Source: Peronospora farinosa (lineage: Eukaryota; Oomycota; Peronosporomycetes; Peronosporales; Peronosporaceae). Taken from it: a DNA stretch of 64,000 bases. The DNA is taken from NCBI GenBank assembly GCA_947646735.1, contig CANTFK010000670.1, positions 1 to 64,000 on the forward strand, read 5' to 3'. Below, in pieces: positions 1 to 64,000 of the stretch. The notes under the pieces were generated by a model. That model had not been told where the DNA came from. It saw nothing but the letters and a program-made list of their open reading frames with translations, and did not search any database. Within the stretch, counting starts at the first letter, position 1. Every line of letters starts with the position of its first letter. The position numbers and the translations under genes were made by a program.

Positions 1-279
1 GCGGTCACTAACCTGGGCACGAGTAAACTTGCGCCACGCTTCATCGGTCCATTCAAGGTTCTGAAGGCAATTGGCGACACTTATACACTCGACGTCCCCT
101 CTTCATTGCGACTCCACCCGACATTCTATGTCGGGCGGCTAAAAAAGTATTTCCCGGCTACGCTTCACGTCTTGGGTCCTATACCGGATCCAAGGGTCCG
201 TAAGTCGATCGACCTTTCCGTCGTGCTCGACGTGCCGATGACATGGGGCGCGGTTGCGATGCCTTCTGTGCACCATTAA
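1..279 (+). pseudogene. Ty3/gypsy pol fragment: integrase C-terminal region
   Basis: Frame 1 is open from the window edge to a TAA at 277-279. It reads like the region between the integrase core and the chromodomain of gypsy elements, with the typical core LAPRFIGPFKVLK followed by LHPTFYVGRLKKY. This SH3-like module binds DNA during integration. The same motif recurs in element A (around 8.4 kb) with different wording, so this is a separate element, cut by the window's left edge. The stop comes before the chromodomain, which lies downstream in shifted frames, so this copy is broken. Family assignment is firm; lineage is not. Confidence 0.85.
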
Positions 280-469
280 GAAACTAGCGATCCAGTAACC
301 TAACCCGTTCGAGCAGTTCACAGTTCAACTGTCGGATCTCACCCTCAGTCTTCGCCGCCTAGGCAGCACGCTCACTTTCAGCCTCAGCCTCAAGCTGAGC
401 ATCGGTAGCTTTGTTCACGGCCATTATCAACATCGTCCTGGGCAACCAGGACGCCAGCATTACCATCGC

Positions 470-760
470 GAGGGCCCTCCTCCGCTTGTTGATGCGGAGG
501 GACAGGTGCACTAACTTGTAGACCGCATTGTGGGTCACGAGGACCCTCCCCGAACAGTGCTACAGTCGGCGCATGATAGCGCGCGGTTCCGTCCACGCGC
601 AGGTATCAAGTACGTTGGCTTGGATTCCCTCTCGAGCAGGACACATGGGAACCACGTTCCTAACTCCTTTGTGACGTTCCAGATGTTGTTCAGTCGTACG
701 AAACCACAAAGTCGGGCTATTCCAATGCGGGCGCGCACGCGAACGATCTCGTGACAAACG
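470..760 (+). pseudogene. Chromodomain remnant of the same gypsy element
   Basis: After the stop at 279, the chromodomain can be read in pieces. One frame gives LVDAEGQVH, a stop, then LVDRIVGHEDPPR (about 488-547). A second frame gives RYQVRWLGFPLEQDTWEP, a stop, then DVPDVVQSYE (about 600-705). Together these match the chromodomain order seen at the C-terminus of gypsy chromovirus integrases, where the module binds modified histones and directs insertion. At least one frameshift and two stops show decay. Positions 760-1180 hold no feature I can support and are probably the rest of the element's 3' end. Confidence 0.7.
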
Positions 761-1180
761 AGAGCGGTAAGGAGATCCACGTCGTCGAGAACGAGAACGA
801 TGACGCGAACGAAGCGATGCCGTGAACGAGAACGTCAAGGTGAATACATTTTACCACGACTACGAGGCAAGAATCGCGCAGCATAACGGACAGGCGAACG
901 TGTCGCTGCCCTGCTCTGATTATTCAGCGGAGATTATTTCCTATTTCCCGAGTGGTGCTGCCAGCGAGGCGCACCTTCGAATAACTGCGCTTCTCCGTTT
1001 GCTCAGATTTCGCTCATACTTCGAAATTTATTTCCGTTTGCGTTCGCTGAGTAGACACTCAGCGATGTGTCATCGCCATTCGTCATGAGTTGGGCGTGGC
1101 ATCGACCCACAAGATTGGCATCCTTAAAAGACATGAACGATACAGTGGCGGTCCTCATTTCAAGCATTCTAACACACTCT

Positions 1181-1525
1181 TTAGCGTAGCGCGCCGATAA
1201 AGTGATCGGCGTGAAGTTCCTCTAGATTGGAGAGCCACAGTTGGAAGCTGATATCATCCTCGAGCATTCGATTCCAACGTTCGATGAAGGCACACCAAGA
1301 ACGTTGCAGGGCCTCATACCCGATTCCATCAAGGCTCTTTCCATGCAGTTTTCGGAATCGCCGAAAGTAGCCCCGCATCGTGTCCAGTGAGTCCGGAGCG
1401 TGAGCTCTGGACAAGTCATACAACGCCCAAAAGATGAGTTGTTGCGCTATGATGCTGGTAGTTGCACTCCCTCTGATGGTGCTTGGGAGTGCTGCAGAAT
1501 TGGGTGTCGTGTGGTCGGACATCGC
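1181..1525 (-). CDS. Hypothetical protein, possibly transposon-derived
   Basis: A 114-codon frame starts at an ATG at 1525 (MSDHTTPNSAA). An in-frame ATG at 1621 would add 32 residues of less protein-like sequence. The product is soluble, with a Ser/Thr-rich start and a Trp- and Leu-rich helical body (for example LQRSWCAFIERWNRML). I do not recognise a family. It lies between a gypsy tail and a LINE remnant, so it may be a leftover gag-like or other element protein. There is no paralogue in the window to test conservation. Confidence 0.3.
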   Translation of the reverse strand, partial: AMSDHTTPNSAALPSTIRGSATTSIIAQQLIFWALYDLSRAHAPDSLDTMRGYFRRFRKLHGKSLDGIGYEALQRSWCAFIERWNRMLEDDISFQLWLSNLEELHADHFIGALR

Positions 1526-1663
1526 TTGTTCTTTTGTGAAGTTTGAAGTTTCGACTGTTGAGCACTCACGGATGGTAATGCTGTCTTGAGAATGTGGACG
1601 ATGTAATGGGCCATATTGCATATGTCACGTTAAAAAGAATAACAATTACACATGTAGGCATGT

Positions 1664-1752
1664 GCTGTGCCCGAATAGCGGGCACAGCGTGGCAATTCAT
1701 TATTGGTTTATTTTAATGGGACCTAAAGTCCCAATATGGACCAATAATGAAT
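1664..1752. repeat. Cluster of perfect inverted repeats
   Basis: Three perfect inverted repeats are packed into 89 bp. GCTGTGCCCG at 1664-1673 pairs with CGGGCACAGC at 1679-1688. ATTCATTATTGGT at 1695-1707 pairs with ACCAATAATGAAT at 1740-1752. Inside the second pair, TGGGAC at 1717-1722 pairs with GTCCCA at 1728-1733. The nested 58-bp structure could form a cruciform or be the core of a very small inverted-repeat element. It lies about 140 bp upstream of the minus-strand frame starting at 1525. Confidence 0.75.
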
Positions 1753-1856
1753 CAGCCTGATAATGTGTGGTTCCCGAAAGGCGAGAACACTGTATTTATT
1801 ACCACTAAAATCTTCGTAATTAGTACGAATTAAACCAAAATAAAAATGAGTTAAAT

Positions 1857-2810
1857 TTACTTAATACCTAATACTTGGGCTTGAGTCTTCCTCAAGCGCA
1901 CGTGTGAGATAGTGACGGTACGTTTTAGCCTTGTTATAGGGACTGAATATACGAGCCGTGGCTTACGTACGCACACAACATGTCGTGACGCCTTGATCCG
2001 TATACTGATTCCATTATGGTCAGCTGCTGGGCCAGGTACAGACAGATCGACATCTCGCACCTAATCAGCGTGAAGAGCACTCACGTACCACCGATCGAGT
2101 CGAGAACTGGCTGATCTACCACCAGACATTGTGTAAAAATATGTGTGCGCCACCGCATGATAGGATGGTAAATGTCCTCTCTCTTCCGCTCGCTCCATGT
2201 CATCTTCGAGTACATCGTAAAGTTGCGCCTGCCCAAGAAGCCGTATCAGCGCTTTCGAATCATGTCTGCCGGGCGGCGAGACAAAGATCGGTCAATTCGA
2301 GGCCCCAATGGGCAGTTAAATTCCCCGCCAGCGAACAAGGGTCCGTCGTGACCCAGCATGTGATGTCAAAGCATCTCAAAAAACGCCTTCCTTAGCAGTC
2401 TTATCACTCGGGGTATATAAGTTGACAACGAGAATTGTTTCGCTTCGAATAGCAATTTAAACAGCCATCCAGTGCGGTGTCCAATGTATTTCATGCCATG
2501 GCTAATCGACGAGTACGGAATCAGTAAAATCGCAACCTTTTCACGCGCTGTTTCGGACTCAGTCCATCGAGTGCGTCCAGGCTTGTCAACGAAGCCCCAT
2601 GTGATGCTGTTCGACTTGTTCAGCCTAGCTGCTTAACCAACAGATACTCGCGTTTCTTGTAATAGAACTAAGTCGATAACACCCCGTGTTTCGCGCTGCC
2701 TGAAATGGCCAAACCATTCTGCACTGCGTTCCGGATGCTTGAGAAATCCCGCGACATTTTGCGAATGCAGAACGATGATGTTTTCACGTGGGATTTGTGG
2801 AGCCTTTAAT
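1857..2810 (-). pseudogene. LINE retrotransposon endonuclease domain, decayed
   Basis: Read on the minus strand in shifting frames, this stretch gives the order of an exonuclease-endonuclease-phosphatase type LINE endonuclease. It starts with IVLHSQNVAGF (about 2775), then VLLQETRVSVG (about 2660), then GGEFNCPL (about 2325), and ends with the catalytic-type block VPGPAADHNGISIRI (about 2000). These correspond to the N-terminal Asn/Gln strand, the Glu motif (QETR), the GDFN motif (here GEFN) and the SDH motif (here ADH). Frameshifts and stops occur throughout and no reverse transcriptase follows below 1857, so it is a dead, truncated copy. It ends near 2.85 kb, next to the ankyrin pseudogene. 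Confidence 0.6.
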
Positions 2811-2888
2811 TTGGCCCTTGAGAAGCCTTCAACTTGGCCCGGCGACGACGTCGAATTAAATCTTCATTCACACTCCCTGAACGACAGG

Positions 2889-4473
2889 CGCAATGAGTCG
2901 TGCTGCACATCTAGGACATCTGCATGTCGTCAAGTGGTTGCACGAAAACAGGTCCAAAGGATGCGATGATTCAGTTATGGATTGGCCAGTCCGCCGCGGA
3001 TATTTGGAGATGGTCAAGTGGCTAGTCGAGCAAAAACCGGAAACGTGTCGTGACCATTTAATGGAGAAAGCTGCATGGCACGGTCATTTGGATGTGGTTG
3101 TCTATCTATATGAAAACACGAGGCAACAAGATTGTGATTTGGTTTTAGGTGCTGCCGCTAAAGAAGGATATGTCAAGGTAACTATCGCGTTGATGTAACG
3201 TCACTTAAAGACCATTGGTAGATCTCGATACACGATGCAGTGTTGCTTCCGGTGTTTGTTGAACAAGCTTCAAACCAGGGTGCAACTCCATCTTCTCCAT
3301 TTTGGAACAAAATATTGAAGATGCTCGAGCTCTTCTGTAACAGGGCATCTAGTTACACGTAAACATAAAGTAATATACTTAATGTAAGTTCTAAAAGTAT
3401 CCTTGATTACTTTTGACCTGTCACTTGGGTGCGATACACAAATGTGATCCACCCTCGTGAATGTGATATCCATTGATGGATTCACATGAGAAGGGATGAC
3501 GCTAGTTGAAGCTAGGCATCGCGAAGCCTCAGAAGGACGTCAGTTGCAAGCTTGCATCCAGATTTAAGCTCATGCGTCAGGATACGCTTCTAAAGAGTCG
3601 CGTATCCGATATATATATATAGCCAATCAGTAGTTAAGTATATATTTAGTTAAATCCTATTAAATATAAATCAATTTTGAATTTGCTAAATCAAAAGCAC
3701 CACGCACGAGAAGCCGAAAAGCTTCTACGTGACGTCGGTGACTTCTTGTCTTAGAAGTTCGTTGCACACTCGCTTAAGCGAGAGGCAACTGGTGGTACGA
3801 CTGCTTAAGCAGTCGACCAACCTCCTAACCACCCTCGCACGCGAAGGCAAGACGGTCTAACCGCTTCCTCGCTTGTGCTGAAGGTGTGTGCTCGTAGTAC
3901 GAGGCAACTTCGTAGAAGTGCTCGTCTACATCTTCCACGGTAATGAATTTGTTGCAGGTGTGATCACACTACTTGAACTAGTACTGCAACGTGGATATTA
4001 GGTCATGGATCGACAGTTTTTCAAGCGCATAAGCGAAGAGGATAAGTGTCAGTATGTTGCTGATGCTGCCGAATAATGGCAACATCGTATTAATGAGGTG
4101 GCTAATTGAGAATGGGACCCCATTGATCGTTCATACAACGATCTCTCTTGCCTCAGATCACGTGTTCAGAAAATAGTGTGTCGAAGTTACTTGGTGGTTG
4201 TCTGAAAGCGATCGCGTGGTTGTCATTCGTGCCGCTCTCCATAACAATGTCCGCAAGTTGTTGCTGTGGGTACTAGATAATACCGTCTTCAAGGATGAGA
4301 CTTCACGAAATGCTATTCAAAGTGCTCTTACGAGGGCCGATAACGTTACAGTACACTGGCTTTGTGATAACCTCTTGAATGATGACGCTCGTAGTTGGTG
4401 TTTCCCATTGCATCAAGAAGGATCGAGCACTGTGACGCCATTTATAAGGGATGCCCTTGCAGATAGACGCTAG
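2889..4473 (+). pseudogene. Ankyrin-repeat gene, truncated copy split by a solo LTR
   Basis: This is a degraded partial copy of the ankyrin gene at 33199-35253. Similarity begins abruptly at about 2889, matching the intact protein from about residue 363, so the first half is missing. The segment 2889-3335 encodes repeats such as GHLHVVKWLHENRSKG and GYLEMVKWLVEQKPE but picks up a TAA at 3196-3198. The coding sequence is then interrupted by an LTR (3336-3930) and resumes at 3931, reaching the same C-terminal end (RDALADRR) at 4473. Further stops and small indels occur between 3960 and 4200. The 3' flank is also duplicated. I infer a DNA-level duplication later hit by a retroelement. Confidence 0.9.
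3336..3930 (+). mobile_element. Solo LTR of gypsy family A with target-site duplication
   Basis: The 595-bp insert begins TGTAACAGGGC and ends CTCGTCTACA, so it has TG...CA ends. It is bounded by TCTTC at 3331-3335 and TCTTC at 3931-3935, a 5-bp target-site duplication. The intact ankyrin gene has a single copy of this site. The sequence matches, in opposite orientation, the LTR at 13649-14250 and the end pieces at 6607, 29435 and 31110. It is a solo LTR left by LTR-LTR recombination. It carries several short palindromes, including one centred on CTTAAG in GACTGCTTAAGCAGTC. Confidence 0.93.
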
Positions 4474-4871
4474 GAGCGAGCGCACTACGACTCAAGTAAT
4501 GTATTACGCGTTTACTATCATGCAAACGAACTAACACTACAAAGTGGTGTTTCTTGACTAGATAAGCATATTCCTAATGAGCCTAGACTACCTCCCATCA
4601 GAAAGTCTGTTTTTGCATCGAAGAAATGGCATCATCTTCTCTACCCAACACCCAGTGGCAAGAAATAAAAGTCGCTCCAGCTTTTGGGATTCTTTTGTGG
4701 GGTTTTGCCTCTAGAGACTGATTAGTTGCATTAAACTTTTGTGCGGGTACATGAAGCAACGCATTCGTTTCTAGGGTAAATGGGTCTTCAAAAGTCTTTG
4801 AGATCGTGAGATTCTTATCATTGTGAGGTTTGGCATCTGACGATATGCATTCATACTAGCGAATGCTTCAC
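4474..4871 (+). repeat. Duplicated 3' flank of the ankyrin gene
   Basis: This non-coding stretch is closely similar, in reverse orientation, to 32812-33198 downstream of the intact ankyrin gene. The duplication therefore carried about 390 bp of downstream DNA. The match stops near ATGCATTCATACTAGCGAA (about 4845-4863). At the other copy it stops exactly where the element-B fragment begins. I see no gene in it. Confidence 0.85.
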
Positions 4872-4898
4872 ACGCAGTCTGTGTAATGTACCATTTGC

Positions 4899-5398
4899 AG
4901 CTTCAATTGTTTGAGCAATATGTGCAAAGCTTTCCGTCAGTCATTATAGCTATTGCTATAGCAAGTGCGTGGAAGTTGGCACACGAAAACCAATGAAGGC
5001 GGAAAGGAAGGAACATCGAAAATGCTGCAACTCTTGCAACTTTCCGAATTTCACAAATTCTTTTTGCCACATTGTGCAGAGCTTTCCTATCTGCAGCCTT
5101 AGCAGTCACCTTAGCATTTTCGGGAACGTCAATGCTTAAGAACACACGAACCCGCTACGAATTTTAGTTGGATGCGGCAGAGGGGGTAATGAACGAGATG
5201 ATAGCAGCAACGGTTTCAACAATCAGCTCACTGGTCTCTCCGGGGTGTTTGTTGGCGCTATGCTTCCTTCTGATCGAGACCTTAGGAAACCAACTTGTTG
5301 TCGACAGCCTTAATATCCAGGCTGGGTCGTTTTTCCATCGATACTTAAACGCTTTAAACGAGGTCATTCTTGCGTTCAGACACGATCAATGTTGACAA
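4899..5398 (+). pseudogene. Unrecognised hydrophobic reading frame with two stops
   Basis: One plus-strand frame runs about 500 bp with only two in-frame stops, near 4996 (TGA) and 5166 (TAG), and ends at a TGA around 5393. It encodes several hydrophobic stretches, for example SVIIAIAIASAW, ILFATLCRAFLSAALAVTLAF and CLLALCFLLIETL, suggesting a former multi-pass membrane protein. I do not recognise the family. It sits between the ankyrin and ATP-grasp pseudogenes, a region of duplicated and decaying host fragments. The coding interpretation is tentative. Confidence 0.3.
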
Positions 5399-5490
5399 TA
5401 CACTGCTTCGTGTCCAAGTAGATGCTTGAGTGTAATTTGCTTGATTGTAGCACGCATCGTGTCCGGTGCTCACTAATCGTCAGCAACAGA

Positions 5491-6446
5491 AAGGCAGGTG
5501 AAGGAACACTTGGGCTGAGGCGGAGGCCTTCATCATGCAGGATCTGAAGCCAGATGTTGTCAAAGTAGTGCTTAGGCTGTTGGAGAGCGCGGGTACTTAA
5601 GACGTGGTGCTGTGCCTATCGTTGGAAGAAGCTAAGCGAACCTTTGACGGTATCCTAGGCAAGACCAATGGCCTTGGACTCCAGAATGATGCTGTTTTAC
5701 TGCAAGAGTACCTGGAAGGCGACGAGTTTGTGGTTGATACGGTTAGCCGCAACGGAGAGCACAAGGTGACCGCCATTTGGAAGTATGACAAGCGTCGCGT
5801 GAACGACGCTGCATCTGTGTACTTTGGACTGTCATTGGTGCCTGCCGAGGGTGTTGTGAACGAGGTGATTGACTACCAGCTCCAAGTTCTCGGTTCGTAA
5901 TGCTATCTTCTTCGTAATTCGCTATTGTTGAGCTGTTCGAACTGACATTTTCGTGGCAACTGCTTGCTCCAACAGACGGCAATGGCCCTGCACATGGAGA
6001 AGTCAGGTTTTGCTGTGGCTCTCCAGTGCTAATTGATATTGATACCCGATACCACGGAGGGTAAGTGCGCTTGGGCGCCCCTCGCTACTATTTGCATTAG
6101 CTACAATCAAGTGATTGCTACCATCGACAGCATTTTGGATGGCGGAGCCTTCGCCAAGCTGGCTGAACGGCCTAGAAAGCTGCTTGCACACGGTTATGTG
6201 GTCATGATAGTGTCGTACAAGAACGGCGTCATGAAGAGCATTCCATGCATCGCAATAATTGAAAAGGTGTCAGCTTATCTCGAGAAGGCGATTTATGTTG
6301 CGCCGGGAGACAATATGCGTCAGACAGTGGATATGTTCACAACTCCAGGTAACATTATGCTTAAGCACAAAGAAGTGACGCGCTCGAGCAAAGTATTGCT
6401 CGTATTCGCGAATTCGAGGTCGAGGGGCTTTCGCGATGGAATATAG
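5491..6446 (+). pseudogene. ATP-grasp gene fragment, copy 1
   Basis: This is a broken copy of the 3' third of the ATP-grasp gene at 37245-40376. Similarity starts abruptly at about 5491 (AAGGCAGGTGAAGG). The first frame has a frameshift and a stop (near 5598) before a clean stretch at 5604-5900 encoding EEAKRTFDGILGK, LLQEYLEGDEFVVDTVSRNG and KYDKRRVNDAASVYFG. The intron of the parent gene is still present (about 5896-5976), so the copy is DNA-derived and not a retrocopy. The last part (6033-6446) encodes the C-terminal fold and ends slightly differently from the parent. It is missing the first ATP-grasp domain entirely. Confidence 0.92.
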
Positions 6447-6606
6447 CCGCTTCCTTTATAACTGTGACCATCGCAATGACCATGAGTCCTAAAGATGGTG
6501 TGAGCAACGTATTGTTACGAAGACTCTTCCGTGAAAATGGCTGTAGAGTATGAGGCGCCCAAGACTTGTAAAAGAGATCGCAATCAATTCTCTCACCATG
6601 TACTTG
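6447..6606 (+). repeat. Duplicated 3' flank of the ATP-grasp gene
   Basis: These 160 bp match, in reverse orientation, about 36855-37018, which lies downstream of the intact ATP-grasp gene. Shared wording includes GACCATGAGTCCTAAAGATG. The match ends at CATGTACTTG, where element A's LTR starts at 6607; the equivalent site near 36850 has no insertion. No gene is visible. Confidence 0.85.
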
Positions 6607-6720
6607 TGTAGACGGGCACTTCTACACCCAAGTGACAGGTCAAAAGTAATCTTGAATACTTTTAAACCAAACATTAAGTATATTACTTAATGTTTACGTG
6701 TAACTAGATGCCCTGTTACA
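6607..6720 (-). mobile_element. 3' LTR of element A, internally deleted
   Basis: Read on the plus strand it begins TGTAGACGGGCACTTCTACA and ends CCCTGTTACA, the two ends of family A LTRs. Only 114 bp remain of about 600. Compared with the solo LTR at 3336-3930, the first 20 bp are joined directly to the last 95 bp, so the whole palindrome-rich middle is gone. It lies in the duplicated ATP-grasp flank. Confidence 0.85.
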
Positions 6721-6734
6721 CCATCCCCCGTTTT
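6721..6734 (-). other. Polypurine tract of element A
   Basis: On the minus strand AAAACGGGGGATGG lies directly before the U3 start (TGTAACAGG). Thirteen of 14 bases other than one C and one T are purines around the G run. This is the expected place and makeup for the primer of plus-strand DNA synthesis. Confidence 0.7.
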
Positions 6735-6793
6735 AGAACGATTTTTACATTTTGTAAAACATCGCCTAGGAGACAGAGAGACTTGCAAGCCTT

Positions 6794-6799
6794 TATAAA
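6794..6799 (+). promoter_or_regulatory. TATA-like box before the antisense gene of element A
   Basis: TATAAA occurs within CTTTATAAACG, 28-33 bp upstream of the ATG at 6827, between the LTR and the antisense coding region. Spacing would put transcription start close to the ATG, so a start further upstream in or near the LTR is also possible. The motif is common by chance; its placement is the only support. Confidence 0.35.
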
Positions 6800-6826
6800 C
6801 GCGCCGCTTTAGTCTGCTCAGTACTC

Positions 6827-8272
6827 ATGCCACCGAAACGTGGTAAGGCTGATGGGTCGCCTGCAAAGGCACCCATGCAGTCCAGCACTAAGCGCACGCG
6901 CCGCGATTTATCGCAGCCGTCGCAAAGTGCGTCAGGCACTGAGGTGAATCTTCCATCTCACGATAATGTGGATGAAGGTCCATCTCTCATTGTAGATTAC
7001 AATGAGACCACACCACTGCCATCACCCCAAAGTGGCGATGAGCGTAGTGCATTGATGGGACATATGTCCCCATCATTTGAGGCACCCGTCCTTGAGGGAG
7101 CATCTATGCTTCCTACAATCGAAGGTAAAACCTCGTCGCCTGCGCCTACGAGCGCAGCAACTAAGACTGAGCACGTTACTTCGAAAGGAGTAGTCGCGAC
7201 TCAGTCAGATGTGACTCCTCATGCTGATGTCTTGACAATCCATAATGGAGAGTCAGACTCAGGTGAGTGTGAGCTTAATGCTCCACCAAGTACACCTTCG
7301 GCCTCTCTAGCCCGCCGTCGCGAGGGCGGCTACGTGAGTGGTGGCTTGCCACCAATGCCACCTCCATCCGAGTGAATAAAATCGGAGGAGTCTAGTGCAG
7401 CGCTTTTGCAGCGTGCAACTATTGACGCTCATAAGTTTTATAGCGTCTTTCCGGTGTGGAAAAAGCAGGGCAAAGCACTTGGACGTGCTTTCCCAATTCC
7501 AGTCGTGCTGCGTTCTAACGAAATAGCCGACGAATATGAAGCTGAACTTCGGCGCCGTGTTACCTTGCATGAAGACGCAACTAAACAGCGGTCGCAGCGA
7601 ATCAGCTTCGCCATAAAGCGTGCGCATGAAATTATGGGTGGTAAGCGACCCCCAATTGATTCTCGCTACGCTTCTTCTGCTAGTCCTTCCGGACCTAGTA
7701 GAAAGACGTCAGCTGGTGCCGCTTTACATAAGCAGCCACCAGCCTAGGCACGTCAACGCGCAAAGCGTCCACAGGCTTCCACGAGTCAAAGCTCGTTGGG
7801 TAACCCTTCCACTGGACAAGGATTTGGAGCTTTCGCTTCACAAACCGGTGGGCCAACAGCCTTCCAACAAGGAAGCGCGTATTCCCTTCCGTGTCCACCA
7901 ACACAGGTGGCGCCCGATAGGAGCGGCCATTACGCCCACCTACTCGCGGCTGCCTACCCTGCTGCTGTTCAGTCGCAGGCTGAGTCCGCTGCGCTGAAGA
8001 GGCAGGTGACAGATCTCGAGAGTCAAGTCTCGCGACTGACCTCGGATCTGCGCGATGTGAGGACGAGGGACCGTCAGGGGTATGACCGCCTGAAGACCCG
8101 TTTGGACATCCTAGAGCGACTGGCGATGAGAGACCCGCGTCAAGCGCGGAGTACTTCTCGATCGTCGAGTCCTCTATCGCCTCGTTCGTATACGGGGAGC
8201 CTATCGGCTTCCTCGTCGCCTGATCGGCCGCGACGCTCGACTCACAGTCGACGTCACCATCGGTCTCGTTAG
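6827..8272 (+). CDS. Antisense gene of element A: spliced coiled-coil, Ser/Arg-rich protein
   Basis: This gene runs opposite to gag-pol. Exon 1 is 6827-7333 (start MPPKRGKADGS, 169 codons). An intron with GTGAGT donor at 7334 and TTTTGCAG acceptor ending 7411 keeps phase 0 and removes an in-frame TGA (7373-7375). Exon 2 is 7412-8272. The product would be about 455 residues: a disordered Ser/Pro/Thr-rich N-terminus, a conserved-looking centre (AHKFYSVFPVWKKQGKALGR), a coiled coil (LKRQVTDLESQVSRLTSDLR) and a tail rich in SR, SP and RR pairs. A TAG at 7745-7747 interrupts this copy; the second copy (31200-32072) has CAG there. Between the copies, one 11-codon stretch has five silent third-base changes and one replacement. 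The last 580 bp overlap pol. Function unknown; it may be a regulator of the element or a structural accessory. Confidence 0.65.
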
Positions 8273-11200
8273 ACCGATGTGGATATGTGATCTCTTCTGG
8301 ACCAACATACCGTTTCAGGCGACCCACGTAAAATACGGGGTGCGTCTTCATATACGGTGGGAGAGTGAGCCTATAATTTAGGTCTCCAACTTCTTTAACT
8401 ACTGTAAAGGGCCCAATGAATCGGGGCAATAGCTTAGTAGTACCACCAGGTAGTACAGAAATTTCATGTTTAGGTAGGGTAGCAGTACTTAATAGCACTT
8501 TTTCTCCCACACTAAAGTGCTCATTATTTTTGCGACCATGCTGGTCTGCATATTGTTTTTGCTTGTCCTGTGCTCTTGCCATCGCGTCACGGACTTTACT
8601 GTGATGCTGATCGCTCATCCACAAAGCGCTGAGCTTCGCTCACGCTTTTAGCATCCAGCTTGCCTATGACGCCTCCAAGAGGTCGTTCATGGGTCGACGC
8701 TGTTGACAACACTATAGTGCCATCGTCAAGGAGCACTGGCATTTCTTGCCGTGCCTCCTCTGTGACACCTATGGGTGTCGTGACCACTGCTAAAATAGCA
8801 GTGTCACTAGGGCAATTTTGGACCTCTTTGGCATTCGCACCGAGCGAAGTGAGGGGCCCTCCCCCACTACGACTCGGGCTGCGTACAAACGAAACTGGCG
8901 TTCGAGGATGGCGCAGTCCGTTAATGTAAAACGGTGTTTCACCCGTACTGGCGTGAACAATATTATTCATAGCGAACTCCACGAATGGCAATTGCTTGCT
9001 CCATTCTTTGGGAGTCGCTACTGTACGCAACACATCCGCCACAACTCGATTGGCCCGTTCTGTTTGGCCATCATTTGGGGACGATCGGCAGTTGACATGT
9101 GGAGCTTGCTACCCAGCAGCTCGAACACATGTCGCCAAAAACCCGACGTAAAACGCGGATCCCGGTCTGATACTATGGACTCGGGCATCCCGTGTAGTCG
9201 ATACACGTGATCCAGAAACAAGAGGGTAGCCTCTTTTCCTGGGATCTTGGTGCTACATGGTGCTAAATGCACCATCTTGCTCATTCTGTCTACGAAGACG
9301 ACGAGCCCCGTCCTGCCTTTATGGTCAGGCGGTAAGCCAAACATGAAGTCTAAACTGACCGACTTCCAACATTCAGTTGGAATCGGCAGTGGCTTTAGTG
9401 GCGCACTGTTTAAAAGTGCAGGCTTTATGCGCTGACACTCCTCGCAAGAGCGAATATAGTTGGCCACCCACCGATATAGGTGGGGCCACCAAAATTCCTC
9501 TGACACTAGTAAAAATGTCTTTTCACGGCCCAGATGCCCACTAGATGGCGGATCATGGCACTCGTGAAGTATCATCAGCTTGAGATCTGTGTCATGAGGG
9601 ACATGAGGATAGATTCTCAAGGGATCACAGGGTGACAGTTGATGCCATAACAGGCCATCACTGTAACTAAAGCGATTTAACTTCGCTTTGAGGTGCGACG
9701 GAAGGGTAACCTTTCGTCCACCAAAATGATCCAACAGCAGGAGACAATGTTCGTCCTGACTGTAACACTCCTTTATATCGGAGGCCATTGAGCTCGTCAC
9801 ATGGTAGGCCTTCATGGCTGCCAATGTTGACGACTCAACTTGTGCTTTCGCACGAGACACACTTTCCTGGTGTCTTGTCTCGAAGTCTGGTCTGCGCGAT
9901 AACGCGTCAGCCAATACATTCGACTTACCCGGCTTATATTCGACTTTGAAATTATATTCAGAGAATAATGTTAGCCATCTCGCCATTCTCGGCGAGAGGT
10001 GCGGTTAATCTATAGCGTTCCGCAGTAATGCGTAATCTGTGTATTCCACAAAAGGTTCGGTGCCCAAGAGGTGCACCCGAAACTTCACAAGGGCATACTT
10101 AATTGAAAGTAGCTCCTTGTCATGCACAGGTTAATTTTAGCTCGGCAGCTTTTAAAATCCGATACTGATAAGAAATGACACGGTCAACGCCGTTGTCATC
10201 CTTCTGCATGAGCGCGATGCCGATTGCAAAATTGCTTGCATCGCAGACGACGCTAAAGGGCTTATCCGCGTCTGGCAATGCCAAGACCGGTGCCTCTACA
10301 AGAGATTGCTTCACTGATGTGAACGCATCTACTTGCTCCTTTTACCAAGTCCATTATGTATCCTTTTTCAAAAGATCAGACAATGGCTTAGTCTGCTCCG
10401 CATAATTCTTGCTATACTTATGCAAGTAATTAGCGAGCCCAAGGAATTAGCGCAGATCCTTTACATGTCGTGGGACTGGCCATTCCTTTACAGCCTTGAC
10501 CATTTCTGGGTCTGCTCGTACACCGTGTGCACCTACGATGCAGCCCAGTACAGGTATCTCGGGGACCCCTATTACGCACTTTTGCAAGTTCACGTATAAT
10601 TGGGCGTCACCCAGAGTCTGCAACACAGCGTCTAAATGACGCTTGTGCGACTCTATCGCGCTCAGACCGTCCTCCTCCCTACTATGCACGAATACATCGT
10701 CAAAGTAATGGGGCGCGTAGGCACGGTGCTGACGCATCACGTGAGCCACCACTCGGTTGAATGTTGCCGGAGCATTTTTCAACCCTTGTGGCATCACAAG
10801 CCACTCCCACAGCATACCGCTTGGGGTGCTTACTGCCGTTTTGGCTACATCGGTATATCTCATGAGAACCTGATAGTAGCCATCCTTCAGATCCAACGCG
10901 GAAAAGATAGTTGACTTTCCCATGGAGTTCAACAAGACATCTTTCCGCGGGATCGGCGTTTGAGCCGGAATGGTGGAAGTGTTCAGCTTATTATAAGCAT
11001 GAACCACGCGCCATCCACCCGTTGCTTTACGCACACAGAAGGTCGGGCTGCAGTGAGGCGACTTGCTCTCACGTACATGTCCCGCCTTAGCTAGCTTGTC
11101 GAAGAACTCATCGATGTAATCGACTTGTTCCTTCGGCAACGGCCATTGCCTGGTCACACAATACTTGGTAGGTCAATTTCGTGCCTGATGCCCCTATCGG

Positions 11201-12500
11201 CCGGTAGGCGGCTCGGCACTTCTGCTGGAAACACATCACGGTGTTTCCACAGAACATCATAGAACGGGCTGTCCTTCAAGGCATCCCAGCCTTGAGCAGC
11301 GAACCGTTTCTTTCTGTCGGTCTTCAAGACGCTCTCATCCATTGTGGATGAAGAGAAACAGTCCACCACGTTCCCTTCTGGAACCGGTGCGACTATCTCG
11401 TGGATCTTCCCTTCCTTTAGTTCGGACAGGAACAGATCCCACGTCATCTCCGAGAGACTTACTATCTCCTCGGCAGATGCCAAGACAAGTTGGAGCACCT
11501 CAACTGAGGATGCCTCCGGCATTTTGTCTTCGACGGCCTCGAACAACTCGTTCGTAGGTCCGTCCTCTTGGACCGAGACTGATCCAAGGGTCACTCGTTT
11601 CGACGTGCCCTTGATCGTCTTAATACGTCTGGTGCTCGTTCTTCGAGTCACCACGACCTTTGACCTGAAAGAAGGTGTCGTTGCTATCTCAGCTAACGCA
11701 CTCCTTCCAACCGCACCAGGCTCATGACTCTGTGCCGGTTCTTGTGGCGCTTGACTTCCTGTCAGCCCACCATCAACTGCCACAGGCTCTCGGCTCTATG
11801 CAGGACTATTGGACGCATGACTACCTGTCATCGCCCCATTCACTACACCAGTCTTTTCGACCTGGGTAGGAATATGTGTCACCTGGCTTTCTGTCAAGAC
11901 TCTTCCAACTAGTCCAGGCTCAACGAGTTTGGGTAGTTCCTGGTGTCGATTGACATACCGTCATCGCACCCTCGACTGTGTTGGACACAGCATCAGTCAC
12001 ATAAGCCTCTCGCAAGAGCACATCCTTTCCGGTGTCTTGCGTAGAGCTAGCGACTGTGCGTGTACGCCAGTCTATCCATGGTTGGTGTTTAGCCAACTAT
12101 GGCATGCCTAGGATGAGGTCATACGGACTCTCCATACCTAGCACTGTGAACTTCTCTTTACAAGAGAAGTCACTGAAACTGAAGGCGAGTTCAACTTGAG
12201 CTCCCTCTGATTTAACGAGCGCGCCTTTCGCTAAACGAACGATCGCCTCTTCTCGCTTGCCATCCTGTCAAAGCGACTCATAACTCGCCGGTCTCTTTTT
12301 CAGAGCCGCGAGTTTTACAAAGTTTTGTGATGCACCCGAATCCACGAGAAGGGTCATCACTTGGTCATAGCCTCGTACTCCAGCGCTATAGACCAAAAGG
12401 GTTGAGGTCCGACCTTTCGGAACCTCAGGGACTATGCTACCCATTTGTTCGATCACTCTGAACTTAGGGGTAGCTTCAGAGTCCGCGACAGTAGGGCATC
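7695..12500 (-). pseudogene. Element A pol: protease, RT, RNase H, integrase, chromodomain
   Basis: Minus-strand domains appear in gypsy order but in several frames. Protease: LLVDSGASQNF (about 12345) and LILGMP (about 12110). A linker follows at 11783-11154. Reverse transcriptase (11157-10447) has CVRKATGGWRVV, FSALDLKDGYYQV, MPQGLKNAPATFNRV and the catalytic YFDD. RNase H (about 10314-9900) has FSVVCDASNFAIG and SNVLADALSRR. Integrase (9986-8596) has the CEEC zinc-site end, LDFMFG and SDRDPRF; the usual Glu-containing block is mutated and shifted. The C-terminus (8624-7695) has LPRFIGPFTVVKEVG and a chromodomain with ILVQWKGYPTSFDSW. At least five frameshifts or stops make it inactive. Confidence 0.9.
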
Positions 12501-12506
12501 CCGCCC

Positions 12507-13577
12507 CTACTGCGCTCCCGCATTTCCCGACCCATCTTGGGCAGGTGCTGAACCCGTTCGTCGTGCACGCTGGTTTTTCGCACCTCCCTTCGGGTTGGGA
12601 GACCTTTTGCTGGCTGCCTTAGCACCAGCAGCTACTTTGGCATAGCAGCGAGCCATCATATGGCCTCGCTTGCCGCACTTGTAGCAGATCACGTCTGCAT
12701 TGCCTAACCCCATAGGAGTGGCATCAGACTTCTCGGACGACGACCTGTAATAGGCTGTCGCCGAGGCGCTGTTGTAGGATTGCTCCTCAACTAAGGCAAT
12801 GTCAATTGCCTCTTCCATCGTCGCTGGCACCTTTCTGAAAAGGGCCTGACGCGATGGGCCGTGCCTAAGTCCATTCATGAACGTGGCCACCTTAATACGT
12901 TCTGGTATCGGTTCCCCATTGATGGACGCCGACAGCGAACGCATCTCCTGCACAAATTCTTGCAGAGAGCGTTTCGCCTGTCGTGCTCCAAAGAAGCGCG
13001 CCATAAGCAACACTTCGTTGTTAGGCGACTGATACATGGCGCGAATCTTTGCCTTAAAGATCTCCCATGATGGAAACGCATCAGCATTTGCCATCAGCGC
13101 AGAGTATGCCCACTCTGACGCTTTGCCACGCAAGTTGGACATGGCATACGACACCATTCTGGTGTCGTCTTCGATGAGCTGCGCCACTCCACATTGCTCA
13201 GCTGCTAATATCCAGTGAACAATCGTGTGAGGGGTAGTTCCATCGAACTTCGGAGGGTTCATCCGAATGGGACTCGGTTGAGTAGGCCGGGCAGAGAGCG
13301 TCTCAACAGTTTTGTTGAGCGCCTCATTCCGTGCCTTCTCAAGACTAAGCTCATCCTGAGTCTTATTGATGGACTCAGCTGTGGCTTGGCTGTTTACCTC
13401 GGACGCGTTTCTACGCTGTCCGAGCATAAACGCCTCAAATTACTCCAACTGAGCAACATGTTACTCAGGAGGACAATGCAAGAGGTTGACCAGGGCTTGT
13501 TCACCAAGTCCCTGCGCCATATACTCTGACAACTCCCTATGATGTTGGGAGAGGTAAGGGAAGTCACTCCAGTCCAT
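12507..13577 (-). pseudogene. Element A gag
   Basis: The first ATG after the primer site is at 13577 (MDWSDFPYLSQHHRE). The frame passes two TAA stops near 13460 and 13440, then is open from 13427 to 12507. It contains the gypsy gag core (IVHWILAAEQCG, AYSALMANADAFPSWEIF, FFGARQAKRSLQEFVQEM) and one CCHC zinc knuckle, CYKCGKRGHMMARC, followed by a basic tail. Gag forms the virus-like particle and the knuckle packages RNA. The stops, and the frame change to protease at about 12500, point to decay; a natural frameshift at the gag-protease border cannot be excluded. Confidence 0.88.
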
Positions 13578-13632
13578 GTTAAGGACCATCTTAACCACAC
13601 TCACGCTCAGAGAGACGGGTCGTGGGAAGGAC

Positions 13633-13646
13633 TACTAGTGCTACCA
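13633..13646 (-). other. Primer binding site of element A
   Basis: Two bases after the LTR end, the minus strand reads TGGTAGCACTAGTA. The first eight bases, TGGTAGCA, match the complement of the 3' end of many initiator methionine tRNAs; the rest does not match well. Position and the leading TGG support a primer site. Confidence 0.6.
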
Positions 13647-13648
13647 AG

Positions 13649-14250
13649 TGTAGACGGGCACTTCTACGAAGTTGCCTCGTACTACGAGCACACACCTTAT
13701 GCACAAGCGAGGAAGCGGTTATACCGTCTTACCTTCGCGTGCGAGGGTGGTTAGGAGGTTGGTCGACTGCTTAAGCAGTCGTACCACCAGTTGCCTCTCG
13801 CTTAAGCGAGAGTGCAACAAACTTCTAAGACAAGAAGTCACCGACGTCACGTAGAAGCTTTTCGGCTTCTCGTGCGTGGTGCTTTTTGATTTAGCAAATT
13901 CAAACTGATTTATATTTAATTAGGATTTAACTAAATATAAATCTAACTACTGATTGGTTAATATGTAATGATGGGTGCCATCTTTATAGATGCGCATCCC
14001 AACGGGCGAGCTTAAATATTTTTAAGCTCGCTCAATGACGTAACTGACTGACGTCATTTGATAACGCCTTGTCCCAGCTGGGCGTCATCTCCATCAATGT
14101 GAATACACCTAGTGTATATCACATACGCAAGGGTATGACACATGGTGTGTCTCACCCGAGCGACAGGTCTTAAGTACTTACGTACCTTTTTAGACCTGCC
14201 CGTTAAGTATCGCATACTTAACGGGTACGTGTAACGTTAGGCCCGTTACA
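13649..14250 (-). mobile_element. 5' LTR of element A (full length)
   Basis: The 602-bp LTR begins TGTAGACGGG and ends GGCCCGTTACA on the plus strand. It holds a run of short perfect palindromes: CTCGTACTACGAG, CGACTGCTTAAGCAGTCG, CTCTCGCTTAAGCGAGAG, and hairpins based on ACTTCTAAGACAAGAAGT and GAAGCTTTTCGGCTTC. The same set occurs in the solo LTR at 3336-3930. The LTR abuts the integrase fragment B1 at 14251 with no visible target duplication. Confidence 0.88.
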
Positions 14251-15603
14251 CAACGGATCAGATCTCGTTTTCATTGGAGAGGCTTGTATCGCAGTGTACA
14301 ACGATATGTGAGCGAATGCACTGACTGCGAGACTGGAAAAGGACGTCCGGTTATTAATGGAGAGTCTCCGGGAAATTTACAAGCTACTTATCCGTTCCAG
14401 ATTATTGCCATGGATCATATTCCGTCGCTGCCTAGATCTTTCAAAGGCAATACTGAATTATTGGTCTGGGTCGATCTATTTTCGGGCTATGTGGTTGCCA
14501 AGGCGAGCAAATCTAGAACAGCTCAGACGATCGCCGAGAATTACGAGGAGTGTATCTTTCGACGATTCGGTGCGAGTGAAGCGTTTACGGCACGATCGGG
14601 AACCTGGATTTATGTCGGATTTTTTCCGTGCGTTCAATTGACTTATTGGGCAAAAGCAAAGAGCGACTATGGCATATCGCCCTCAAGCAAATGGGACTGC
14701 GGAACGTATGGTGCAAATTTTGACTCGTGCATTAAAGATGTACGTCTCGGACGTCAATCAACAAGATTGGGACGAGTATGCTGAGCGGCTGACATTAGCG
14801 ATAAATACTGCACAAGATCGAGTTCGTGGAGACACGCCTTTTTACTTGATCCATGGATGGGATCCTCGATCTACGTTGGAAGCTACGTTGCCACTGGGAA
14901 GTACTCAGCCACGAGATCGGGAACCTCGCAGATGGCGATATCATGTGCAACGACACTATCAGCGAGCCCGAGATGTAGTCAACGAGCGACTTAAAATAGC
15001 TATCCAGACTCGAGCAAATCAGCATAATGAAGATTTACAACCTCACGAGATCAAGCCTGGTACCCAAGTTTGGTTATACCTAGATCGAGTGAAGGAAGGA
15101 TTTGCTCGAAAATTAGCACATATGTGGCATGGACCTTTTCGAGTGAGTGAAGTGTGTGGTGATCACGCTGTTCGCCTGGCACGCCGTAATGATTATTCCC
15201 GATCGTGCATATATCCAAGCTTAAATGTGTAAAAGTATTCCCCGACCGCCCGAAGCAGTTGTTGACGGTGGAAGAGGAAGATCGTTTTGATTTCGACGAA
15301 GCACTTCTGCCAGAGGATAGCTGGGAGCGGCAACTTGGGGATAACGAGTTCGAAGTGGAGAAGATTGAAGGTATGCGATCCGGTAGAAAAACTCGGTTTG
15401 GTCGGGCACATCGTCAATTTAAGGTTTACTGGAAGGCTTATACCGATCCATCGTGGGTTGATGAGGCTGATCTGAATTGTGGAGCATTGTTGCAAGATTT
15501 CAGCGCGAACAAGTTCGCCGTAATCGTTTCGAAGTTATGCAGTCTCATGAAGAGAGAAAAGCTGAAGATTAATAAATTGGTTATTTCGCTTACGGAGAGT
15601 TGA
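14251..15603 (+). pseudogene. Element B1: integrase and chromodomain fragment
   Basis: This plus-strand fragment is closely similar to the integrase end of element B2 (20270-18954) in reverse. It starts inside the zinc-binding region, cut by LTR A. It encodes YVSECTDCETGKGRP, MDHIPSLPRSF and WVDLFSGYVVAKAS, then shifts frame around 14580-14670. The frame at 14669-15232 holds YRPQANGTAERMVQ, with the third catalytic Glu, and the SH3-like part. A further shift leads to 15205-15603 with a chromodomain (RQFKVYWKAYTDPSWVDE). Several indels make it non-functional. Confidence 0.92.
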
Positions 15604-16094
15604 AATGGCTGTACAAGATGGTTGTATAGCTGGGGGAAATATGATATTTGTGTATTATGAGTATAGCGATCGAAGGTCTGAGAGACTGGATCGCGGCTGA
15701 AAAGGCCCAAAACAAGAAGACAATTGCAAGGACGACCAGAAGAATGAAAGGAACACAGTGAAATTGTATTGAATGCTAAAGAGATGAAATCATATCGCGC
15801 CGAAATACCGGAATGTGCTGGAGTTCCGGGCCAGATCGCGCCGGCATACAGTGTACTAGATCGCGCCAAAGGACTGGATCGCGCCGAAGTACTGGATCGC
15901 GACGAAGTTCAGATCTCTGCAAGGCATTTTCCATGGAGCGAAAACTTTTCACGATGGTATCTCGGGCTTACAGGTGGTCATATAGTGAAGAGATCCACGA
16001 GATCGCGTTTCGGCGATCCGTAACGAGAGGAAAGATTATCCGGGTAGACAATAGCAAGATACGCGATCCTGTAGAAGTATTCATCGGTAGATCG
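15604..16094 (+). repeat. 3' end of element B1 with GATCGCGCC repeats
   Basis: This non-coding tail matches, in reverse, both edges of the antisense region of B2. The 15840-15910 part repeats units such as CTGGATCGCGCCGAAGTA, and 15990-16090 matches the N-terminal end of the B2 antisense frame. The coiled-coil-coding middle is missing, so B1 lost its antisense frame by deletion. It ends at GGTAGATCG, directly against the LTR at 16095. Confidence 0.7.
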
Positions 16095-17520
16095 TGTGGT
16101 GGAGTGGGATTCGAAAAATTGCTGATGCGATCCCAACTCTCCACTGGCGCCCGGACGACCGACTAACGGAGGGGGTACCCCGATTCCGTGTGTATAGCCT
16201 TCCTCACCTTGTGTACCCGTCGGGAGGGCGGGTTGCTCTCTTCTCGGTAGACTTGAGTCGATGTTGAACTTGATTGTGTTAGGATAGGTGGGGGGCGATC
16301 GCGTGGAATTCCTCACACGATCGCAGTTGTTCTTGAGGTGCTCTATTTGAGTCGCCCTGATCTCTCTTGAGATCGCCTTGTCCAAAAAATGTAGATACTT
16401 GATCCACTTGATATACTTGATCTTCTGACCACTTGAGCCGTCTCGCGATCTTGTACCTTGTCCTTTTCTTGTTGTGCTGCGTCCAATCGCAGGGGAAGTT
16501 GTTTGTTTTGAGAGTTCTTGTAATCCCTGGCCAAACAATCCAGGGATATGACTTGTGTAGTATGTAGACTTCCTTGAGACGTCGGGAGGCCAAAGAATCC
16601 AGCCCGGAAGAGAAGTCGACACGTGTATTTAGAAGCAAATTGAACTCTGTTAATGTTAACCAATCAAATACCAAAACCTATGATCTTGACTATCTGTAGC
16701 TCAGGATCTATTGCCACGTATCGCCCTTTCGGAAAAATCAGATCTTGTAATGTGGTCCACTCCAATATCGCCGCGATCTGGATCGCTACCTCGCTCGGAT
16801 CTAATACCATTTTAGTATCGGATCGTGGTACTAATAATTACTAACGGATCGTGGTACTAAATAATTAGTATCGGATCGCGAATCTAATAATTAGTATCGG
16901 ATCGCGAATCTAATAATTAGTATCGGATCGCGATACTAATAATTAGTATCGGATCGCGATCCGCCGGATCACGACTTGTCCTCTCCACCGTTTCTCAGGT
17001 CATGTGAGATGGTCCATCTATGTGACATGTCATGTCCACCATTCCAGTCCTCCATAGCGACGTGATCCACACCAGACCGTCTTCCACATACTTGGATGTA
17101 CCCATCCTCCTTCTTAGCGACCGCGTTCACGCGGATCGCCATCGGAAATACTGGAGATCGCAATAGCGTAGTTCCTAGGCCATATTTGACCCCACATAGA
17201 AGTGCAAACTACACCATTCACTGTTTTCCATCCTATTTGACATCATCTTGAAACCTTTCTGCGAGATCGCGACTCATCAATATTGGCCGCGAGATCGCGA
17301 CTCATCAATATTGGCCATTTCGGACTTAACCGAAAATATGCGATCACACTTGGCGAAATTCACTCCTTCACTTCGCCACAATCGTCCCCTGCACCGATAG
17401 CCCACATACAGTGTTGGCCTAACTGTGCACTGTCTCGCTTCACTCTTCTCGTCACTTCGTCCCCTATGGCCAGATCTCCACCCGAAAACGATCGCCACCC
17501 CCAAACTGGTGTGCTCGTCA
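16095..17520 (-). mobile_element. 3' LTR of element B2
   Basis: On the plus strand it begins TGTGGTGGAGTGGG and ends GTGCTCGTCA, giving TG...CA ends. It aligns with 26915-28238. The U3-side boundary is set by where the two LTR copies stop matching, about 8 bp beyond the CA, so it could be off by that much. It includes a tandem repeat (16808-16975) and the first 18 codons of the antisense frame. Confidence 0.75.
16808..16975. repeat. Tandem palindromic repeat in LTR B
   Basis: About six units of 25-30 bp with the core TTAGTATCGGATCGCGATACTAA, itself nearly palindromic (written here in parts: TTAGTATCG, GATC, GCGATACTAA). The equivalent places in the other LTRs have about three units (27628-27705 and 28670-28745). 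The repeat number is therefore variable between LTRs of one family. Confidence 0.85.
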
Positions 17521-18575
17521 CGCGCGATCCAACGATGAATTCCTCTACCGGATCGCGTATCCTGCTCCCGTCTACCCGGATAATCCTTCCTCCCGTTACG
17601 GATCGTCAAAACGCGATCTCGTTGGTTTCTTCATTGTATGACCGCCTGGAAGCCCAGGATACCATCGTGGAAAGCTATCACTCCATGGAAAATGCCTTGC
17701 AGGAGCAGGAATTTCGTGGAAATCAGCTGGAGACGGAACTCAACTCGTATCACGGGTTGGTACCTCGACTGTGCACATTCGTCTTGCGTCGAGATGAAGA
17801 GTTGCGTCAACAACTTGATGCCGCTCTCCACATGGCCGAAGGTCTCGACGAGGAACTGAACCAGCTAACGGATCAGTCTCAGGAGATCGCCGATCTGAAG
17901 AATGCCTTGTTTCGAGCCAATGCAGAGAAACATCGCCTGCAGGATAAATTCCGCCGTGAGGCGGCCAATCTTCAGCGAACTCTGGAAGGAAAATTCCGGC
18001 AGCAGATCGCGTCCCTCCAACAGCAACTGGACTCCATCCTCGCACAGCGTAATACGGCAGACAGTGCTTTGGCCGCTGACTTTCGACGCATGAAAAGCAA
18101 GGCATCCAAGTACAAGAAAGCTCGTTCTCAGGCCCAGCAAGCCGCGAAACAACTGCAAGAGACACTGAGCGCGCTCGAGCTTGATCATGATCGCCTCCTG
18201 AGTGCGAGTATTCGGAACGACGCAGCTTTGGATCGACTTCGTACCGAAGTTGCAGATCGAGAGGCAGAGCGCGATCTGGCCATCCAGGATCGAGATTTAC
18301 TTCGTTCGCATCTGGCAGAATTGGCTACGGGCTTACTTCCTTCTCCGACTAGCCTTCTCGCGCTTTCCAATCACTCGTCACCCAATCGCAAACGTGCATC
18401 ATCTTCACCGACTCTGGACGTCCCCTGTAAACGTCCCCGCAGCGCTTCCGGTACTTCTGCTCAATCTGCGACCTCGGAGCGATCTGAAATTTCGGCGCGA
18501 TCTGGTACTCTGACGCGATCTGGTACTCCGCCGCGATCTGGTAATTTAACGCGATCTGGTACCTCGGCAGTCTAA
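17466..18575 (+). CDS. Antisense ORF of element B2: long coiled-coil protein with RSGT tail
   Basis: This 369-codon frame runs opposite to pol, between its end and the 3' LTR. I chose the ATG at 17466 (MARSPPENDRHPQ) because it is also present in the other LTR (about 28182, MARSPPEKDRHPR); the frame is open upstream to 17283. The first 18 codons lie inside the LTR. Residues about 60-310 form a long predicted coiled coil (for example LRQQLDAALHMAEGLDEEL). After it come a basic stretch (SPNRKRASS, CKRPRSAS), which could be a nuclear localisation signal, and the repeats ARSGT-LTRSGT-PPRSGN-LTRSGT. No enzyme motif is visible. The function is unknown. It is laid out like the antisense protein of element A but not obviously homologous. 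Confidence 0.65.
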   Translation: MARSPPENDRHPQTGVLVTRDPTMNSSTGSRILLPSTRIILPPVTDRQNAISLVSSLYDRLEAQDTIVESYHSMENALQEQEFRGNQLETELNSYHGLVPRLCTFVLRRDEELRQQLDAALHMAEGLDEELNQLTDQSQEIADLKNALFRANAEKHRLQDKFRREAANLQRTLEGKFRQQIASLQQQLDSILAQRNTADSALAADFRRMKSKASKYKKARSQAQQAAKQLQETLSALELDHDRLLSASIRNDAALDRLRTEVADREAERDLAIQDRDLLRSHLAELATGLLPSPTSLLALSNHSSPNRKRASSSPTLDVPCKRPRSASGTSAQSATSERSEISARSGTLTRSGTPPRSGNLTRSGTSAV

Positions 18576-18625
18576 TACTTTGGCGCGATCTGGTACCTCA
18601 AAACGGTCTGCCAAGTCGGTGCGAT
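18470..18625. repeat. 18-bp tandem repeat GCGATCTGGTAC-type
   Basis: Units such as GCGATCTGGTACTCTGAC repeat about seven times, first in the antisense frame, where they code for RSGT steps, and then past its stop at 18573-18575. B1 has related units at 15840-15910. The continuation beyond the stop suggests the array grew as DNA and only partly as protein. Confidence 0.8.
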
Positions 18626-18953
18626 CCGTTATTGTTGGATTCTTCGGAGCCTTGGCGGAACCAATATCGATCCTCTATCGCGGATCACCCCGGTACGTCC
18701 CTCGCCCGTTTATCCAGTAAATTTTTTTCCAAACAGCAATAGGGATCCGATAACACTTCTTAATCGCTCAATACAATTCCATTTTGTTTCTCCTTTTCGT
18801 TAATCATCTCCGAAATTGTCTTCTTTTGTTGGGCTTCTTTAGCCGCGATCTCGTCTTCCAGACCTTCGATCGCCATACTCATTACACACAAATTTCCTTT
18901 CCACCATCCAGCACCTTCATGCATATTATACCATCCCCAACACTCGATCTTCG

Positions 18954-21900
18954 TTAGCCACCAGATCCCTCTTCATGTGATTGCATCACTTCAAAACGAT
19001 TCCGGCTAATCTTGCCACGTTCAAAATCTCGCAATAAGGCACCACAATTTAAGTCGGCTTCATCCACCCAGGATGGTTTAGCATGACCTTTCCAGTAGAC
19101 TTTAAACTGTCTATGTACTCGTCCAAAACGTGTCTTTCTATCAGATCGTACATCCACAATCTTTTCCACTTCGAATTCATCGTCTCCCAGATTACCTTCA
19201 AAACTGTCTTCTGGCAAAAGCGCTTCATCAAAATCGAATCGATATTCTTCTTCGATCGTCAGCAAATTTTTTGGACGATCAGGGAACGTCTTCACTTTCT
19301 TCAACTTGGATATATGTACGACGGGAAATAATCGATATGGCGTACCAGCAATCTCCAGTCGGACAGCGTGATCTCCACACATCTCTTTTACTCGAAAAGG
19401 TCCATGCCACATATGTGCTAGCTTTCGAGCGTACCCTTCTTTCACACGATCCAAATATAACCAGACTTGCGCCCCTGGCTCAATTTCGTGAGGCTTGAGA
19501 TCTTCATTGTGGCGATCAGCACGTGTTTGGATCTCAGTCCTGAGTCTCTCATTTACTGCTTCTCTCGCCCGCTGATAATGCCGCTGCACATGATATCGCC
19601 CCCTACGTGGATCGCGATCTCGACGCCTAGTACTTCCTAATGGTAACGTAGCTTCCAACGTAGATCTTGGGTCCCAACCATGAATCAAGAAAAATGGCGT
19701 TTCGCCGCGCACCCGATCTTGGGCGGTATTGATTGCGAAAGTTAGACGTTCGGCATACTCATCCCAGTCTTGTTGATTAACGTCAGAGACATACATCTTT
19801 AATGCACGAGTCAGAGTTTGCACCATACGTTCCGCAGTCCCATTCGCTTGAGGGCGATATGCCATCGTTGCCCTTTGCTTTTGCCCAATAAGTCGATTGA
19901 ACGCACGAAAAAAATCCGACATAAATCCAGGTTCCCGATCGTGCCGTATCGCTTCACTCGCACCGAATCGTCGAAAGACACACTCCTCGTAATTCTCGGC
20001 GATCGTCTGAGCTGTTCTAGATTTGCTCGCCTTGGCAACCACATAGCCCGAAAATAGATCGACCCAGACCAATAATTCAGTGTTGCCTTTGAAAGATCTA
20101 GGCAGCGATGGAATATGATCCATGGCAATAATCTGGAACGGATAAGTAGCTTGTAAATTTCCCGGAGACTCTCCATTAATAACCGGACGTCCTTTTCCAG
20201 TCTCGCAGTCAGTGCATTCGCTCACATATCGTTGTACACTGCGATACAGGCCTCTCCAATGAAAACGAGATCGGATCCGTTGATACGTCCTACCGATTCC
20301 CTGGTGCCCTCCTTCCAAACTGGCATGGTAGTGATGCAGAAAATCTTGCTGAAGAGTTTCTGGCACCACCAAACGAGCAATTCCATCGAGATCGTCCGAA
20401 TTTTTCACAGCTCCCGGGCAAAAATATAGAATATCGCTTTCATCCACCTCATAATCACTTGCAATCTTGGCGCATGACTTCGCTTCTTCCATACTGAGAT
20501 TCGTTATATCACCAATCAGAAAAATCTTTAGGTTAGCGATCCAACATTCCTCATCTTGAGCTTGTCGTATACGTTCACTTCGCATTTGCTGCACAAATTC
20601 TTCTTGCAATATCTCGGGTGGTTGACGTCTTCTCCGGGTTGATCTGGTAATCGCAGCAACTTTAACCACCGATTCGGTCCGTTTCGACTTCAACAACTCA
20701 TCCAGTCTATTAAGGGTAATGAGATCTTGGCGATCTCCTTCCGAAGTGATGACCACACCTTGTTCCTTCTGTAAAGCAGTACTCGCCAGTCGATCTGCAC
20801 TTTGGTTCCAGTCGCGCTTCATATGTAAGAACTCATGGATCGGCCATGATCGAAGCTTCTCCATTGCCTTCTGTCGCAACAACTGCAGTCCAGGAGCCTT
20901 GCAATCGATTTCACCCCGCATCTGTCGAATCACTAGGTTGGAGTCGCCACAAATAATAACGCGTCCCCTAGTCTGATTCTCCAACAGATCAAAGCCTAAT
21001 AGTAAACCCCGATATTCGGCTTCGTTCACTGTTAAGTCCGTTGCATATTCCGATGCAGCAGCCACAATAGTCCACTCAGGAAGTTTCCATATTATCGCAC
21101 TGTATGATCCCCCCTTTCGCTTGGTTCGTGCCGATCCATCGAAACTGACGACCAAGAGACTTTCATCTTCTTCCACCGTAGGCGGTGGCATACTTAGAGT
21201 TTGCCTTGGCTGTTTCCGGGGAGCGATCGCGATCAACACTTCATCGACTTCTTCACGGGGAGTCACACTTGCAGCCAGGGCACCAAGTATTTCATCTTCG
21301 CCCTTTTCACATTTCTTGATCTCCAAAGTCCAAGTCGATAATAATGCGGCCCACCTACCTAGCCTGCCATTGAGACCGGAGGATTGCACCAACCAGGCCA
21401 TCGTCGAGAAACGCGTAAGAACTTTAATCTCTCGCGAGACTAGCATGCAATAACATAAATCCAAAATCCGAAGTAAAGCTAGTATCTCCTTCTCGACCAT
21501 TCCGTAATTGATTTCATTAGGCTTCAGCGTTCGGCTTGTAAACGTAACTGGCCAGTATGTGCCATCATACTCCTGCAACAAAGCTGCTGAAACTGCCCAT
21601 TTACTCGCATATACGACAATTACCGGAGGCCGATCTGGATCGAAGTGTCTGAGGATCGGGGTATTAGCGATCTTGGCTTTCAACATGGTAAATGCGATCA
21701 TCGCTTTTTCCCATCGAGTCCGTCCTTCTGGATCTGGATCGTCCCCAATATCGAACTTTTGATCTGAATCATTCCTGGTTGCGATAGTCGAATCCAATGC
21801 ATTCATCTTATCAGAACAGCGGATTTCGTGGAAATCTGCTTCCCGTAATTCATATAGCACTGACGCATAAATCGCAAAGTCTTCGACAAATCGACTATAG

Positions 21901-22334
21901 TAATTCAAGCTTCCCAGAAACGATTGCATCGATCGCAACGTCTTTGGGAACGGAATGTTCACCAGCGATCCCAAATCCTTTGGATGAGCTTCGATTTCTG
22001 CAAGTGAGACTTGATGACCCAGGTAATCCACTTTACGTCGTCCCCAGAAACTTTTAGCGAGACTGATCGACAAATTCCATTCATTGCATACTTCTAGCAA
22101 TCGCTTTACCTTATCATATAAGGAGGCCCACGATGTTGCTGGAATCAATATGTCATCAATATATGACCTTCGGCCGAGCACAGATGGCTTCTGGCTAGTA
22201 TCCGATTCGCCTTCAGTGAATACATCCGTCAGCTTTGGCGATCCCGTTTTTGTAACAGTGGGGTCGAGTGATCCTGTAGCAATTGCATTTGTATCCGTAC
22301 CGATCTTGAGGTATCCATTACAGTGCATTATCAA
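18954..22334 (-). CDS. Element B2 pol main part: RT end, two RNase H domains, integrase, chromodomain
   Basis: A single open frame of about 1,120 codons. It begins within reverse transcriptase, the true start being upstream across a one-base shift. YIDD is at residues 58-61, preceded by about 40 unusual residues. A gypsy RNase H follows (VVYASKWAVSAALLQ). Then comes a second RNase H of the aRNH type, with SFDGSA, VNEAEYRG, CGDSNLV and NQSADRLAS carrying the D-E-D-D residues. Integrase has an HHCC site (HHYHASLEGGH ... CTDC), MDHIPS, RHDREPGF and NGTAERM for D-D-E. The C-terminal chromodomain contains RQFKVYWKGHAKPSW. All catalytic residues I can check are present. Confidence 0.93.
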   Translation of the reverse strand: MIMHCNGYLKIGTDTNAIATGSLDPTVTKTGSPKLTDVFTEGESDTSQKPSVLGRRSYIDDILIPATSWASLYDKVKRLLEVCNEWNLSISLAKSFWGRRKVDYLGHQVSLAEIEAHPKDLGSLVNIPFPKTLRSMQSFLGSLNYYSRFVEDFAIYASVLYELREADFHEIRCSDKMNALDSTIATRNDSDQKFDIGDDPDPEGRTRWEKAMIAFTMLKAKIANTPILRHFDPDRPPVIVVYASKWAVSAALLQEYDGTYWPVTFTSRTLKPNEINYGMVEKEILALLRILDLCYCMLVSREIKVLTRFSTMAWLVQSSGLNGRLGRWAALLSTWTLEIKKCEKGEDEILGALAASVTPREEVDEVLIAIAPRKQPRQTLSMPPPTVEEDESLLVVSFDGSARTKRKGGSYSAIIWKLPEWTIVAAASEYATDLTVNEAEYRGLLLGFDLLENQTRGRVIICGDSNLVIRQMRGEIDCKAPGLQLLRQKAMEKLRSWPIHEFLHMKRDWNQSADRLASTALQKEQGVVITSEGDRQDLITLNRLDELLKSKRTESVVKVAAITRSTRRRRQPPEILQEEFVQQMRSERIRQAQDEECWIANLKIFLIGDITNLSMEEAKSCAKIASDYEVDESDILYFCPGAVKNSDDLDGIARLVVPETLQQDFLHHYHASLEGGHQGIGRTYQRIRSRFHWRGLYRSVQRYVSECTDCETGKGRPVINGESPGNLQATYPFQIIAMDHIPSLPRSFKGNTELLVWVDLFSGYVVAKASKSRTAQTIAENYEECVFRRFGASEAIRHDREPGFMSDFFRAFNRLIGQKQRATMAYRPQANGTAERMVQTLTRALKMYVSDVNQQDWDEYAERLTFAINTAQDRVRGETPFFLIHGWDPRSTLEATLPLGSTRRRDRDPRRGRYHVQRHYQRAREAVNERLRTEIQTRADRHNEDLKPHEIEPGAQVWLYLDRVKEGYARKLAHMWHGPFRVKEMCGDHAVRLEIAGTPYRLFPVVHISKLKKVKTFPDRPKNLLTIEEEYRFDFDEALLPEDSFEGNLGDDEFEVEKIVDVRSDRKTRFGRVHRQFKVYWKGHAKPSWVDEADLNCGALLRDFERGKISRNRFEVMQSHEEGSGG

Positions 22335-23029
22335 TTAGACGTTGGTAAATCTGCGGAGCGTTTTTTAGCCCAAACGGCATTCGTAACCACTCGAACAGGC
22401 CTGACGGCGTGATAAAAGCAGAAATCATCCTTGCTCGCTCGGTCATTTCCACGACCCAAAATCCACTGGCCATATCCAACGAACAATACCACATAGTCTT
22501 ATCCATATCTTGCAATAATTCGCTAATCAGCGGCATAGGATACACCATCAATCTCGTGAGTTGATTCACCCGCCGATAGACAATACACAAACGAATGTCG
22601 ACACTATTCTTTTTTTATAATTACCACAATCGGCGAAGCCCATGGTGATGTCGACGGCTGGATAATCCTGGCTGATAGTAATCCTTTGATTAGGTCAGCT
22701 AACTTCTCGCGAAATTTGGGAGCGACCGGTCGTACTCGTTGTGCGATCGGGTGTGCTCCACCAACATCGATATCACATACTGCTCCTCGAGCTGCAGGAG
22801 GAAGCGCATTTCCTTTGCCGATGAGTAAGTGTCGGTTCGCCCAAATCAATTGCCGTAGACCTTCTTGGTCCTTGGTTAAAGGAACTCCCGGATCGCCCAC
22901 TTGGATATCATCAAGCGTAACTTCTTCGGTGGATGACACAATCTCAGGCAAGACAGCCATATGCTGATCCACGTCTTCGGCATACAATTCACCACTCTCG
23001 TGATAATACATCGAGTCTTCAGGCTTCAT
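22318..23029 (-). pseudogene. Element B2 reverse transcriptase N-terminal part, shifted twice
   Basis: 23029-22604 encodes the start of reverse transcriptase (PVAPKFREKLADLIKGLL, STSPWASPIVVI) and ends IIKKE-stop. An extra A in an A7 run near 22612 causes this: with one A fewer the frame runs on into VYRRVNQLTR. The next part (22590-22318) has LDMASGFWVV and MPFGLKNAPQIYQR, then meets a stop; a one-base change near 22325 would join it to the frame of 22334-18954. In the catalytic block, MASGFW occupies the place of the first Asp motif (LDMASG). Confidence 0.85.
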
Positions 23030-23096
23030 CTTTACACTTCCTCCGGCTAAATTACCTTCGTCGTTGATAGTCGTAGTATCACTAGCTTGCTCATGT

Positions 23097-23300
23097 TCTC
23101 GCAGATCACGATCCAGATCGGCCAGATCGCGGTCATCTATTACCGGATCGACCAGATCGCGGTCATCGCGATCCAGATCGGCCAGATCGCGGTCATTAAC
23201 TACCGGATCGGCCAGATCGCGGTCCTTAATTGTCGGATCGGGGTCATCGGCCGATCGCGGTCATTAAACCAGATCAGCCAGATCGCGGTCATTAATTGTC
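23097..23300 (-). repeat. Tandem repeat coding an Asp-Arg-rich linker between protease and RT
   Basis: Units around GACCGCGATCTGGCCGATC recur about seven times with spacers such as CCGGTAGTTAAT. On the minus strand they code for steps like NDRDLADPV and DRDDRDLVDP. A one-base loss within a unit near 23265 ends the upstream frame with TAA, so the protease and RT frames were probably one polyprotein. Slippage in the array is the likely cause. Confidence 0.8.
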
Positions 23301-24556
23301 GGATCGCGCTCCATACATTTCTGTGTGTAGTTATTGTGAGTGTAATTTTCTTCACCCCACGGCCCTTGCGCGTGATCGACATTTGACATCCCTCTGATCG
23401 CATTGATCACCCATGGAGATTGCGCTACTTGTTCACTTTCATCTTCGATCACCAGATCTTCTACATTGTTTCCACCGATTTCTTTTATCGCATCGCATTC
23501 ATCATTGGATCGTGTCGTGAGTTTCACCGTTTCCGTAGTCCTTTCTTCTGCTTCCTCTTTTGAGCGTGTTAAGATCCTCTTTGGTGTAGGGTACGAAGGA
23601 TGATCCACTAGCGGTCCGGTATATTCTTCCGGTGGTTCTTCTTCTCGATCCGTTGTCGCTTCGAACGCTAATGTCTGCCATTCGTTATACCGACGCGATC
23701 CCACCGAGACATATCCTGGGGACCGAGGTATCATATCAGCGACCATCCACCAACCTAATGGCGATCCATGACTTAAAATCACTTCTTGATCGCCGATATT
23801 AGTCAGCTGTAGATACTTGATCTGACCTGGTCCCGTAGTTACTGTAGGTACCCACTTCGGATCGCGCCTCACCCAGATCTTGGCTTTAGGAGGACTAACT
23901 CCGATCTTCACTTCAGTCGATTTACCCACTGGGATCACCACATATTGATCTGGAATTGTGATCGCTTGTATGGTCGCCCGGTAAGGGGGTCTTCGTTCAT
24001 TCAGAAGGATCCTGACCTCATCAGGCGAACAAAGTGTTCCATCGGCTAAATACAGACGTATTCCAGCCGGTACCATGAAATCCATTCCTAGGATCGCGTC
24101 TTGACCTACTTGATCTCCTACCCAAGCATCAAAATAATAGACTAGCGATCCATTCAGCGTGATCTTGATTCTTGTACGACCGTCCGTCATGTATGTGTTC
24201 TCACCAATCCCAACACATTCTTGCTTCTGACTCTCGTCAATGACACATCCTACCTTACGAGCAAAGGTGGTGTCGACGATTGAGACTTCGGCTCCAGAAT
24301 CAAACAACATAATCGCCTTTTCATTGTTGATCTTGCCCGTTGCCTTGGCTTGCTTGAACCATTTTCCTGGGGTATGATATTTCCAATATCCCCGTGATTC
24401 ACCTGGTGCTAAGTCGAGCTCCATTTTCGCAGGCGATCGGGCATATTCATCAACTCTTACGACGCTTGATATTGAACGCAGAAATTTTGAATCTTCACAT
24501 GTATTATTCGGGTCGATCTGAGTGTTAACGCCCTGATCTGTCGATCTTCTTTCCAC
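23264..24556 (-). CDS. Element B2 protease region
   Basis: A 430-codon frame. The retroviral-type aspartic protease is at residues about 80-165, with the active-site AIMLFDSGAEVS (Asp 86) and the second hallmark AILGMDFM (155-160). The remaining C-terminal 250 residues form a spacer rich in charged residues that leads into the DRD repeat. This protease cuts the gag-pol polyprotein. The upstream zinc-knuckle frame ends at 24619 in a different frame, so protease may depend on a frameshift or the junction is damaged. Confidence 0.9.
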   Translation of the reverse strand: MERRSTDQGVNTQIDPNNTCEDSKFLRSISSVVRVDEYARSPAKMELDLAPGESRGYWKYHTPGKWFKQAKATGKINNEKAIMLFDSGAEVSIVDTTFARKVGCVIDESQKQECVGIGENTYMTDGRTRIKITLNGSLVYYFDAWVGDQVGQDAILGMDFMVPAGIRLYLADGTLCSPDEVRILLNERRPPYRATIQAITIPDQYVVIPVGKSTEVKIGVSPPKAKIWVRRDPKWVPTVTTGPGQIKYLQLTNIGDQEVILSHGSPLGWWMVADMIPRSPGYVSVGSRRYNEWQTLAFEATTDREEEPPEEYTGPLVDHPSYPTPKRILTRSKEEAEERTTETVKLTTRSNDECDAIKEIGGNNVEDLVIEDESEQVAQSPWVINAIRGMSNVDHAQGPWGEENYTHNNYTQKCMERDPTINDRDLADLV

Positions 24557-24618
24557 AAATGCATAAATGCAGAGCCTAGAACGCTCGGCTCGTACCAGAT
24601 TCCAACCTGGCGAGCGTC

Positions 24619-25660
24619 CTAGTTTAACATTTCTTCAGCCTTCGGCGGAAGCATTCCAGCATGCTTGGTTGGGACATACCACTTGCGTATCATGTTGTAG
24701 AATTCTTCCATTCGACATTTTCCATGCTCATGGATATCTCCGCAGGCAGCACAGGTGTAAAAACACTTGTCCGAAGGATGTCCCTTACGACCACACTTCT
24801 GACACGTTAGTCTCTTCCAGCATCCACGATCATCGTGTTTCTTCGACCCACAATGGGTACAAGCCTTCTGATTCACCACGCGATCTGGACCGCGATCTTG
24901 ATCCAAATGGTCTGATTTCGCGCGTTGGTCACTATATTTCTTTCTTCACGCGATCTGGTACTGTGGCTAAACAAAAGTTGCGTCGATCTGTTTCGGCGTC
25001 TGATCCACTAATATCCGAGTCTGACTCACTGCTACTGCCTTCCAGACGAATCGCTCTCACAGCACGAGTTGGTTTCGAGGGTGCCGGAGTGGATGCCGAC
25101 GCAGATCGCTGGCGAAATTTGCTCGACCCCATTGAACGCGGATGCTGTCTTCCCTCCATGCGTTGATATGTTCGCAGAGTTTCTTCCATATCATCGGCGT
25201 CTCCAAGGCGTAACAACGTCAACTGCTTAGCCAGATCGCGATCGTCAAGTGTACCAATGAAATGTTCCACATGCTCTCGGCGAATTGAGGGCGATCCCTC
25301 CCGAATGGGAATTTTTGCTCGGATCGCGGCCACATTCAGTCGATACAAATATTCCAATGGCGTTTCATCAGATCGCTTCTTCGCATGATAGTATTGTCTC
25401 CCGACAGACATACCATATCCACAATATTGGATCATGAAGGTTTCCAACAACGACTTCCAAGAGTTCCGAGTGGATCGACTTAACTGGCTATACCAATTTC
25501 GTGCCGGCCCCGTAAGTAAATCACCAAATACTAGGCATTTTCCATCATCCGGGGCTTGGTCGCGTAAGAACGCCGACTTGGCCTTGTTGACCCAACTTCT
25601 CGCTCGATCTTCATCCTTGTCCCGTCCTGTAAATTCTTTCAGATCTGCGATCGCAGACAT
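24619..25660 (-). CDS. Element B2 gag: capsid core and zinc knuckles
   Basis: 25660-24932 encodes the capsid-like core of gypsy gag (FGDLLTGPARNWYSQL, LLETFMIQYCG, DETPLEYLYRLNVAA). It ends in KKEI-stop at an A-rich site. One base further on, the frame to 24619 encodes two good zinc knuckles, CTHCGSKKHDDRGC and CQKCGRKGHPSDKC, and a partial third, CAACGDIHEHGKC. The shift falls in the run AAGAAAGAAATA, so it is either one lost or gained A or a programmed shift. Gag builds the particle and binds RNA. Confidence 0.85.
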
Positions 25661-26914
25661 TCAAATCCGCTGTGTGACAAGTCCACCATCAGGTACAGCG
25701 CCTGCACTTGCGACTTGTGGCCGTCTTAGATCCTCCAACCCCAAATCGTCTGGATCGTAATTATTGGATCGCGATTGACGCGATCCGGCCGATTCCATAT
25801 CCACATCCGAAATGCAAACTTTTGGGGTGTTTGTGGGGATCGAGGATCGACTGGCGGTCATGCGAGCTTGATCCTGCTCGTACTTTCTCATGGCAGCTTC
25901 AAAATAAGATTGCAATTGACCTGATCCATTCACATTCATGTCTTCAGCTGTGAGTGCCGTCGTCGATTGTTCTCTGGCCTTAATCGGTGCCAGTCGCTCG
26001 CGAATATGCGCTGCACCAGCCGGTCCAAGTGACATTCGCTGCATATTAATCGAGTCGTCCGACTCCCTTTCGGATTCCGCTGACATATACTGCGAAGATC
26101 CAGTATGATATCCTTTTGGTATATCTACGATCGGCTGGATCGTCTGATCCACCGGATCGCGCTCTCCAGTTAGCGGAACTAGCTTCGAAAAAAGAGATCG
26201 CCCTGCTTGGATCACCCGATCATGATCGCATTCCAACAGCATCTGCGCGTCAATAGCTCCAACGGTGAATCCAGCGTTTTGGAGAAACTCCATAAGCCGA
26301 CGGATCGCTTCCAACTGGTTCGGTGTCGGAATGGGAGCTGAAATTGGTCCTCGTAGCGATCCAATTAACTTCGGCTTCAAAATCTTTAGAACGGGATCGC
26401 TTGACAACAGATCTTTAAGCGCCTTCCAATGAAAACACCATTCCAGCTGATCCAGTTGCCATCCTTTCGCCTTGTCTTCCTCATGCGCTGGCTTCATGTC
26501 GGTATCATCATGATCCGACTCAGGCGCCTTCATCTTCACTCGAGATGGCTTCGAATTCTTCTTCTTCTTCGAATTCGGAGTGGTTTTGGATAAATTTCCT
26601 TCGGTTTTAACCGACGGATTTTTATCCAGCGGATCGCGTTTTGCAACGCGATCCGCAGGGGTCCTCGAAAGGACCTGGGGAGGGGGTAGAGGTTTGTCTT
26701 CCAGATCAATCTCTTGATCTTCCTCCTTGGTTTTCTTTTCATCTGCGCCCCTCCCAAAACGCTGATGATCCGGGGATCTTTTTTCTTCACACGTCTGCGG
26801 TGATCCCTTTGCCGCTGACGCTTCAATCCTAGGTTCAATTTTGACCTTTACATCTTCTCTCAGGGACTCACGGTGAAATCCCGAGTCACCAGAAGATCCG
26901 GGCACGCGCACCAT
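25661..26914 (-). CDS. Element B2 gag N-terminal part
   Basis: The frame starts at the ATG at 26914 (MVRVPGSSGDSGF), directly next to the LTR end, and runs about 417 codons to a TGA at 25663-25661. The next codon, in frame, is the ATG of the following gag part, so one TGA alone separates the two. The N-terminal half is highly charged and Lys-rich; the second half is helical (LEAIRRLMEFLQNAGFTVG). I do not recognise a domain. Either stop read-through or a point mutation explains the TGA. Confidence 0.75.
   Translation of the reverse strand: MVRVPGSSGDSGFHRESLREDVKVKIEPRIEASAAKGSPQTCEEKRSPDHQRFGRGADEKKTKEEDQEIDLEDKPLPPPQVLSRTPADRVAKRDPLDKNPSVKTEGNLSKTTPNSKKKKNSKPSRVKMKAPESDHDDTDMKPAHEEDKAKGWQLDQLEWCFHWKALKDLLSSDPVLKILKPKLIGSLRGPISAPIPTPNQLEAIRRLMEFLQNAGFTVGAIDAQMLLECDHDRVIQAGRSLFSKLVPLTGERDPVDQTIQPIVDIPKGYHTGSSQYMSAESERESDDSINMQRMSLGPAGAAHIRERLAPIKAREQSTTALTAEDMNVNGSGQLQSYFEAAMRKYEQDQARMTASRSSIPTNTPKVCISDVDMESAGSRQSRSNNYDPDDLGLEDLRRPQVASAGAVPDGGLVTQRI
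26896..26913 (-). other. Primer binding site of element B2 (candidate)
   Basis: One base after the LTR end the minus strand reads TGGTGCGCGTGCCCGGAT. Its complement reads CCGGGCACGCGCACCA, which has the shape of a tRNA 3' end: five T-stem bases, seven acceptor bases, a discriminator A and CCA. I cannot name the tRNA. The site overlaps the first gag codons. Confidence 0.5.
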
Positions 26915-28238
26915 TGTGGTGGAGTGGGATTCGCAAAATTGCTGATGCGATCCCAACTCTCCACTGGCGCCCGGACGACCGACTAACGGAGGGGGTACCC
27001 CGATTCCGTGTGTATAGCCTTCCTCACCTTGTGTACCCGTCGGGAGGGCGGGTTGCTCTCTTCTCGGTAGACTTGAGTCGATGTTGAACTTGATTGTGTT
27101 AGGGATAGGTGGGGGGCGATCGCGTGGAATTCCTCACACGATCGCAGTTGTTCTTGGGGTGCTCTATTTGAGTCGCCCTGATCTCTCTTGAGACCGCCTT
27201 GTCCAAAAAATGTAGATACTTGATCCACTTGATATACTTGATCTTCTGACCACTTGAGCCGTCTCGCGATCTTATACCTTGTCCTTTTCTTGTTGTGCTG
27301 CGTCCAATCGCAGGGGAAGTTGTTTGTTTTGAGAGTTCTTGTAATCCCTGGCCAAACAATCCAGGGATATGACTTGCGTAGTATGTAGACTTCCTTGAGA
27401 CGTCGGGAGGCCAAAGAATCCAGCCCGGAAGAGAAGTCGACACGTGTACTTAGAAGCAAATTGAACTCTGTTAATGTTAACCAATCAAATACCAAAACCT
27501 ATGATCTTGACTATCTGTAGCTCAGGATCTATTGCCACGTATCGCCCTTTCGGAAAAATCAGATGTTGTAATGTGGTCCACTCCAATATCGCCGCGATCT
27601 GGATCGCTACCTCGCTCGGATATAATATCATTTTTGTATCGGATCGCGATACTAATAATTAATATCGGATCGCGATACTATTAATTAGTATCGGATCGCG
27701 GTCCGCCGGATCACGACTTGTCCTCTTCACCGTTCCTCGGGTCATGTGAAATGGTCCATCTATGTGACATGTCATGTCCACCTCATTCCAGTCCTCCATA
27801 GCGACGTGATCCACACCAGACCGTCTTCCACATACTTGGATGTACCAATCCTCCTTCTTAGCGATCGCGTTCACGCGGATCGCCATCGGAAATTACCGAA
27901 GATCGCAGTTGCGTAGTTTCTAGGCCATAGTTAACTCCATATAGAACTACGAACTCCACCATTCACTGTTTCCATCCCATTTGCCATCGTCTCGAAACTT
28001 TTTCTGCTGGATCGCGATTCATCAATATTGGCCATTTCGGACTTAACCGAAAATATGCGATCACACTTTGCCAAATTCACTCTTTCGATTCGCCACAATC
28101 ATCCCCTGCACCGTTAGCCCACATACAGTGTTGGCCTAGCTGTGACACTGTCTCGTTTCAACCTTCTCGTCACTTCGTCCCCTATGGCCAGGTCTCCACC
28201 CGAAAAAGATCGCCACCCCCGAACTGGTGTGCTCGTCA
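26915..28238 (-). mobile_element. 5' LTR of element B2
   Basis: The copy has the same ends as 16095-17520 (TGTGGTGGAGTGGG ... GTGCTCGTCA) but is about 100 bp shorter, mostly from fewer 28-bp repeat units and small deletions. It contains the antisense start codon at about 28182. Beyond the CA it continues for 8 bp (CGCGCGAT) identical to the inner flank of the other LTR, then joins an inverted LTR. Confidence 0.75.
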
Positions 28239-28246
28239 CGCGCGAT

Positions 28247-29433
28247 TGTGGCGAAGTGAAGGAGTGAATTTCGCCAAGTGTGATCGCATATTTTCGGTTA
28301 AGTCCGAAATGGCCAATATTAATGAGTCGCGATCTCGTGGCCAATATTGATGAGTCGCGATCTCGCAGAAAGGTTTCAAGACGATGTCAAATAGGATGGA
28401 AAACAGTGAATGGTGTAGTTTGCACTTCTATGTGGGGTCAAATATGGCCTAGAAACTACGCTATTGCGATCTCCAGTATTTCCGATGGCGATCCGCGTGA
28501 ACGCGGTCGCTAAGAAGGAGGATGGGTACATCCAAGCATGTGGAAGACGGTCTGGTGTGGATCACGTCGATATGGAGGACTGGAATGAGGTGGACATGAC
28601 ATGTCACATAGATGAACTATCTCACATGACCTGAGAAACGGTGAAAAGGACAAGTCGTGATCCGGCGGACCGCGATCCGATACTAATTATATAGTATCGC
28701 GATCCGATACTAAAACAAGTAACGCGATCCGATACAAAAATGATATTATATCCGAGCGAGGTAGCGATCCAGATCGCGGCGATATTGGAGTGGACCACAT
28801 TACAACATCTGATTTTTCCGAAAGGGCGATACGTGGCAATAGATCCTGAGCTACAGATAGTCAAGATCATAGGTTTTGGTATTTGATTGGTTAACATTAA
28901 CAGAGTTCAATTTGCTTCCAAGTACACGTGTAGACTTCTCTATTCCGGGCAGGATATTTGGCCTCCCGACGCCGAGAATATCGACTACAAGTGCATCCTG
29001 GATTGTTTTGGCCAGGTGAGGGAATCTCAACACAACAACTCAACTGCGATCGGACGCAGATAAAACACGTAGGGCAAGGCGAATCAAGTGCAGGACGGAT
29101 CAAGTGGTCAGAAGGTTCTGCTCAAGTGGTCAGACGATTCAAGCTTCGCCTTATTGGACTATTGGTATCTATTGGTACGATCAACAAACAAGTACTCGGT
29201 CGATTTTGTGAAGATTTCCACAAAATCACCAAAAAAACCCTATCCCTAACCCGATTAGGATCAACATCGACTCAAGTCCCCCGAGAAGAGAGCAACACGC
29301 CCAAACGACTGGTACACAAGGTGAAGAAGGCTTTGCACGCGAAAACGGGGCACCCCCTCCGTTATTCGGTCGTCCAGGCGCCAGTGGAGAGTTGGAGTCG
29401 CATCAGCAATTTTGCGAATCCCACTCCACCACA
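28247..29433 (+). mobile_element. Inverted, truncated LTR of family B
   Basis: This is a family B LTR in the opposite orientation to 26915-28238. It begins TGTGGCGAAGTG, which is about 130 bp inside the LTR, and ends CCCACTCCACCACA at 29433. With its neighbour it makes an imperfect palindrome of about 2.5 kb. The outer half (about 29090-29340) is strongly diverged from the other two LTRs, so it is an older or different subfamily. It is followed by a piece of LTR A. Confidence 0.8.
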
Positions 29434-29434
29434 T

Positions 29435-29502
29435 CTTCCTCGCTTGTGCTGAAGGTGTGTGCTAAGTAGTACGAGGCAACTACTTAGAAGTGCCCGTCTA
29501 CA
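29435..29502 (+). mobile_element. LTR A end fragment
   Basis: Sixty-eight base pairs match the last part of family A LTRs (CTTCCTCGCTTGTGCTGAAGG ... GTGCCCGTCTACA). It ends exactly at the CA terminus and abuts the ATP-grasp copy at 29503. Confidence 0.8.
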
Positions 29503-29993
29503 GTCTCCCAGCTTATGCCGGCGCGTGCATCTTGTGTGACGTTGCTCTCATTCTTCTACCAATCTACTACAGCTCGAAAAGCCCCTCGACCTCGAGTTCG
29601 CTAATGCGAGCAATACTTTGTTTGAGCACGTCACGGTCCTTGTGCGTAAGCATAATGCTACCTGGCGTTGTGATCATATCCGCTGTCTGACGCATATTGT
29701 CTCCCGGCGCGACAAAAATCGCCTTTTGAAAAAAGCTGACATCTTTTCAGTTATTGCTATGCCTGGCATGCTCTTCTTGACGCCGTTCTTGTACGACAAT
29801 CTCATGGCCACAAAAGCGCGTGCAAGCAGCTCCCTAGGCCGGTCAGCCAGCTTGGCGAAAGCTTCGCCATCCAAAATGCTGTCGATGGGAGCAAACACTT
29901 GGTTGTATCCCAAGCAAATAGTAGCGAGGGGCCCCAAGCGAACTCACCCCTGTGGTATCGGGTATCAATATCAATAAGCACTCGAGAGCCACT

Positions 29994-30604
29994 GTAGCGA
30001 AGCTACACAGCTTTTAAGTCAGAAGAAGGCTTTTATGGCTGATAGCCTCTTAGTTCTACAGAATTGAATAAATTTACGGCTAAAAGCCACTTAGTTTTAG
30101 AAAACTATTTAAACAACCCTTTTTTAAGGAACTAGGAGGGACTTCTAGTCTTCAAGAAATAGCTTAAGGTTCAGAGAATCAACGCACAGAGTGCAAGAAC
30201 AATTAAAGGTTCAAAGAATTAACGCACGAAGTGCACAAGAGAACAAGATCTATCGAGTCTTGAGATCTTTAATTCATAATAAGGACTTATTTTATTTATG
30301 CATTAAGATTTAATGAATAGCCCTACTCTATGTACTCTACACTAGATTAATTACTATAATAAAAGTTATTATATGCAGACTTTGTTATTAGACGATGTGT
30401 CGTCCAAACATTTGTGTATGATGTACTTAGTACAGCGATATCGATTATCGAATCCTAATTGATAAGATACGGTATTACCGAATACCGTATCTTTAATGCT
30501 CATACTTAATACCTCTCTAAAGAAAAGTATCAAGAATACATTATATGCGATATAAAAAATTCAACCGTAAACTTTCGGTATGATGTAACAACCGTCGTGT
30601 AACA
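29994..30604. mobile_element. LTR-like insertion in ATP-grasp copy 2
   Basis: The parent sequence GAGAGCCACAACAAAAC is split here. The insert starts TGTAGCGAAGCTACA, itself a hairpin, and could end at TGTAACA (30604). It is A+T-rich, non-coding and carries a direct repeat (AAGGTTCAGAGAATCAACGCAC, about 30170, and a near copy at about 30208). TG...CA ends and about 610 bp size suggest a solo LTR of a third family. The flanks GCCAC and GATAC are only a poor target duplication. Exact right border uncertain by about 7 bp. Confidence 0.5.
30464..30493. repeat. Perfect 13-bp stem hairpin
   Basis: AAGATACGGTATT (30464-30476), loop ACCG, then AATACCGTATCTT (30481-30493). It lies within the LTR-like insertion and could be a transcript terminator or a cruciform site. 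Confidence 0.8.
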
Positions 30605-31109
30605 CCGATACAGCAACGACAAACTTGACCTCTCCATTTGAAGGGCTATTGTGTCTGTTGGAGCAAACATTCGCCACGAAAATGTCAGTTTAAATGGCTC
30701 AACAATAGCGAAGTACGTAGAAATAATCAATACGCACCGAGAAATTGGAGCTGAAGGTCAATCACCTCGTTGACAACACCCTAGGCAGTCACCAATGACA
30801 GTCCAAAGTACACAGATGCATATGCAGCGTCGTTCACGCGGCGCTTGTCATACATCCAGATGGCGGTCACCTTGTGCTCTCCGTTGCGGCTAACTGTAAC
30901 AGCGACATACTCGTCGCCTTCCAGGTACTCTTGCAGTAAAACAGCGTCATTATCAATTCCAAGGCACTTGGTCTTGCCAAAAGTACCGTCAGAGGCTCGC
31001 TTATCTTTGTTTAACGTAGGCACAGCACCACGTCTTTAGTCCCCGCAATCTCCTATGGCTTTAGCACTACTTTGACAAAATCTGGCTTCAGATCCTGCAT
31101 GATAAAGGG

Positions 31110-31199
31110 TGTAGACGGGCCTTCTACAAATTTGCCTCGTGCTAATTAGCACACACCTTCTGCACAATCGAGGAAGCGGTAAGACCGTCTTACCCTTAA
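31110..31199 (-). mobile_element. LTR A start fragment
   Basis: Begins TGTAGACGGGCCTTCTACA and follows the first 90 bp of family A LTRs (minus orientation), including the block ending CCGTCTTACC. It has a perfect palindrome GTGCTAATTAGCAC where other copies read GTACTACGAGCAC. It is joined directly to a copy of the element A antisense gene. Confidence 0.8.
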
Positions 31200-32072
31200 G
31201 TGCTTCAGGCACTGAGACGTATCTTCCATCTCACTATTAATGTGGATGAAGGTCCATCTCTCATTGTAGATTACAATGAGAGTACGCCATTGCCATCACC
31301 CCAAAGTGGAGATGAGCGTAGTGCATTGATGGGACATATGTCCCCATCATTTGAGGCACCCGTCCTTGAGGGAGCATCTATGCTTCCTACAATCGAAGGT
31401 AAAATCTCGTCGCCTGCGCCTACGAGCGCAGCAACTAAGACTGAGCACGCTACTTCGAAAGAAGTAGTCGCGACTCAGTCAGATGTGACTCCTCATGCTG
31501 ATGTCTTGACAATCCATAATGGAAAGTCAGACTCAGGTGAGTGTGAGCTTAATCTCCACCAAGTACACCTTCGGCCTCTCTAGCCCGCCGTCGCGAGGGC
31601 GGCTACGTGAGTGGTGGCTTGCCACCAATGCCACCTCCATCCGAGTGAATAAAATCGAAGGAGTCTAGTGCAGCGCTTTTGCAGCGTGCAACTATTGACG
31701 CTCATAAGTTTTATAGCGTCTTTCCCGTGTGGAAAAAGCAGGGCAAAGCACTTGGACGTGCTTTCCCAATTCCAGTCGTGCTGCGTTCTAACGAAACAGC
31801 CGACGAATATGAAGCTGAACTCCGGCGCCGTGTAACATTGCATGTAGATGCAACGAAACAACGGTCGCAGCGAATCAGCTTCGCCATGAAGCGTGCGCAT
31901 GAAATTTGGGTGGTAAGCGACCCCCAATTAATTCTCACCACGCTTCTTCTGCTAGTCCATCCGGACTTAGCAGAAAGATGTCAGCTGGTGCTGCTTCACA
32001 TAATCAGCCACCATCCCAGGCACGTCGACGCGCAAAGCGTCAACAGGCTCCCATGAGTCAACGCTCGTTGGG
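31200..32072 (+). pseudogene. Second copy of the element A antisense gene
   Basis: This copy matches 6931-7800 and lacks the start and the region overlapping pol. The reading is the same (MGHMSPSFEAPVLEG, FYSVFPVWKKQGKALGRAFP). The intron at about 31606-31684 keeps the GTGAGT donor and TTTTGCAG acceptor. A one-base deletion near 31552 breaks exon 1. At the place of the TAG in the first copy this one has CAG, showing the ancestral frame was open. It ends at CGTTGGGT, fused to element B sequence at 32073. Confidence 0.85.
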
Positions 32073-32811
32073 TCCGGAGGATTGCACCAACCAGGCCATC
32101 GTCGAGAAACGCGTAAGAACTTTAATCTCTCGCGAGACTAGCATGCAATAACATAAAATCCAAAATCCGAAGTAAAGCTAGTATCTCCTTTTCGACCATT
32201 CCGTAATTGATCTCATTCGGCTTCAGCGTCCGGCTTGTAAACGTAACTGGCCAGTATGTGCCATCATACCCCTGCAACAAAGCTGCTGAAACTGCCCATT
32301 TACTCGCATATACGACAATTACCGGAGGTCGATCTGGATCGAAGTGTTTGAGGATCGGGGTATTAGCGATCTTGGCTTTTAACATGGTAAATGCGATCAT
32401 CGCTTTTTCCCATCGAGTCCGTCCTTCTGGATCTGGATCGTCCCCAATATCGAACTTTTGATCTGAATCATTCCTGGTTGCGACAGTCGAATCCAATGCA
32501 TTCATCTTATCAGAACAGCGGATTTCGTGGAAATCTGCTTCCCTTAATTCATATAGCACTGACGCATAAATCGCAAAGTCTTCGACAAATCGACTATAGT
32601 AATTCAAGCTTCCCAGAAACGATTGCATCGATCGCAACGTCTTTGGGAACGGAATGTTCACCAGAGATCCCAAATCCTTTGGATGAGCTTCTATTCCTGC
32701 AAGTGAGACTTGGTGACCCAGGTAATCTACCTTACGTCGTTCCCAAAAACACTTGATCGACAAATTCCATTCATTGCATACTTCTAGCAATCGCTTTACC
32801 TTATCATATTC
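32073..32811 (-). pseudogene. Element B3 fragment: RT end and first RNase H
   Basis: About 740 bp closely similar to 21372-22120 of B2. It encodes VDYLGHQVSLAGIEAHPKDL, FLGSLNYYSRFVEDFAIYAS and VVYASKWAVSAALLQ. A 12-bp gap near SIKCFW and a shift near 32150 mark decay. Both ends are abrupt joins: to the antisense-gene copy at 32072 and to the ankyrin flank at 32812. Confidence 0.9.
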
Positions 32812-33198
32812 GCTAGTATGAATGCATATCGTCAAATGCCAAACCTCACAATGATAAGAATTTCACGATCTCAAAGACTTTTGAAGACCCATTTACCCTA
32901 GAAACGAATGTGTTGCTTCATGTACCCGCACAAAAGTTTAATGCAACTAATCAGTCTCTAGAGGCAAAACCCCACAAAAGAATCCCAAAAGCTGGAGCGA
33001 CTTTTATTTCTTGCCACTGGGTGTTGGGTAGAGAAGATGATGCAATTTCTTCGATGCAAAAACAGACTTTCTGATGGGAGGTAGTCTAGGCTCATTAGGA
33101 ATATGCTTATCTAGTCAAGAAACACCACTTTGTAGTGTTAGTTCGTTTGCATGATAGTAAACGCGTAATACATTACTTGAGTCGTAGTGCGCTCGCTC
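32812..33198 (-). repeat. 3' flank of the ankyrin gene (parent of 4474-4871)
   Basis: Non-coding DNA downstream of the ankyrin stop, duplicated in reverse at 4474-4871. It contains CACCACTTTGTAGTGTTAG and other shared blocks. It presumably holds the gene's polyadenylation region; I see no strong motif. Confidence 0.7.
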
Positions 33199-35253
33199 CT
33201 AGCGTCTATCTGCAAGGGTATCCCTTATAAATGGCGTCACAGTGCTCGATCCTTCTTGATGCAATGGGAAACACCAACTACGAGCGTCATCATTCGAGAG
33301 GTTATCACAAAGCCAGTGTACTGTAACGTTATCGGCCCTCGTAAGAGCACTTTGAATAGCATTTCGTGAAGTCTCATCCTTGAAGACGGTATTATCTAGT
33401 ACCCACAGCAACAACTTGCGGACATTGTTTTGTAGAGCGTTACGAATGACAACCACGCGATCGCTTTCAGACAACCACCAAGTAACTTCGACACACTGTT
33501 TTCTGAACACGTGATCTGAGGCAAGAGAGATGGATGTATGAACGCTCAATGGGGCCCCATTCTCGATCAGCCACCTCATCAATACGATATCATTATGATC
33601 GGCAGCAATAGCAACATATTGGCACTTTTCCTGTTCGCTTCTGTGCTCGAAAAATTGTCGAGCCATGACCAAATATCCACGTTGCAGTGCTAGTTCAAGC
33701 AGTGTGATCACACCTGCAATAAATTCATCACCATGGAAGAGCTCGAGCATCTTCAATATTTCGTTCCACAATGGAGAAGCTGGAGTTGCACCCTGGTTTG
33801 AAAGCTGGTTTAACAGCCCCCAGATGCACATGTAGATCCCACGTCGGAACATTCTGGAATGATGTTGCATCAACGCGATAGCTACCTTCGCATAGCCTTC
33901 TTTAGCGGCAGCACCTAGACCCCATTCAGAGCCTTGTTGCCTCGTGTTTCCATCTAAATAGACAACCACATCCAAATGACCGTGCCATGCAGCTTCTTCC
34001 ATCAAATTATCACGACACATTTCCGGTTTGTGCTCGACTAGCCACTTGACCATCTCCAAATATCCGCGGCAGACTGGCCAATCCATAACTGAATCATCGC
34101 ATCCTTCGGACCTGTTTTCGTGCAACCACTTAACGACGTGCAAGTGTCCTTCATTTGCAGCAGAAGTCATTGCGTGTATCGTACATCCTTCATTTCGATT
34201 TTCGTGCAGCCATTGCACAATATCAAGACGTCCGTTTTCTGCAGCCTTGTTCATCGCATTCGTTGTACAGCCATCGTATCCTTGTTCGTGCAGCCACTTG
34301 AGAACATGAAGCTGACCCCCTCTTGCCGCATCATCCATTACATACCAATGACATTTTTGACGAAAATGTTGATGTAGCCATTGCAGCATGGGCAAATCCC
34401 CATTAGAGGCAGCAGATTGAAAAGCACGCTTGGAGCAACCAGCGTTGCAGTTCTCAAACAACCACTTGACGACATCGAAGTGACCGCCATCGACTGCTGC
34501 ATCCATGACGTCAGTGGTGCACACACCATCACAACAAACTCGTTGATGTAGCCATTGTAGTATTTCTAGATGCCCATTTTCTGCGGCTGCATCCATTGCT
34601 GATGCCAACTGTTCCCTACAAACGTTCTCATATAACCACTGCACAACTTCGAAGTGACCGTTTCTAGCGGCACCACTAAGTATATAATTATGTCCAGTAA
34701 GTTTGGTATGTTTGTTCAGCCATTGCACAATCAAGAGGTGTCCTTCAGTAGCAGCTCGATCAAACACTTTGTTGCCAACGTTGTCAATACCTCGACTATA
34801 TAGCCACTTCATAAGTTTGAGGTGACCATGTGCAGCAGCCTCTGCAAGAACATCTCTAAGATCAACCTCCCACGGACAACAACCGTCTTGCCGCTCTAAC
34901 ATCCACTCAAACACGTGTAAATATCCACCTCTAGCTGCTGCTTTTACCACATTCGTCCAGTTTGGAGCTGTCCTCTTCCGAATGAACTCGAGGTCGTCAC
35001 TTGATGCTCCATGTTCACATGCGTCTTGAAGAACCTGTGGATGTATAGAGTCCACCAGATATTCATCGATAAGGCGGCACACGTGGGGCAAGGATTCACA
35101 GCGCACTGAAAGATACTTGATGTAATTGGTCTCGCCTGAAAATGTTCGCAGCATGATGTACTTGTCGTTCTGCATTTTGCACATTGAAAGTGGGTTGGCG
35201 AAGGCGACGTGATTGATTGGAATGCAACCATCAAGAAAGTTGAATACCATCAA
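33199..35253 (-). CDS. Ankyrin-repeat protein (about 13 repeats)
   Basis: A 684-codon intronless frame. From about residue 90 to 440 it has some 13 repeats of the type GHLxVVxWLxEN, for example GHLKLMKWLYSRG, GHFEVVQWLYENV, GHFDVVKWLFENC and GHLHVVKWLHENRS. The rest is a helical region with weaker repeats. Such ankyrin proteins form large families in oomycetes and mediate protein binding; the partner is unknown and I see no signal peptide or catalytic domain. The start (MMVFNFLDGCIPINHV, 35253) lies at a junction with an inverted fragment of the same family (35262), so the original N-terminus may be lost. A partial copy is at 2889-4473. Confidence 0.88.
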   Translation of the reverse strand: MMVFNFLDGCIPINHVAFANPLSMCKMQNDKYIMLRTFSGETNYIKYLSVRCESLPHVCRLIDEYLVDSIHPQVLQDACEHGASSDDLEFIRKRTAPNWTNVVKAAARGGYLHVFEWMLERQDGCCPWEVDLRDVLAEAAAHGHLKLMKWLYSRGIDNVGNKVFDRAATEGHLLIVQWLNKHTKLTGHNYILSGAARNGHFEVVQWLYENVCREQLASAMDAAAENGHLEILQWLHQRVCCDGVCTTDVMDAAVDGGHFDVVKWLFENCNAGCSKRAFQSAASNGDLPMLQWLHQHFRQKCHWYVMDDAARGGQLHVLKWLHEQGYDGCTTNAMNKAAENGRLDIVQWLHENRNEGCTIHAMTSAANEGHLHVVKWLHENRSEGCDDSVMDWPVCRGYLEMVKWLVEHKPEMCRDNLMEEAAWHGHLDVVVYLDGNTRQQGSEWGLGAAAKEGYAKVAIALMQHHSRMFRRGIYMCIWGLLNQLSNQGATPASPLWNEILKMLELFHGDEFIAGVITLLELALQRGYLVMARQFFEHRSEQEKCQYVAIAADHNDIVLMRWLIENGAPLSVHTSISLASDHVFRKQCVEVTWWLSESDRVVVIRNALQNNVRKLLLWVLDNTVFKDETSRNAIQSALTRADNVTVHWLCDNLSNDDARSWCFPLHQEGSSTVTPFIRDTLADRR

Positions 35254-35261
35254 TCAATGTT

Positions 35262-35690
35262 CCTGCGACCAGAATCGTCGTGACTACCTATGGCTGTTGA
35301 GACCTCTCGAAATGCTGTTCGAAGTGCTCTTAGATGGCCGATACCGTTATGGCACATTAACTTTATGATAACCTCTCGAATGATGACACTCGTAGTTGGT
35401 GTTTCTAATTGCACCAAGAAGGATTGAGTACTGGGACGCAATTTACGAAGGCTGCTAATGCAGATAGAAGATAGAAGCGAGCGCACTAATGCTCAAGTAA
35501 TGTATTAGCGTTCACTATCATGCATAGACAAACAAACATGTGTATGTCTTGACTACATAAGCATATCTGTATTGAGCCTAGACTACCCTCCGATCGGAAA
35601 ATTTGCTTTTGCATCAACCCAACAGAGTGGCAAGAAATGAAAGTCGCTCCAACTTTTGGTATCCTTCTGTGGTGTTGTCGCCTATCATGC
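35262..35690 (+). pseudogene. Inverted tail fragment of an ankyrin paralogue
   Basis: On the plus strand this matches the last 60 codons and 3' flank of the ankyrin gene: it corresponds to TSRNAIQSALTRAD and DDARSWCFPLHQEG with stops and indels, followed by the GAGCGAGCGCACTA flank. It lies head-to-head with the intact gene, starting within 10 bp of its ATG. It is more diverged from the intact gene than the copy at 4300-4470. Confidence 0.85.
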
Positions 35691-37244
35691 GAGTAAGATC
35701 ATCATGAGATACACATTCATTTCAATACTTGACATGCAGATCAGCACTCGAGTACAGTTTACAAATCAGGGTCATGAGGTTTATGGGTGAAGCAGAGCCC
35801 GTGACTTCTGACAGCAAAACGAACATACCTTGGAGTTATAACTATCCAACGGCCTATCGATGAGGTAAGCTGTGTGCGATTCCTCAAACAACGACGCGGC
35901 TCTGACCTTGCACACTATGACTGGCGAGTATCGCTATGGACACCGGAGCCTCTATTCAAGTGCACGCTTTCGCAGAGGAAGGTGTTGTCACGGAGGCTTC
36001 GGCATTCCTTGACCATGATGTCAACTACTGGGTGGAGGCCTCTCAAGACGATACCCACAAACCCCAGGAACCCGCGATGACGCCACGGAACCTGATCATC
36101 TCGAGACAAGACTCTGCGCGACGGCGCCTGGCTGTCCGAGGACTAGTTACACCTAGTTATTAAAGTAGAAGCCGCCACGGTAACTCTATTACCTGGCGAC
36201 AAGATGTAATAGGTCGTACGCGTACTTAAATATACCTCACCTTCTACTTCACTAACCCCACGTATGCCGCCCTTATCGGCTGATCGACAGCGGAATTGGA
36301 CGAGCCTTAAACTGTTATGTAGTCATGTTCACTGCGAAAGGTGCATATTGCAGCCATCTAAGCCATACCAAATGCTCAATAGAACGTGTCTTTAACCTGA
36401 GCTCTTCCAGTCCTTACTATCAATGTTTACTCAAAGAATATGCGCAGCTTATACTCGGTCTACTGTATTCCATTTCCTTGTTCATCCGCAAAGAGTGATA
36501 ACGTATGAGCTTCTGCATCCACAGCCACTTCTCTTGTGACGACAAGCGCGTTCACTTTCTTGCTGACGATGATCTTCGAGTAGTGGAAGCTCCATCTTCT
36601 TCCAGTAGAATGAGTACTTCCACACGTTACTACTATCAGCTGGAGACACAACAGTTACATGTATCAGACTTGCTAGCGCTATCGGCTGCAAGAACAGCAG
36701 AACTTATCTACACGACCCAGCATTCATCGTCGTAACACCTCTGATGCAATCTCTCTCAACAACCTCCACCACATTCCCGATATCAGCGTTTCATACATCA
36801 GCACTGTTATTTCTATCCGTTACTAGTCTACCCTGTCAAGTCATCTCCAAATACATGATGAGAGCAATGATTGCGATCTCTTATTACAAGTCTTGAGCAA
36901 CTCATACTCTACAGCCATTTTCACGGAAAAGTCTTCGTAACAATACGCTGCTCACACCATCTTTAGGACTCATGGTCATTGCGATGGTCACAGTTATAAA
37001 GGAAGCGGCTATAATCCATCGCCGATGAAGTGCTCTGGCTACTGCCAGCGGTGCGTTTAAAGACGTTGACCTACAAGACCGACTACTGTCTCAAGCACCA
37101 CGTTCACAAATCATGACACGCAAACGACTAAGGAGTCGATTAGATAATACAGTGACAAGGGATACATAGACTGACTGAACCTGTTATGCCAGCTCATGCC
37201 GGCGCGTGCATCTTGTGTGACGTTGCTCTCATCCTTCTACCAAT
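35691..37244. other. Region without a recognised gene
   Basis: No supported gene. 35936-36163 has a 75-codon frame (MDTGASIQVHAFAEEG) whose DTGA could suggest a protease relic, but nothing around it supports this. 36855-37018 is the duplicated flank matching 6447-6606. The remainder shows no repeats or RNA genes that I can identify. It is the 3' flank of the ATP-grasp gene and 5' flank of the ankyrin gene. Confidence 0.5.
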
Positions 37245-40200
37245 CTACTCCAGCTCGAAAAGTCCCTCAACCTCGAGTTCGCGAATACGAGCAAGACTTT
37301 GCTCGAGCACGTCACGGTCCTTGTGCGTAAGCATAATGCTACCTGGCGTTGTGAACATATCCACTGTCTGACGCATATTGTCTCCCGGTGCGACAAAAAT
37401 CGCCTTCTTAAGAAAAGCTGGCATCTTTTCAATCATCGCGATGCCTGGCATGCTCTTCAAGACGCCATTTTTGTACGACACTAGCAAGGCCACATAACCG
37501 TGCGCAAGCAGCTTCCTAGGCCTGTCAGCCAGCTTGGCGAAAGCTTCGCCATCCAAAATGCTGTCGACGGCAGCAGTAACTTGGTTGTATCCCAAGCAAA
37601 TATTAGCGAGAGGCGCCCAAGCGCACTCACCCCCGTGGTATCGGGTATCAACATCAATTAGCACTGGAGAGCCACAACAAAACTTGACTTCTCCATGTGC
37701 AGGGCCATTGCACATGCCCAGTACGTCTGTTGGCGACAAGCAATTGCCACGAGGATGTCAGTTTGAATGGCTCAACAATAGACAAGTACATAGGAAAAAT
37801 CAGTACGCACCGAGAACTTGGAGCTGGTAGTCAATCACTTCGTTCACAACACCCTCGGCAGGCACCAATGACAGTCCAAAGTACACGGATGCAGCGTCGT
37901 TCACGCGACGCTTGTCATACTTCCAAATGGCGGTCACCTTGTGCTCTCCGTTGCGGCTAACCGTATCAACCACATACTCGTCGCCTTCCAGGTACTCTTG
38001 CAGTAAAACAGCATCATTCTGGAGTCCAAGGCCATTGACCTTGCCTAGGATACCGTCAAAGGTTCGCTTAGCTTCTTCCAACGATAGGCACAGCACCACG
38101 TCTTTAGTACCCGCGCTCTCCAACGGCCTAAGCACTACTTGGAAAGGCTCTGGCTTCAGATCCTGCATGATGAAGGCCTCCGCCTCAGCCCAAGTGTTTG
38201 CCTTCACCTGCCTTAAGGCACGTAGCCCGGCAGTACGCAGCGTTTCACCCATAAGATACTTGTCACGTCGTGCGTGCGAATGCTCCATGGGGTTACCCTT
38301 TAGCCCGAGTGCATCAGTGAGAGCGTCTGACAGCTTGACACCTATTTCCGCACCAGCGAGCACCGCACACACCGAAGTATTTGTTGTTGCACCGTGACTT
38401 TTCTTCTTGTGTCGCTCGGCAATCTTCATCGCAGCCTCGCGAATGGCACTGACAGTCTGATCCAGACTACCCTCGTACGCAACGGTAGCCGCAAACTCCA
38501 GCGTAAGTCCTTCTGGCACCAAATTTACGGCGGTCTTGACAACCTCTGGGTCATGGCTGTATACGCAAATGCACTCGTACCCTCTAGTCATAAGCTCGTG
38601 TGCGAGCACAGCCCCCGTCGCGAAAGGGTCTACCACCACAACAGAACCACGCGGTCCCTCTTGACCAGCTTTTTCTTTGGGTTTTAGCGCATACAAACCC
38701 TTGTGTTCCAGCTCGCGGATGCGTGCGTAGTCACGTTTCAGCTGCTCTTCGTCTTCGTGGACCATAATGACACTGCCAGGCGTCGTAAACATGTCGACTG
38801 TGGCTTTTAGCTCGTCTCCAATATGCGTAAACCACACCGTGGACACTGTAGACGGTAGTTTCTCTAGTTCCTCCTTGCCTGGGTAACCCGCAAGCTTTCC
38901 AGTCTCATACGACACGAGCATTGCTTCGCAGCCATAAGATTTAAGCTCCTTCGGACGCTCTGGCAATCGTTCAAACGCTTCAGCGTTCAGATACGAGTCC
39001 AATGCAGCGTCCACGTGGTTGTAGCCAAGACAGGGAGTCACAATAGGCAGATACGATCCAGATCCACCGTGGCAGCGGGAGCCGATTTCTACAAGACACG
39101 GTTCACCTCTCACTACCTTGACTTCCGCATGTGCAGGTCCGTGCACGATTTCCAGCGCATCCACCACCTTCAGAACATAATCGGATACCTTAGCCAACAC
39201 AGAACCATCAGGAGCAGCCCGCAGCAAGACGCCATAGTATACAAACGGCGCGTCATTCACCGCACGCTTGTCATACTCCCACAAAGCCACAACCTTCGTC
39301 ACGCCATTGCGGCTAACCGTATCCACGACATACTCAATACCGTCTAAATACTCTTGCACCAGTGTCGCTTGATTCTCGAGTCCCAATCCATTGATCTTGC
39401 CTTGAATGTTTCCAAAAGCAAGACGAACTTCATCCATTGACTGACACAGCATGACATCGTCACTTCCCGCACTGTCCACAGGTTTTACAATAACCTTAAA
39501 GTCTCCGCCTTGAAGCATCGGCACAAGGCTGTCATTGACAAAAGACTCGACCTGTGACCATTTGGTCGCTTGTACTTGAGCCACAGCTCGTATTCCGGCT
39601 GCACGGACCTTCTCACCCATCAAATATTTATTGCGTCGAGCAGCTGAGCCTTTTGTACCATTAGTCGTGAGCTTAAAGTGCTCTGACAGTTTATCAGCGA
39701 GCAAGACGCCCGTTTCAGCACCAGCAAAGATGCCGATAATATCGACATTCTTGACGTGACGCACTGCTGCTGCCGTGTCCTCCAGTGCTTGATCCTCATC
39801 TTCACGTTCTACTTCTCCATTATGGTAGATAATCGCTAGAAACTTGGCAGCCAAGTCGTTTGGTACGTGTGCAATACGCTCCTGTGTCACTTCAAGTGTG
39901 TCGGAATAGACACAGATACAAAGATATCCACGTTCCAAGACCTTCTCAGCCATCGTCATGCCTGTAGTATATGGATCCACAATGACAATGGCCTCTTGAC
40001 GTTCTCGATCACTCTCAGCGATACGAAACAAATTGCGATCGGCACTTTTACTAACACGTCGCTCACGTGCATTAAAATAGCGACGATGCATCACGTCAGA
40101 TGCTGTTAAGAGCTGCTTTTGGGTACGTAGACGATGGTCAAAGGTCGCAGCACGTTGTAACGGTCGAAATTCGTCCGACATGACGTCAAGACCGAGCGTT

Positions 40201-40376
40201 ACATGATCAGCATGAGCTTTAGTATTTGTGCGAAGATGCACCCGTTCATCGAAGGTAATAGCACGTTGAGTGGCTGAGAGGACACGGAATGAAGGATCTG
40301 ATGCTGACTCTTCAGTGGCTGGAGCTACTGCTGGTCGTGACATACTAGAGACGTCTTTTGTAGCGGTATTGCCCAT
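37245..40376 (-). CDS. Tandem double ATP-grasp domain protein
   Basis: Two exons: 40376-37811 and 37726-37245, with an 84-bp intron (GTGCGT ... CAACAG, phase 1), giving 1,015 residues. The protein is an internal duplication: two ATP-grasp units, about residues 120-560 and 570-1015. Matching blocks are RRNKYLMGEKVRAAGIRAV / RRDKYLMGETLRTAGLRAL, QEYLDGIEYVVDTVSRNG / QEYLEGDEYVVDTVSRNG and YDKRAVNDAPFVYYG / YDKRRVNDAASVYFG. The fold is that of carboxylate-amine or -thiol ligases (biotin carboxylase and D-Ala ligase relatives), which make an acyl-phosphate from ATP; the substrate cannot be told. MGNTATK at the start fits an N-myristoylation site. Two broken copies lie at 5491 and 29503. Confidence 0.88.
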
Positions 40377-40430
40377 AATAAGTGAGAGGAGATGCGTCTT
40401 TATGGGCGGATTTTTCTAACTGAGCTAGTG

Positions 40431-40444
40431 AGATGTAAAATGGC
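40431..40444 (-). promoter_or_regulatory. Oomycete Inr-like element of the ATP-grasp gene
   Basis: The minus strand reads GCCATTTTACATCT about 60 bp upstream of the ATG. It agrees well with the oomycete initiator consensus (CATT-pyrimidines-N-CAWTTT). A transcription start here would give a 5' leader of about 60 bases. Confidence 0.5.
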
Positions 40445-41449
40445 TTGTGTTTAGTAGAAAGGCCAGTGGATGTAGTATTATAACTCACATGCTATTGGTG
40501 GATCAAAGGTCGCGGTCGAAAGATGGACAGCTGCTGACCATCCACTTTAAACAAACTCATGGCATTAATGATCCTAGTCATTTTTTGGGTCGAGTGCTAT
40601 CTTCTGTGGATGAAATAACGTGAAGATTAATGGGCATGAGTACAAATTGGTGAGTTAGTTACTTCCTATACAGACAGGAGAAAGATGAAAGGCTGGCGTG
40701 ATGTAAAGAGTTTTGTACTTTGTCGGATCTGATTTATATTTGTTTGATCTCTTTGTTCTGTTCCACAGAACGTTTGAGACGGTGCATAAAAAGGAAGAAG
40801 ATGAAAAACCTCATAATGAAGGTGATGGGGCTTAGATGGGCTTTTTATTCGATTAGGAAGGGAAATGATCTCCCTATTAGAGGGATGGTATCGAAGTTTG
40901 ATCTCGGCATATGAAGCGGCGGTTTGGCAGATTGGAAAGGGTAGGAATTGATTTTGGGGGAAAGGGAGAATTGTCACATTGTTAATGCACTTCGCAACAT
41001 TTCATGTGTAAAGTGCGGACTTCGAATTGCTTACTACACTACGCTGTTTTTTTGAAACGCGCGCAGTAAGGAGTTCTCCCTCTGACCTTATATCTTTGCG
41101 TAACTATGGGAGACTCTCCAAGGTTAAGGGAAGCTGGTTTCTCAAGTTATTTTACAATCAGCGGGCTGTTCTTTTAGTGTTTTGGAGACATCTATAGCCC
41201 TCATATTGATAGTAACGTGAACAAGTACAATGCTGCTCGGTTCAATTATTTTGCAATAAACGTTTGCTTTTACGATCAAGCACTTCTCCTCTCTACAGTA
41301 CAGTAACGTATACAAGTGGCACTTGATGCAGCTCATGAGCTTCCAGCTCACCAGAGGCGTCGCATACATTCGGAACTAATAAATATCAAGAAGACCGACT
41401 TCTTGTCTCTCTCTTCAGCTTCTCTTTTCACACACACACACTCACTCGT
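40445..41449. other. Intergenic region
   Basis: About 1 kb between the start of the ATP-grasp gene and the stop of the carrier gene. It is A+T-rich with no frame over 105 codons that resembles a protein and no repeat shared with the rest of the window. It should contain the ATP-grasp promoter and the carrier's 3' end. Confidence 0.6.
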
Positions 41450-42511
41450 TCACTCGCGGCCACTTACACTCAGTACACGCAGTGTCTTCTTTGTCATTTC
41501 GTACGTTGAAAACATGACTGCAGCATACGGCATAATACGTGCCAGGTTGGCACTTGTGCCACGATACAGTGCCAATGGCCCTTCGTCCCTGATAACTTTA
41601 CGAAAACAATCCACCATCCCACGGTAGTACAGCGTCGATGCACTGCCTCCTTCGGCTGATAATGGGCCCATTTTGGATACGTGCTTTTGCTGTGATTGCA
41701 GACGTTTCTTTACTGTATCAAATGGATACGCCACCGTCTGGGCAATAGCACCGGCAATACTGCCACAGACAAAATAGTCCAATCCATCCATCTCCGTCTT
41801 ACCCTCAGGCCAACGATAAGCCGGCCAATGGTTGTGAACGGCTGTCAATTTCATGTACTCGTAGCAGCCAAATTGCACGCCCTCAAATGGAATTGCACCA
41901 ACAACACCCGACCAGCCACCACGATACAGTCCACGCAGTCCTTCCCGCTTTAAGATCAGTTGAACACCTTGTAAAACTCCACGAATTTCGCTATTAGCAG
42001 CAACTGGAGCAGTTGTCTGAGAAATCATACGAGTTCGTACCACTTCCAAGGGATACGTTCCCATGGTAGCAATAAGTCCAGCAACAGCGCCACACAACGC
42101 ACGCTGCAAGTTACTGAGCTCATGTCCCTCTTTAGCAGCGAATCGAGTCTGTAGAGAGTCAAAGAGGTAAAATTTAAGACCTGCATAAGGTCCAAGACGG
42201 CAGCAGCCGGCGCTATTGCCACGCCAAAAGGCACGCACACCATCCAGTGCGTACAACTCACGCACTGTGCGTGCAATAGCAGAAGATGCTGATGGCTGCG
42301 ATGCGATTGTACGTGCAGCCATGAGTGTAGACGGGGCAGAGACGGAAGCAGCTGTAGGGCCATTGACTTGAATGACAATCTTGAGCACGTCCAAAGGCGA
42401 CGTGCACGAGCGTGTCACGCACCCAGACACGACCCCCGCGACAATGGACTCAAAGCCAGTGCTGCGTGGACTGGATGCGTCGGTAGTAACAATGTGCGTA
42501 GGTCTTCCCAT
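41450..42511 (-). CDS. Mitochondrial carrier family (SLC25) protein
   Basis: A 353-codon intronless frame with the three-fold SLC25 design. The signature PX[DE]XX[KR] occurs three times: SPLDVLK (38-44), YPLEVVR (153-159) and YPFDTVK (262-268). Each is followed by a GLRGLYRGG-type loop (GVRAFWRGNS, GLRGLYRGGW, PLALYRGTSA). Such proteins have six membrane helices in the mitochondrial inner membrane and exchange small metabolites. Overall wording is closest to the thiamine pyrophosphate / CoA / adenine-nucleotide branch (SLC25A19, A16, A42), but I cannot assign the substrate. Length is normal for the family. Confidence 0.93.
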   Translation of the reverse strand: MGRPTHIVTTDASSPRSTGFESIVAGVVSGCVTRSCTSPLDVLKIVIQVNGPTAASVSAPSTLMAARTIASQPSASSAIARTVRELYALDGVRAFWRGNSAGCCRLGPYAGLKFYLFDSLQTRFAAKEGHELSNLQRALCGAVAGLIATMGTYPLEVVRTRMISQTTAPVAANSEIRGVLQGVQLILKREGLRGLYRGGWSGVVGAIPFEGVQFGCYEYMKLTAVHNHWPAYRWPEGKTEMDGLDYFVCGSIAGAIAQTVAYPFDTVKKRLQSQQKHVSKMGPLSAEGGSASTLYYRGMVDCFRKVIRDEGPLALYRGTSANLARIMPYAAVMFSTYEMTKKTLRVLSVSGRE

Positions 42512-43771
42512 TAGGAAAAAACAAATCCGGGACAGGTCAAAATCGTTTATGTCAAGTCCGACGTTGTGTAGCTCTTGGCGAAAATTAAAATGACAGAGGT
42601 GTGGTGCTGGTCAAAAGACGAGGACCCATTTTGTGTTTATTCAGGCAAATCAAACGGCACGTGGACTCATTTTTAATATGAGTAGACCACTTTCGTCTTT
42701 TTAGTATCTATTTGGTGTCACTCACTCATCGGGGCAAGGGCTACAATTAAATGGCGGGGCGACGTGAATAATCAGTACACAGATTGTAGTTTTTTGTGTC
42801 GGTGGGGAAACACGTCGTCTCTCCTAGTTAAAGGAAGAAAAAAGATATGGACCGACTTTAATTGAAGCTATCGATTCCAATAGGTACAATCGTTTTAAAT
42901 TCACACATCGAAGCTTAACTTGATGACCCATTTTGGTTAAAACTCGTTGCAGCTGCGGCTTAACATAAACAAGTTCTGTTCGGGTAACGGCCGTTGGCAT
43001 TGACGCTCGGCATTTATATAGCAAAAAGCACTGGTATTTCATGCTACAGACCTGCGAAAACGGGCCAACGAAAACGTGCGATATTTGGATCGTATGACTT
43101 GATTATGTTATACATTGAGACAAATGTGCGTGACCAGTGAGAGGACGGCTCTGTAATAAAATGTCAATGTTCTTGTCTCGTGGTGGTAGAGCACGGATTT
43201 ATGTGAATACATTAAAACTTTATTTAATTATAGTCCCTCGGCCCAATATCAATTTTTAATGGCTGCTGAAAGGAGCTGTGTTTACAAAGACCCCATTTCT
43301 ATATTTTTAGAATATTTCTTGCTGTAAGAATATGAATTGCGTGGTACAGTACGTGGTGCTTAAAGTTCGAGGCCTCACAACTTTATCGGTAAAATCGACG
43401 ATGAAATCTCCTTTAATAAGAATACAGTATTGAGTCCGAGGAATCACTTCAGTTTTACCATAATTACAAAAGAGTACACATCAACTATATGAATTCCTTA
43501 TTTACCAAAATAGCCTCATTATGTATTTTAAATACCGAAATAGCCTCTTATCTAATCCATAAATTCCCTTTTAGCCCTCCTCCGTTTCGCTACTTTTCTT
43601 CTTTGCATTTTCCTGCTACAAAACGCCGCCTCAAGTTCATTACTTTGTCGTCGTGTAGCTCTCTTTCTACTACACTCCAAGCTCTCATCTATACCACATC
43701 TTGTTCCTCTTTATTTTCTCCTTCTCGTGGTATTTTTTAATCTTCTAAACTCTTTCTACAAGTCTCACAAA
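42512..43771. promoter_or_regulatory. Divergent intergenic region between carrier and RBR ligase
   Basis: 1.26 kb separating two divergently read genes, so it should hold both promoters. On the minus strand, TGTCATTTTAATTTTCG (42595-42579), about 70 bp before the carrier ATG, resembles the oomycete Inr. On the ligase side the last 200 bp are pyrimidine-rich (for example CCCTCCTCCGTTTCGC) with no clear Inr. No gene or repeat is visible. Confidence 0.5.
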
Positions 43772-45532
43772 ATGAATACAAACATGATCGATCCCTCACT
43801 TTCTCCATTATCGGATGATGAATACCATTATAGTGATGTAGAAGAAGAAGAAGAGTATCAATATTCTGAAGAAGAAGAAGAAGATTCTCTTCCGGCTCAA
43901 TCTGATACGTTTCTGGCTTCTACTATCAAGAAACAACACACTGCGGACTCGTTATCGCCATTGGATCATACTTCAGCTTCAAAGAAAAAACGACTGAGTC
44001 CCAGTGGCTTAGGAGATGCAGGAACGCGTCATCAACAAGATTATCACGTGATTGATGAAGAAGAGTTACTTCAGGAACAAGAGGCACTCATTTCGGAGAT
44101 TGCACAAGTATTGGAGATTTCAACGTCAGAAGCATCAGTTTTACTGCGATATTTTAGCTGGAACAAGGAAAAACTATTTGAAGGTTATTATGCAGACCCA
44201 GTGAGGACGAAACAGGATGCTGGAGTCGAGTTTGCTGATAAGAAAGCACCAATTGTGCCAACAGGGACCAAGGTAGAAAGAAGATTTGAGGGGAGCGATG
44301 GCTACATTTTATAGTCATCCTTATTGACGATGATGTTGTTGTTGCTTTTTTTAGGTGGACTGTAACATTTGTTGTGATGAATACTCAGCTAGTGAAGTCT
44401 TTGGCATGGGTTGTGGACACGTGTACTGCCTCAATTGTTGGAAACCATATCTGTCACTTAAGATCCAAGAAGGGCCAATTTGTGTAACAACAACGTGCCC
44501 TGCACATGGCTGCAAAGAGGTGAGAAGGGTGTTATGAGAGGGATACGATTCGAGATGTCAGCTTATTAACCGATGTTATGGGTTTTTTTGTAGGTGGTGA
44601 GCGAACTGATCTTCAAGCAGATTGTGAATTCGGAGGACTTTCGCAAATACGCACGCTACTTGCTGAGATCGTTCGTGGACATAAATAAAGGTGTCAAGTG
44701 GTGTCCGTCACCAGGCTGCAGCAAGGCTATCACTAGCGCCGGTGGATTATCGTCTGTGACGTGTACATGTGGATGCGTATTTTGCCTCCGTTGTGGCGAG
44801 GAAGCCCACTCTCCTGTCACGTGCGAGCAGCTTGCGTCCTGGCAGGAAAAGTGTCGCAACGAGTCGGAAACCGCCAACTGGATTCTGGCCAACACGAAAA
44901 AGTGTCCCAAGTGCTCTGTCCGCATTGAAAAGAATCAGGGCTGTAATCACATGACGTGCCGTAGTTGCAACTACGAGTTCTGCTGGATTTGTATAGAAGG
45001 ATGGGACAAGCATGGATCGGGGACGGGCGGATTCTACAAATGCAATCGTTACGACGCAGACGCAGCGAGTGCTGACACAGATGCGGCACGAGCGAAAGCA
45101 GAGCTTGACAGGTATCTCCACTACTATCAACGTTTTGCGAACCACTCGGAAGCTGGTAAGTTTGCGCAACGAATGCGTGAAGGCACGGAGAGCCGCATGA
45201 TTGAGCTGCAGGCTAGCCATGGCGATTCGTCGTGGATCGACGTGCAGTTTCTTAACGCAGCTACGGAGCAGCTGATTGAGTGTCGACGAGTGCTCAAGTA
45301 CACATACGTCTTTGGCTACTACCTGCCGGCCGGAAAGGAGAAGAACCTGTTTGAATACCTGCAGGAAAATTTGGAAAAGAACGCAGAACACCTGACAGGG
45401 CTTTCGGAGATGTCGCTGGACAAGATGAACCGCTCGGAAATCATCAACTATACGCGTGTAACGGAGACCTTCCTACGCAACCTGCTCACAGGAGTCGAGG
45501 ACGGTTTGACGTCTAGTGCACTTATGATGTAG
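43772..45532 (+). CDS. Ariadne-type RBR E3 ubiquitin ligase
   Basis: Three exons: 43772-44272, 44355-44519 and 44594-45532, all phase 0, introns 82 and 74 bp. The 534-residue protein is close in size to human ARIH1 (557). I chose the ATG at 43772 (MNTNMIDPSLSPLSDDEYHY), as Ariadne proteins begin with an acidic stretch. Next come a UBA-like helical part (LISEIAQVLEISTSEASVLLRYF), RING1 (CNICCDEY from Cys 170), IBR (KWCPSPGC) and RING2 with the catalytic Cys 339 in NQGCNHMTC. The C-terminal Ariadne domain follows. RBR ligases take ubiquitin onto this Cys before passing it to substrates; Ariadne members work with neddylated cullins. Confidence 0.95.
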
Positions 45533-45864
45533 GGATCTCTTTGGTCAGACTGCAATGCTAGCTATCCGGTATACACGCAGGCGCTTGCATTTCCGTCTCG
45601 ATTTTAGTTTGCATTGATATTTGGTAAGCTGGGTATCGTTTGTTGCTCAGGCGAGTACCAGGAGACACAGCAAAAGGTTGTGTCTCACCAGTGGTGCTCA
45701 CCACAGCGCCAACAAATGGATGAACTGAATGAAGTATGGAGGGTGCCTGGCGTTTGCACCACTTATATTTTAAGGAAAATCGTGATGATCGAACTACGAA
45801 ACAGGCCTCACAGAATACGCCGCATGCATGATGTCATCGGAGTCAAGACCATCTTGCCCCAGGA
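45533..45864. other. Convergent intergenic region
   Basis: 332 bp between two convergent stops. It must contain both 3' ends. No repeat or gene is visible. Confidence 0.6.
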
Positions 45865-48149
45865 TCAATCATCATCACCCCGAAGTGTCCTAGCTGCTGC
45901 ACGAATCGATTTGCGAGCTACGGGCTCCTTGATACCCACGAAGTTTAAATCTTCCATCTCAATGCCGGTCTACAAAGTAAATGAGAAACGTGAGTGACCA
46001 AAGACACATGATGTATCATATATATAAACGATCTCACCTCGCGAATAAAGTCGAGTGAAGTGAAGCCCTTTGCTTTCAGCATAGGCGTGTACCGCTGAAA
46101 GCCGATATGCTTGAGCCAAATGTACACTTCATCTACGCGATCCTCTGCCGTCTCAGGTAACTCGGGTGGTTCGTCATATTTCGTAACACTACTCCGACGC
46201 CTTGTCATCCGCGGATCCGCAACAACTGACTTTGCCTTTAGTCTCTGATCTAGCGGCTTCGACAGCTCTTGGCTGCGTGGCTGCAGTTCATTGACTTTGT
46301 TGCAACTCGGGCGACTCGCGTTACTGCTACTCACGCTTGTTCCTGTCGTGCTGTTACTTCTCGTATCGTGCTCATGCGCATAGACGTCATTAGCGTAGTC
46401 GATGGCCCGATTAATGAGCTCTATCCACAACTCGAGGTCGCGCTTTGACACAGCCTGGAGTTCACGTTTGATCTTATAGTTGTTATCGATTAGGTTGAAT
46501 TGCAGTTCAGGCATCTCCCTTGTTTTCCAGATGCGACACTCGCGAAGTGATAGCGATGAAATGGGTAGCAGCGTGCAACGCCAATCCGGATTCTGTTGCT
46601 GATGCTGTTGCCAACGTGGCGGGACGTCCGTGTAGTGGAGCTGGTCATGGTCTACGATGAACCATTTCTCGACCCACGTGCGCTTGCCGCGGCGGCCGCG
46701 CTTCAGAATCACTCCTTCATAGTAAGGAGCTGGAGATGCAGGCTGTGCTATCACGTCACTACAAACACTTCTCTCGTCCAAAAATGGGTCGTCAACAACT
46801 TGCGAGCGCACACTGCGCTCTTCTTCATCCGACTCCATACCCATCGTATTGTGACGACCATTTGTCTGCAGATTGTAAGTTCTCTCCTCCTCCTCCTCCT
46901 CCTCTATGTCCTCGTCGTCATCCTCCTCTTCATCATCGTCATCTTCACTACCATCCTCATTGTCTTCACCGTACTTAGCATCATCATCGTTTGCACCAGT
47001 TTTCAAATCACGCTTCTCAGACGTGAAAGGAACAAGCTCTACAACGTCGTGCTGCGAGTTGCTAATGTGCTTCAGCGCATTTTCAAGTGTTCTCACAATA
47101 GTCTTGATATTGGGGCGCTCACTTGGCTCAAATGACACGCATTGCTCGGCGAGAGTAGCAAGTGCAGGAGGACACGAGGCTGGGAGAGCAGCACGAAACT
47201 CTGTCGAAGACACTTGAAACTTGAATTGAGGCAGACGCATCAAGAACCCGTCGGAATTGGCCACACGACAGCACAATATCTCCATCAGCACGATTCCAAA
47301 GCTGAAAATATCAACACTCTGATCATAATCCTCGTCCAAAAACATCTCTGGTGCCATGTAAGCGTCCGTCCCGCAGTACGATTTGCGATGCTGTTTACTT
47401 GCTTCCGATTCAGCTGCACCAGCAGGTTGGATCATGACTGCAAAGCCAAAATCACAGAGCTTGGCACGATGTTGATCATCCAGTAGGATATTGGATGACT
47501 TGATATCACGATGAACAATGTGTCTTGCTTGCAAAAACTCAATGCCCAAAGCTGCATCTAATGCAATTTGTACCATACAATACCAGCCAAGATGACGTTT
47601 CTTCTCAGTACGAATAGCCTTAAGCAGTAGATCCACATCCCCATTAGTCAAATATTCACTTAATATCCAAACTTGTCGAGCATGAACATTATCAGCAGTT
47701 CCAATATATTGCAATAATCTCGGATGCTGAAGTAAACGTAACACTTGTACTTCACGCAAGACCAATGCGGGAATATTACCATGTCCATCTTTTGGTTGAC
47801 ACTTCACTGCAACATGTTGACCACGGTAATATCCAGCGTAAACAATTGAAAAAGCCCCTTTCCCAATTTCACGACCGATTTGTATACTCATGGGGTCAAC
47901 ATTGACAACCAGTTTCGCATCAGCTCCGTCTTGTTCTGGCCATTCCAACTGTCTCTCTGATTGCTTTTGCTCCTGCTCTTCAAGTTCGTCTTGTTTATGC
48001 TGATGTTGCTGTTGCTCTTTCGACGGCAGTATTGGTAACTGTTGAGCTTCGAGTTGCGATTTAAAGACCGCAAGAGGCGATTTACGAGATAACAGACGAC
48101 GTTGTGCATACTCTCCCGCTAGTAATACTTGACGTTGATTACTCGACAT
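45865..48149 (-). CDS. Protein kinase with PH and SAM domains
   Basis: Two exons: 48149-46038 and 45969-45865, separated by a 68-bp intron (GTGAGA ... TTGTAG), 738 residues. The ATG at 48149 (MSSNQRQVLLAGEY) is preferred; an upstream in-frame ATG at 48386 adds unlikely sequence. The kinase domain (about 88-360) has GKGAFSIV, Lys in HVAVK (116), HRDIKSSN (213-220) and DFG (233-235), all intact; the wording is TKL-like. An Asp/Glu tract (about 385-420), a PH domain (YYEGVILKRGRRGKRTW ... LELWIELI, about 465-570) and a C-terminal SAM domain (VYIWLKHIGFQRYTPML, finished by exon 2) follow. PH suggests membrane lipid binding and SAM suggests oligomers. Confidence 0.9.
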
Positions 48150-49684
48150 GTTATTGTTTTGGTCGTGATCACTTGATAAAATAGAACAATAACGATCGGT
48201 TACTCCAGATGTCTCATTCACACAAAAAGTTGCAGCGAGACAATGGCTTAGCATGACACTGTTTACTAGTGAATCTGCTTGGAAGCTTCTAGGTTCGTCT
48301 CTCTGTAAGCGACCCGTCAAATCCAAGTCTGCCCTGAGCTTAATGGAAGCTGTGAGGCGTGCGGGATGGGTGGGAACCCCTCTCAACTGTGATATTGTAT
48401 TTTAGCGAATCAACGATGAATGTAATCGTATCCAGCCAATAAATAAACACTGTAAAGACTGGTAGAGTGAACATGTGGCTACACATACAATTCTGATTCC
48501 GTTGTGGCTAAACAAAGTCGCCCATGTAAAAGACCGGTAGGAATAGAGACTTGGGTGTAACTAGCACTCCATATGAAGCGGACAAGGCTTTGTGTTGCAC
48601 CTGTAAGCGCTTTTACATCAAGATCGTTAGAGAAGACGCAAAATTCTGGCTAAATGAATGGCCATCGTACAAAAGTTTGTCTCTCCCTCCCTAACATTTA
48701 GTACTTTTGCAGAGATGTTTGGCCGTATCGGTAGTAACGCATCATGTAATGCACTTGGGCTTTCATTGCCTACTTAAAAACATGTTCAGCAAAAGGAGTG
48801 TTCCATTAATAATCACCGCTTTGCAAAGATTCAATCAAATGTTTTACTATAAATGGTAGTGATGCGTGTTCAATCAGCTTTTTCGCAGGCTGTCACCAAA
48901 CAAAGGCTTCTCAGAGCGTTCCTCCTCTGGCTTACACTTCCTAGCTACTACAGCCAAGTAATGCAACGATTTGATCGTAATATTTCAATGACCGCTTCAG
49001 GCTAACGACAATTTCCAACTAGCATGCGCAGTGAGACGATGGGTAGACAACGTGACGGTCACATTGTTAAGCATTTGCAGAGTACCTCCGACAGCTCACC
49101 GAAGCTGGTGAAGCGGTCTGTATTAAATTAACGCCATTTATCGTCTTAATGACATTGAAGACAGACAGTCGGTGGAGTGTTGACATCGTTTTTGGCTACA
49201 AACCTCTTAACATACTTGGCAGTTGTTGGAGGCGACAGCATTTTGTCACAATAAAAGTACAGAATGATAACGTCGAGTACCACTATGAATGTGGATACTT
49301 ATACGATCTTGGACGACAGTACAAACTGCAAAAAGCTACTACGTTGTAGTCATTGGCTATTTCTCATGCACCTTTTTATGCTAACCAATACACAACACAG
49401 AATATAAGAATCCGATGATTTAGAATGCCAAAATATCACGGTATTTATGAGTACTAGACTTTCTAATTTAGCTCTACATTCTGACCAATTAGATTTTCTT
49501 TAAATTTGGTGGATGATGAGTAGCAAAAAGGTGTATGACAAATAGCGCCTACCTGCTTATTATTTTCGCATCCAATTGAACATAAAATGTCAGGTAATTC
49601 CTTATCAGCTGATGATTGGCTGAATTTAATCGCCTTGCCAGCCACACGCAGCATCACCAACTCAACTGCATAAACCAAGTGATC
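48150..49684. other. Divergent intergenic region
   Basis: About 1.5 kb between the kinase start and the DAP3 start, read divergently. It is A+T-rich. A 66-codon frame at 49149-49349 has no recognisable features and I leave it out. No TE sequence is visible. Confidence 0.5.
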
Positions 49685-51125
49685 ATGATGGCAATGCGTG
49701 TCTTAAACAAACGTCTTTTCATGCAAAGTATGCAAAAATCAAGGCTACGTGCACTCTCTACAAACGTCTTTCCCATTGCTGCTTTCATAGAAACGAAAGA
49801 GACAGTAGAGACTTTAAAAGAGGAGGACTTGGGCAATCTCGCAGGCGTGTCAATCTCACAGGTATTAATTACTATAGTAGACACATAGTAAAACTTAGGA
49901 GAGACGTCTTACTTGATAAATAATCTTATGTACTATATAGGCAACGGATGCTCATCGTCTCAAGTTTTTTGCATTCGCTAAGGAGCAGCAGGACGAGCTT
50001 TTTCCTGAAGGTGTCGGTCGTCGCATGAATGACACATTTGATCTCATAGGCCATCGTCACATTATGTTGCGTGACTCAACACTGGAAATCATCAATATGA
50101 TGAAGGGTGTGTGTGTTTTTTTGCAACAAAAGTGACCTAATGGGAATTGTCTGCTGATTAGAAACTTAACGAGTGTGTTTGTAGACTGGGAGACGGTCAA
50201 GAATGACACCATTGGCGCATTTCTGATTGACGGTGAACGTGGTACTGGCAAGAGCTTTGCAATGCATCAGATCGTACAATTTGCACGTGAGAGCAATTGG
50301 ATCGTGCTCTATATTCCCAACCCACGCTCGTGGTGTCATGAGGCTCCGTACGTGATGCAGTCACAATACCAAGAAGGAAAGTTTGACATTGATGTCTACG
50401 GTGTAGACTTGTTGCAAAAATTTCTGCACTGTCATGGGAAGCAGCTACGATCCATTCCGCTACGTGGAAAGTATGCTCAGCGTTACTATCCGACGGACAA
50501 GTACGAGTCTAAGCCAAAGGATGCCGCAACCTACAAGGATGTTTCTCTAACACTGCGTGATGTGGTTATTGGCGGTGTTCGCGATGAAGAGTTGGCATGT
50601 CAAGCCGTGTGCGATCTGAAGGAAGAGCTGGCACAGACCACGGAGTTCCCCGTGTTGATTGCCATTGACGACTACAACACGTGGTTCCAGCAGACAGTCT
50701 TTGGCTACGAAGGCAAGGACGTGAAAGCCGATGACATTTCGGTGATTGCTGCCCTGAAGGACGTTGGTGCTACCGGTTACGACGAGTCCCGCAAGCTGAA
50801 GAACGGTCTCTTTATCGCTGCTGTGACGGAAAACTTTCCTACGAAGATTCACTTTAAGCAGCAGGTAGACTACCGCAAGATTCGCACCACCATGCGCACG
50901 TATTCACCGGAGGAACTTGCTGCCATCGTCTCGTACTACAACCAAGTCAGCTTTCTGCACGGTAACGTCCAGCTATTTTGTCATTGTTATTTTTCTAGTA
51001 TCTAATGGCTGTCTTTTTCTCTTTTGCTGTTTATAGACAAGCCCACGGAATCGCAAATGGCATATTTTCGACTCATGACCAAGTCACTGCCACTTCACGT
51101 GTTCGACCGAGCGTCCTTTTCGTAG
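49685..51125 (+). CDS. DAP3: Mitochondrial small ribosomal subunit protein mS29 (DAP3)
   Basis: Four exons: 49685-49861, 49941-50106, 50185-50961 and 51037-51125, with introns of 79, 78 and 75 bp. The phases fit and give 402 residues, against about 398 for human DAP3. The N-terminus (MAMRVLNKRLFMQSMQKSR, with basic residues and no acids) looks like a mitochondrial targeting sequence. A P-loop, GERGTGKS (131-138), begins the GTP-binding fold, followed by the family blocks YIPNPRSW and LIAIDDYNTWF. mS29 is the GTP-binding protein in the head of the mitoribosome small subunit, at the intersubunit bridge. Start and splice sites are inferred from consensus and frame. Confidence 0.93.
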
Positions 51126-51282
51126 ATTATGACGGTTCATGTAGAGAGAGGTACTAGGTAGTGCATTATGTCATATACATGAAATAGTGTTCGCTACATC
51201 CTTGTGTTTTCAGGGGTAGGTCATTGACATAATGAAATCAAGAGAAAATAAATATTGCCTTAGAATCTAATCCCTCCTCTAA

Positions 51283-54200
51283 ATGGAGTTGACTGAAGGT
51301 GCCGATGTCTCTGCCACGACATCGTCACATATGACGCTATCACTTACTGATGTTAAGAAATTAATGGATGCAGCATTACGTATGCAACGTGCAGGTGAAA
51401 AGAATCATCCCAAATATCAACAAATTGTTGCATTATTACGTCATTATCAACAACAGCGTCAGACTCAGATCCAGATTCCACCTACTCAGAATCAGACTCA
51501 GACTCCGACTCAGAATCAGACGCCGACTCAGACGTCTATTCCTTTAAATGTTAGTGTGAACCCATTTCTACAGCATAAGACTACACTTTTTTCCGAGAAA
51601 CAACTTGAGTACCTGCATAATCAGATACGAGCGTACAAGGCCTTATGTCATTCAATGGATACAGCTATTACGCAAGCCAAAGAATGTAATACGACTGGTT
51701 TTTATATCGAGTCAATGGACCCAATCATAAAGACGACAGAAGAGACGCTACCGACACCTGTGGATCCTCCAATACTTGAGCTTATGACTCCAAAATGGAC
51801 TCGAGCTGCATGTAATTTGCTGTATCTTGGTCCTAAATATCTGGATGGAGACTTGATTAATATTGATCAAAAGAGCCATGCAGCTTTTGGACCATATACT
51901 GTCTGTACACCTCATTTAGGGACAAATGATGTGGCACTGAAGATGAGATTCATGCATACGTTGCAGCAATTTTTAACGTCAAGTTTGGACAAAATGGAGA
52001 ATTATACTGGAGAGTTAGATGACAATGAACAACTGACACTGAGAGATTTACGTTGCGTCTTGCTGCAGCAAAAATTACGTCAACGTGTAGCCAAGGCACA
52101 TACGACACGGTTGGCGCTGTTAGGAGAACCATCTGCAGTTGATCGTAAATCGTTTCGGCGTCGTCGTCCTGTCTCACGTGTTGAGCTGCAGAGTGATGAG
52201 CGAGAGAAACGCAAAAAATCTGTTGCAATGGAGAAAAAACGGCGTGCAGATCATCAAATGTACTTGAAGGCTATTCTTAATCACTCGCGTGAGTTTTTTG
52301 TTTACCACAAGAATGTGAAGGCACAGGTGAGTAAATCTGCGAAAGCTGTTAAAGCTTTTATCGACCAGCGTGCATCCAAGGCCGAGCGTGAGGAAGATCG
52401 TCAAGAGAAACTTCGTCTAAAGGCATTGAAAGCAAATGACATGGAAGCTTATGGCAAATTGGTTGCTGAGGCAAAAAATGAACGTCTGACGTATTTGCTG
52501 AGCCAAACAAATAGTTATCTGGACAGCATTCGCCAGTTGGTGCGTCAGCACAAACGAAAGCACCACGTTGTCGACGAATACACGGCGCATTACGATGCAC
52601 GTCACGAAGGCGACAAGAAAAGTAATGCTGACGACCAAGACGACGACTTAAACTATTTAGAGATCGCGTCGAAGGGCGAACTACCACGACAGCCCCTCAT
52701 GCTGGTTGGTGGTGACCTCAAGGAGTATCAGCTGCGGGGCTTGCAGTGGATGGTTTCTCTGTACGACAACCACCTAAACGGTATCTTGGCTGACGAGATG
52801 GGATTGGGTAAGACGATCCAATCGATTTCGCTGCTCACGTACGTGACAGAGGTCAAGCACAACCACGGCCCATTCCTCGTGGTTGTGCCACTGTCCACTT
52901 TGTCAAATTGGGTGAACGAGTTTAAAAAATGGGCGCCTGATCTTGTGATTGTGGTGTATAAAGGGCCTCCTCAGGTGCGCAAGGAGCTTCACAAACTGGA
53001 AATGGCATCGTGTCAGTTCAATGTTCTTTTGACAACCTACGAGTACATCATGAAGGACAAGCATGTGCTGCGTAAGTATGACTGGCAGTACATCATCGTG
53101 GATGAGGGTCACCGTATGAAGAATGCTCAAAGCAAGTTTGCAATGACACTCGGAAGTATGTACACTTCGCGCAACCGACTGTTGTTGACAGGCACGCCCC
53201 TGCAAAATAGTCTGCCAGAACTTTGGGCGCTTTTGAATTTTTTGCTGCCGACGATTTTCGAGTCCGTGGACACATTCGAGCAATGGTTTAGTAAGCCATT
53301 TGCGCAGTTCTCCGGTAATGGTGACTCGAACGAGCTTTCCGACGAAGAGCGGATGCTTATTATCAATCGGCTGCACCAGGTGCTACGTCCTTTTCTGTTG
53401 CGTCGTGTGAAGGCCTCTGTTCTTGATCAACTTCCTGACAAAGTGGAGAAGGTGCTAAAGTGCGAACTCTCAGGCTGGCAGAAAATCATGTACCGGCGTA
53501 TTCAAGAAGGAGGCGCACTTCTTATGGAAACGACGGATAATACAGGCAAAAAGAAGGGAAAGACAAAGTATACGTCCAAGGGTTTGTCGAATGTGCTTAT
53601 GCAGCTGCGCAAGGTGTGCAACCACCCGTACCTTTTCCAGACCAACGGATACCAGATTGACTTTGATATCGTGCGGTCATCAGGCAAATTTGAGCTGCTG
53701 GACCGCATGCTGCCGAAGCTGAAAGCTGCAGGTCACCGCGTGCTGATGTTCAGTCAGATGACGCAGTTAATGCACGTTTTGGAGGATTATTTTAACTACC
53801 GCGGCTTCCGCTACCTTCGTTTGGACGGATCGACGAGTGCTGATGAGCGTGAACAACGAATGTTCATGTTTAACGCGCCTGACTCGCCGTTCTTCATCTT
53901 CCTTTTGAGTACGCGCGCCGGTGGCCTTGGACTAAATCTCGCGACAGCAGACACGGTCATCATTTTTGACAGTGATTGGAATCCCGCCATGGACGCGCAG
54001 GCTCAGGATCGCGCTCATCGTATCGGCCAAAAGAATGAAGTGCGAGTCTTCAGACTTGTCACGAATAGCCCCGTGGAGGAAAAAATCCTTTCGCGTGCGA
54101 CGGACAAGATGAATATGAACAACCTTGTGGTAGAAGCCGGCAAATTCAACAATCGTTCTAAGGAGGCAGAGCGACGTGCGATGCTCGAGAGCCTCATCAA

Positions 54201-55191
54201 AATGGAGCAAGAGGAAGCAGCGCACGCTGTGAATGGTGAGGATGAATCGTCGAACGTTCTACTAGATGACGAGATTAATGAGATGATGGCGCTGACGGAT
54301 GAAGAACTGGCTTTGTATCAGCGAGTGGACTCTGAGCGCAAAGCTCGCGAAGCAATGGAATGGGAAGAGTATTGCAAGCAGTACAATATCCTGCACACTC
54401 AGCGTTCTCGACTTATGTCGGAGAAGGATGCCCCGGTTTGGCTGCGCGAAGCCGACGAAATTATGGAGCACGACATTGCAGCGGGAAAGCATGACAAGGA
54501 TGTTTGGAACTTTGAGATGGATGCCGTTGCGGGCAAATCTCGTAAACGCAAGGAAATGTCGTACCGCGATCAATTTACCGATGCGGAGTTTGTAAAGTTG
54601 TGTGAGGACGGAGTTGAGGAAGGGGCAAGGGAGTCATCATCGAAGAGCTCTATGGAAAAGGTGCATGGCAAACGGAAGCGTAACGAAGATGAAAACGTCA
54701 TAGACGGTGGTGGCGAAGATGAAGACATATCTTACGAGGACGAGGCGGTGAGACGTGAGCGCAAGATGCTGTGCTACTACTACCGGAAGGTCTACGATGC
54801 TGTAGTTAAACTCAAGGACCCTACCGGGCGTCTACGGTCCGACTTGTACATTGAAAAGCCGTCTGCGGTGGACTATCCCGACTATTACACGATTGTAAAG
54901 CAGCCAATGGATTTGACTACCATAAAGGCACGTCTCGACAAGTATTACTATGCGTCACATGAGCAGTTTGAAGAGGACTTTAATCTCATGGTGGGTAACG
55001 CACAGTTATACAACCATCCCGATTCGCTGGTGGTGTTCGACGCGCTTGAAATCGACAAGTGTGTGAAAACGAAGATGAAGCCTTTCCACCTGAAGACAAT
55101 GGAGCAGATTGCAGCAGCTTATGAGAAGGCCAAGAAGGACCACAAGCGTCGTTCGAAGAACCGCAAAGACAAAAAGCGTCGTCATCACTAG
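51283..55191 (+). CDS. SWI/SNF (BRM/BRG1-type) chromatin-remodelling ATPase
   Basis: A 1,302-codon intronless frame. In order: a Gln/Thr/Pro tract, a QLQ motif (FSEKQLEYLHNQIRAYK, about 101), an HSA-like basic helix (about 300-370), the SNF2 ATPase with GILADEMGLGKT (Lys 510) and DEGH (607-610), the helicase C domain (TRAGGLGLNLATAD, AQDRAHRIGQ), a SnAC-like acidic region, and a C-terminal bromodomain (about 1165-1270, DYYTIVKQPMDLTTIK, with the acetyl-lysine-binding Asn in YNHPDS). QLQ, HSA and bromodomain together define the SMARCA2/4 class, the motor of SWI/SNF complexes that slide or eject nucleosomes. The gene ends 88 bp from the convergent phosphatase gene. Confidence 0.96.
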   Translation: MELTEGADVSATTSSHMTLSLTDVKKLMDAALRMQRAGEKNHPKYQQIVALLRHYQQQRQTQIQIPPTQNQTQTPTQNQTPTQTSIPLNVSVNPFLQHKTTLFSEKQLEYLHNQIRAYKALCHSMDTAITQAKECNTTGFYIESMDPIIKTTEETLPTPVDPPILELMTPKWTRAACNLLYLGPKYLDGDLINIDQKSHAAFGPYTVCTPHLGTNDVALKMRFMHTLQQFLTSSLDKMENYTGELDDNEQLTLRDLRCVLLQQKLRQRVAKAHTTRLALLGEPSAVDRKSFRRRRPVSRVELQSDEREKRKKSVAMEKKRRADHQMYLKAILNHSREFFVYHKNVKAQVSKSAKAVKAFIDQRASKAEREEDRQEKLRLKALKANDMEAYGKLVAEAKNERLTYLLSQTNSYLDSIRQLVRQHKRKHHVVDEYTAHYDARHEGDKKSNADDQDDDLNYLEIASKGELPRQPLMLVGGDLKEYQLRGLQWMVSLYDNHLNGILADEMGLGKTIQSISLLTYVTEVKHNHGPFLVVVPLSTLSNWVNEFKKWAPDLVIVVYKGPPQVRKELHKLEMASCQFNVLLTTYEYIMKDKHVLRKYDWQYIIVDEGHRMKNAQSKFAMTLGSMYTSRNRLLLTGTPLQNSLPELWALLNFLLPTIFESVDTFEQWFSKPFAQFSGNGDSNELSDEERMLIINRLHQVLRPFLLRRVKASVLDQLPDKVEKVLKCELSGWQKIMYRRIQEGGALLMETTDNTGKKKGKTKYTSKGLSNVLMQLRKVCNHPYLFQTNGYQIDFDIVRSSGKFELLDRMLPKLKAAGHRVLMFSQMTQLMHVLEDYFNYRGFRYLRLDGSTSADEREQRMFMFNAPDSPFFIFLLSTRAGGLGLNLATADTVIIFDSDWNPAMDAQAQDRAHRIGQKNEVRVFRLVTNSPVEEKILSRATDKMNMNNLVVEAGKFNNRSKEAERRAMLESLIKMEQEEAAHAVNGEDESSNVLLDDEINEMMALTDEELALYQRVDSERKAREAMEWEEYCKQYNILHTQRSRLMSEKDAPVWLREADEIMEHDIAAGKHDKDVWNFEMDAVAGKSRKRKEMSYRDQFTDAEFVKLCEDGVEEGARESSSKSSMEKVHGKRKRNEDENVIDGGGEDEDISYEDEAVRRERKMLCYYYRKVYDAVVKLKDPTGRLRSDLYIEKPSAVDYPDYYTIVKQPMDLTTIKARLDKYYYASHEQFEEDFNLMVGNAQLYNHPDSLVVFDALEIDKCVKTKMKPFHLKTMEQIAAAYEKAKKDHKRRSKNRKDKKRRHH

Positions 55192-55279
55192 GTGACAACC
55201 TCACTGCATTATTCTTGCTCTTTGAGTTAACCGTACAAAATCTATCGACTTCTTTGATACCTGTTTATCATTTCTCGGC

Positions 55280-56379
55280 TTATGTAAAGTAGCCGGCATC
55301 GATGGCGTCAGAGCTCGTGCCCTTACTGTCCAGCACGCCAATGTTCCTGGACGATGGCGCTTCCTTAAAGGTTTTGTATGTGCGCTGCAAGAAACCTCCG
55401 GTTAATTTAAATCAAAACGCCAACATTTCACAAACAATACAGTCAGCAGACGTACCTCCAGGTGATCATCAACTGCCATGATAGCCGCAAGATTTCCAAA
55501 GCGGTGGCAGTAGTTTGGTGCACTCCAGACCGTTGAAAAAGTTTCTCGAAACAGGACCTGAAATCCCTCCATACACAACTGATGTGCTCTTGCCATGTGT
55601 GCTAGTTTGTTCGTATGCAAGAACTTTTCTACCACATCTTCTCCAAAAATGTATCCAGCGCCTCTCGGTGACTGAAATAACAACAACAGTAACAATGAGC
55701 CTCAATTTGTTAGCCACTTGAACCTCTTTTCTTACTATCACATCAGGTTCCTCACCATATGAAATCCCAATGTCTTGGGATCTGGATCAGACCACACAAT
55801 ATCAGCAAAAATTCCATCGGGAGGAATTTCTTGGAATCGATCAAGCATTCTTAATTGATCCAAATGATGTAATGCAGGACTTAAACCTCCATGAAGACAT
55901 AATAAACTATTGTCTATAAGGGCCCCTAATGGTAAAAAGTCAAAAAGGTCCATAAATGCCTTATAAATACGTGTATCTCCATCGTATTTCTTCATACATT
56001 CAATTTGAAACCCATAGACCTGCGTCGTCTGACGGGATTCATGATTACCACGTAATAATGTGACACGATCTGGATAACTCGCCTTAAGTACGCATAACAT
56101 TGAAATGGTTTCGACACTCATAGCTCCTCGATCGACAAAATCCCCTAAAAACACATAACTTGTATCGGGGGCTTGACCTGTTAAATTAAATAATTCCACT
56201 AAATCATGGAATTGACCATGAATATCCCCACAGACAGAGACGGGAGAGGCGACGTGGACGACATTATCATCTTCAACAAGTAGATCCTTTACACGTTCAC
56301 ATAATGCTAAAAGAGCGTTTCCTTCAAGGTACTCGCCACGTTGTAGTCGCTCGAGATGTCGCCCGTAGTGAGTCGTCAT
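55280..56379 (-). CDS. PP2A-like serine/threonine phosphatase catalytic subunit
   Basis: Three exons: 56379-55756, 55671-55456 and 55384-55280, introns 84 and 71 bp, 314 residues. The PPP metal-site motifs are all present: GDIHGQ (51-56), GDFVDRG (79-85), RGNHE (110-114), and later LCLHGGLSP and SAPNYCHRFGN. Size and wording (ISPRGAGY-like SPRGAGYIFG) place it with PP2A, PP4 and PP6. The C-terminus is DAGYFT, not the DYFL end that is methylated and needed for B-subunit binding in PP2A. It is therefore a divergent member, possibly with different regulation. Confidence 0.92.
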
Positions 56380-57554
56380 TTTTGACGGCCGGAATTGTAA
56401 AGTAGTAATAGTTACTTAAGGGATACTTTGTGTTTTGTAAAGTAACGTGGAAGTTGTACAACCATTATACCTCTTGTAATAGTTATACCTCTAGTTGCTA
56501 ATACTACATACTAGCTTTTACAATAGCCGTCGTTTCGCATTTAGAAAGCACTAGAAAAGAGTTTCAAAAGAGTATACTGTATACAATGCAAACAATGCGT
56601 TGACTTGCTTCAAGTATGTTATACCGCATCATAATACACAAGTCACTAAAGTTACTCGACCATGTCGATCGCCACAACATGTACCACTTCTGGTCTTATT
56701 GAGACGATCTCAGGTGAGGGCGTCCTACTTCAATTACATTTACATAGGGCGAACCGCTTTGATCTACTCATTAGATATCCCTTCCAGCGATGCACGTTAA
56801 ATCCATTTCAAGACGTCCGTCTGCAGCCTCCTGACCATTCGTGTGATGTCCTCGCTTTCCTAGTCTTCTGCTGTGTTACAATGGTTTTTCGTGCTCTATC
56901 CATACTCCTCTTTCTCTCGTAGCCGTCTTCGCTGACTTTAGCCTTTTTTCAACTACTACTTTGTCCTTGTTCACAGGCATCTCCTCCGACGCCTCTGCAA
57001 CTTGACAACTCATGAGTCTCGACTAAAGGTTCCCTCTGATTCTAGAAAGACACTTTGCCCACGATTCTATTGGTTCAGACCATCACCATCGGTCCAGACA
57101 CGCTCTCTGTCCTTGATGGTCACTTTCTTCTTCGTCATCTTCGTCTCTACGGTCTAGGCCTATAATCACATCATTCTTTCCGCAGAGCACGCCTTCAATT
57201 CCGTCCACGCGCCAAGCACTTGTCCGTCTTTTTGAACTCTTTTCGAGTCTCTTTGCCTTGCCCATAATCTCGAATGGTAGCCATTCCAATCGTCACACTT
57301 GTCATCAAATATCCCCCAGCTTCATCACTTATATCTGTGTCCGTGTCAAAATTTCTTTACTTAATGCTTCATCAAATCTGATAACCCTCTCGTGTCAAGT
57401 TGTAATCCTACAAGATTGTCGTCTCGTTTGATTCGTATTGATTACTTGCACTACGAATTAGCAACAATAATCTCAACTGTCTCCAATAAATCTCCATTAT
57501 AGGCCTTGCTATAACAATGCAACCGGCTCTAAAATCATACAATAATTTTCTATA
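56380..57554. other. Intergenic region, possible upstream exon
   Basis: About 1.2 kb between the phosphatase start and the pseudokinase frame, divergent. An ATG at 56662 opens MSIATTCTTSGLIETIS and is followed by a good donor, TCTCAG-GTGAGG. It could be a first exon of the downstream gene, whose Gly-rich loop is missing, but I could not find an acceptor that proves it. No repeats seen. Confidence 0.4.
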
Positions 57555-59144
57555 ATGTGGTGGTTCGGTTGGTGTGCAGGCTGTTCTTGTCACTTGTCGG
57601 ACGTGACTTCTACGAGCAATTGGGTGGATTTACGTCCTTTATCCACCACGTCTGCTCTTCCTCTGTCTTCTCCTCGGACGATACCTCACCCTGGATTTTA
57701 CACTGCTCGTCATCGCGTGACACATGAGCTCGTGGCCCTTAAAGTACTCGACCGTCGCCTGCTGCGTCAACGCGCTACTCGACGTCGTCTCCGCCAAGAA
57801 GTTCGCGTGCTGCAGCTTGCCAGAGACCACGAGAACTTACTGCAATTATATGAAGTAAAGGCGGTGGGGAGGAGAGTGGAACTGGCCTTTGAGCTCGCAA
57901 GAGGAGGTGAAGTGCTGCAGAAATTACACTCCGAGCGAGACGCCAGTAACGTGCTGCAGCAAGCAGCTCGAGGACTGCAGTTCCTCCACGAACGGGGTGT
58001 TATACATGGAGAAGTAAGGCCCGAACATTTGCTTTTCAGTGATGACGAGCCAGATGCGCGCGTGCTACTAACGACCTTTGGACGAGCAGGTCCATGGAGA
58101 TTCCTGACGCTACGCTGCCGTCCGAAGACGAAGGGTTTTCTCTGGAACGACGTGCACCACATTCGATTCCTGCCGCCGTTTCTACTGAGACGGAAGAATA
58201 GACGCCACTGGAAGGATTCCGTCGACATGCATGACGATGGGAGAAGTTTGGTGGCAAACTGGGAAGAAGCTCAGCAGATCGATATCTGGGCACTTGGCGT
58301 CACTCTTTATGTCATGCTTTGTGGATCTTTTCCTTTTAGTAGCATCGATGAACGGGACGACACTGTCGTCGACATTGAGCGACGTATGCTTCAGGACAGA
58401 CTGACATTCCCAGTAGATGGAGGGCTGCTAAGTCGTGCGGCGAGGGACCTGCTACATCGACTGCTGGCCAAAATTCTGAATGCTTCTATCAGTATTAACG
58501 ACGTTGTTGCTCATCCGTGGCTCAACGGAGCTGTAGCTCCTGCTGTTACCTGGAGTGACGATATTCTAGCGCAACATTCTGTGTTCAGGACGCGGTATGC
58601 TGAAGAAGTGACAGCTGCTGCACATCGACCGTCAGTATCGACTTCTCAAGTCTTGAATGTCCACAATGAGGTGACAAATGCACCCGCAAGTGAGGTCGGT
58701 AAGCTAACAGGTTGTGATGGAGCCCAAAGCATTGGAGATGGTGGTGGTGTTATGCTGAAAGGTGACACTTTCGAGGTGGAAGTTGAAGAAGAAGAAGCTC
58801 GTCCATCATTCATGTCTACGCATGGCACTCAGCTCCTGTTAGACGATGAAGCACAGCAGGAACGCCCTAGTGCCGAGTGCTACATGCGTCTCGCTAGCGA
58901 TGAGATGGAAGGACAGAACATGCACACGAATAGCGACGTCGAAGACGTCGTAGCTGATGCCGAAATTAACAATGTTCGGGATGCCATCCTCGGAAGCAGA
59001 TCAACCGGAGATACTAATACTGCTGCTTATGATGGCAAACCTATAAGTCGCCAGAAGTCATTTGACAAAATATGGCAAGTGTTGCTGCATCAGCGTCGCT
59101 TTTTCTCCAAGTCGCTAAGTAGCGGGTCTAGCATTGACAGGTAA
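57555..59144 (+). CDS. Predicted pseudokinase, CAMK-like
   Basis: A 529-codon frame with a kinase fold: GFYTARHRVTHELVALK (with the ATP-site Lys), LRQEVRVLQLARDHENLLQL, ELARGGEVLQKL, LHERGVIHGEVRPEHLLF and IDIWALGVTLYVMLCGSFPF. The catalytic HRD is HGE and KPEN is RPEH. The DFG is TFG (LLTTFGRAG), so both catalytic Asp residues are lost. The Gly-rich loop is incomplete, so the start may lie in an upstream exon. The C-terminal 190 residues are acidic and disordered. The final codons overlap a strong donor (GACAG-GTAAGA at 59141), so the gene may continue. I infer a scaffold or regulator role. Confidence 0.75.
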   Translation: MWWFGWCAGCSCHLSDVTSTSNWVDLRPLSTTSALPLSSPRTIPHPGFYTARHRVTHELVALKVLDRRLLRQRATRRRLRQEVRVLQLARDHENLLQLYEVKAVGRRVELAFELARGGEVLQKLHSERDASNVLQQAARGLQFLHERGVIHGEVRPEHLLFSDDEPDARVLLTTFGRAGPWRFLTLRCRPKTKGFLWNDVHHIRFLPPFLLRRKNRRHWKDSVDMHDDGRSLVANWEEAQQIDIWALGVTLYVMLCGSFPFSSIDERDDTVVDIERRMLQDRLTFPVDGGLLSRAARDLLHRLLAKILNASISINDVVAHPWLNGAVAPAVTWSDDILAQHSVFRTRYAEEVTAAAHRPSVSTSQVLNVHNEVTNAPASEVGKLTGCDGAQSIGDGGGVMLKGDTFEVEVEEEEARPSFMSTHGTQLLLDDEAQQERPSAECYMRLASDEMEGQNMHTNSDVEDVVADAEINNVRDAILGSRSTGDTNTAAYDGKPISRQKSFDKIWQVLLHQRRFFSKSLSSGSSIDR

Positions 59145-59820
59145 GAAACCTGTCGATGTTTTGGAAAAGACGTCAAATTTGAAGCAGGGTGGCTGGCGGA
59201 GAGAGTAATCATTAGCGACGTACAACAACACCTACTCATGAAGGCTTGATCAGTTCATAAAGCTTGTGTACGCATCTTTGACGTCTGAAGACCACGATGC
59301 GTTGCTAAAGTTTGGGTCCAAGAGATCGGTACCAGAACGTCCAGGCTGGTCCCTACTGCTGTTTGCAGGTAGAAAAGTCGGTTCATGCGTGGCTGAAGCG
59401 CGATCAGCGTGGCCTCAGTATCGGGGTGGAGTTGAAATGGCACCTTCAGGACTTTGTCGTCGTCTTGTTTCTCGATCGCGTTAAATGTCATTTGTCCGGG
59501 ATTGTTGCTGCACCCCTGATGCATGATCTCAAAAGACTTATCTCCTTGTTGCTGCCGAATGTGTTCGTGTCCAGGACCATGTGTATTCTTGTCGTGCATG
59601 ATTGCTTGGTCTGCACTGTGATGAAGCAGCTCGTTGTAGTAAAAGTAGATAGACGTCATCGTCCTCACCAAGCCACAACTACAAACAGAGATAACCTGTC
59701 AGGATGGAAAGTGCAGCAAAGAGATGAATGCATAAGGTGCAGAGCTGTTTCCCGTTCATCTCAGGTTAGACACACATCACTGGAATAGCTGTGAGGATGT
59801 GGATGTCGAGCCAGCACTAG
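59145..59820. other. Region between pseudokinase and COG7, possible exons
   Basis: About 680 bp. If the donor at 59141 is used, an exon beginning at about 59242 (GCTTGATCAG) would stay in frame and read LDQFIKLVYASLTSEDHDALL. A second strong acceptor, CTGTTTGCAG at about 59371, precedes another open stretch. The acceptor evidence is weak and no domain is recognisable, so I do not call exons. Confidence 0.35.
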
Positions 59821-62711
59821 CTAGGACGATTGGTGAGACTGTTCTAGCGCACGCTGGCGCATGGTGACTATGCAGTCGTTCAATTTAGCCAACGCTTGGT
59901 TCTCAGGACTGTCATGGTCAGCCTGTAGCTCTTCGACGTGATGGATATTGGCCTGCAGGTCCATCTCTAGTGCACATCGAAGGTCATTTACAATGAAATT
60001 GCCCTCACCGCCCACGGCGCTCAATACATTGTGGAAGTAGCCCAGATCAGCAGCCAACTGCTGTGCACCCATTTCCGACAACATCGAAATGGAACACACC
60101 GCACGCAAAAAGGCAGCTAGCGTGCTGCTGGCCACTGCCGTCGTCCACAGGTCCACAAACTCTGTCGCCGTTGGTACTGGTTCCGAGACAGCAGTCTTGC
60201 CATCCAAACCAAAAATCCGCTGGCACGACAAGAGTTCAGGGGGTGTCAGTTGGAGGATTTGACCTAAGCGAGTCCACTCACGCTGAACACACGCTTCCTG
60301 TGCTCCACGCGAGGCCACAAAGGCGCTCTCGAGACTGCTGCTTTTTGCAAAGGGCTCAAGTTGCGGTAAAAGCGACAGCAAGAGGTCAGCCACCATTGTA
60401 ATGTAGTCTTGTGGGAGCATACTGAAGACCGGTAGGTCTCCCAGAGCTGCGTCCGGCACCTTACCCCAAATCTACAAGCAAATAAAGCATCAGCAGTTTG
60501 TAAATGCAGGAGTGTCAGTGACTATATCCTAGGGGCTGTGCTGTACCTCGTTGGTAGGAAGTGTGTCCAGTACACGCGCGATAGGTAGGAATACTGTGTC
60601 GTGTGTGAGAAGCTGCGCCTCTCTTGTCCATGAACGCACGGCACGCTGAGCTTCATCGAGCATCTATGTCAGTCACAGCAATCAGAAATGCTCGGTAAGT
60701 TACCTTAGGGAGAACAGCAAGGTGAAGCACGAACCTTTGCAGTTGGGTAGCGAGATACAGCAGCGTCCAGCCCTGACGATTCCACTGATTGATCCAGCAG
60801 CTCCATTTCAAACTGATGAAATCGGGACTGTCGGGTCGAATCCTCATCATGAAGCCATGCTTTTGATACGGCTGCTACAAGTTTTGTTGGGTCCACGAGA
60901 TCGGCTAGCGCGACACTTAGTTCATCATGTATTTTCTTGCGACGGCTGCGCGGCGATGAAGACCCCGACGTCTCGCCGAAAAATTGGGCAAGTTGCTCAC
61001 GCATGCGAACGCGCAGCCGACCGTCAATCGTACAAAGTTGGCTTTCAAGGGTACCGCAAGCCTTTAAAAGAGCTAAAGATGCGTGAAATTGACTCCAATC
61101 GGGCGAAGCGACTAACGTTCCTGTAGCTGATCCTGGCAAAGTAGATTCAGCTTTACAGCACTTGCGGATGGCTGACATTGTCGCGCCCAAAGCTAGCGTA
61201 AATTGCTGCACTGCCGCACCGATGGCTTCTACGGCTTCTGGAAAAGCGGCCCCACCTGTGAATTCATAACAGTGCTGTAGACTCTCATCCACAAGCATCC
61301 AAACTGCTTCTGATGCCTCCTCAAGTCGTTGTGAGAAATCCTCGAGTGGTGCAATAGCTGCTTCATCTCGGACTTCGTCTACGTGTTCTTCGCTATCCAG
61401 TACTTCGTTGTTTGTCACGTTAAAAGAAGGCACGAGGCGTAGTAGCGCATCAGTAAGAGCGTTGCTAGTGAAGCGCGTATATTCTGTGAAATACAGTCGA
61501 TACGGCTCAAAAACAATGCGTAGAATGCCTTCGGCGCTTACAGCTCTGTCATCGCTTTCGGCTAGATTTACACCGAGTTCATTTTCCAGCGACTTGAAAA
61601 GCTGCACTAATTGACCAGCGAATCCTCGTGTCAAGCGGAAGCAGCGCAATAGCCGACCAAGACAAAAGTCCGAGCCTGAAGAACTGCTGTGCACAAGACG
61701 GTCTCGAAATGACTTGGTAAGAGGCTCCAGTGTGTTACGAAGAAGCACAAGCAGAATACTAATTAACATATCAGCACCAAAAACTTCCCGAGTATTGCGA
61801 CTCTCGCGTTGCAGCATCCTTAGTACATCCCCGTAGAAATTATCGAGCCAATTTGCAAAGGCGTCTTTGTTATCATCCGTATCGTCTGGTCCAGTCTTCA
61901 TTGCATCACTGAATGCGTCCCAGATACGGTGCACATTTGCCGGTCTTGCTCGACAGAATTCTTCTCTTACAAGGCGAGCTCTGTCAACACTGTCAAGCAC
62001 ATTGAGACACCAGCGTAACGGTTTCACATCACCCAGATCGTCCTCTCGGAGCTTGGAGGCGAGTCTAGGCAGTACTGCTGCTTCAATCTGCACACAAAGT
62101 CTCTCCAATGTCTGTTTGCGTTCCCTAGCACCTGGTAAGTCTCGTAACACGTTCAAACTCGTCTGCATCTCTCGTACTCGGTCAGCCAAATGATCAACGT
62201 CACTGTTTGCAACGTCTAAAAGATCACCTTTCATAGCTTGTGACAGTAACACCGGGTCTTCTATTGCAGTAAAACAGGTGCGTACATTGCGTTTCCATCT
62301 TGCAGCCTCTACAAGCGCTTGTGAACAGCTCTGGAGACGGCGTTTGGTCTCGTAAAGTGTCACAAGATGACGCAGATCTTGGCCTACGGCGGCAGAAGAA
62401 GACACAGTTGAGATATCTTTAAACGTACAGGCTTCATATGCAGCATCTAATTGTCTACTAAGTGGTACAACGTCTTGTTGTAGCTCCTGAAGACGCGTTT
62501 GGAGAGCAGGACCTGCGACTGAAATGTGTTGCAATAAAGTATGTAATGTCTTAGCCAGAGTCTGTGAACGTAACGTAAGTTGTGGTACGAGAGGAAGAAG
62601 AGCTGATACGTTTCCAGATTGACAAGATAATGCCTCTTCTACCCATGCAAAGGCATTAAAACTTGTAGATACAGAAGCTGCTGACTCCAGCAGCACGGAA
62701 TCGTCATCCAT
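59821..62711 (-). CDS. COG7: Conserved oligomeric Golgi complex subunit 7
   Basis: Three exons: 62711-60735, 60663-60547 and 60471-59821, introns 71 and 75 bp, all phase 0, 914 residues. I start at MDDDSVLLES (62711), since the in-frame residues before it look untranslated. The N-terminal helical region (SFNAFAWVEEALS, LSRQLDAAYEACTFKDIS), NVLRDLPGARERKQTLERL and the FANWLDNFYGDVLRMLQRE block fit COG7, as does the C-terminal GAQQLAADLGYFHNVLSAVG. COG7 belongs to lobe B of the COG tether, which captures vesicles returning within the Golgi. The first donor is GTTCGT, which is not the best consensus, but the more typical GTAACT downstream would retain a stop. Confidence 0.85.
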
Positions 62712-63474
62712 TTGAAACAATATATTGGTGAGACTCGAATTTAATAGGTATAAAATATAATTTAGAAATAGATATCCCACACTTTTTTTTCGTTAATTAG
62801 CCCCCAGTCTCAAATCTGTCCAAATCTAATTGGTCAGAATGCTAAATGGGAACATCTCATTTTGAACTTTCAAAAAAGATGCTGATGCTGATAATCTTGC
62901 TTGTTCGAGGGATGCATATGCAAGTTGTGGAGGTTGTGCATTGTAAATTAATGAATAATGTATCCATTATTATCGACGACCTCTTCTACTAGCTAACAAT
63001 CATTCTTACCAAGAGATTTTGACAAATTTGAGAATTGGGGTCATTAACGAAAAAGTGTGGGATATCTAACGCCCGCCTATTTATATTTTAGAATACGTTT
63101 ACAATAATGACTATTCACAGGTACAGAAATTATGAGGTTTTTTGGAAGCTCGGCATTTACTGGTCGTTAAAGAAATTGTTAACCTGTGTATTGCATTCAG
63201 TATGGGCCTTCTACAGGAATAGTCCGCTGTGGTGCCTCGATAAAAGTTGTTGGCAACCCATACGCGTAGTGTCGGCGGTATTGAGCCCTAAATGCTGGTT
63301 TATCGACTACGGTTGCGTAGGAAGTGAACCCCACGATTTCGCCTGGATTACTCTTCTTATGCGTACTTGACAACAATAATTGTTGATTTGAATTCCAATA
63401 ATTGGAAAAAATGCTAAATGAGAGTTCTTGAGAATTTTTCTCAGTCTATCAAAATCAATTAAACCATAGCAAAT
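62712..63474. promoter_or_regulatory. Divergent intergenic region with an inverted repeat
   Basis: This 760-bp region separates COG7 from the DUF1295 gene. It contains an imperfect inverted repeat: 62770-62843 in reverse matches 63001-63067 (shared GTGTGGGATATCT, ATTAACGAAAAA and CATTCT-ACCAA blocks, about 80% overall). The frame at 63107-63370 (87 codons, MTIHRYRNYEVFW) starts 40 bp after the second arm, but I cannot support it as a gene. Confidence 0.6.
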
Positions 63475-64000
63475 ATGGAATTTCTACGTGACATTGCAGG
63501 GATGGTAACTGCCGTCTCCCTAGCTACATTTGTAGCTTACTATACGAATTTGGAATTCTATGCAGTGGTATGCATGGGTATCCAATGGCTCTCGGCGCTC
63601 TATGCTGTTCCCAAGCAGAATGAACGCTATTTCGACCTTACGGGCTCCATCACGTACGCGGTGGTATCTCTCCTGGTCTACAGCATTAACGGTCCTGTTT
63701 CCTGGAGAGAGTCGCTTCTGACAATACTCGTATGGCTCTGGTGTATTCGTCTTGGTAGTTTTCTGTTCCTGCGCATTCTTGAGTGCAAAGAAGACAAACG
63801 GTTTAAAGAAATTCGAGTGAATGCGCTACAATTCCTGGGCGTTTGGAGTATCCAGGGCCTTTGGGTGCTGCTCACAGTGTTACCAGTGCTATTGACGCTT
63901 AAGCACGGTTCTCACAGCCCGCAGGTGTCGCCGTTGGACATCGCAGGTGTCTCCCTTTGGGTTATCGGCTACGCTATGGAAGTCACAGCCGATTACCAGA
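63475..64000 (+). CDS. DUF1295 / steroid 5-alpha-reductase-like membrane protein, partial
   Basis: The frame is open from the ATG at 63475 (MEFLRDIAGMVTAVSLATF) to the window end, 175 codons. It has hydrophobic segments expected for membrane helices and the family blocks LIRLG-like CIRLGSFLFLRI, EDKRFKEIR and EVTADYQ near the end. DUF1295 proteins are multi-pass membrane proteins related to steroid 5-alpha-reductase and isoprenylcysteine methyltransferases; their substrate is mostly unknown. About half of the usual 250-300 residues are seen. Confidence 0.85.
   Translation, partial: MEFLRDIAGMVTAVSLATFVAYYTNLEFYAVVCMGIQWLSALYAVPKQNERYFDLTGSITYAVVSLLVYSINGPVSWRESLLTILVWLWCIRLGSFLFLRILECKEDKRFKEIRVNALQFLGVWSIQGLWVLLTVLPVLLTLKHGSHSPQVSPLDIAGVSLWVIGYAMEVTADYQ

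Follow-up and report, generated by a model that had tools for sequence, protein, structure and literature searches.

We found that a plus-strand open reading frame of 481 codons (6827..8272), located in a 64,000-nucleotide stretch of Peronospora farinosa DNA (the window), is likely to be an uninterrupted antisense accessory gene of a chromodomain Ty3/gypsy retrotransposon of Peronospora, its proposed transcription and role included. The frame, hereafter the aORF, extends from an ATG at 6827 to a TAG at 8272 and sits between the 3′ LTR and pol, against the minus-strand element that carries it (element A). Conserved homologues, open copies and purifying selection support a protein-coding antisense gene that overlaps the pol chromodomain. 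A sequence-only reading had proposed a plus-strand gene of about 455 codons, joined across a 78-bp intron and overlapping the pol chromodomain by about 580 bp. The frame and the overlap, which measures 578 bp, held up, whereas the spliced length gave way to 481 unspliced codons.

Element A contains gag (12507-13427), reverse transcriptase (RT; 10447-11157), RNase H pieces (10008-10341) and integrase (9018-9986) on the minus strand at 9018..13427, all with broken frames. This gypsy order, with a chromodomain at the pol C-terminus, places it among chromodomain Ty3/gypsy elements. The RT_RNaseH pieces are followed by Integrase_H2C2, and we obtained no RVT_3 match at E ≤ 1 that would indicate a second, archaeal/plant-type RNase H in element A. 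The 3′ LTR of this copy (6607..6720, minus strand) is internally deleted to about 115 bp, whereas 32 other copies have one of about 600 bp. LTR ends of the form TG...CA were found, with a polypurine tract (PPT) beside the 3′ LTR, reading CGGGGGATGG followed by TGTAACA at 6730-6714 on the minus strand. The outer LTR terminus was present in 33 of 40 copies and was flanked by 33 different 12-base sequences, showing that the aORF moves with the element.

For the comparison of genomic copies, we drew on the window's own 46.85-Mb genome and used the best 40 of 539 first-look candidates, including the copy in element A (copy A); further copies are likely. The aligned span covered 1435-1450 of 1446 bp in all 40 copies, and the 39 other copies were 94-96% identical to copy A. 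Without any splicing, the aORF was open from ATG to stop in 18 out of 40 copies, with a length of 480-481 codons (480 in two of them), and in 16 of these 18 pol, too, was open where the two frames overlap. Copy A itself is interrupted at codon 183 (TGA, 7373..7375) and codon 307 (TAG, 7745..7747); at codon 307, the other 39 copies all encode an amino acid. The window holds a second, partial and decayed copy on the plus strand (copy B, 31198..32073), which can be aligned to 6925-7801 of copy A and was not part of the 40-copy set. Four further copies (L041-L044), 91-96% identical to the six copies with which they were compared, were likewise kept outside the counts.

Related proteins extend beyond this family. 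We identified 18 homologues, of which the 8 named ones are all unnamed products of Peronospora (P. effusa and P. farinosa); P0001, with 481 aa, comes from Peronospora effusa and has 19 members. Identity was 62% for P0007, 50% for P0011, 47% for P0014 and 46% for P0012 and P0013, and homologues at 46% identity keep the length and the motifs. In the same genome, we found no family nearer to P0007, P0012 or P0014 among at least 89, 88 and 101 matches listed, respectively. The protein has a basic N-terminus (KRTRR or similar), a pI of 9.7-10.2 in the four sequences checked and a conserved core at about residues 190-270. Structure prediction from 17 sequences gave a mean pLDDT of 46, with a helix at residues 366-435 (pLDDT 59-95 over the block, above 90 at 391-430) and values below 50 for most residues outside it. 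The aORF protein is thus predicted to be basic and largely disordered apart from a single long coiled coil.

Pfam and the PDB yielded only weak coiled-coil matches, which we regard as noise. TRP28 (PF04195) had no match among six homologues at E ≤ 1, and no relative was confirmed in bacterial or archaeal genome contigs or in viral contigs. These results bear on whether a host gene, or a second element, was captured in reverse by transduction or nested insertion. The inverse orientation and a start of its own beside the LTR would suit such an origin, but neither Pfam nor the PDB holds a relative beyond coiled-coil noise, and the 8 named homologues all belong to the unnamed products of Peronospora. 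We consider capture unlikely, though an old event of this kind is conceivable.

We classed variants across the 40 copies as silent or replacement and derived the expectation from the same type of base change. Variants that arose after insertion are mostly singletons, and variants shared by several copies have passed through active elements. In the part of the aORF outside the overlap (868 bp), variants present in at least three copies comprised 33 replacement and 31 silent changes, compared with 46.6 and 17.4 expected, giving a dN/dS-like ratio of 0.40 (p=2e-4). The ratio was 0.32 after we removed two of three like copies on contig 213. By contrast, singletons (222 replacement, 86 silent) had a ratio of 0.88, and variants in exactly two copies (41 replacement, 16 silent; ratio 0.93) showed no constraint. 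For the whole aORF, variants in at least three copies gave a ratio of 0.46 (p=1e-4; Fisher's test versus singletons, p=4e-4). The excess of silent changes that the sequence-only reading had called for in the plus-strand frame over all genomic copies is therefore present among variants in at least three copies.

Four of the five control frames had ratios of 0.90-2.56. The fifth, minus frame f2, had a ratio of 0.51 (p=0.005), its third positions coinciding with those of the aORF; three shared stop variants fell in minus f2 and none in the aORF. As a control from pol, the same method gave 0.27 for SH3 and 0.40 for integrase in the 37 of 39 copies that could be aligned, with L003 (short) and L025 and L027 (low similarity) omitted. 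Set against these two ratios, that of the aORF indicates that constraint on the antisense gene is similar in degree to that on pol.

We also compared copies A and B directly. The codons for VTLHxDATKQR do differ by five silent changes and one replacement, as had been noted. Over the stretch that can be aligned, 6929-7792, the two copies differ by 27 replacement codons, one of which is the stop, and 14 silent ones; the full totals of 55 and 16 include 30 non-homologous codons before 6929, which we excluded. VTLHxDATKQR is hence a favourable patch, and we set the pair aside as evidence for selection because it offers too few changes and is too decayed, using the 40 copies in its place.

This pattern also bears on the idea that this DNA owes its retention to a non-coding antisense RNA, which would form a duplex with the genomic RNA and lead to silencing or limit copy number, with any protein secondary. 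The available text of PMC7264820 discusses antisense transcripts acting in these ways in other elements. Such an RNA, however, predicts neither variation specific to codon position nor residues conserved in distant homologues, and we think this explanation quite improbable. The evidence favours a protein-coding aORF, and selection also suggests that the antisense frame would be expressed.

The 3′ end of pol (7695..8624, minus strand) encodes an SH3_Tf2-1 domain (PF24626, residues 40-107), a long linker and the chromodomain (PF00385, residues 253-302). The pol frame ends at 7695, and the 578 bp shared with the aORF divide into two parts. Opposite the pol linker (7869..8272), where the aORF encodes its coiled coil and basic tail, the antisense frame had a ratio of 0.40 (14 replacement and 17 silent changes, p=0.008) and the pol frame a ratio of 2.41 (26 and 5). 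The chromodomain (7719..7868, minus strand), with six shared variants, leans towards constraint in pol, where the ratio was 0.28 (two replacement and four silent changes, p=0.13), and not in the antisense frame (six and zero), both on small numbers. Over the whole overlap, the antisense frame gave a ratio of 0.57 (p=0.06) and the pol frame one of 1.30. Each third position of the antisense frame is a second position of pol, so ratios in the two frames are not independent. Read most simply, the overlap is divided between the two genes, the chromodomain going to pol and the rest to the aORF, and it looks like one stretch of DNA shared out by domain. The C-terminal half of the aORF would fit inside pol because the linker opposite it appears to tolerate many sequences.

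An antisense frame left open by accident, through pol codon structure or base composition, and never expressed, could draw on the 578 bp that lie opposite pol. The 868 bp outside pol are nevertheless under the constraint described above, the antisense frame is the constrained one in the linker, four of five control frames stand at 0.90 or higher, and homologues at 46% identity retain length and motifs. We judge an accidental frame very unlikely. Indeed, 40 copies, homologues at 46-62% identity and frame-specific purifying selection place the aORF beyond chance.

The 78-nt segment that had been read as an intron (7334..7411, plus strand) corresponds to codons 170-195 of the aORF. GTGAGT at 7334 and TTTTGCAG ending at 7411 do delimit 78 nt in phase 0, as the sequence-only reading had it, but the segment is coding and is open in 37 out of 40 copies. 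Likewise, the TGA that splicing was said to remove is present in both copy A and copy B, yet splicing of copy A would remove the codon-183 stop only, leaving that copy closed by the TAG at 7745 (codon 307). Across the 40 aligned copies, codon 183 encodes Trp in 36 and Cys in three and is a stop in one (copy A); copy B, outside the set, has the stop too. The 21-mer ending at codon 183 had 18 exact matches, of which three had the stop and 15 had Trp. Among the four further copies, codon 183 was Trp in three and Glu in L043, with a stop in none. The three Cys183 copies (L018, L021 and L029) all lie on contig 213 of G000 with frames still open, representing either a local duplication or a common lineage.

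Homologues with 46-62% identity (P0007 and P0011-P0014) align residue by residue across the 78 nt. Trp183 was present in 8 out of 8 sequences of a first alignment and in 15 out of 17 homologues of a larger one (17 of the 18, P0018 being omitted), in which P0016 and P0017 are out of register at this position. P0013 (YGS...LLAR) has a Gly codon at the GT site and an Ala codon at the AG site, and P0014 (YAS...LLAT) has Ala codons at both, with the frame continuing through in each case, so neither a GT donor nor an AG acceptor can be encoded there. The GT and the AG are kept in 40 out of 40 copies, as they would be for an intron; this retention is not remarkable, since a typical site varies in only about one of the 40 copies. 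For the 78 nt alone, variants in at least three copies gave a ratio of 0.90 (seven replacement and two silent changes), which is not significant on so few sites. None of the eight named Peronospora proteins lacks exactly these 26 residues. The Peronospora effusa gene models P0004 and P0010 omit the end of the 26 residues together with downstream residues, with differing borders; these skips are probably annotation introns placed around decayed stretches.

The 78-nt stretch is ordinary coding sequence in which a few decayed copies have a nonsense change, the TGA, at Trp183. The argument that an intron on this strand is evidence of real antisense transcripts consequently falls away. Open unspliced copies and residues conserved in homologues likewise eliminate an intron as a need of the open frame. 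The proposal of an antisense gene of some 455 codons, spliced through a 78-nt intron in phase 0 that takes out the TGA, retains almost no credibility: GTGAGT and TTTTGCAG, GT and AG in every copy and a TGA in both window copies speak for it, but the stop occurs in 1 out of 40 aligned copies, the segment is open in 37 out of 40, its residues are conserved in distant homologues, the splice dinucleotides cannot be encoded there in two of these, no named protein drops exactly these 26 residues even if P0004 and P0010 skip part of them, and splicing leaves copy A closed.

The unspliced aORF starts 106 bp inside the 3′ LTR and extends in the direction opposite to gag-pol, covering the final 578 bp of pol. 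The 106-bp spacer between the 3′ LTR and the aORF (6721..6826) contains the PPT-like CGGGGGATGG (on the element strand) as well as TATA-like and YTCANT-like motifs. The consensus of the initiator (Inr) is YTCANTYY. Among the 40 copies, a TATA-like motif was present in 36, YTCANT in 31 and strict YTCANTYY in 10. The spacer is about twice as variable as the aORF (1.8-2.2 versus 1.0 variant copies per site), and no promoter constraint was seen in it across copies. TATA boxes were not detected in core promoters of Phytophthora infestans, in which start sites lie 32-144 nt upstream of the start codon, according to the available text of PMC3599244. Given that range, transcription of the aORF would start in the spacer or at the LTR edge. 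We treat the TATA and Inr motifs as a hint only, because the spacer is not conserved and TATA boxes went undetected in P. infestans. We infer that the aORF is transcribed from an antisense promoter located either in the spacer of 106 bp or in the LTR next to it.

The product would be a basic, partly disordered, coiled-coil nuclear protein. Its composition, together with plant analogues, suggests the nuclear role, and the predicted coiled coil, again with plant analogues, makes self-association probable. Such a protein may act in trans on the nucleic acid or chromatin of the element, as a regulator or as a nuclear cofactor of retrotransposition.

Flowering plants, one fungus and deltaretroviruses provide known examples of antisense accessory genes in LTR elements. 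HBZ of HTLV-1 has a spliced form and a leucine zipper, whereas the aORF is unspliced. In plant elements, matches to Smc domains indicate coiled coils. The plant aORF-3R, as presented in the available sources (gene23 of Grande, RIRE2, and ORF4 of Retand with TRP28), are likewise extra antisense ORFs between pol and the 3′ LTR that occur in most copies. A nuclear role is suspected for them, and some match Smc domains, in the portions available of PMC11963269 and PMC7264820. What defines an aORF-3R, namely an antisense ORF from pol to the 3′ LTR in many copies and in more than one species, was found for the aORF as well, the distant homologues being compared as proteins, except that the aORF reaches into pol, past the interval of that definition. 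It also differs in having no TRP28 or other confident Pfam domain and an oomycete host, and element A differs from the plant elements in combining one RNase H with a chromodomain and in the 578-bp overlap of the aORF with pol. The same portions of PMC11963269 and PMC7264820 place the plant ORFs between pol and the LTR and describe no such overlap with pol. The aORF is an oomycete variant of the antisense accessory ORFs known from plant Tat/Retand elements.

Two further likenesses are by description. HBZ, too, lies antisense at the 3′ end of an LTR element, and its product is nuclear (available text of PMC11963269 and PMC7264820). The brtn gene of Boty/BcGypsy1, from the filamentous plant pathogen Botrytis cinerea, is likewise an extra gene carried antisense by a gypsy element, although its host is a fungus (PMC7264820 and PMC8365987, as far as available). 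Chronos, described in the available text of PMC5348765 with dual RNase H, integrase and chromodomain, is like element A an oomycete gypsy element with a chromodomain at the pol end. Element A is not Chronos, since its H2C2 integrase comes after the RNase H pieces with no match to a second RNase H. The main text of PMC5348765 nowhere uses the terms antisense, opposite or additional ORF, and among the matches listed for open-licence literature, judged by titles and abstract openings, none reported an antisense ORF in an oomycete element.

A second minus-strand gypsy element occupies about 16095-28033 of the window, with pol at 18954-22334 and direct repeats (16095-17288 and 26915-28033) that we took as LTRs. 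Its pol contains integrase, RT_RNaseH and RVT_3 domains as well as a chromodomain match slightly below the Pfam cut-off (E=2e-5; 24.9 versus 25.1 bits), and with dual RNase H, integrase and this match the element fits Chronos on its predicted domains. Between the pol stop and the 3′ LTR lies a plus-strand antisense ORF (17466..18575), whose ATG at 17466 was present in 21 out of 21 copies. The best 40 of 388 candidates, itself included, match it over most of its length, and the longest open stretch was 399-456 codons in 16 of the 20 fetched copies. Judged by eye, its product resembles a coiled coil over a long stretch and has a basic tail. Variants in at least two copies gave a ratio of 0.50 (18 replacement and 18 silent changes, p=0.03) and singletons 0.67; the minus frame with matching third positions gave 0.49 and the other four frames 1.4-1.9. 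Short tandem repeats are present at its 3′ end (18479-18562).

BLASTP revealed no relation between this second antisense ORF and the aORF of element A. That two gypsy families of one genome each carry an antisense ORF, the two being unrelated, is poorly explained by chance, and an oomycete aORF sharing 578 bp with pol, accompanied by an unrelated second one, suggests a general need of such elements. A wider proposal, which we advance tentatively and hold to be perhaps slightly more apt to fail than to stand, is that antisense coiled-coil genes are standard in oomycete Ty3/gypsy elements, arose at least twice (in element A and in the Chronos-type element) and are convergent with those of plant Tat elements, that of element A being overprinted on pol, with selection for the antisense protein dictating which amino acids the linker between SH3 and chromodomain carries. 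The aORF itself also implies that certain 'unnamed proteins' annotated in downy mildews are transposon antisense genes.

Elsewhere in the window, inverted and direct repeats of 86-98% identity link 5505-6373 with 29508-31016 and 37189-38198, and 4084-4864 with 32808-33588. They extend into a minus-strand ATP-grasp ORF (37800-40376) and the 3′ end of a minus-strand ankyrin ORF (33199-35253), and are duplicated host-gene fragments around nested elements.
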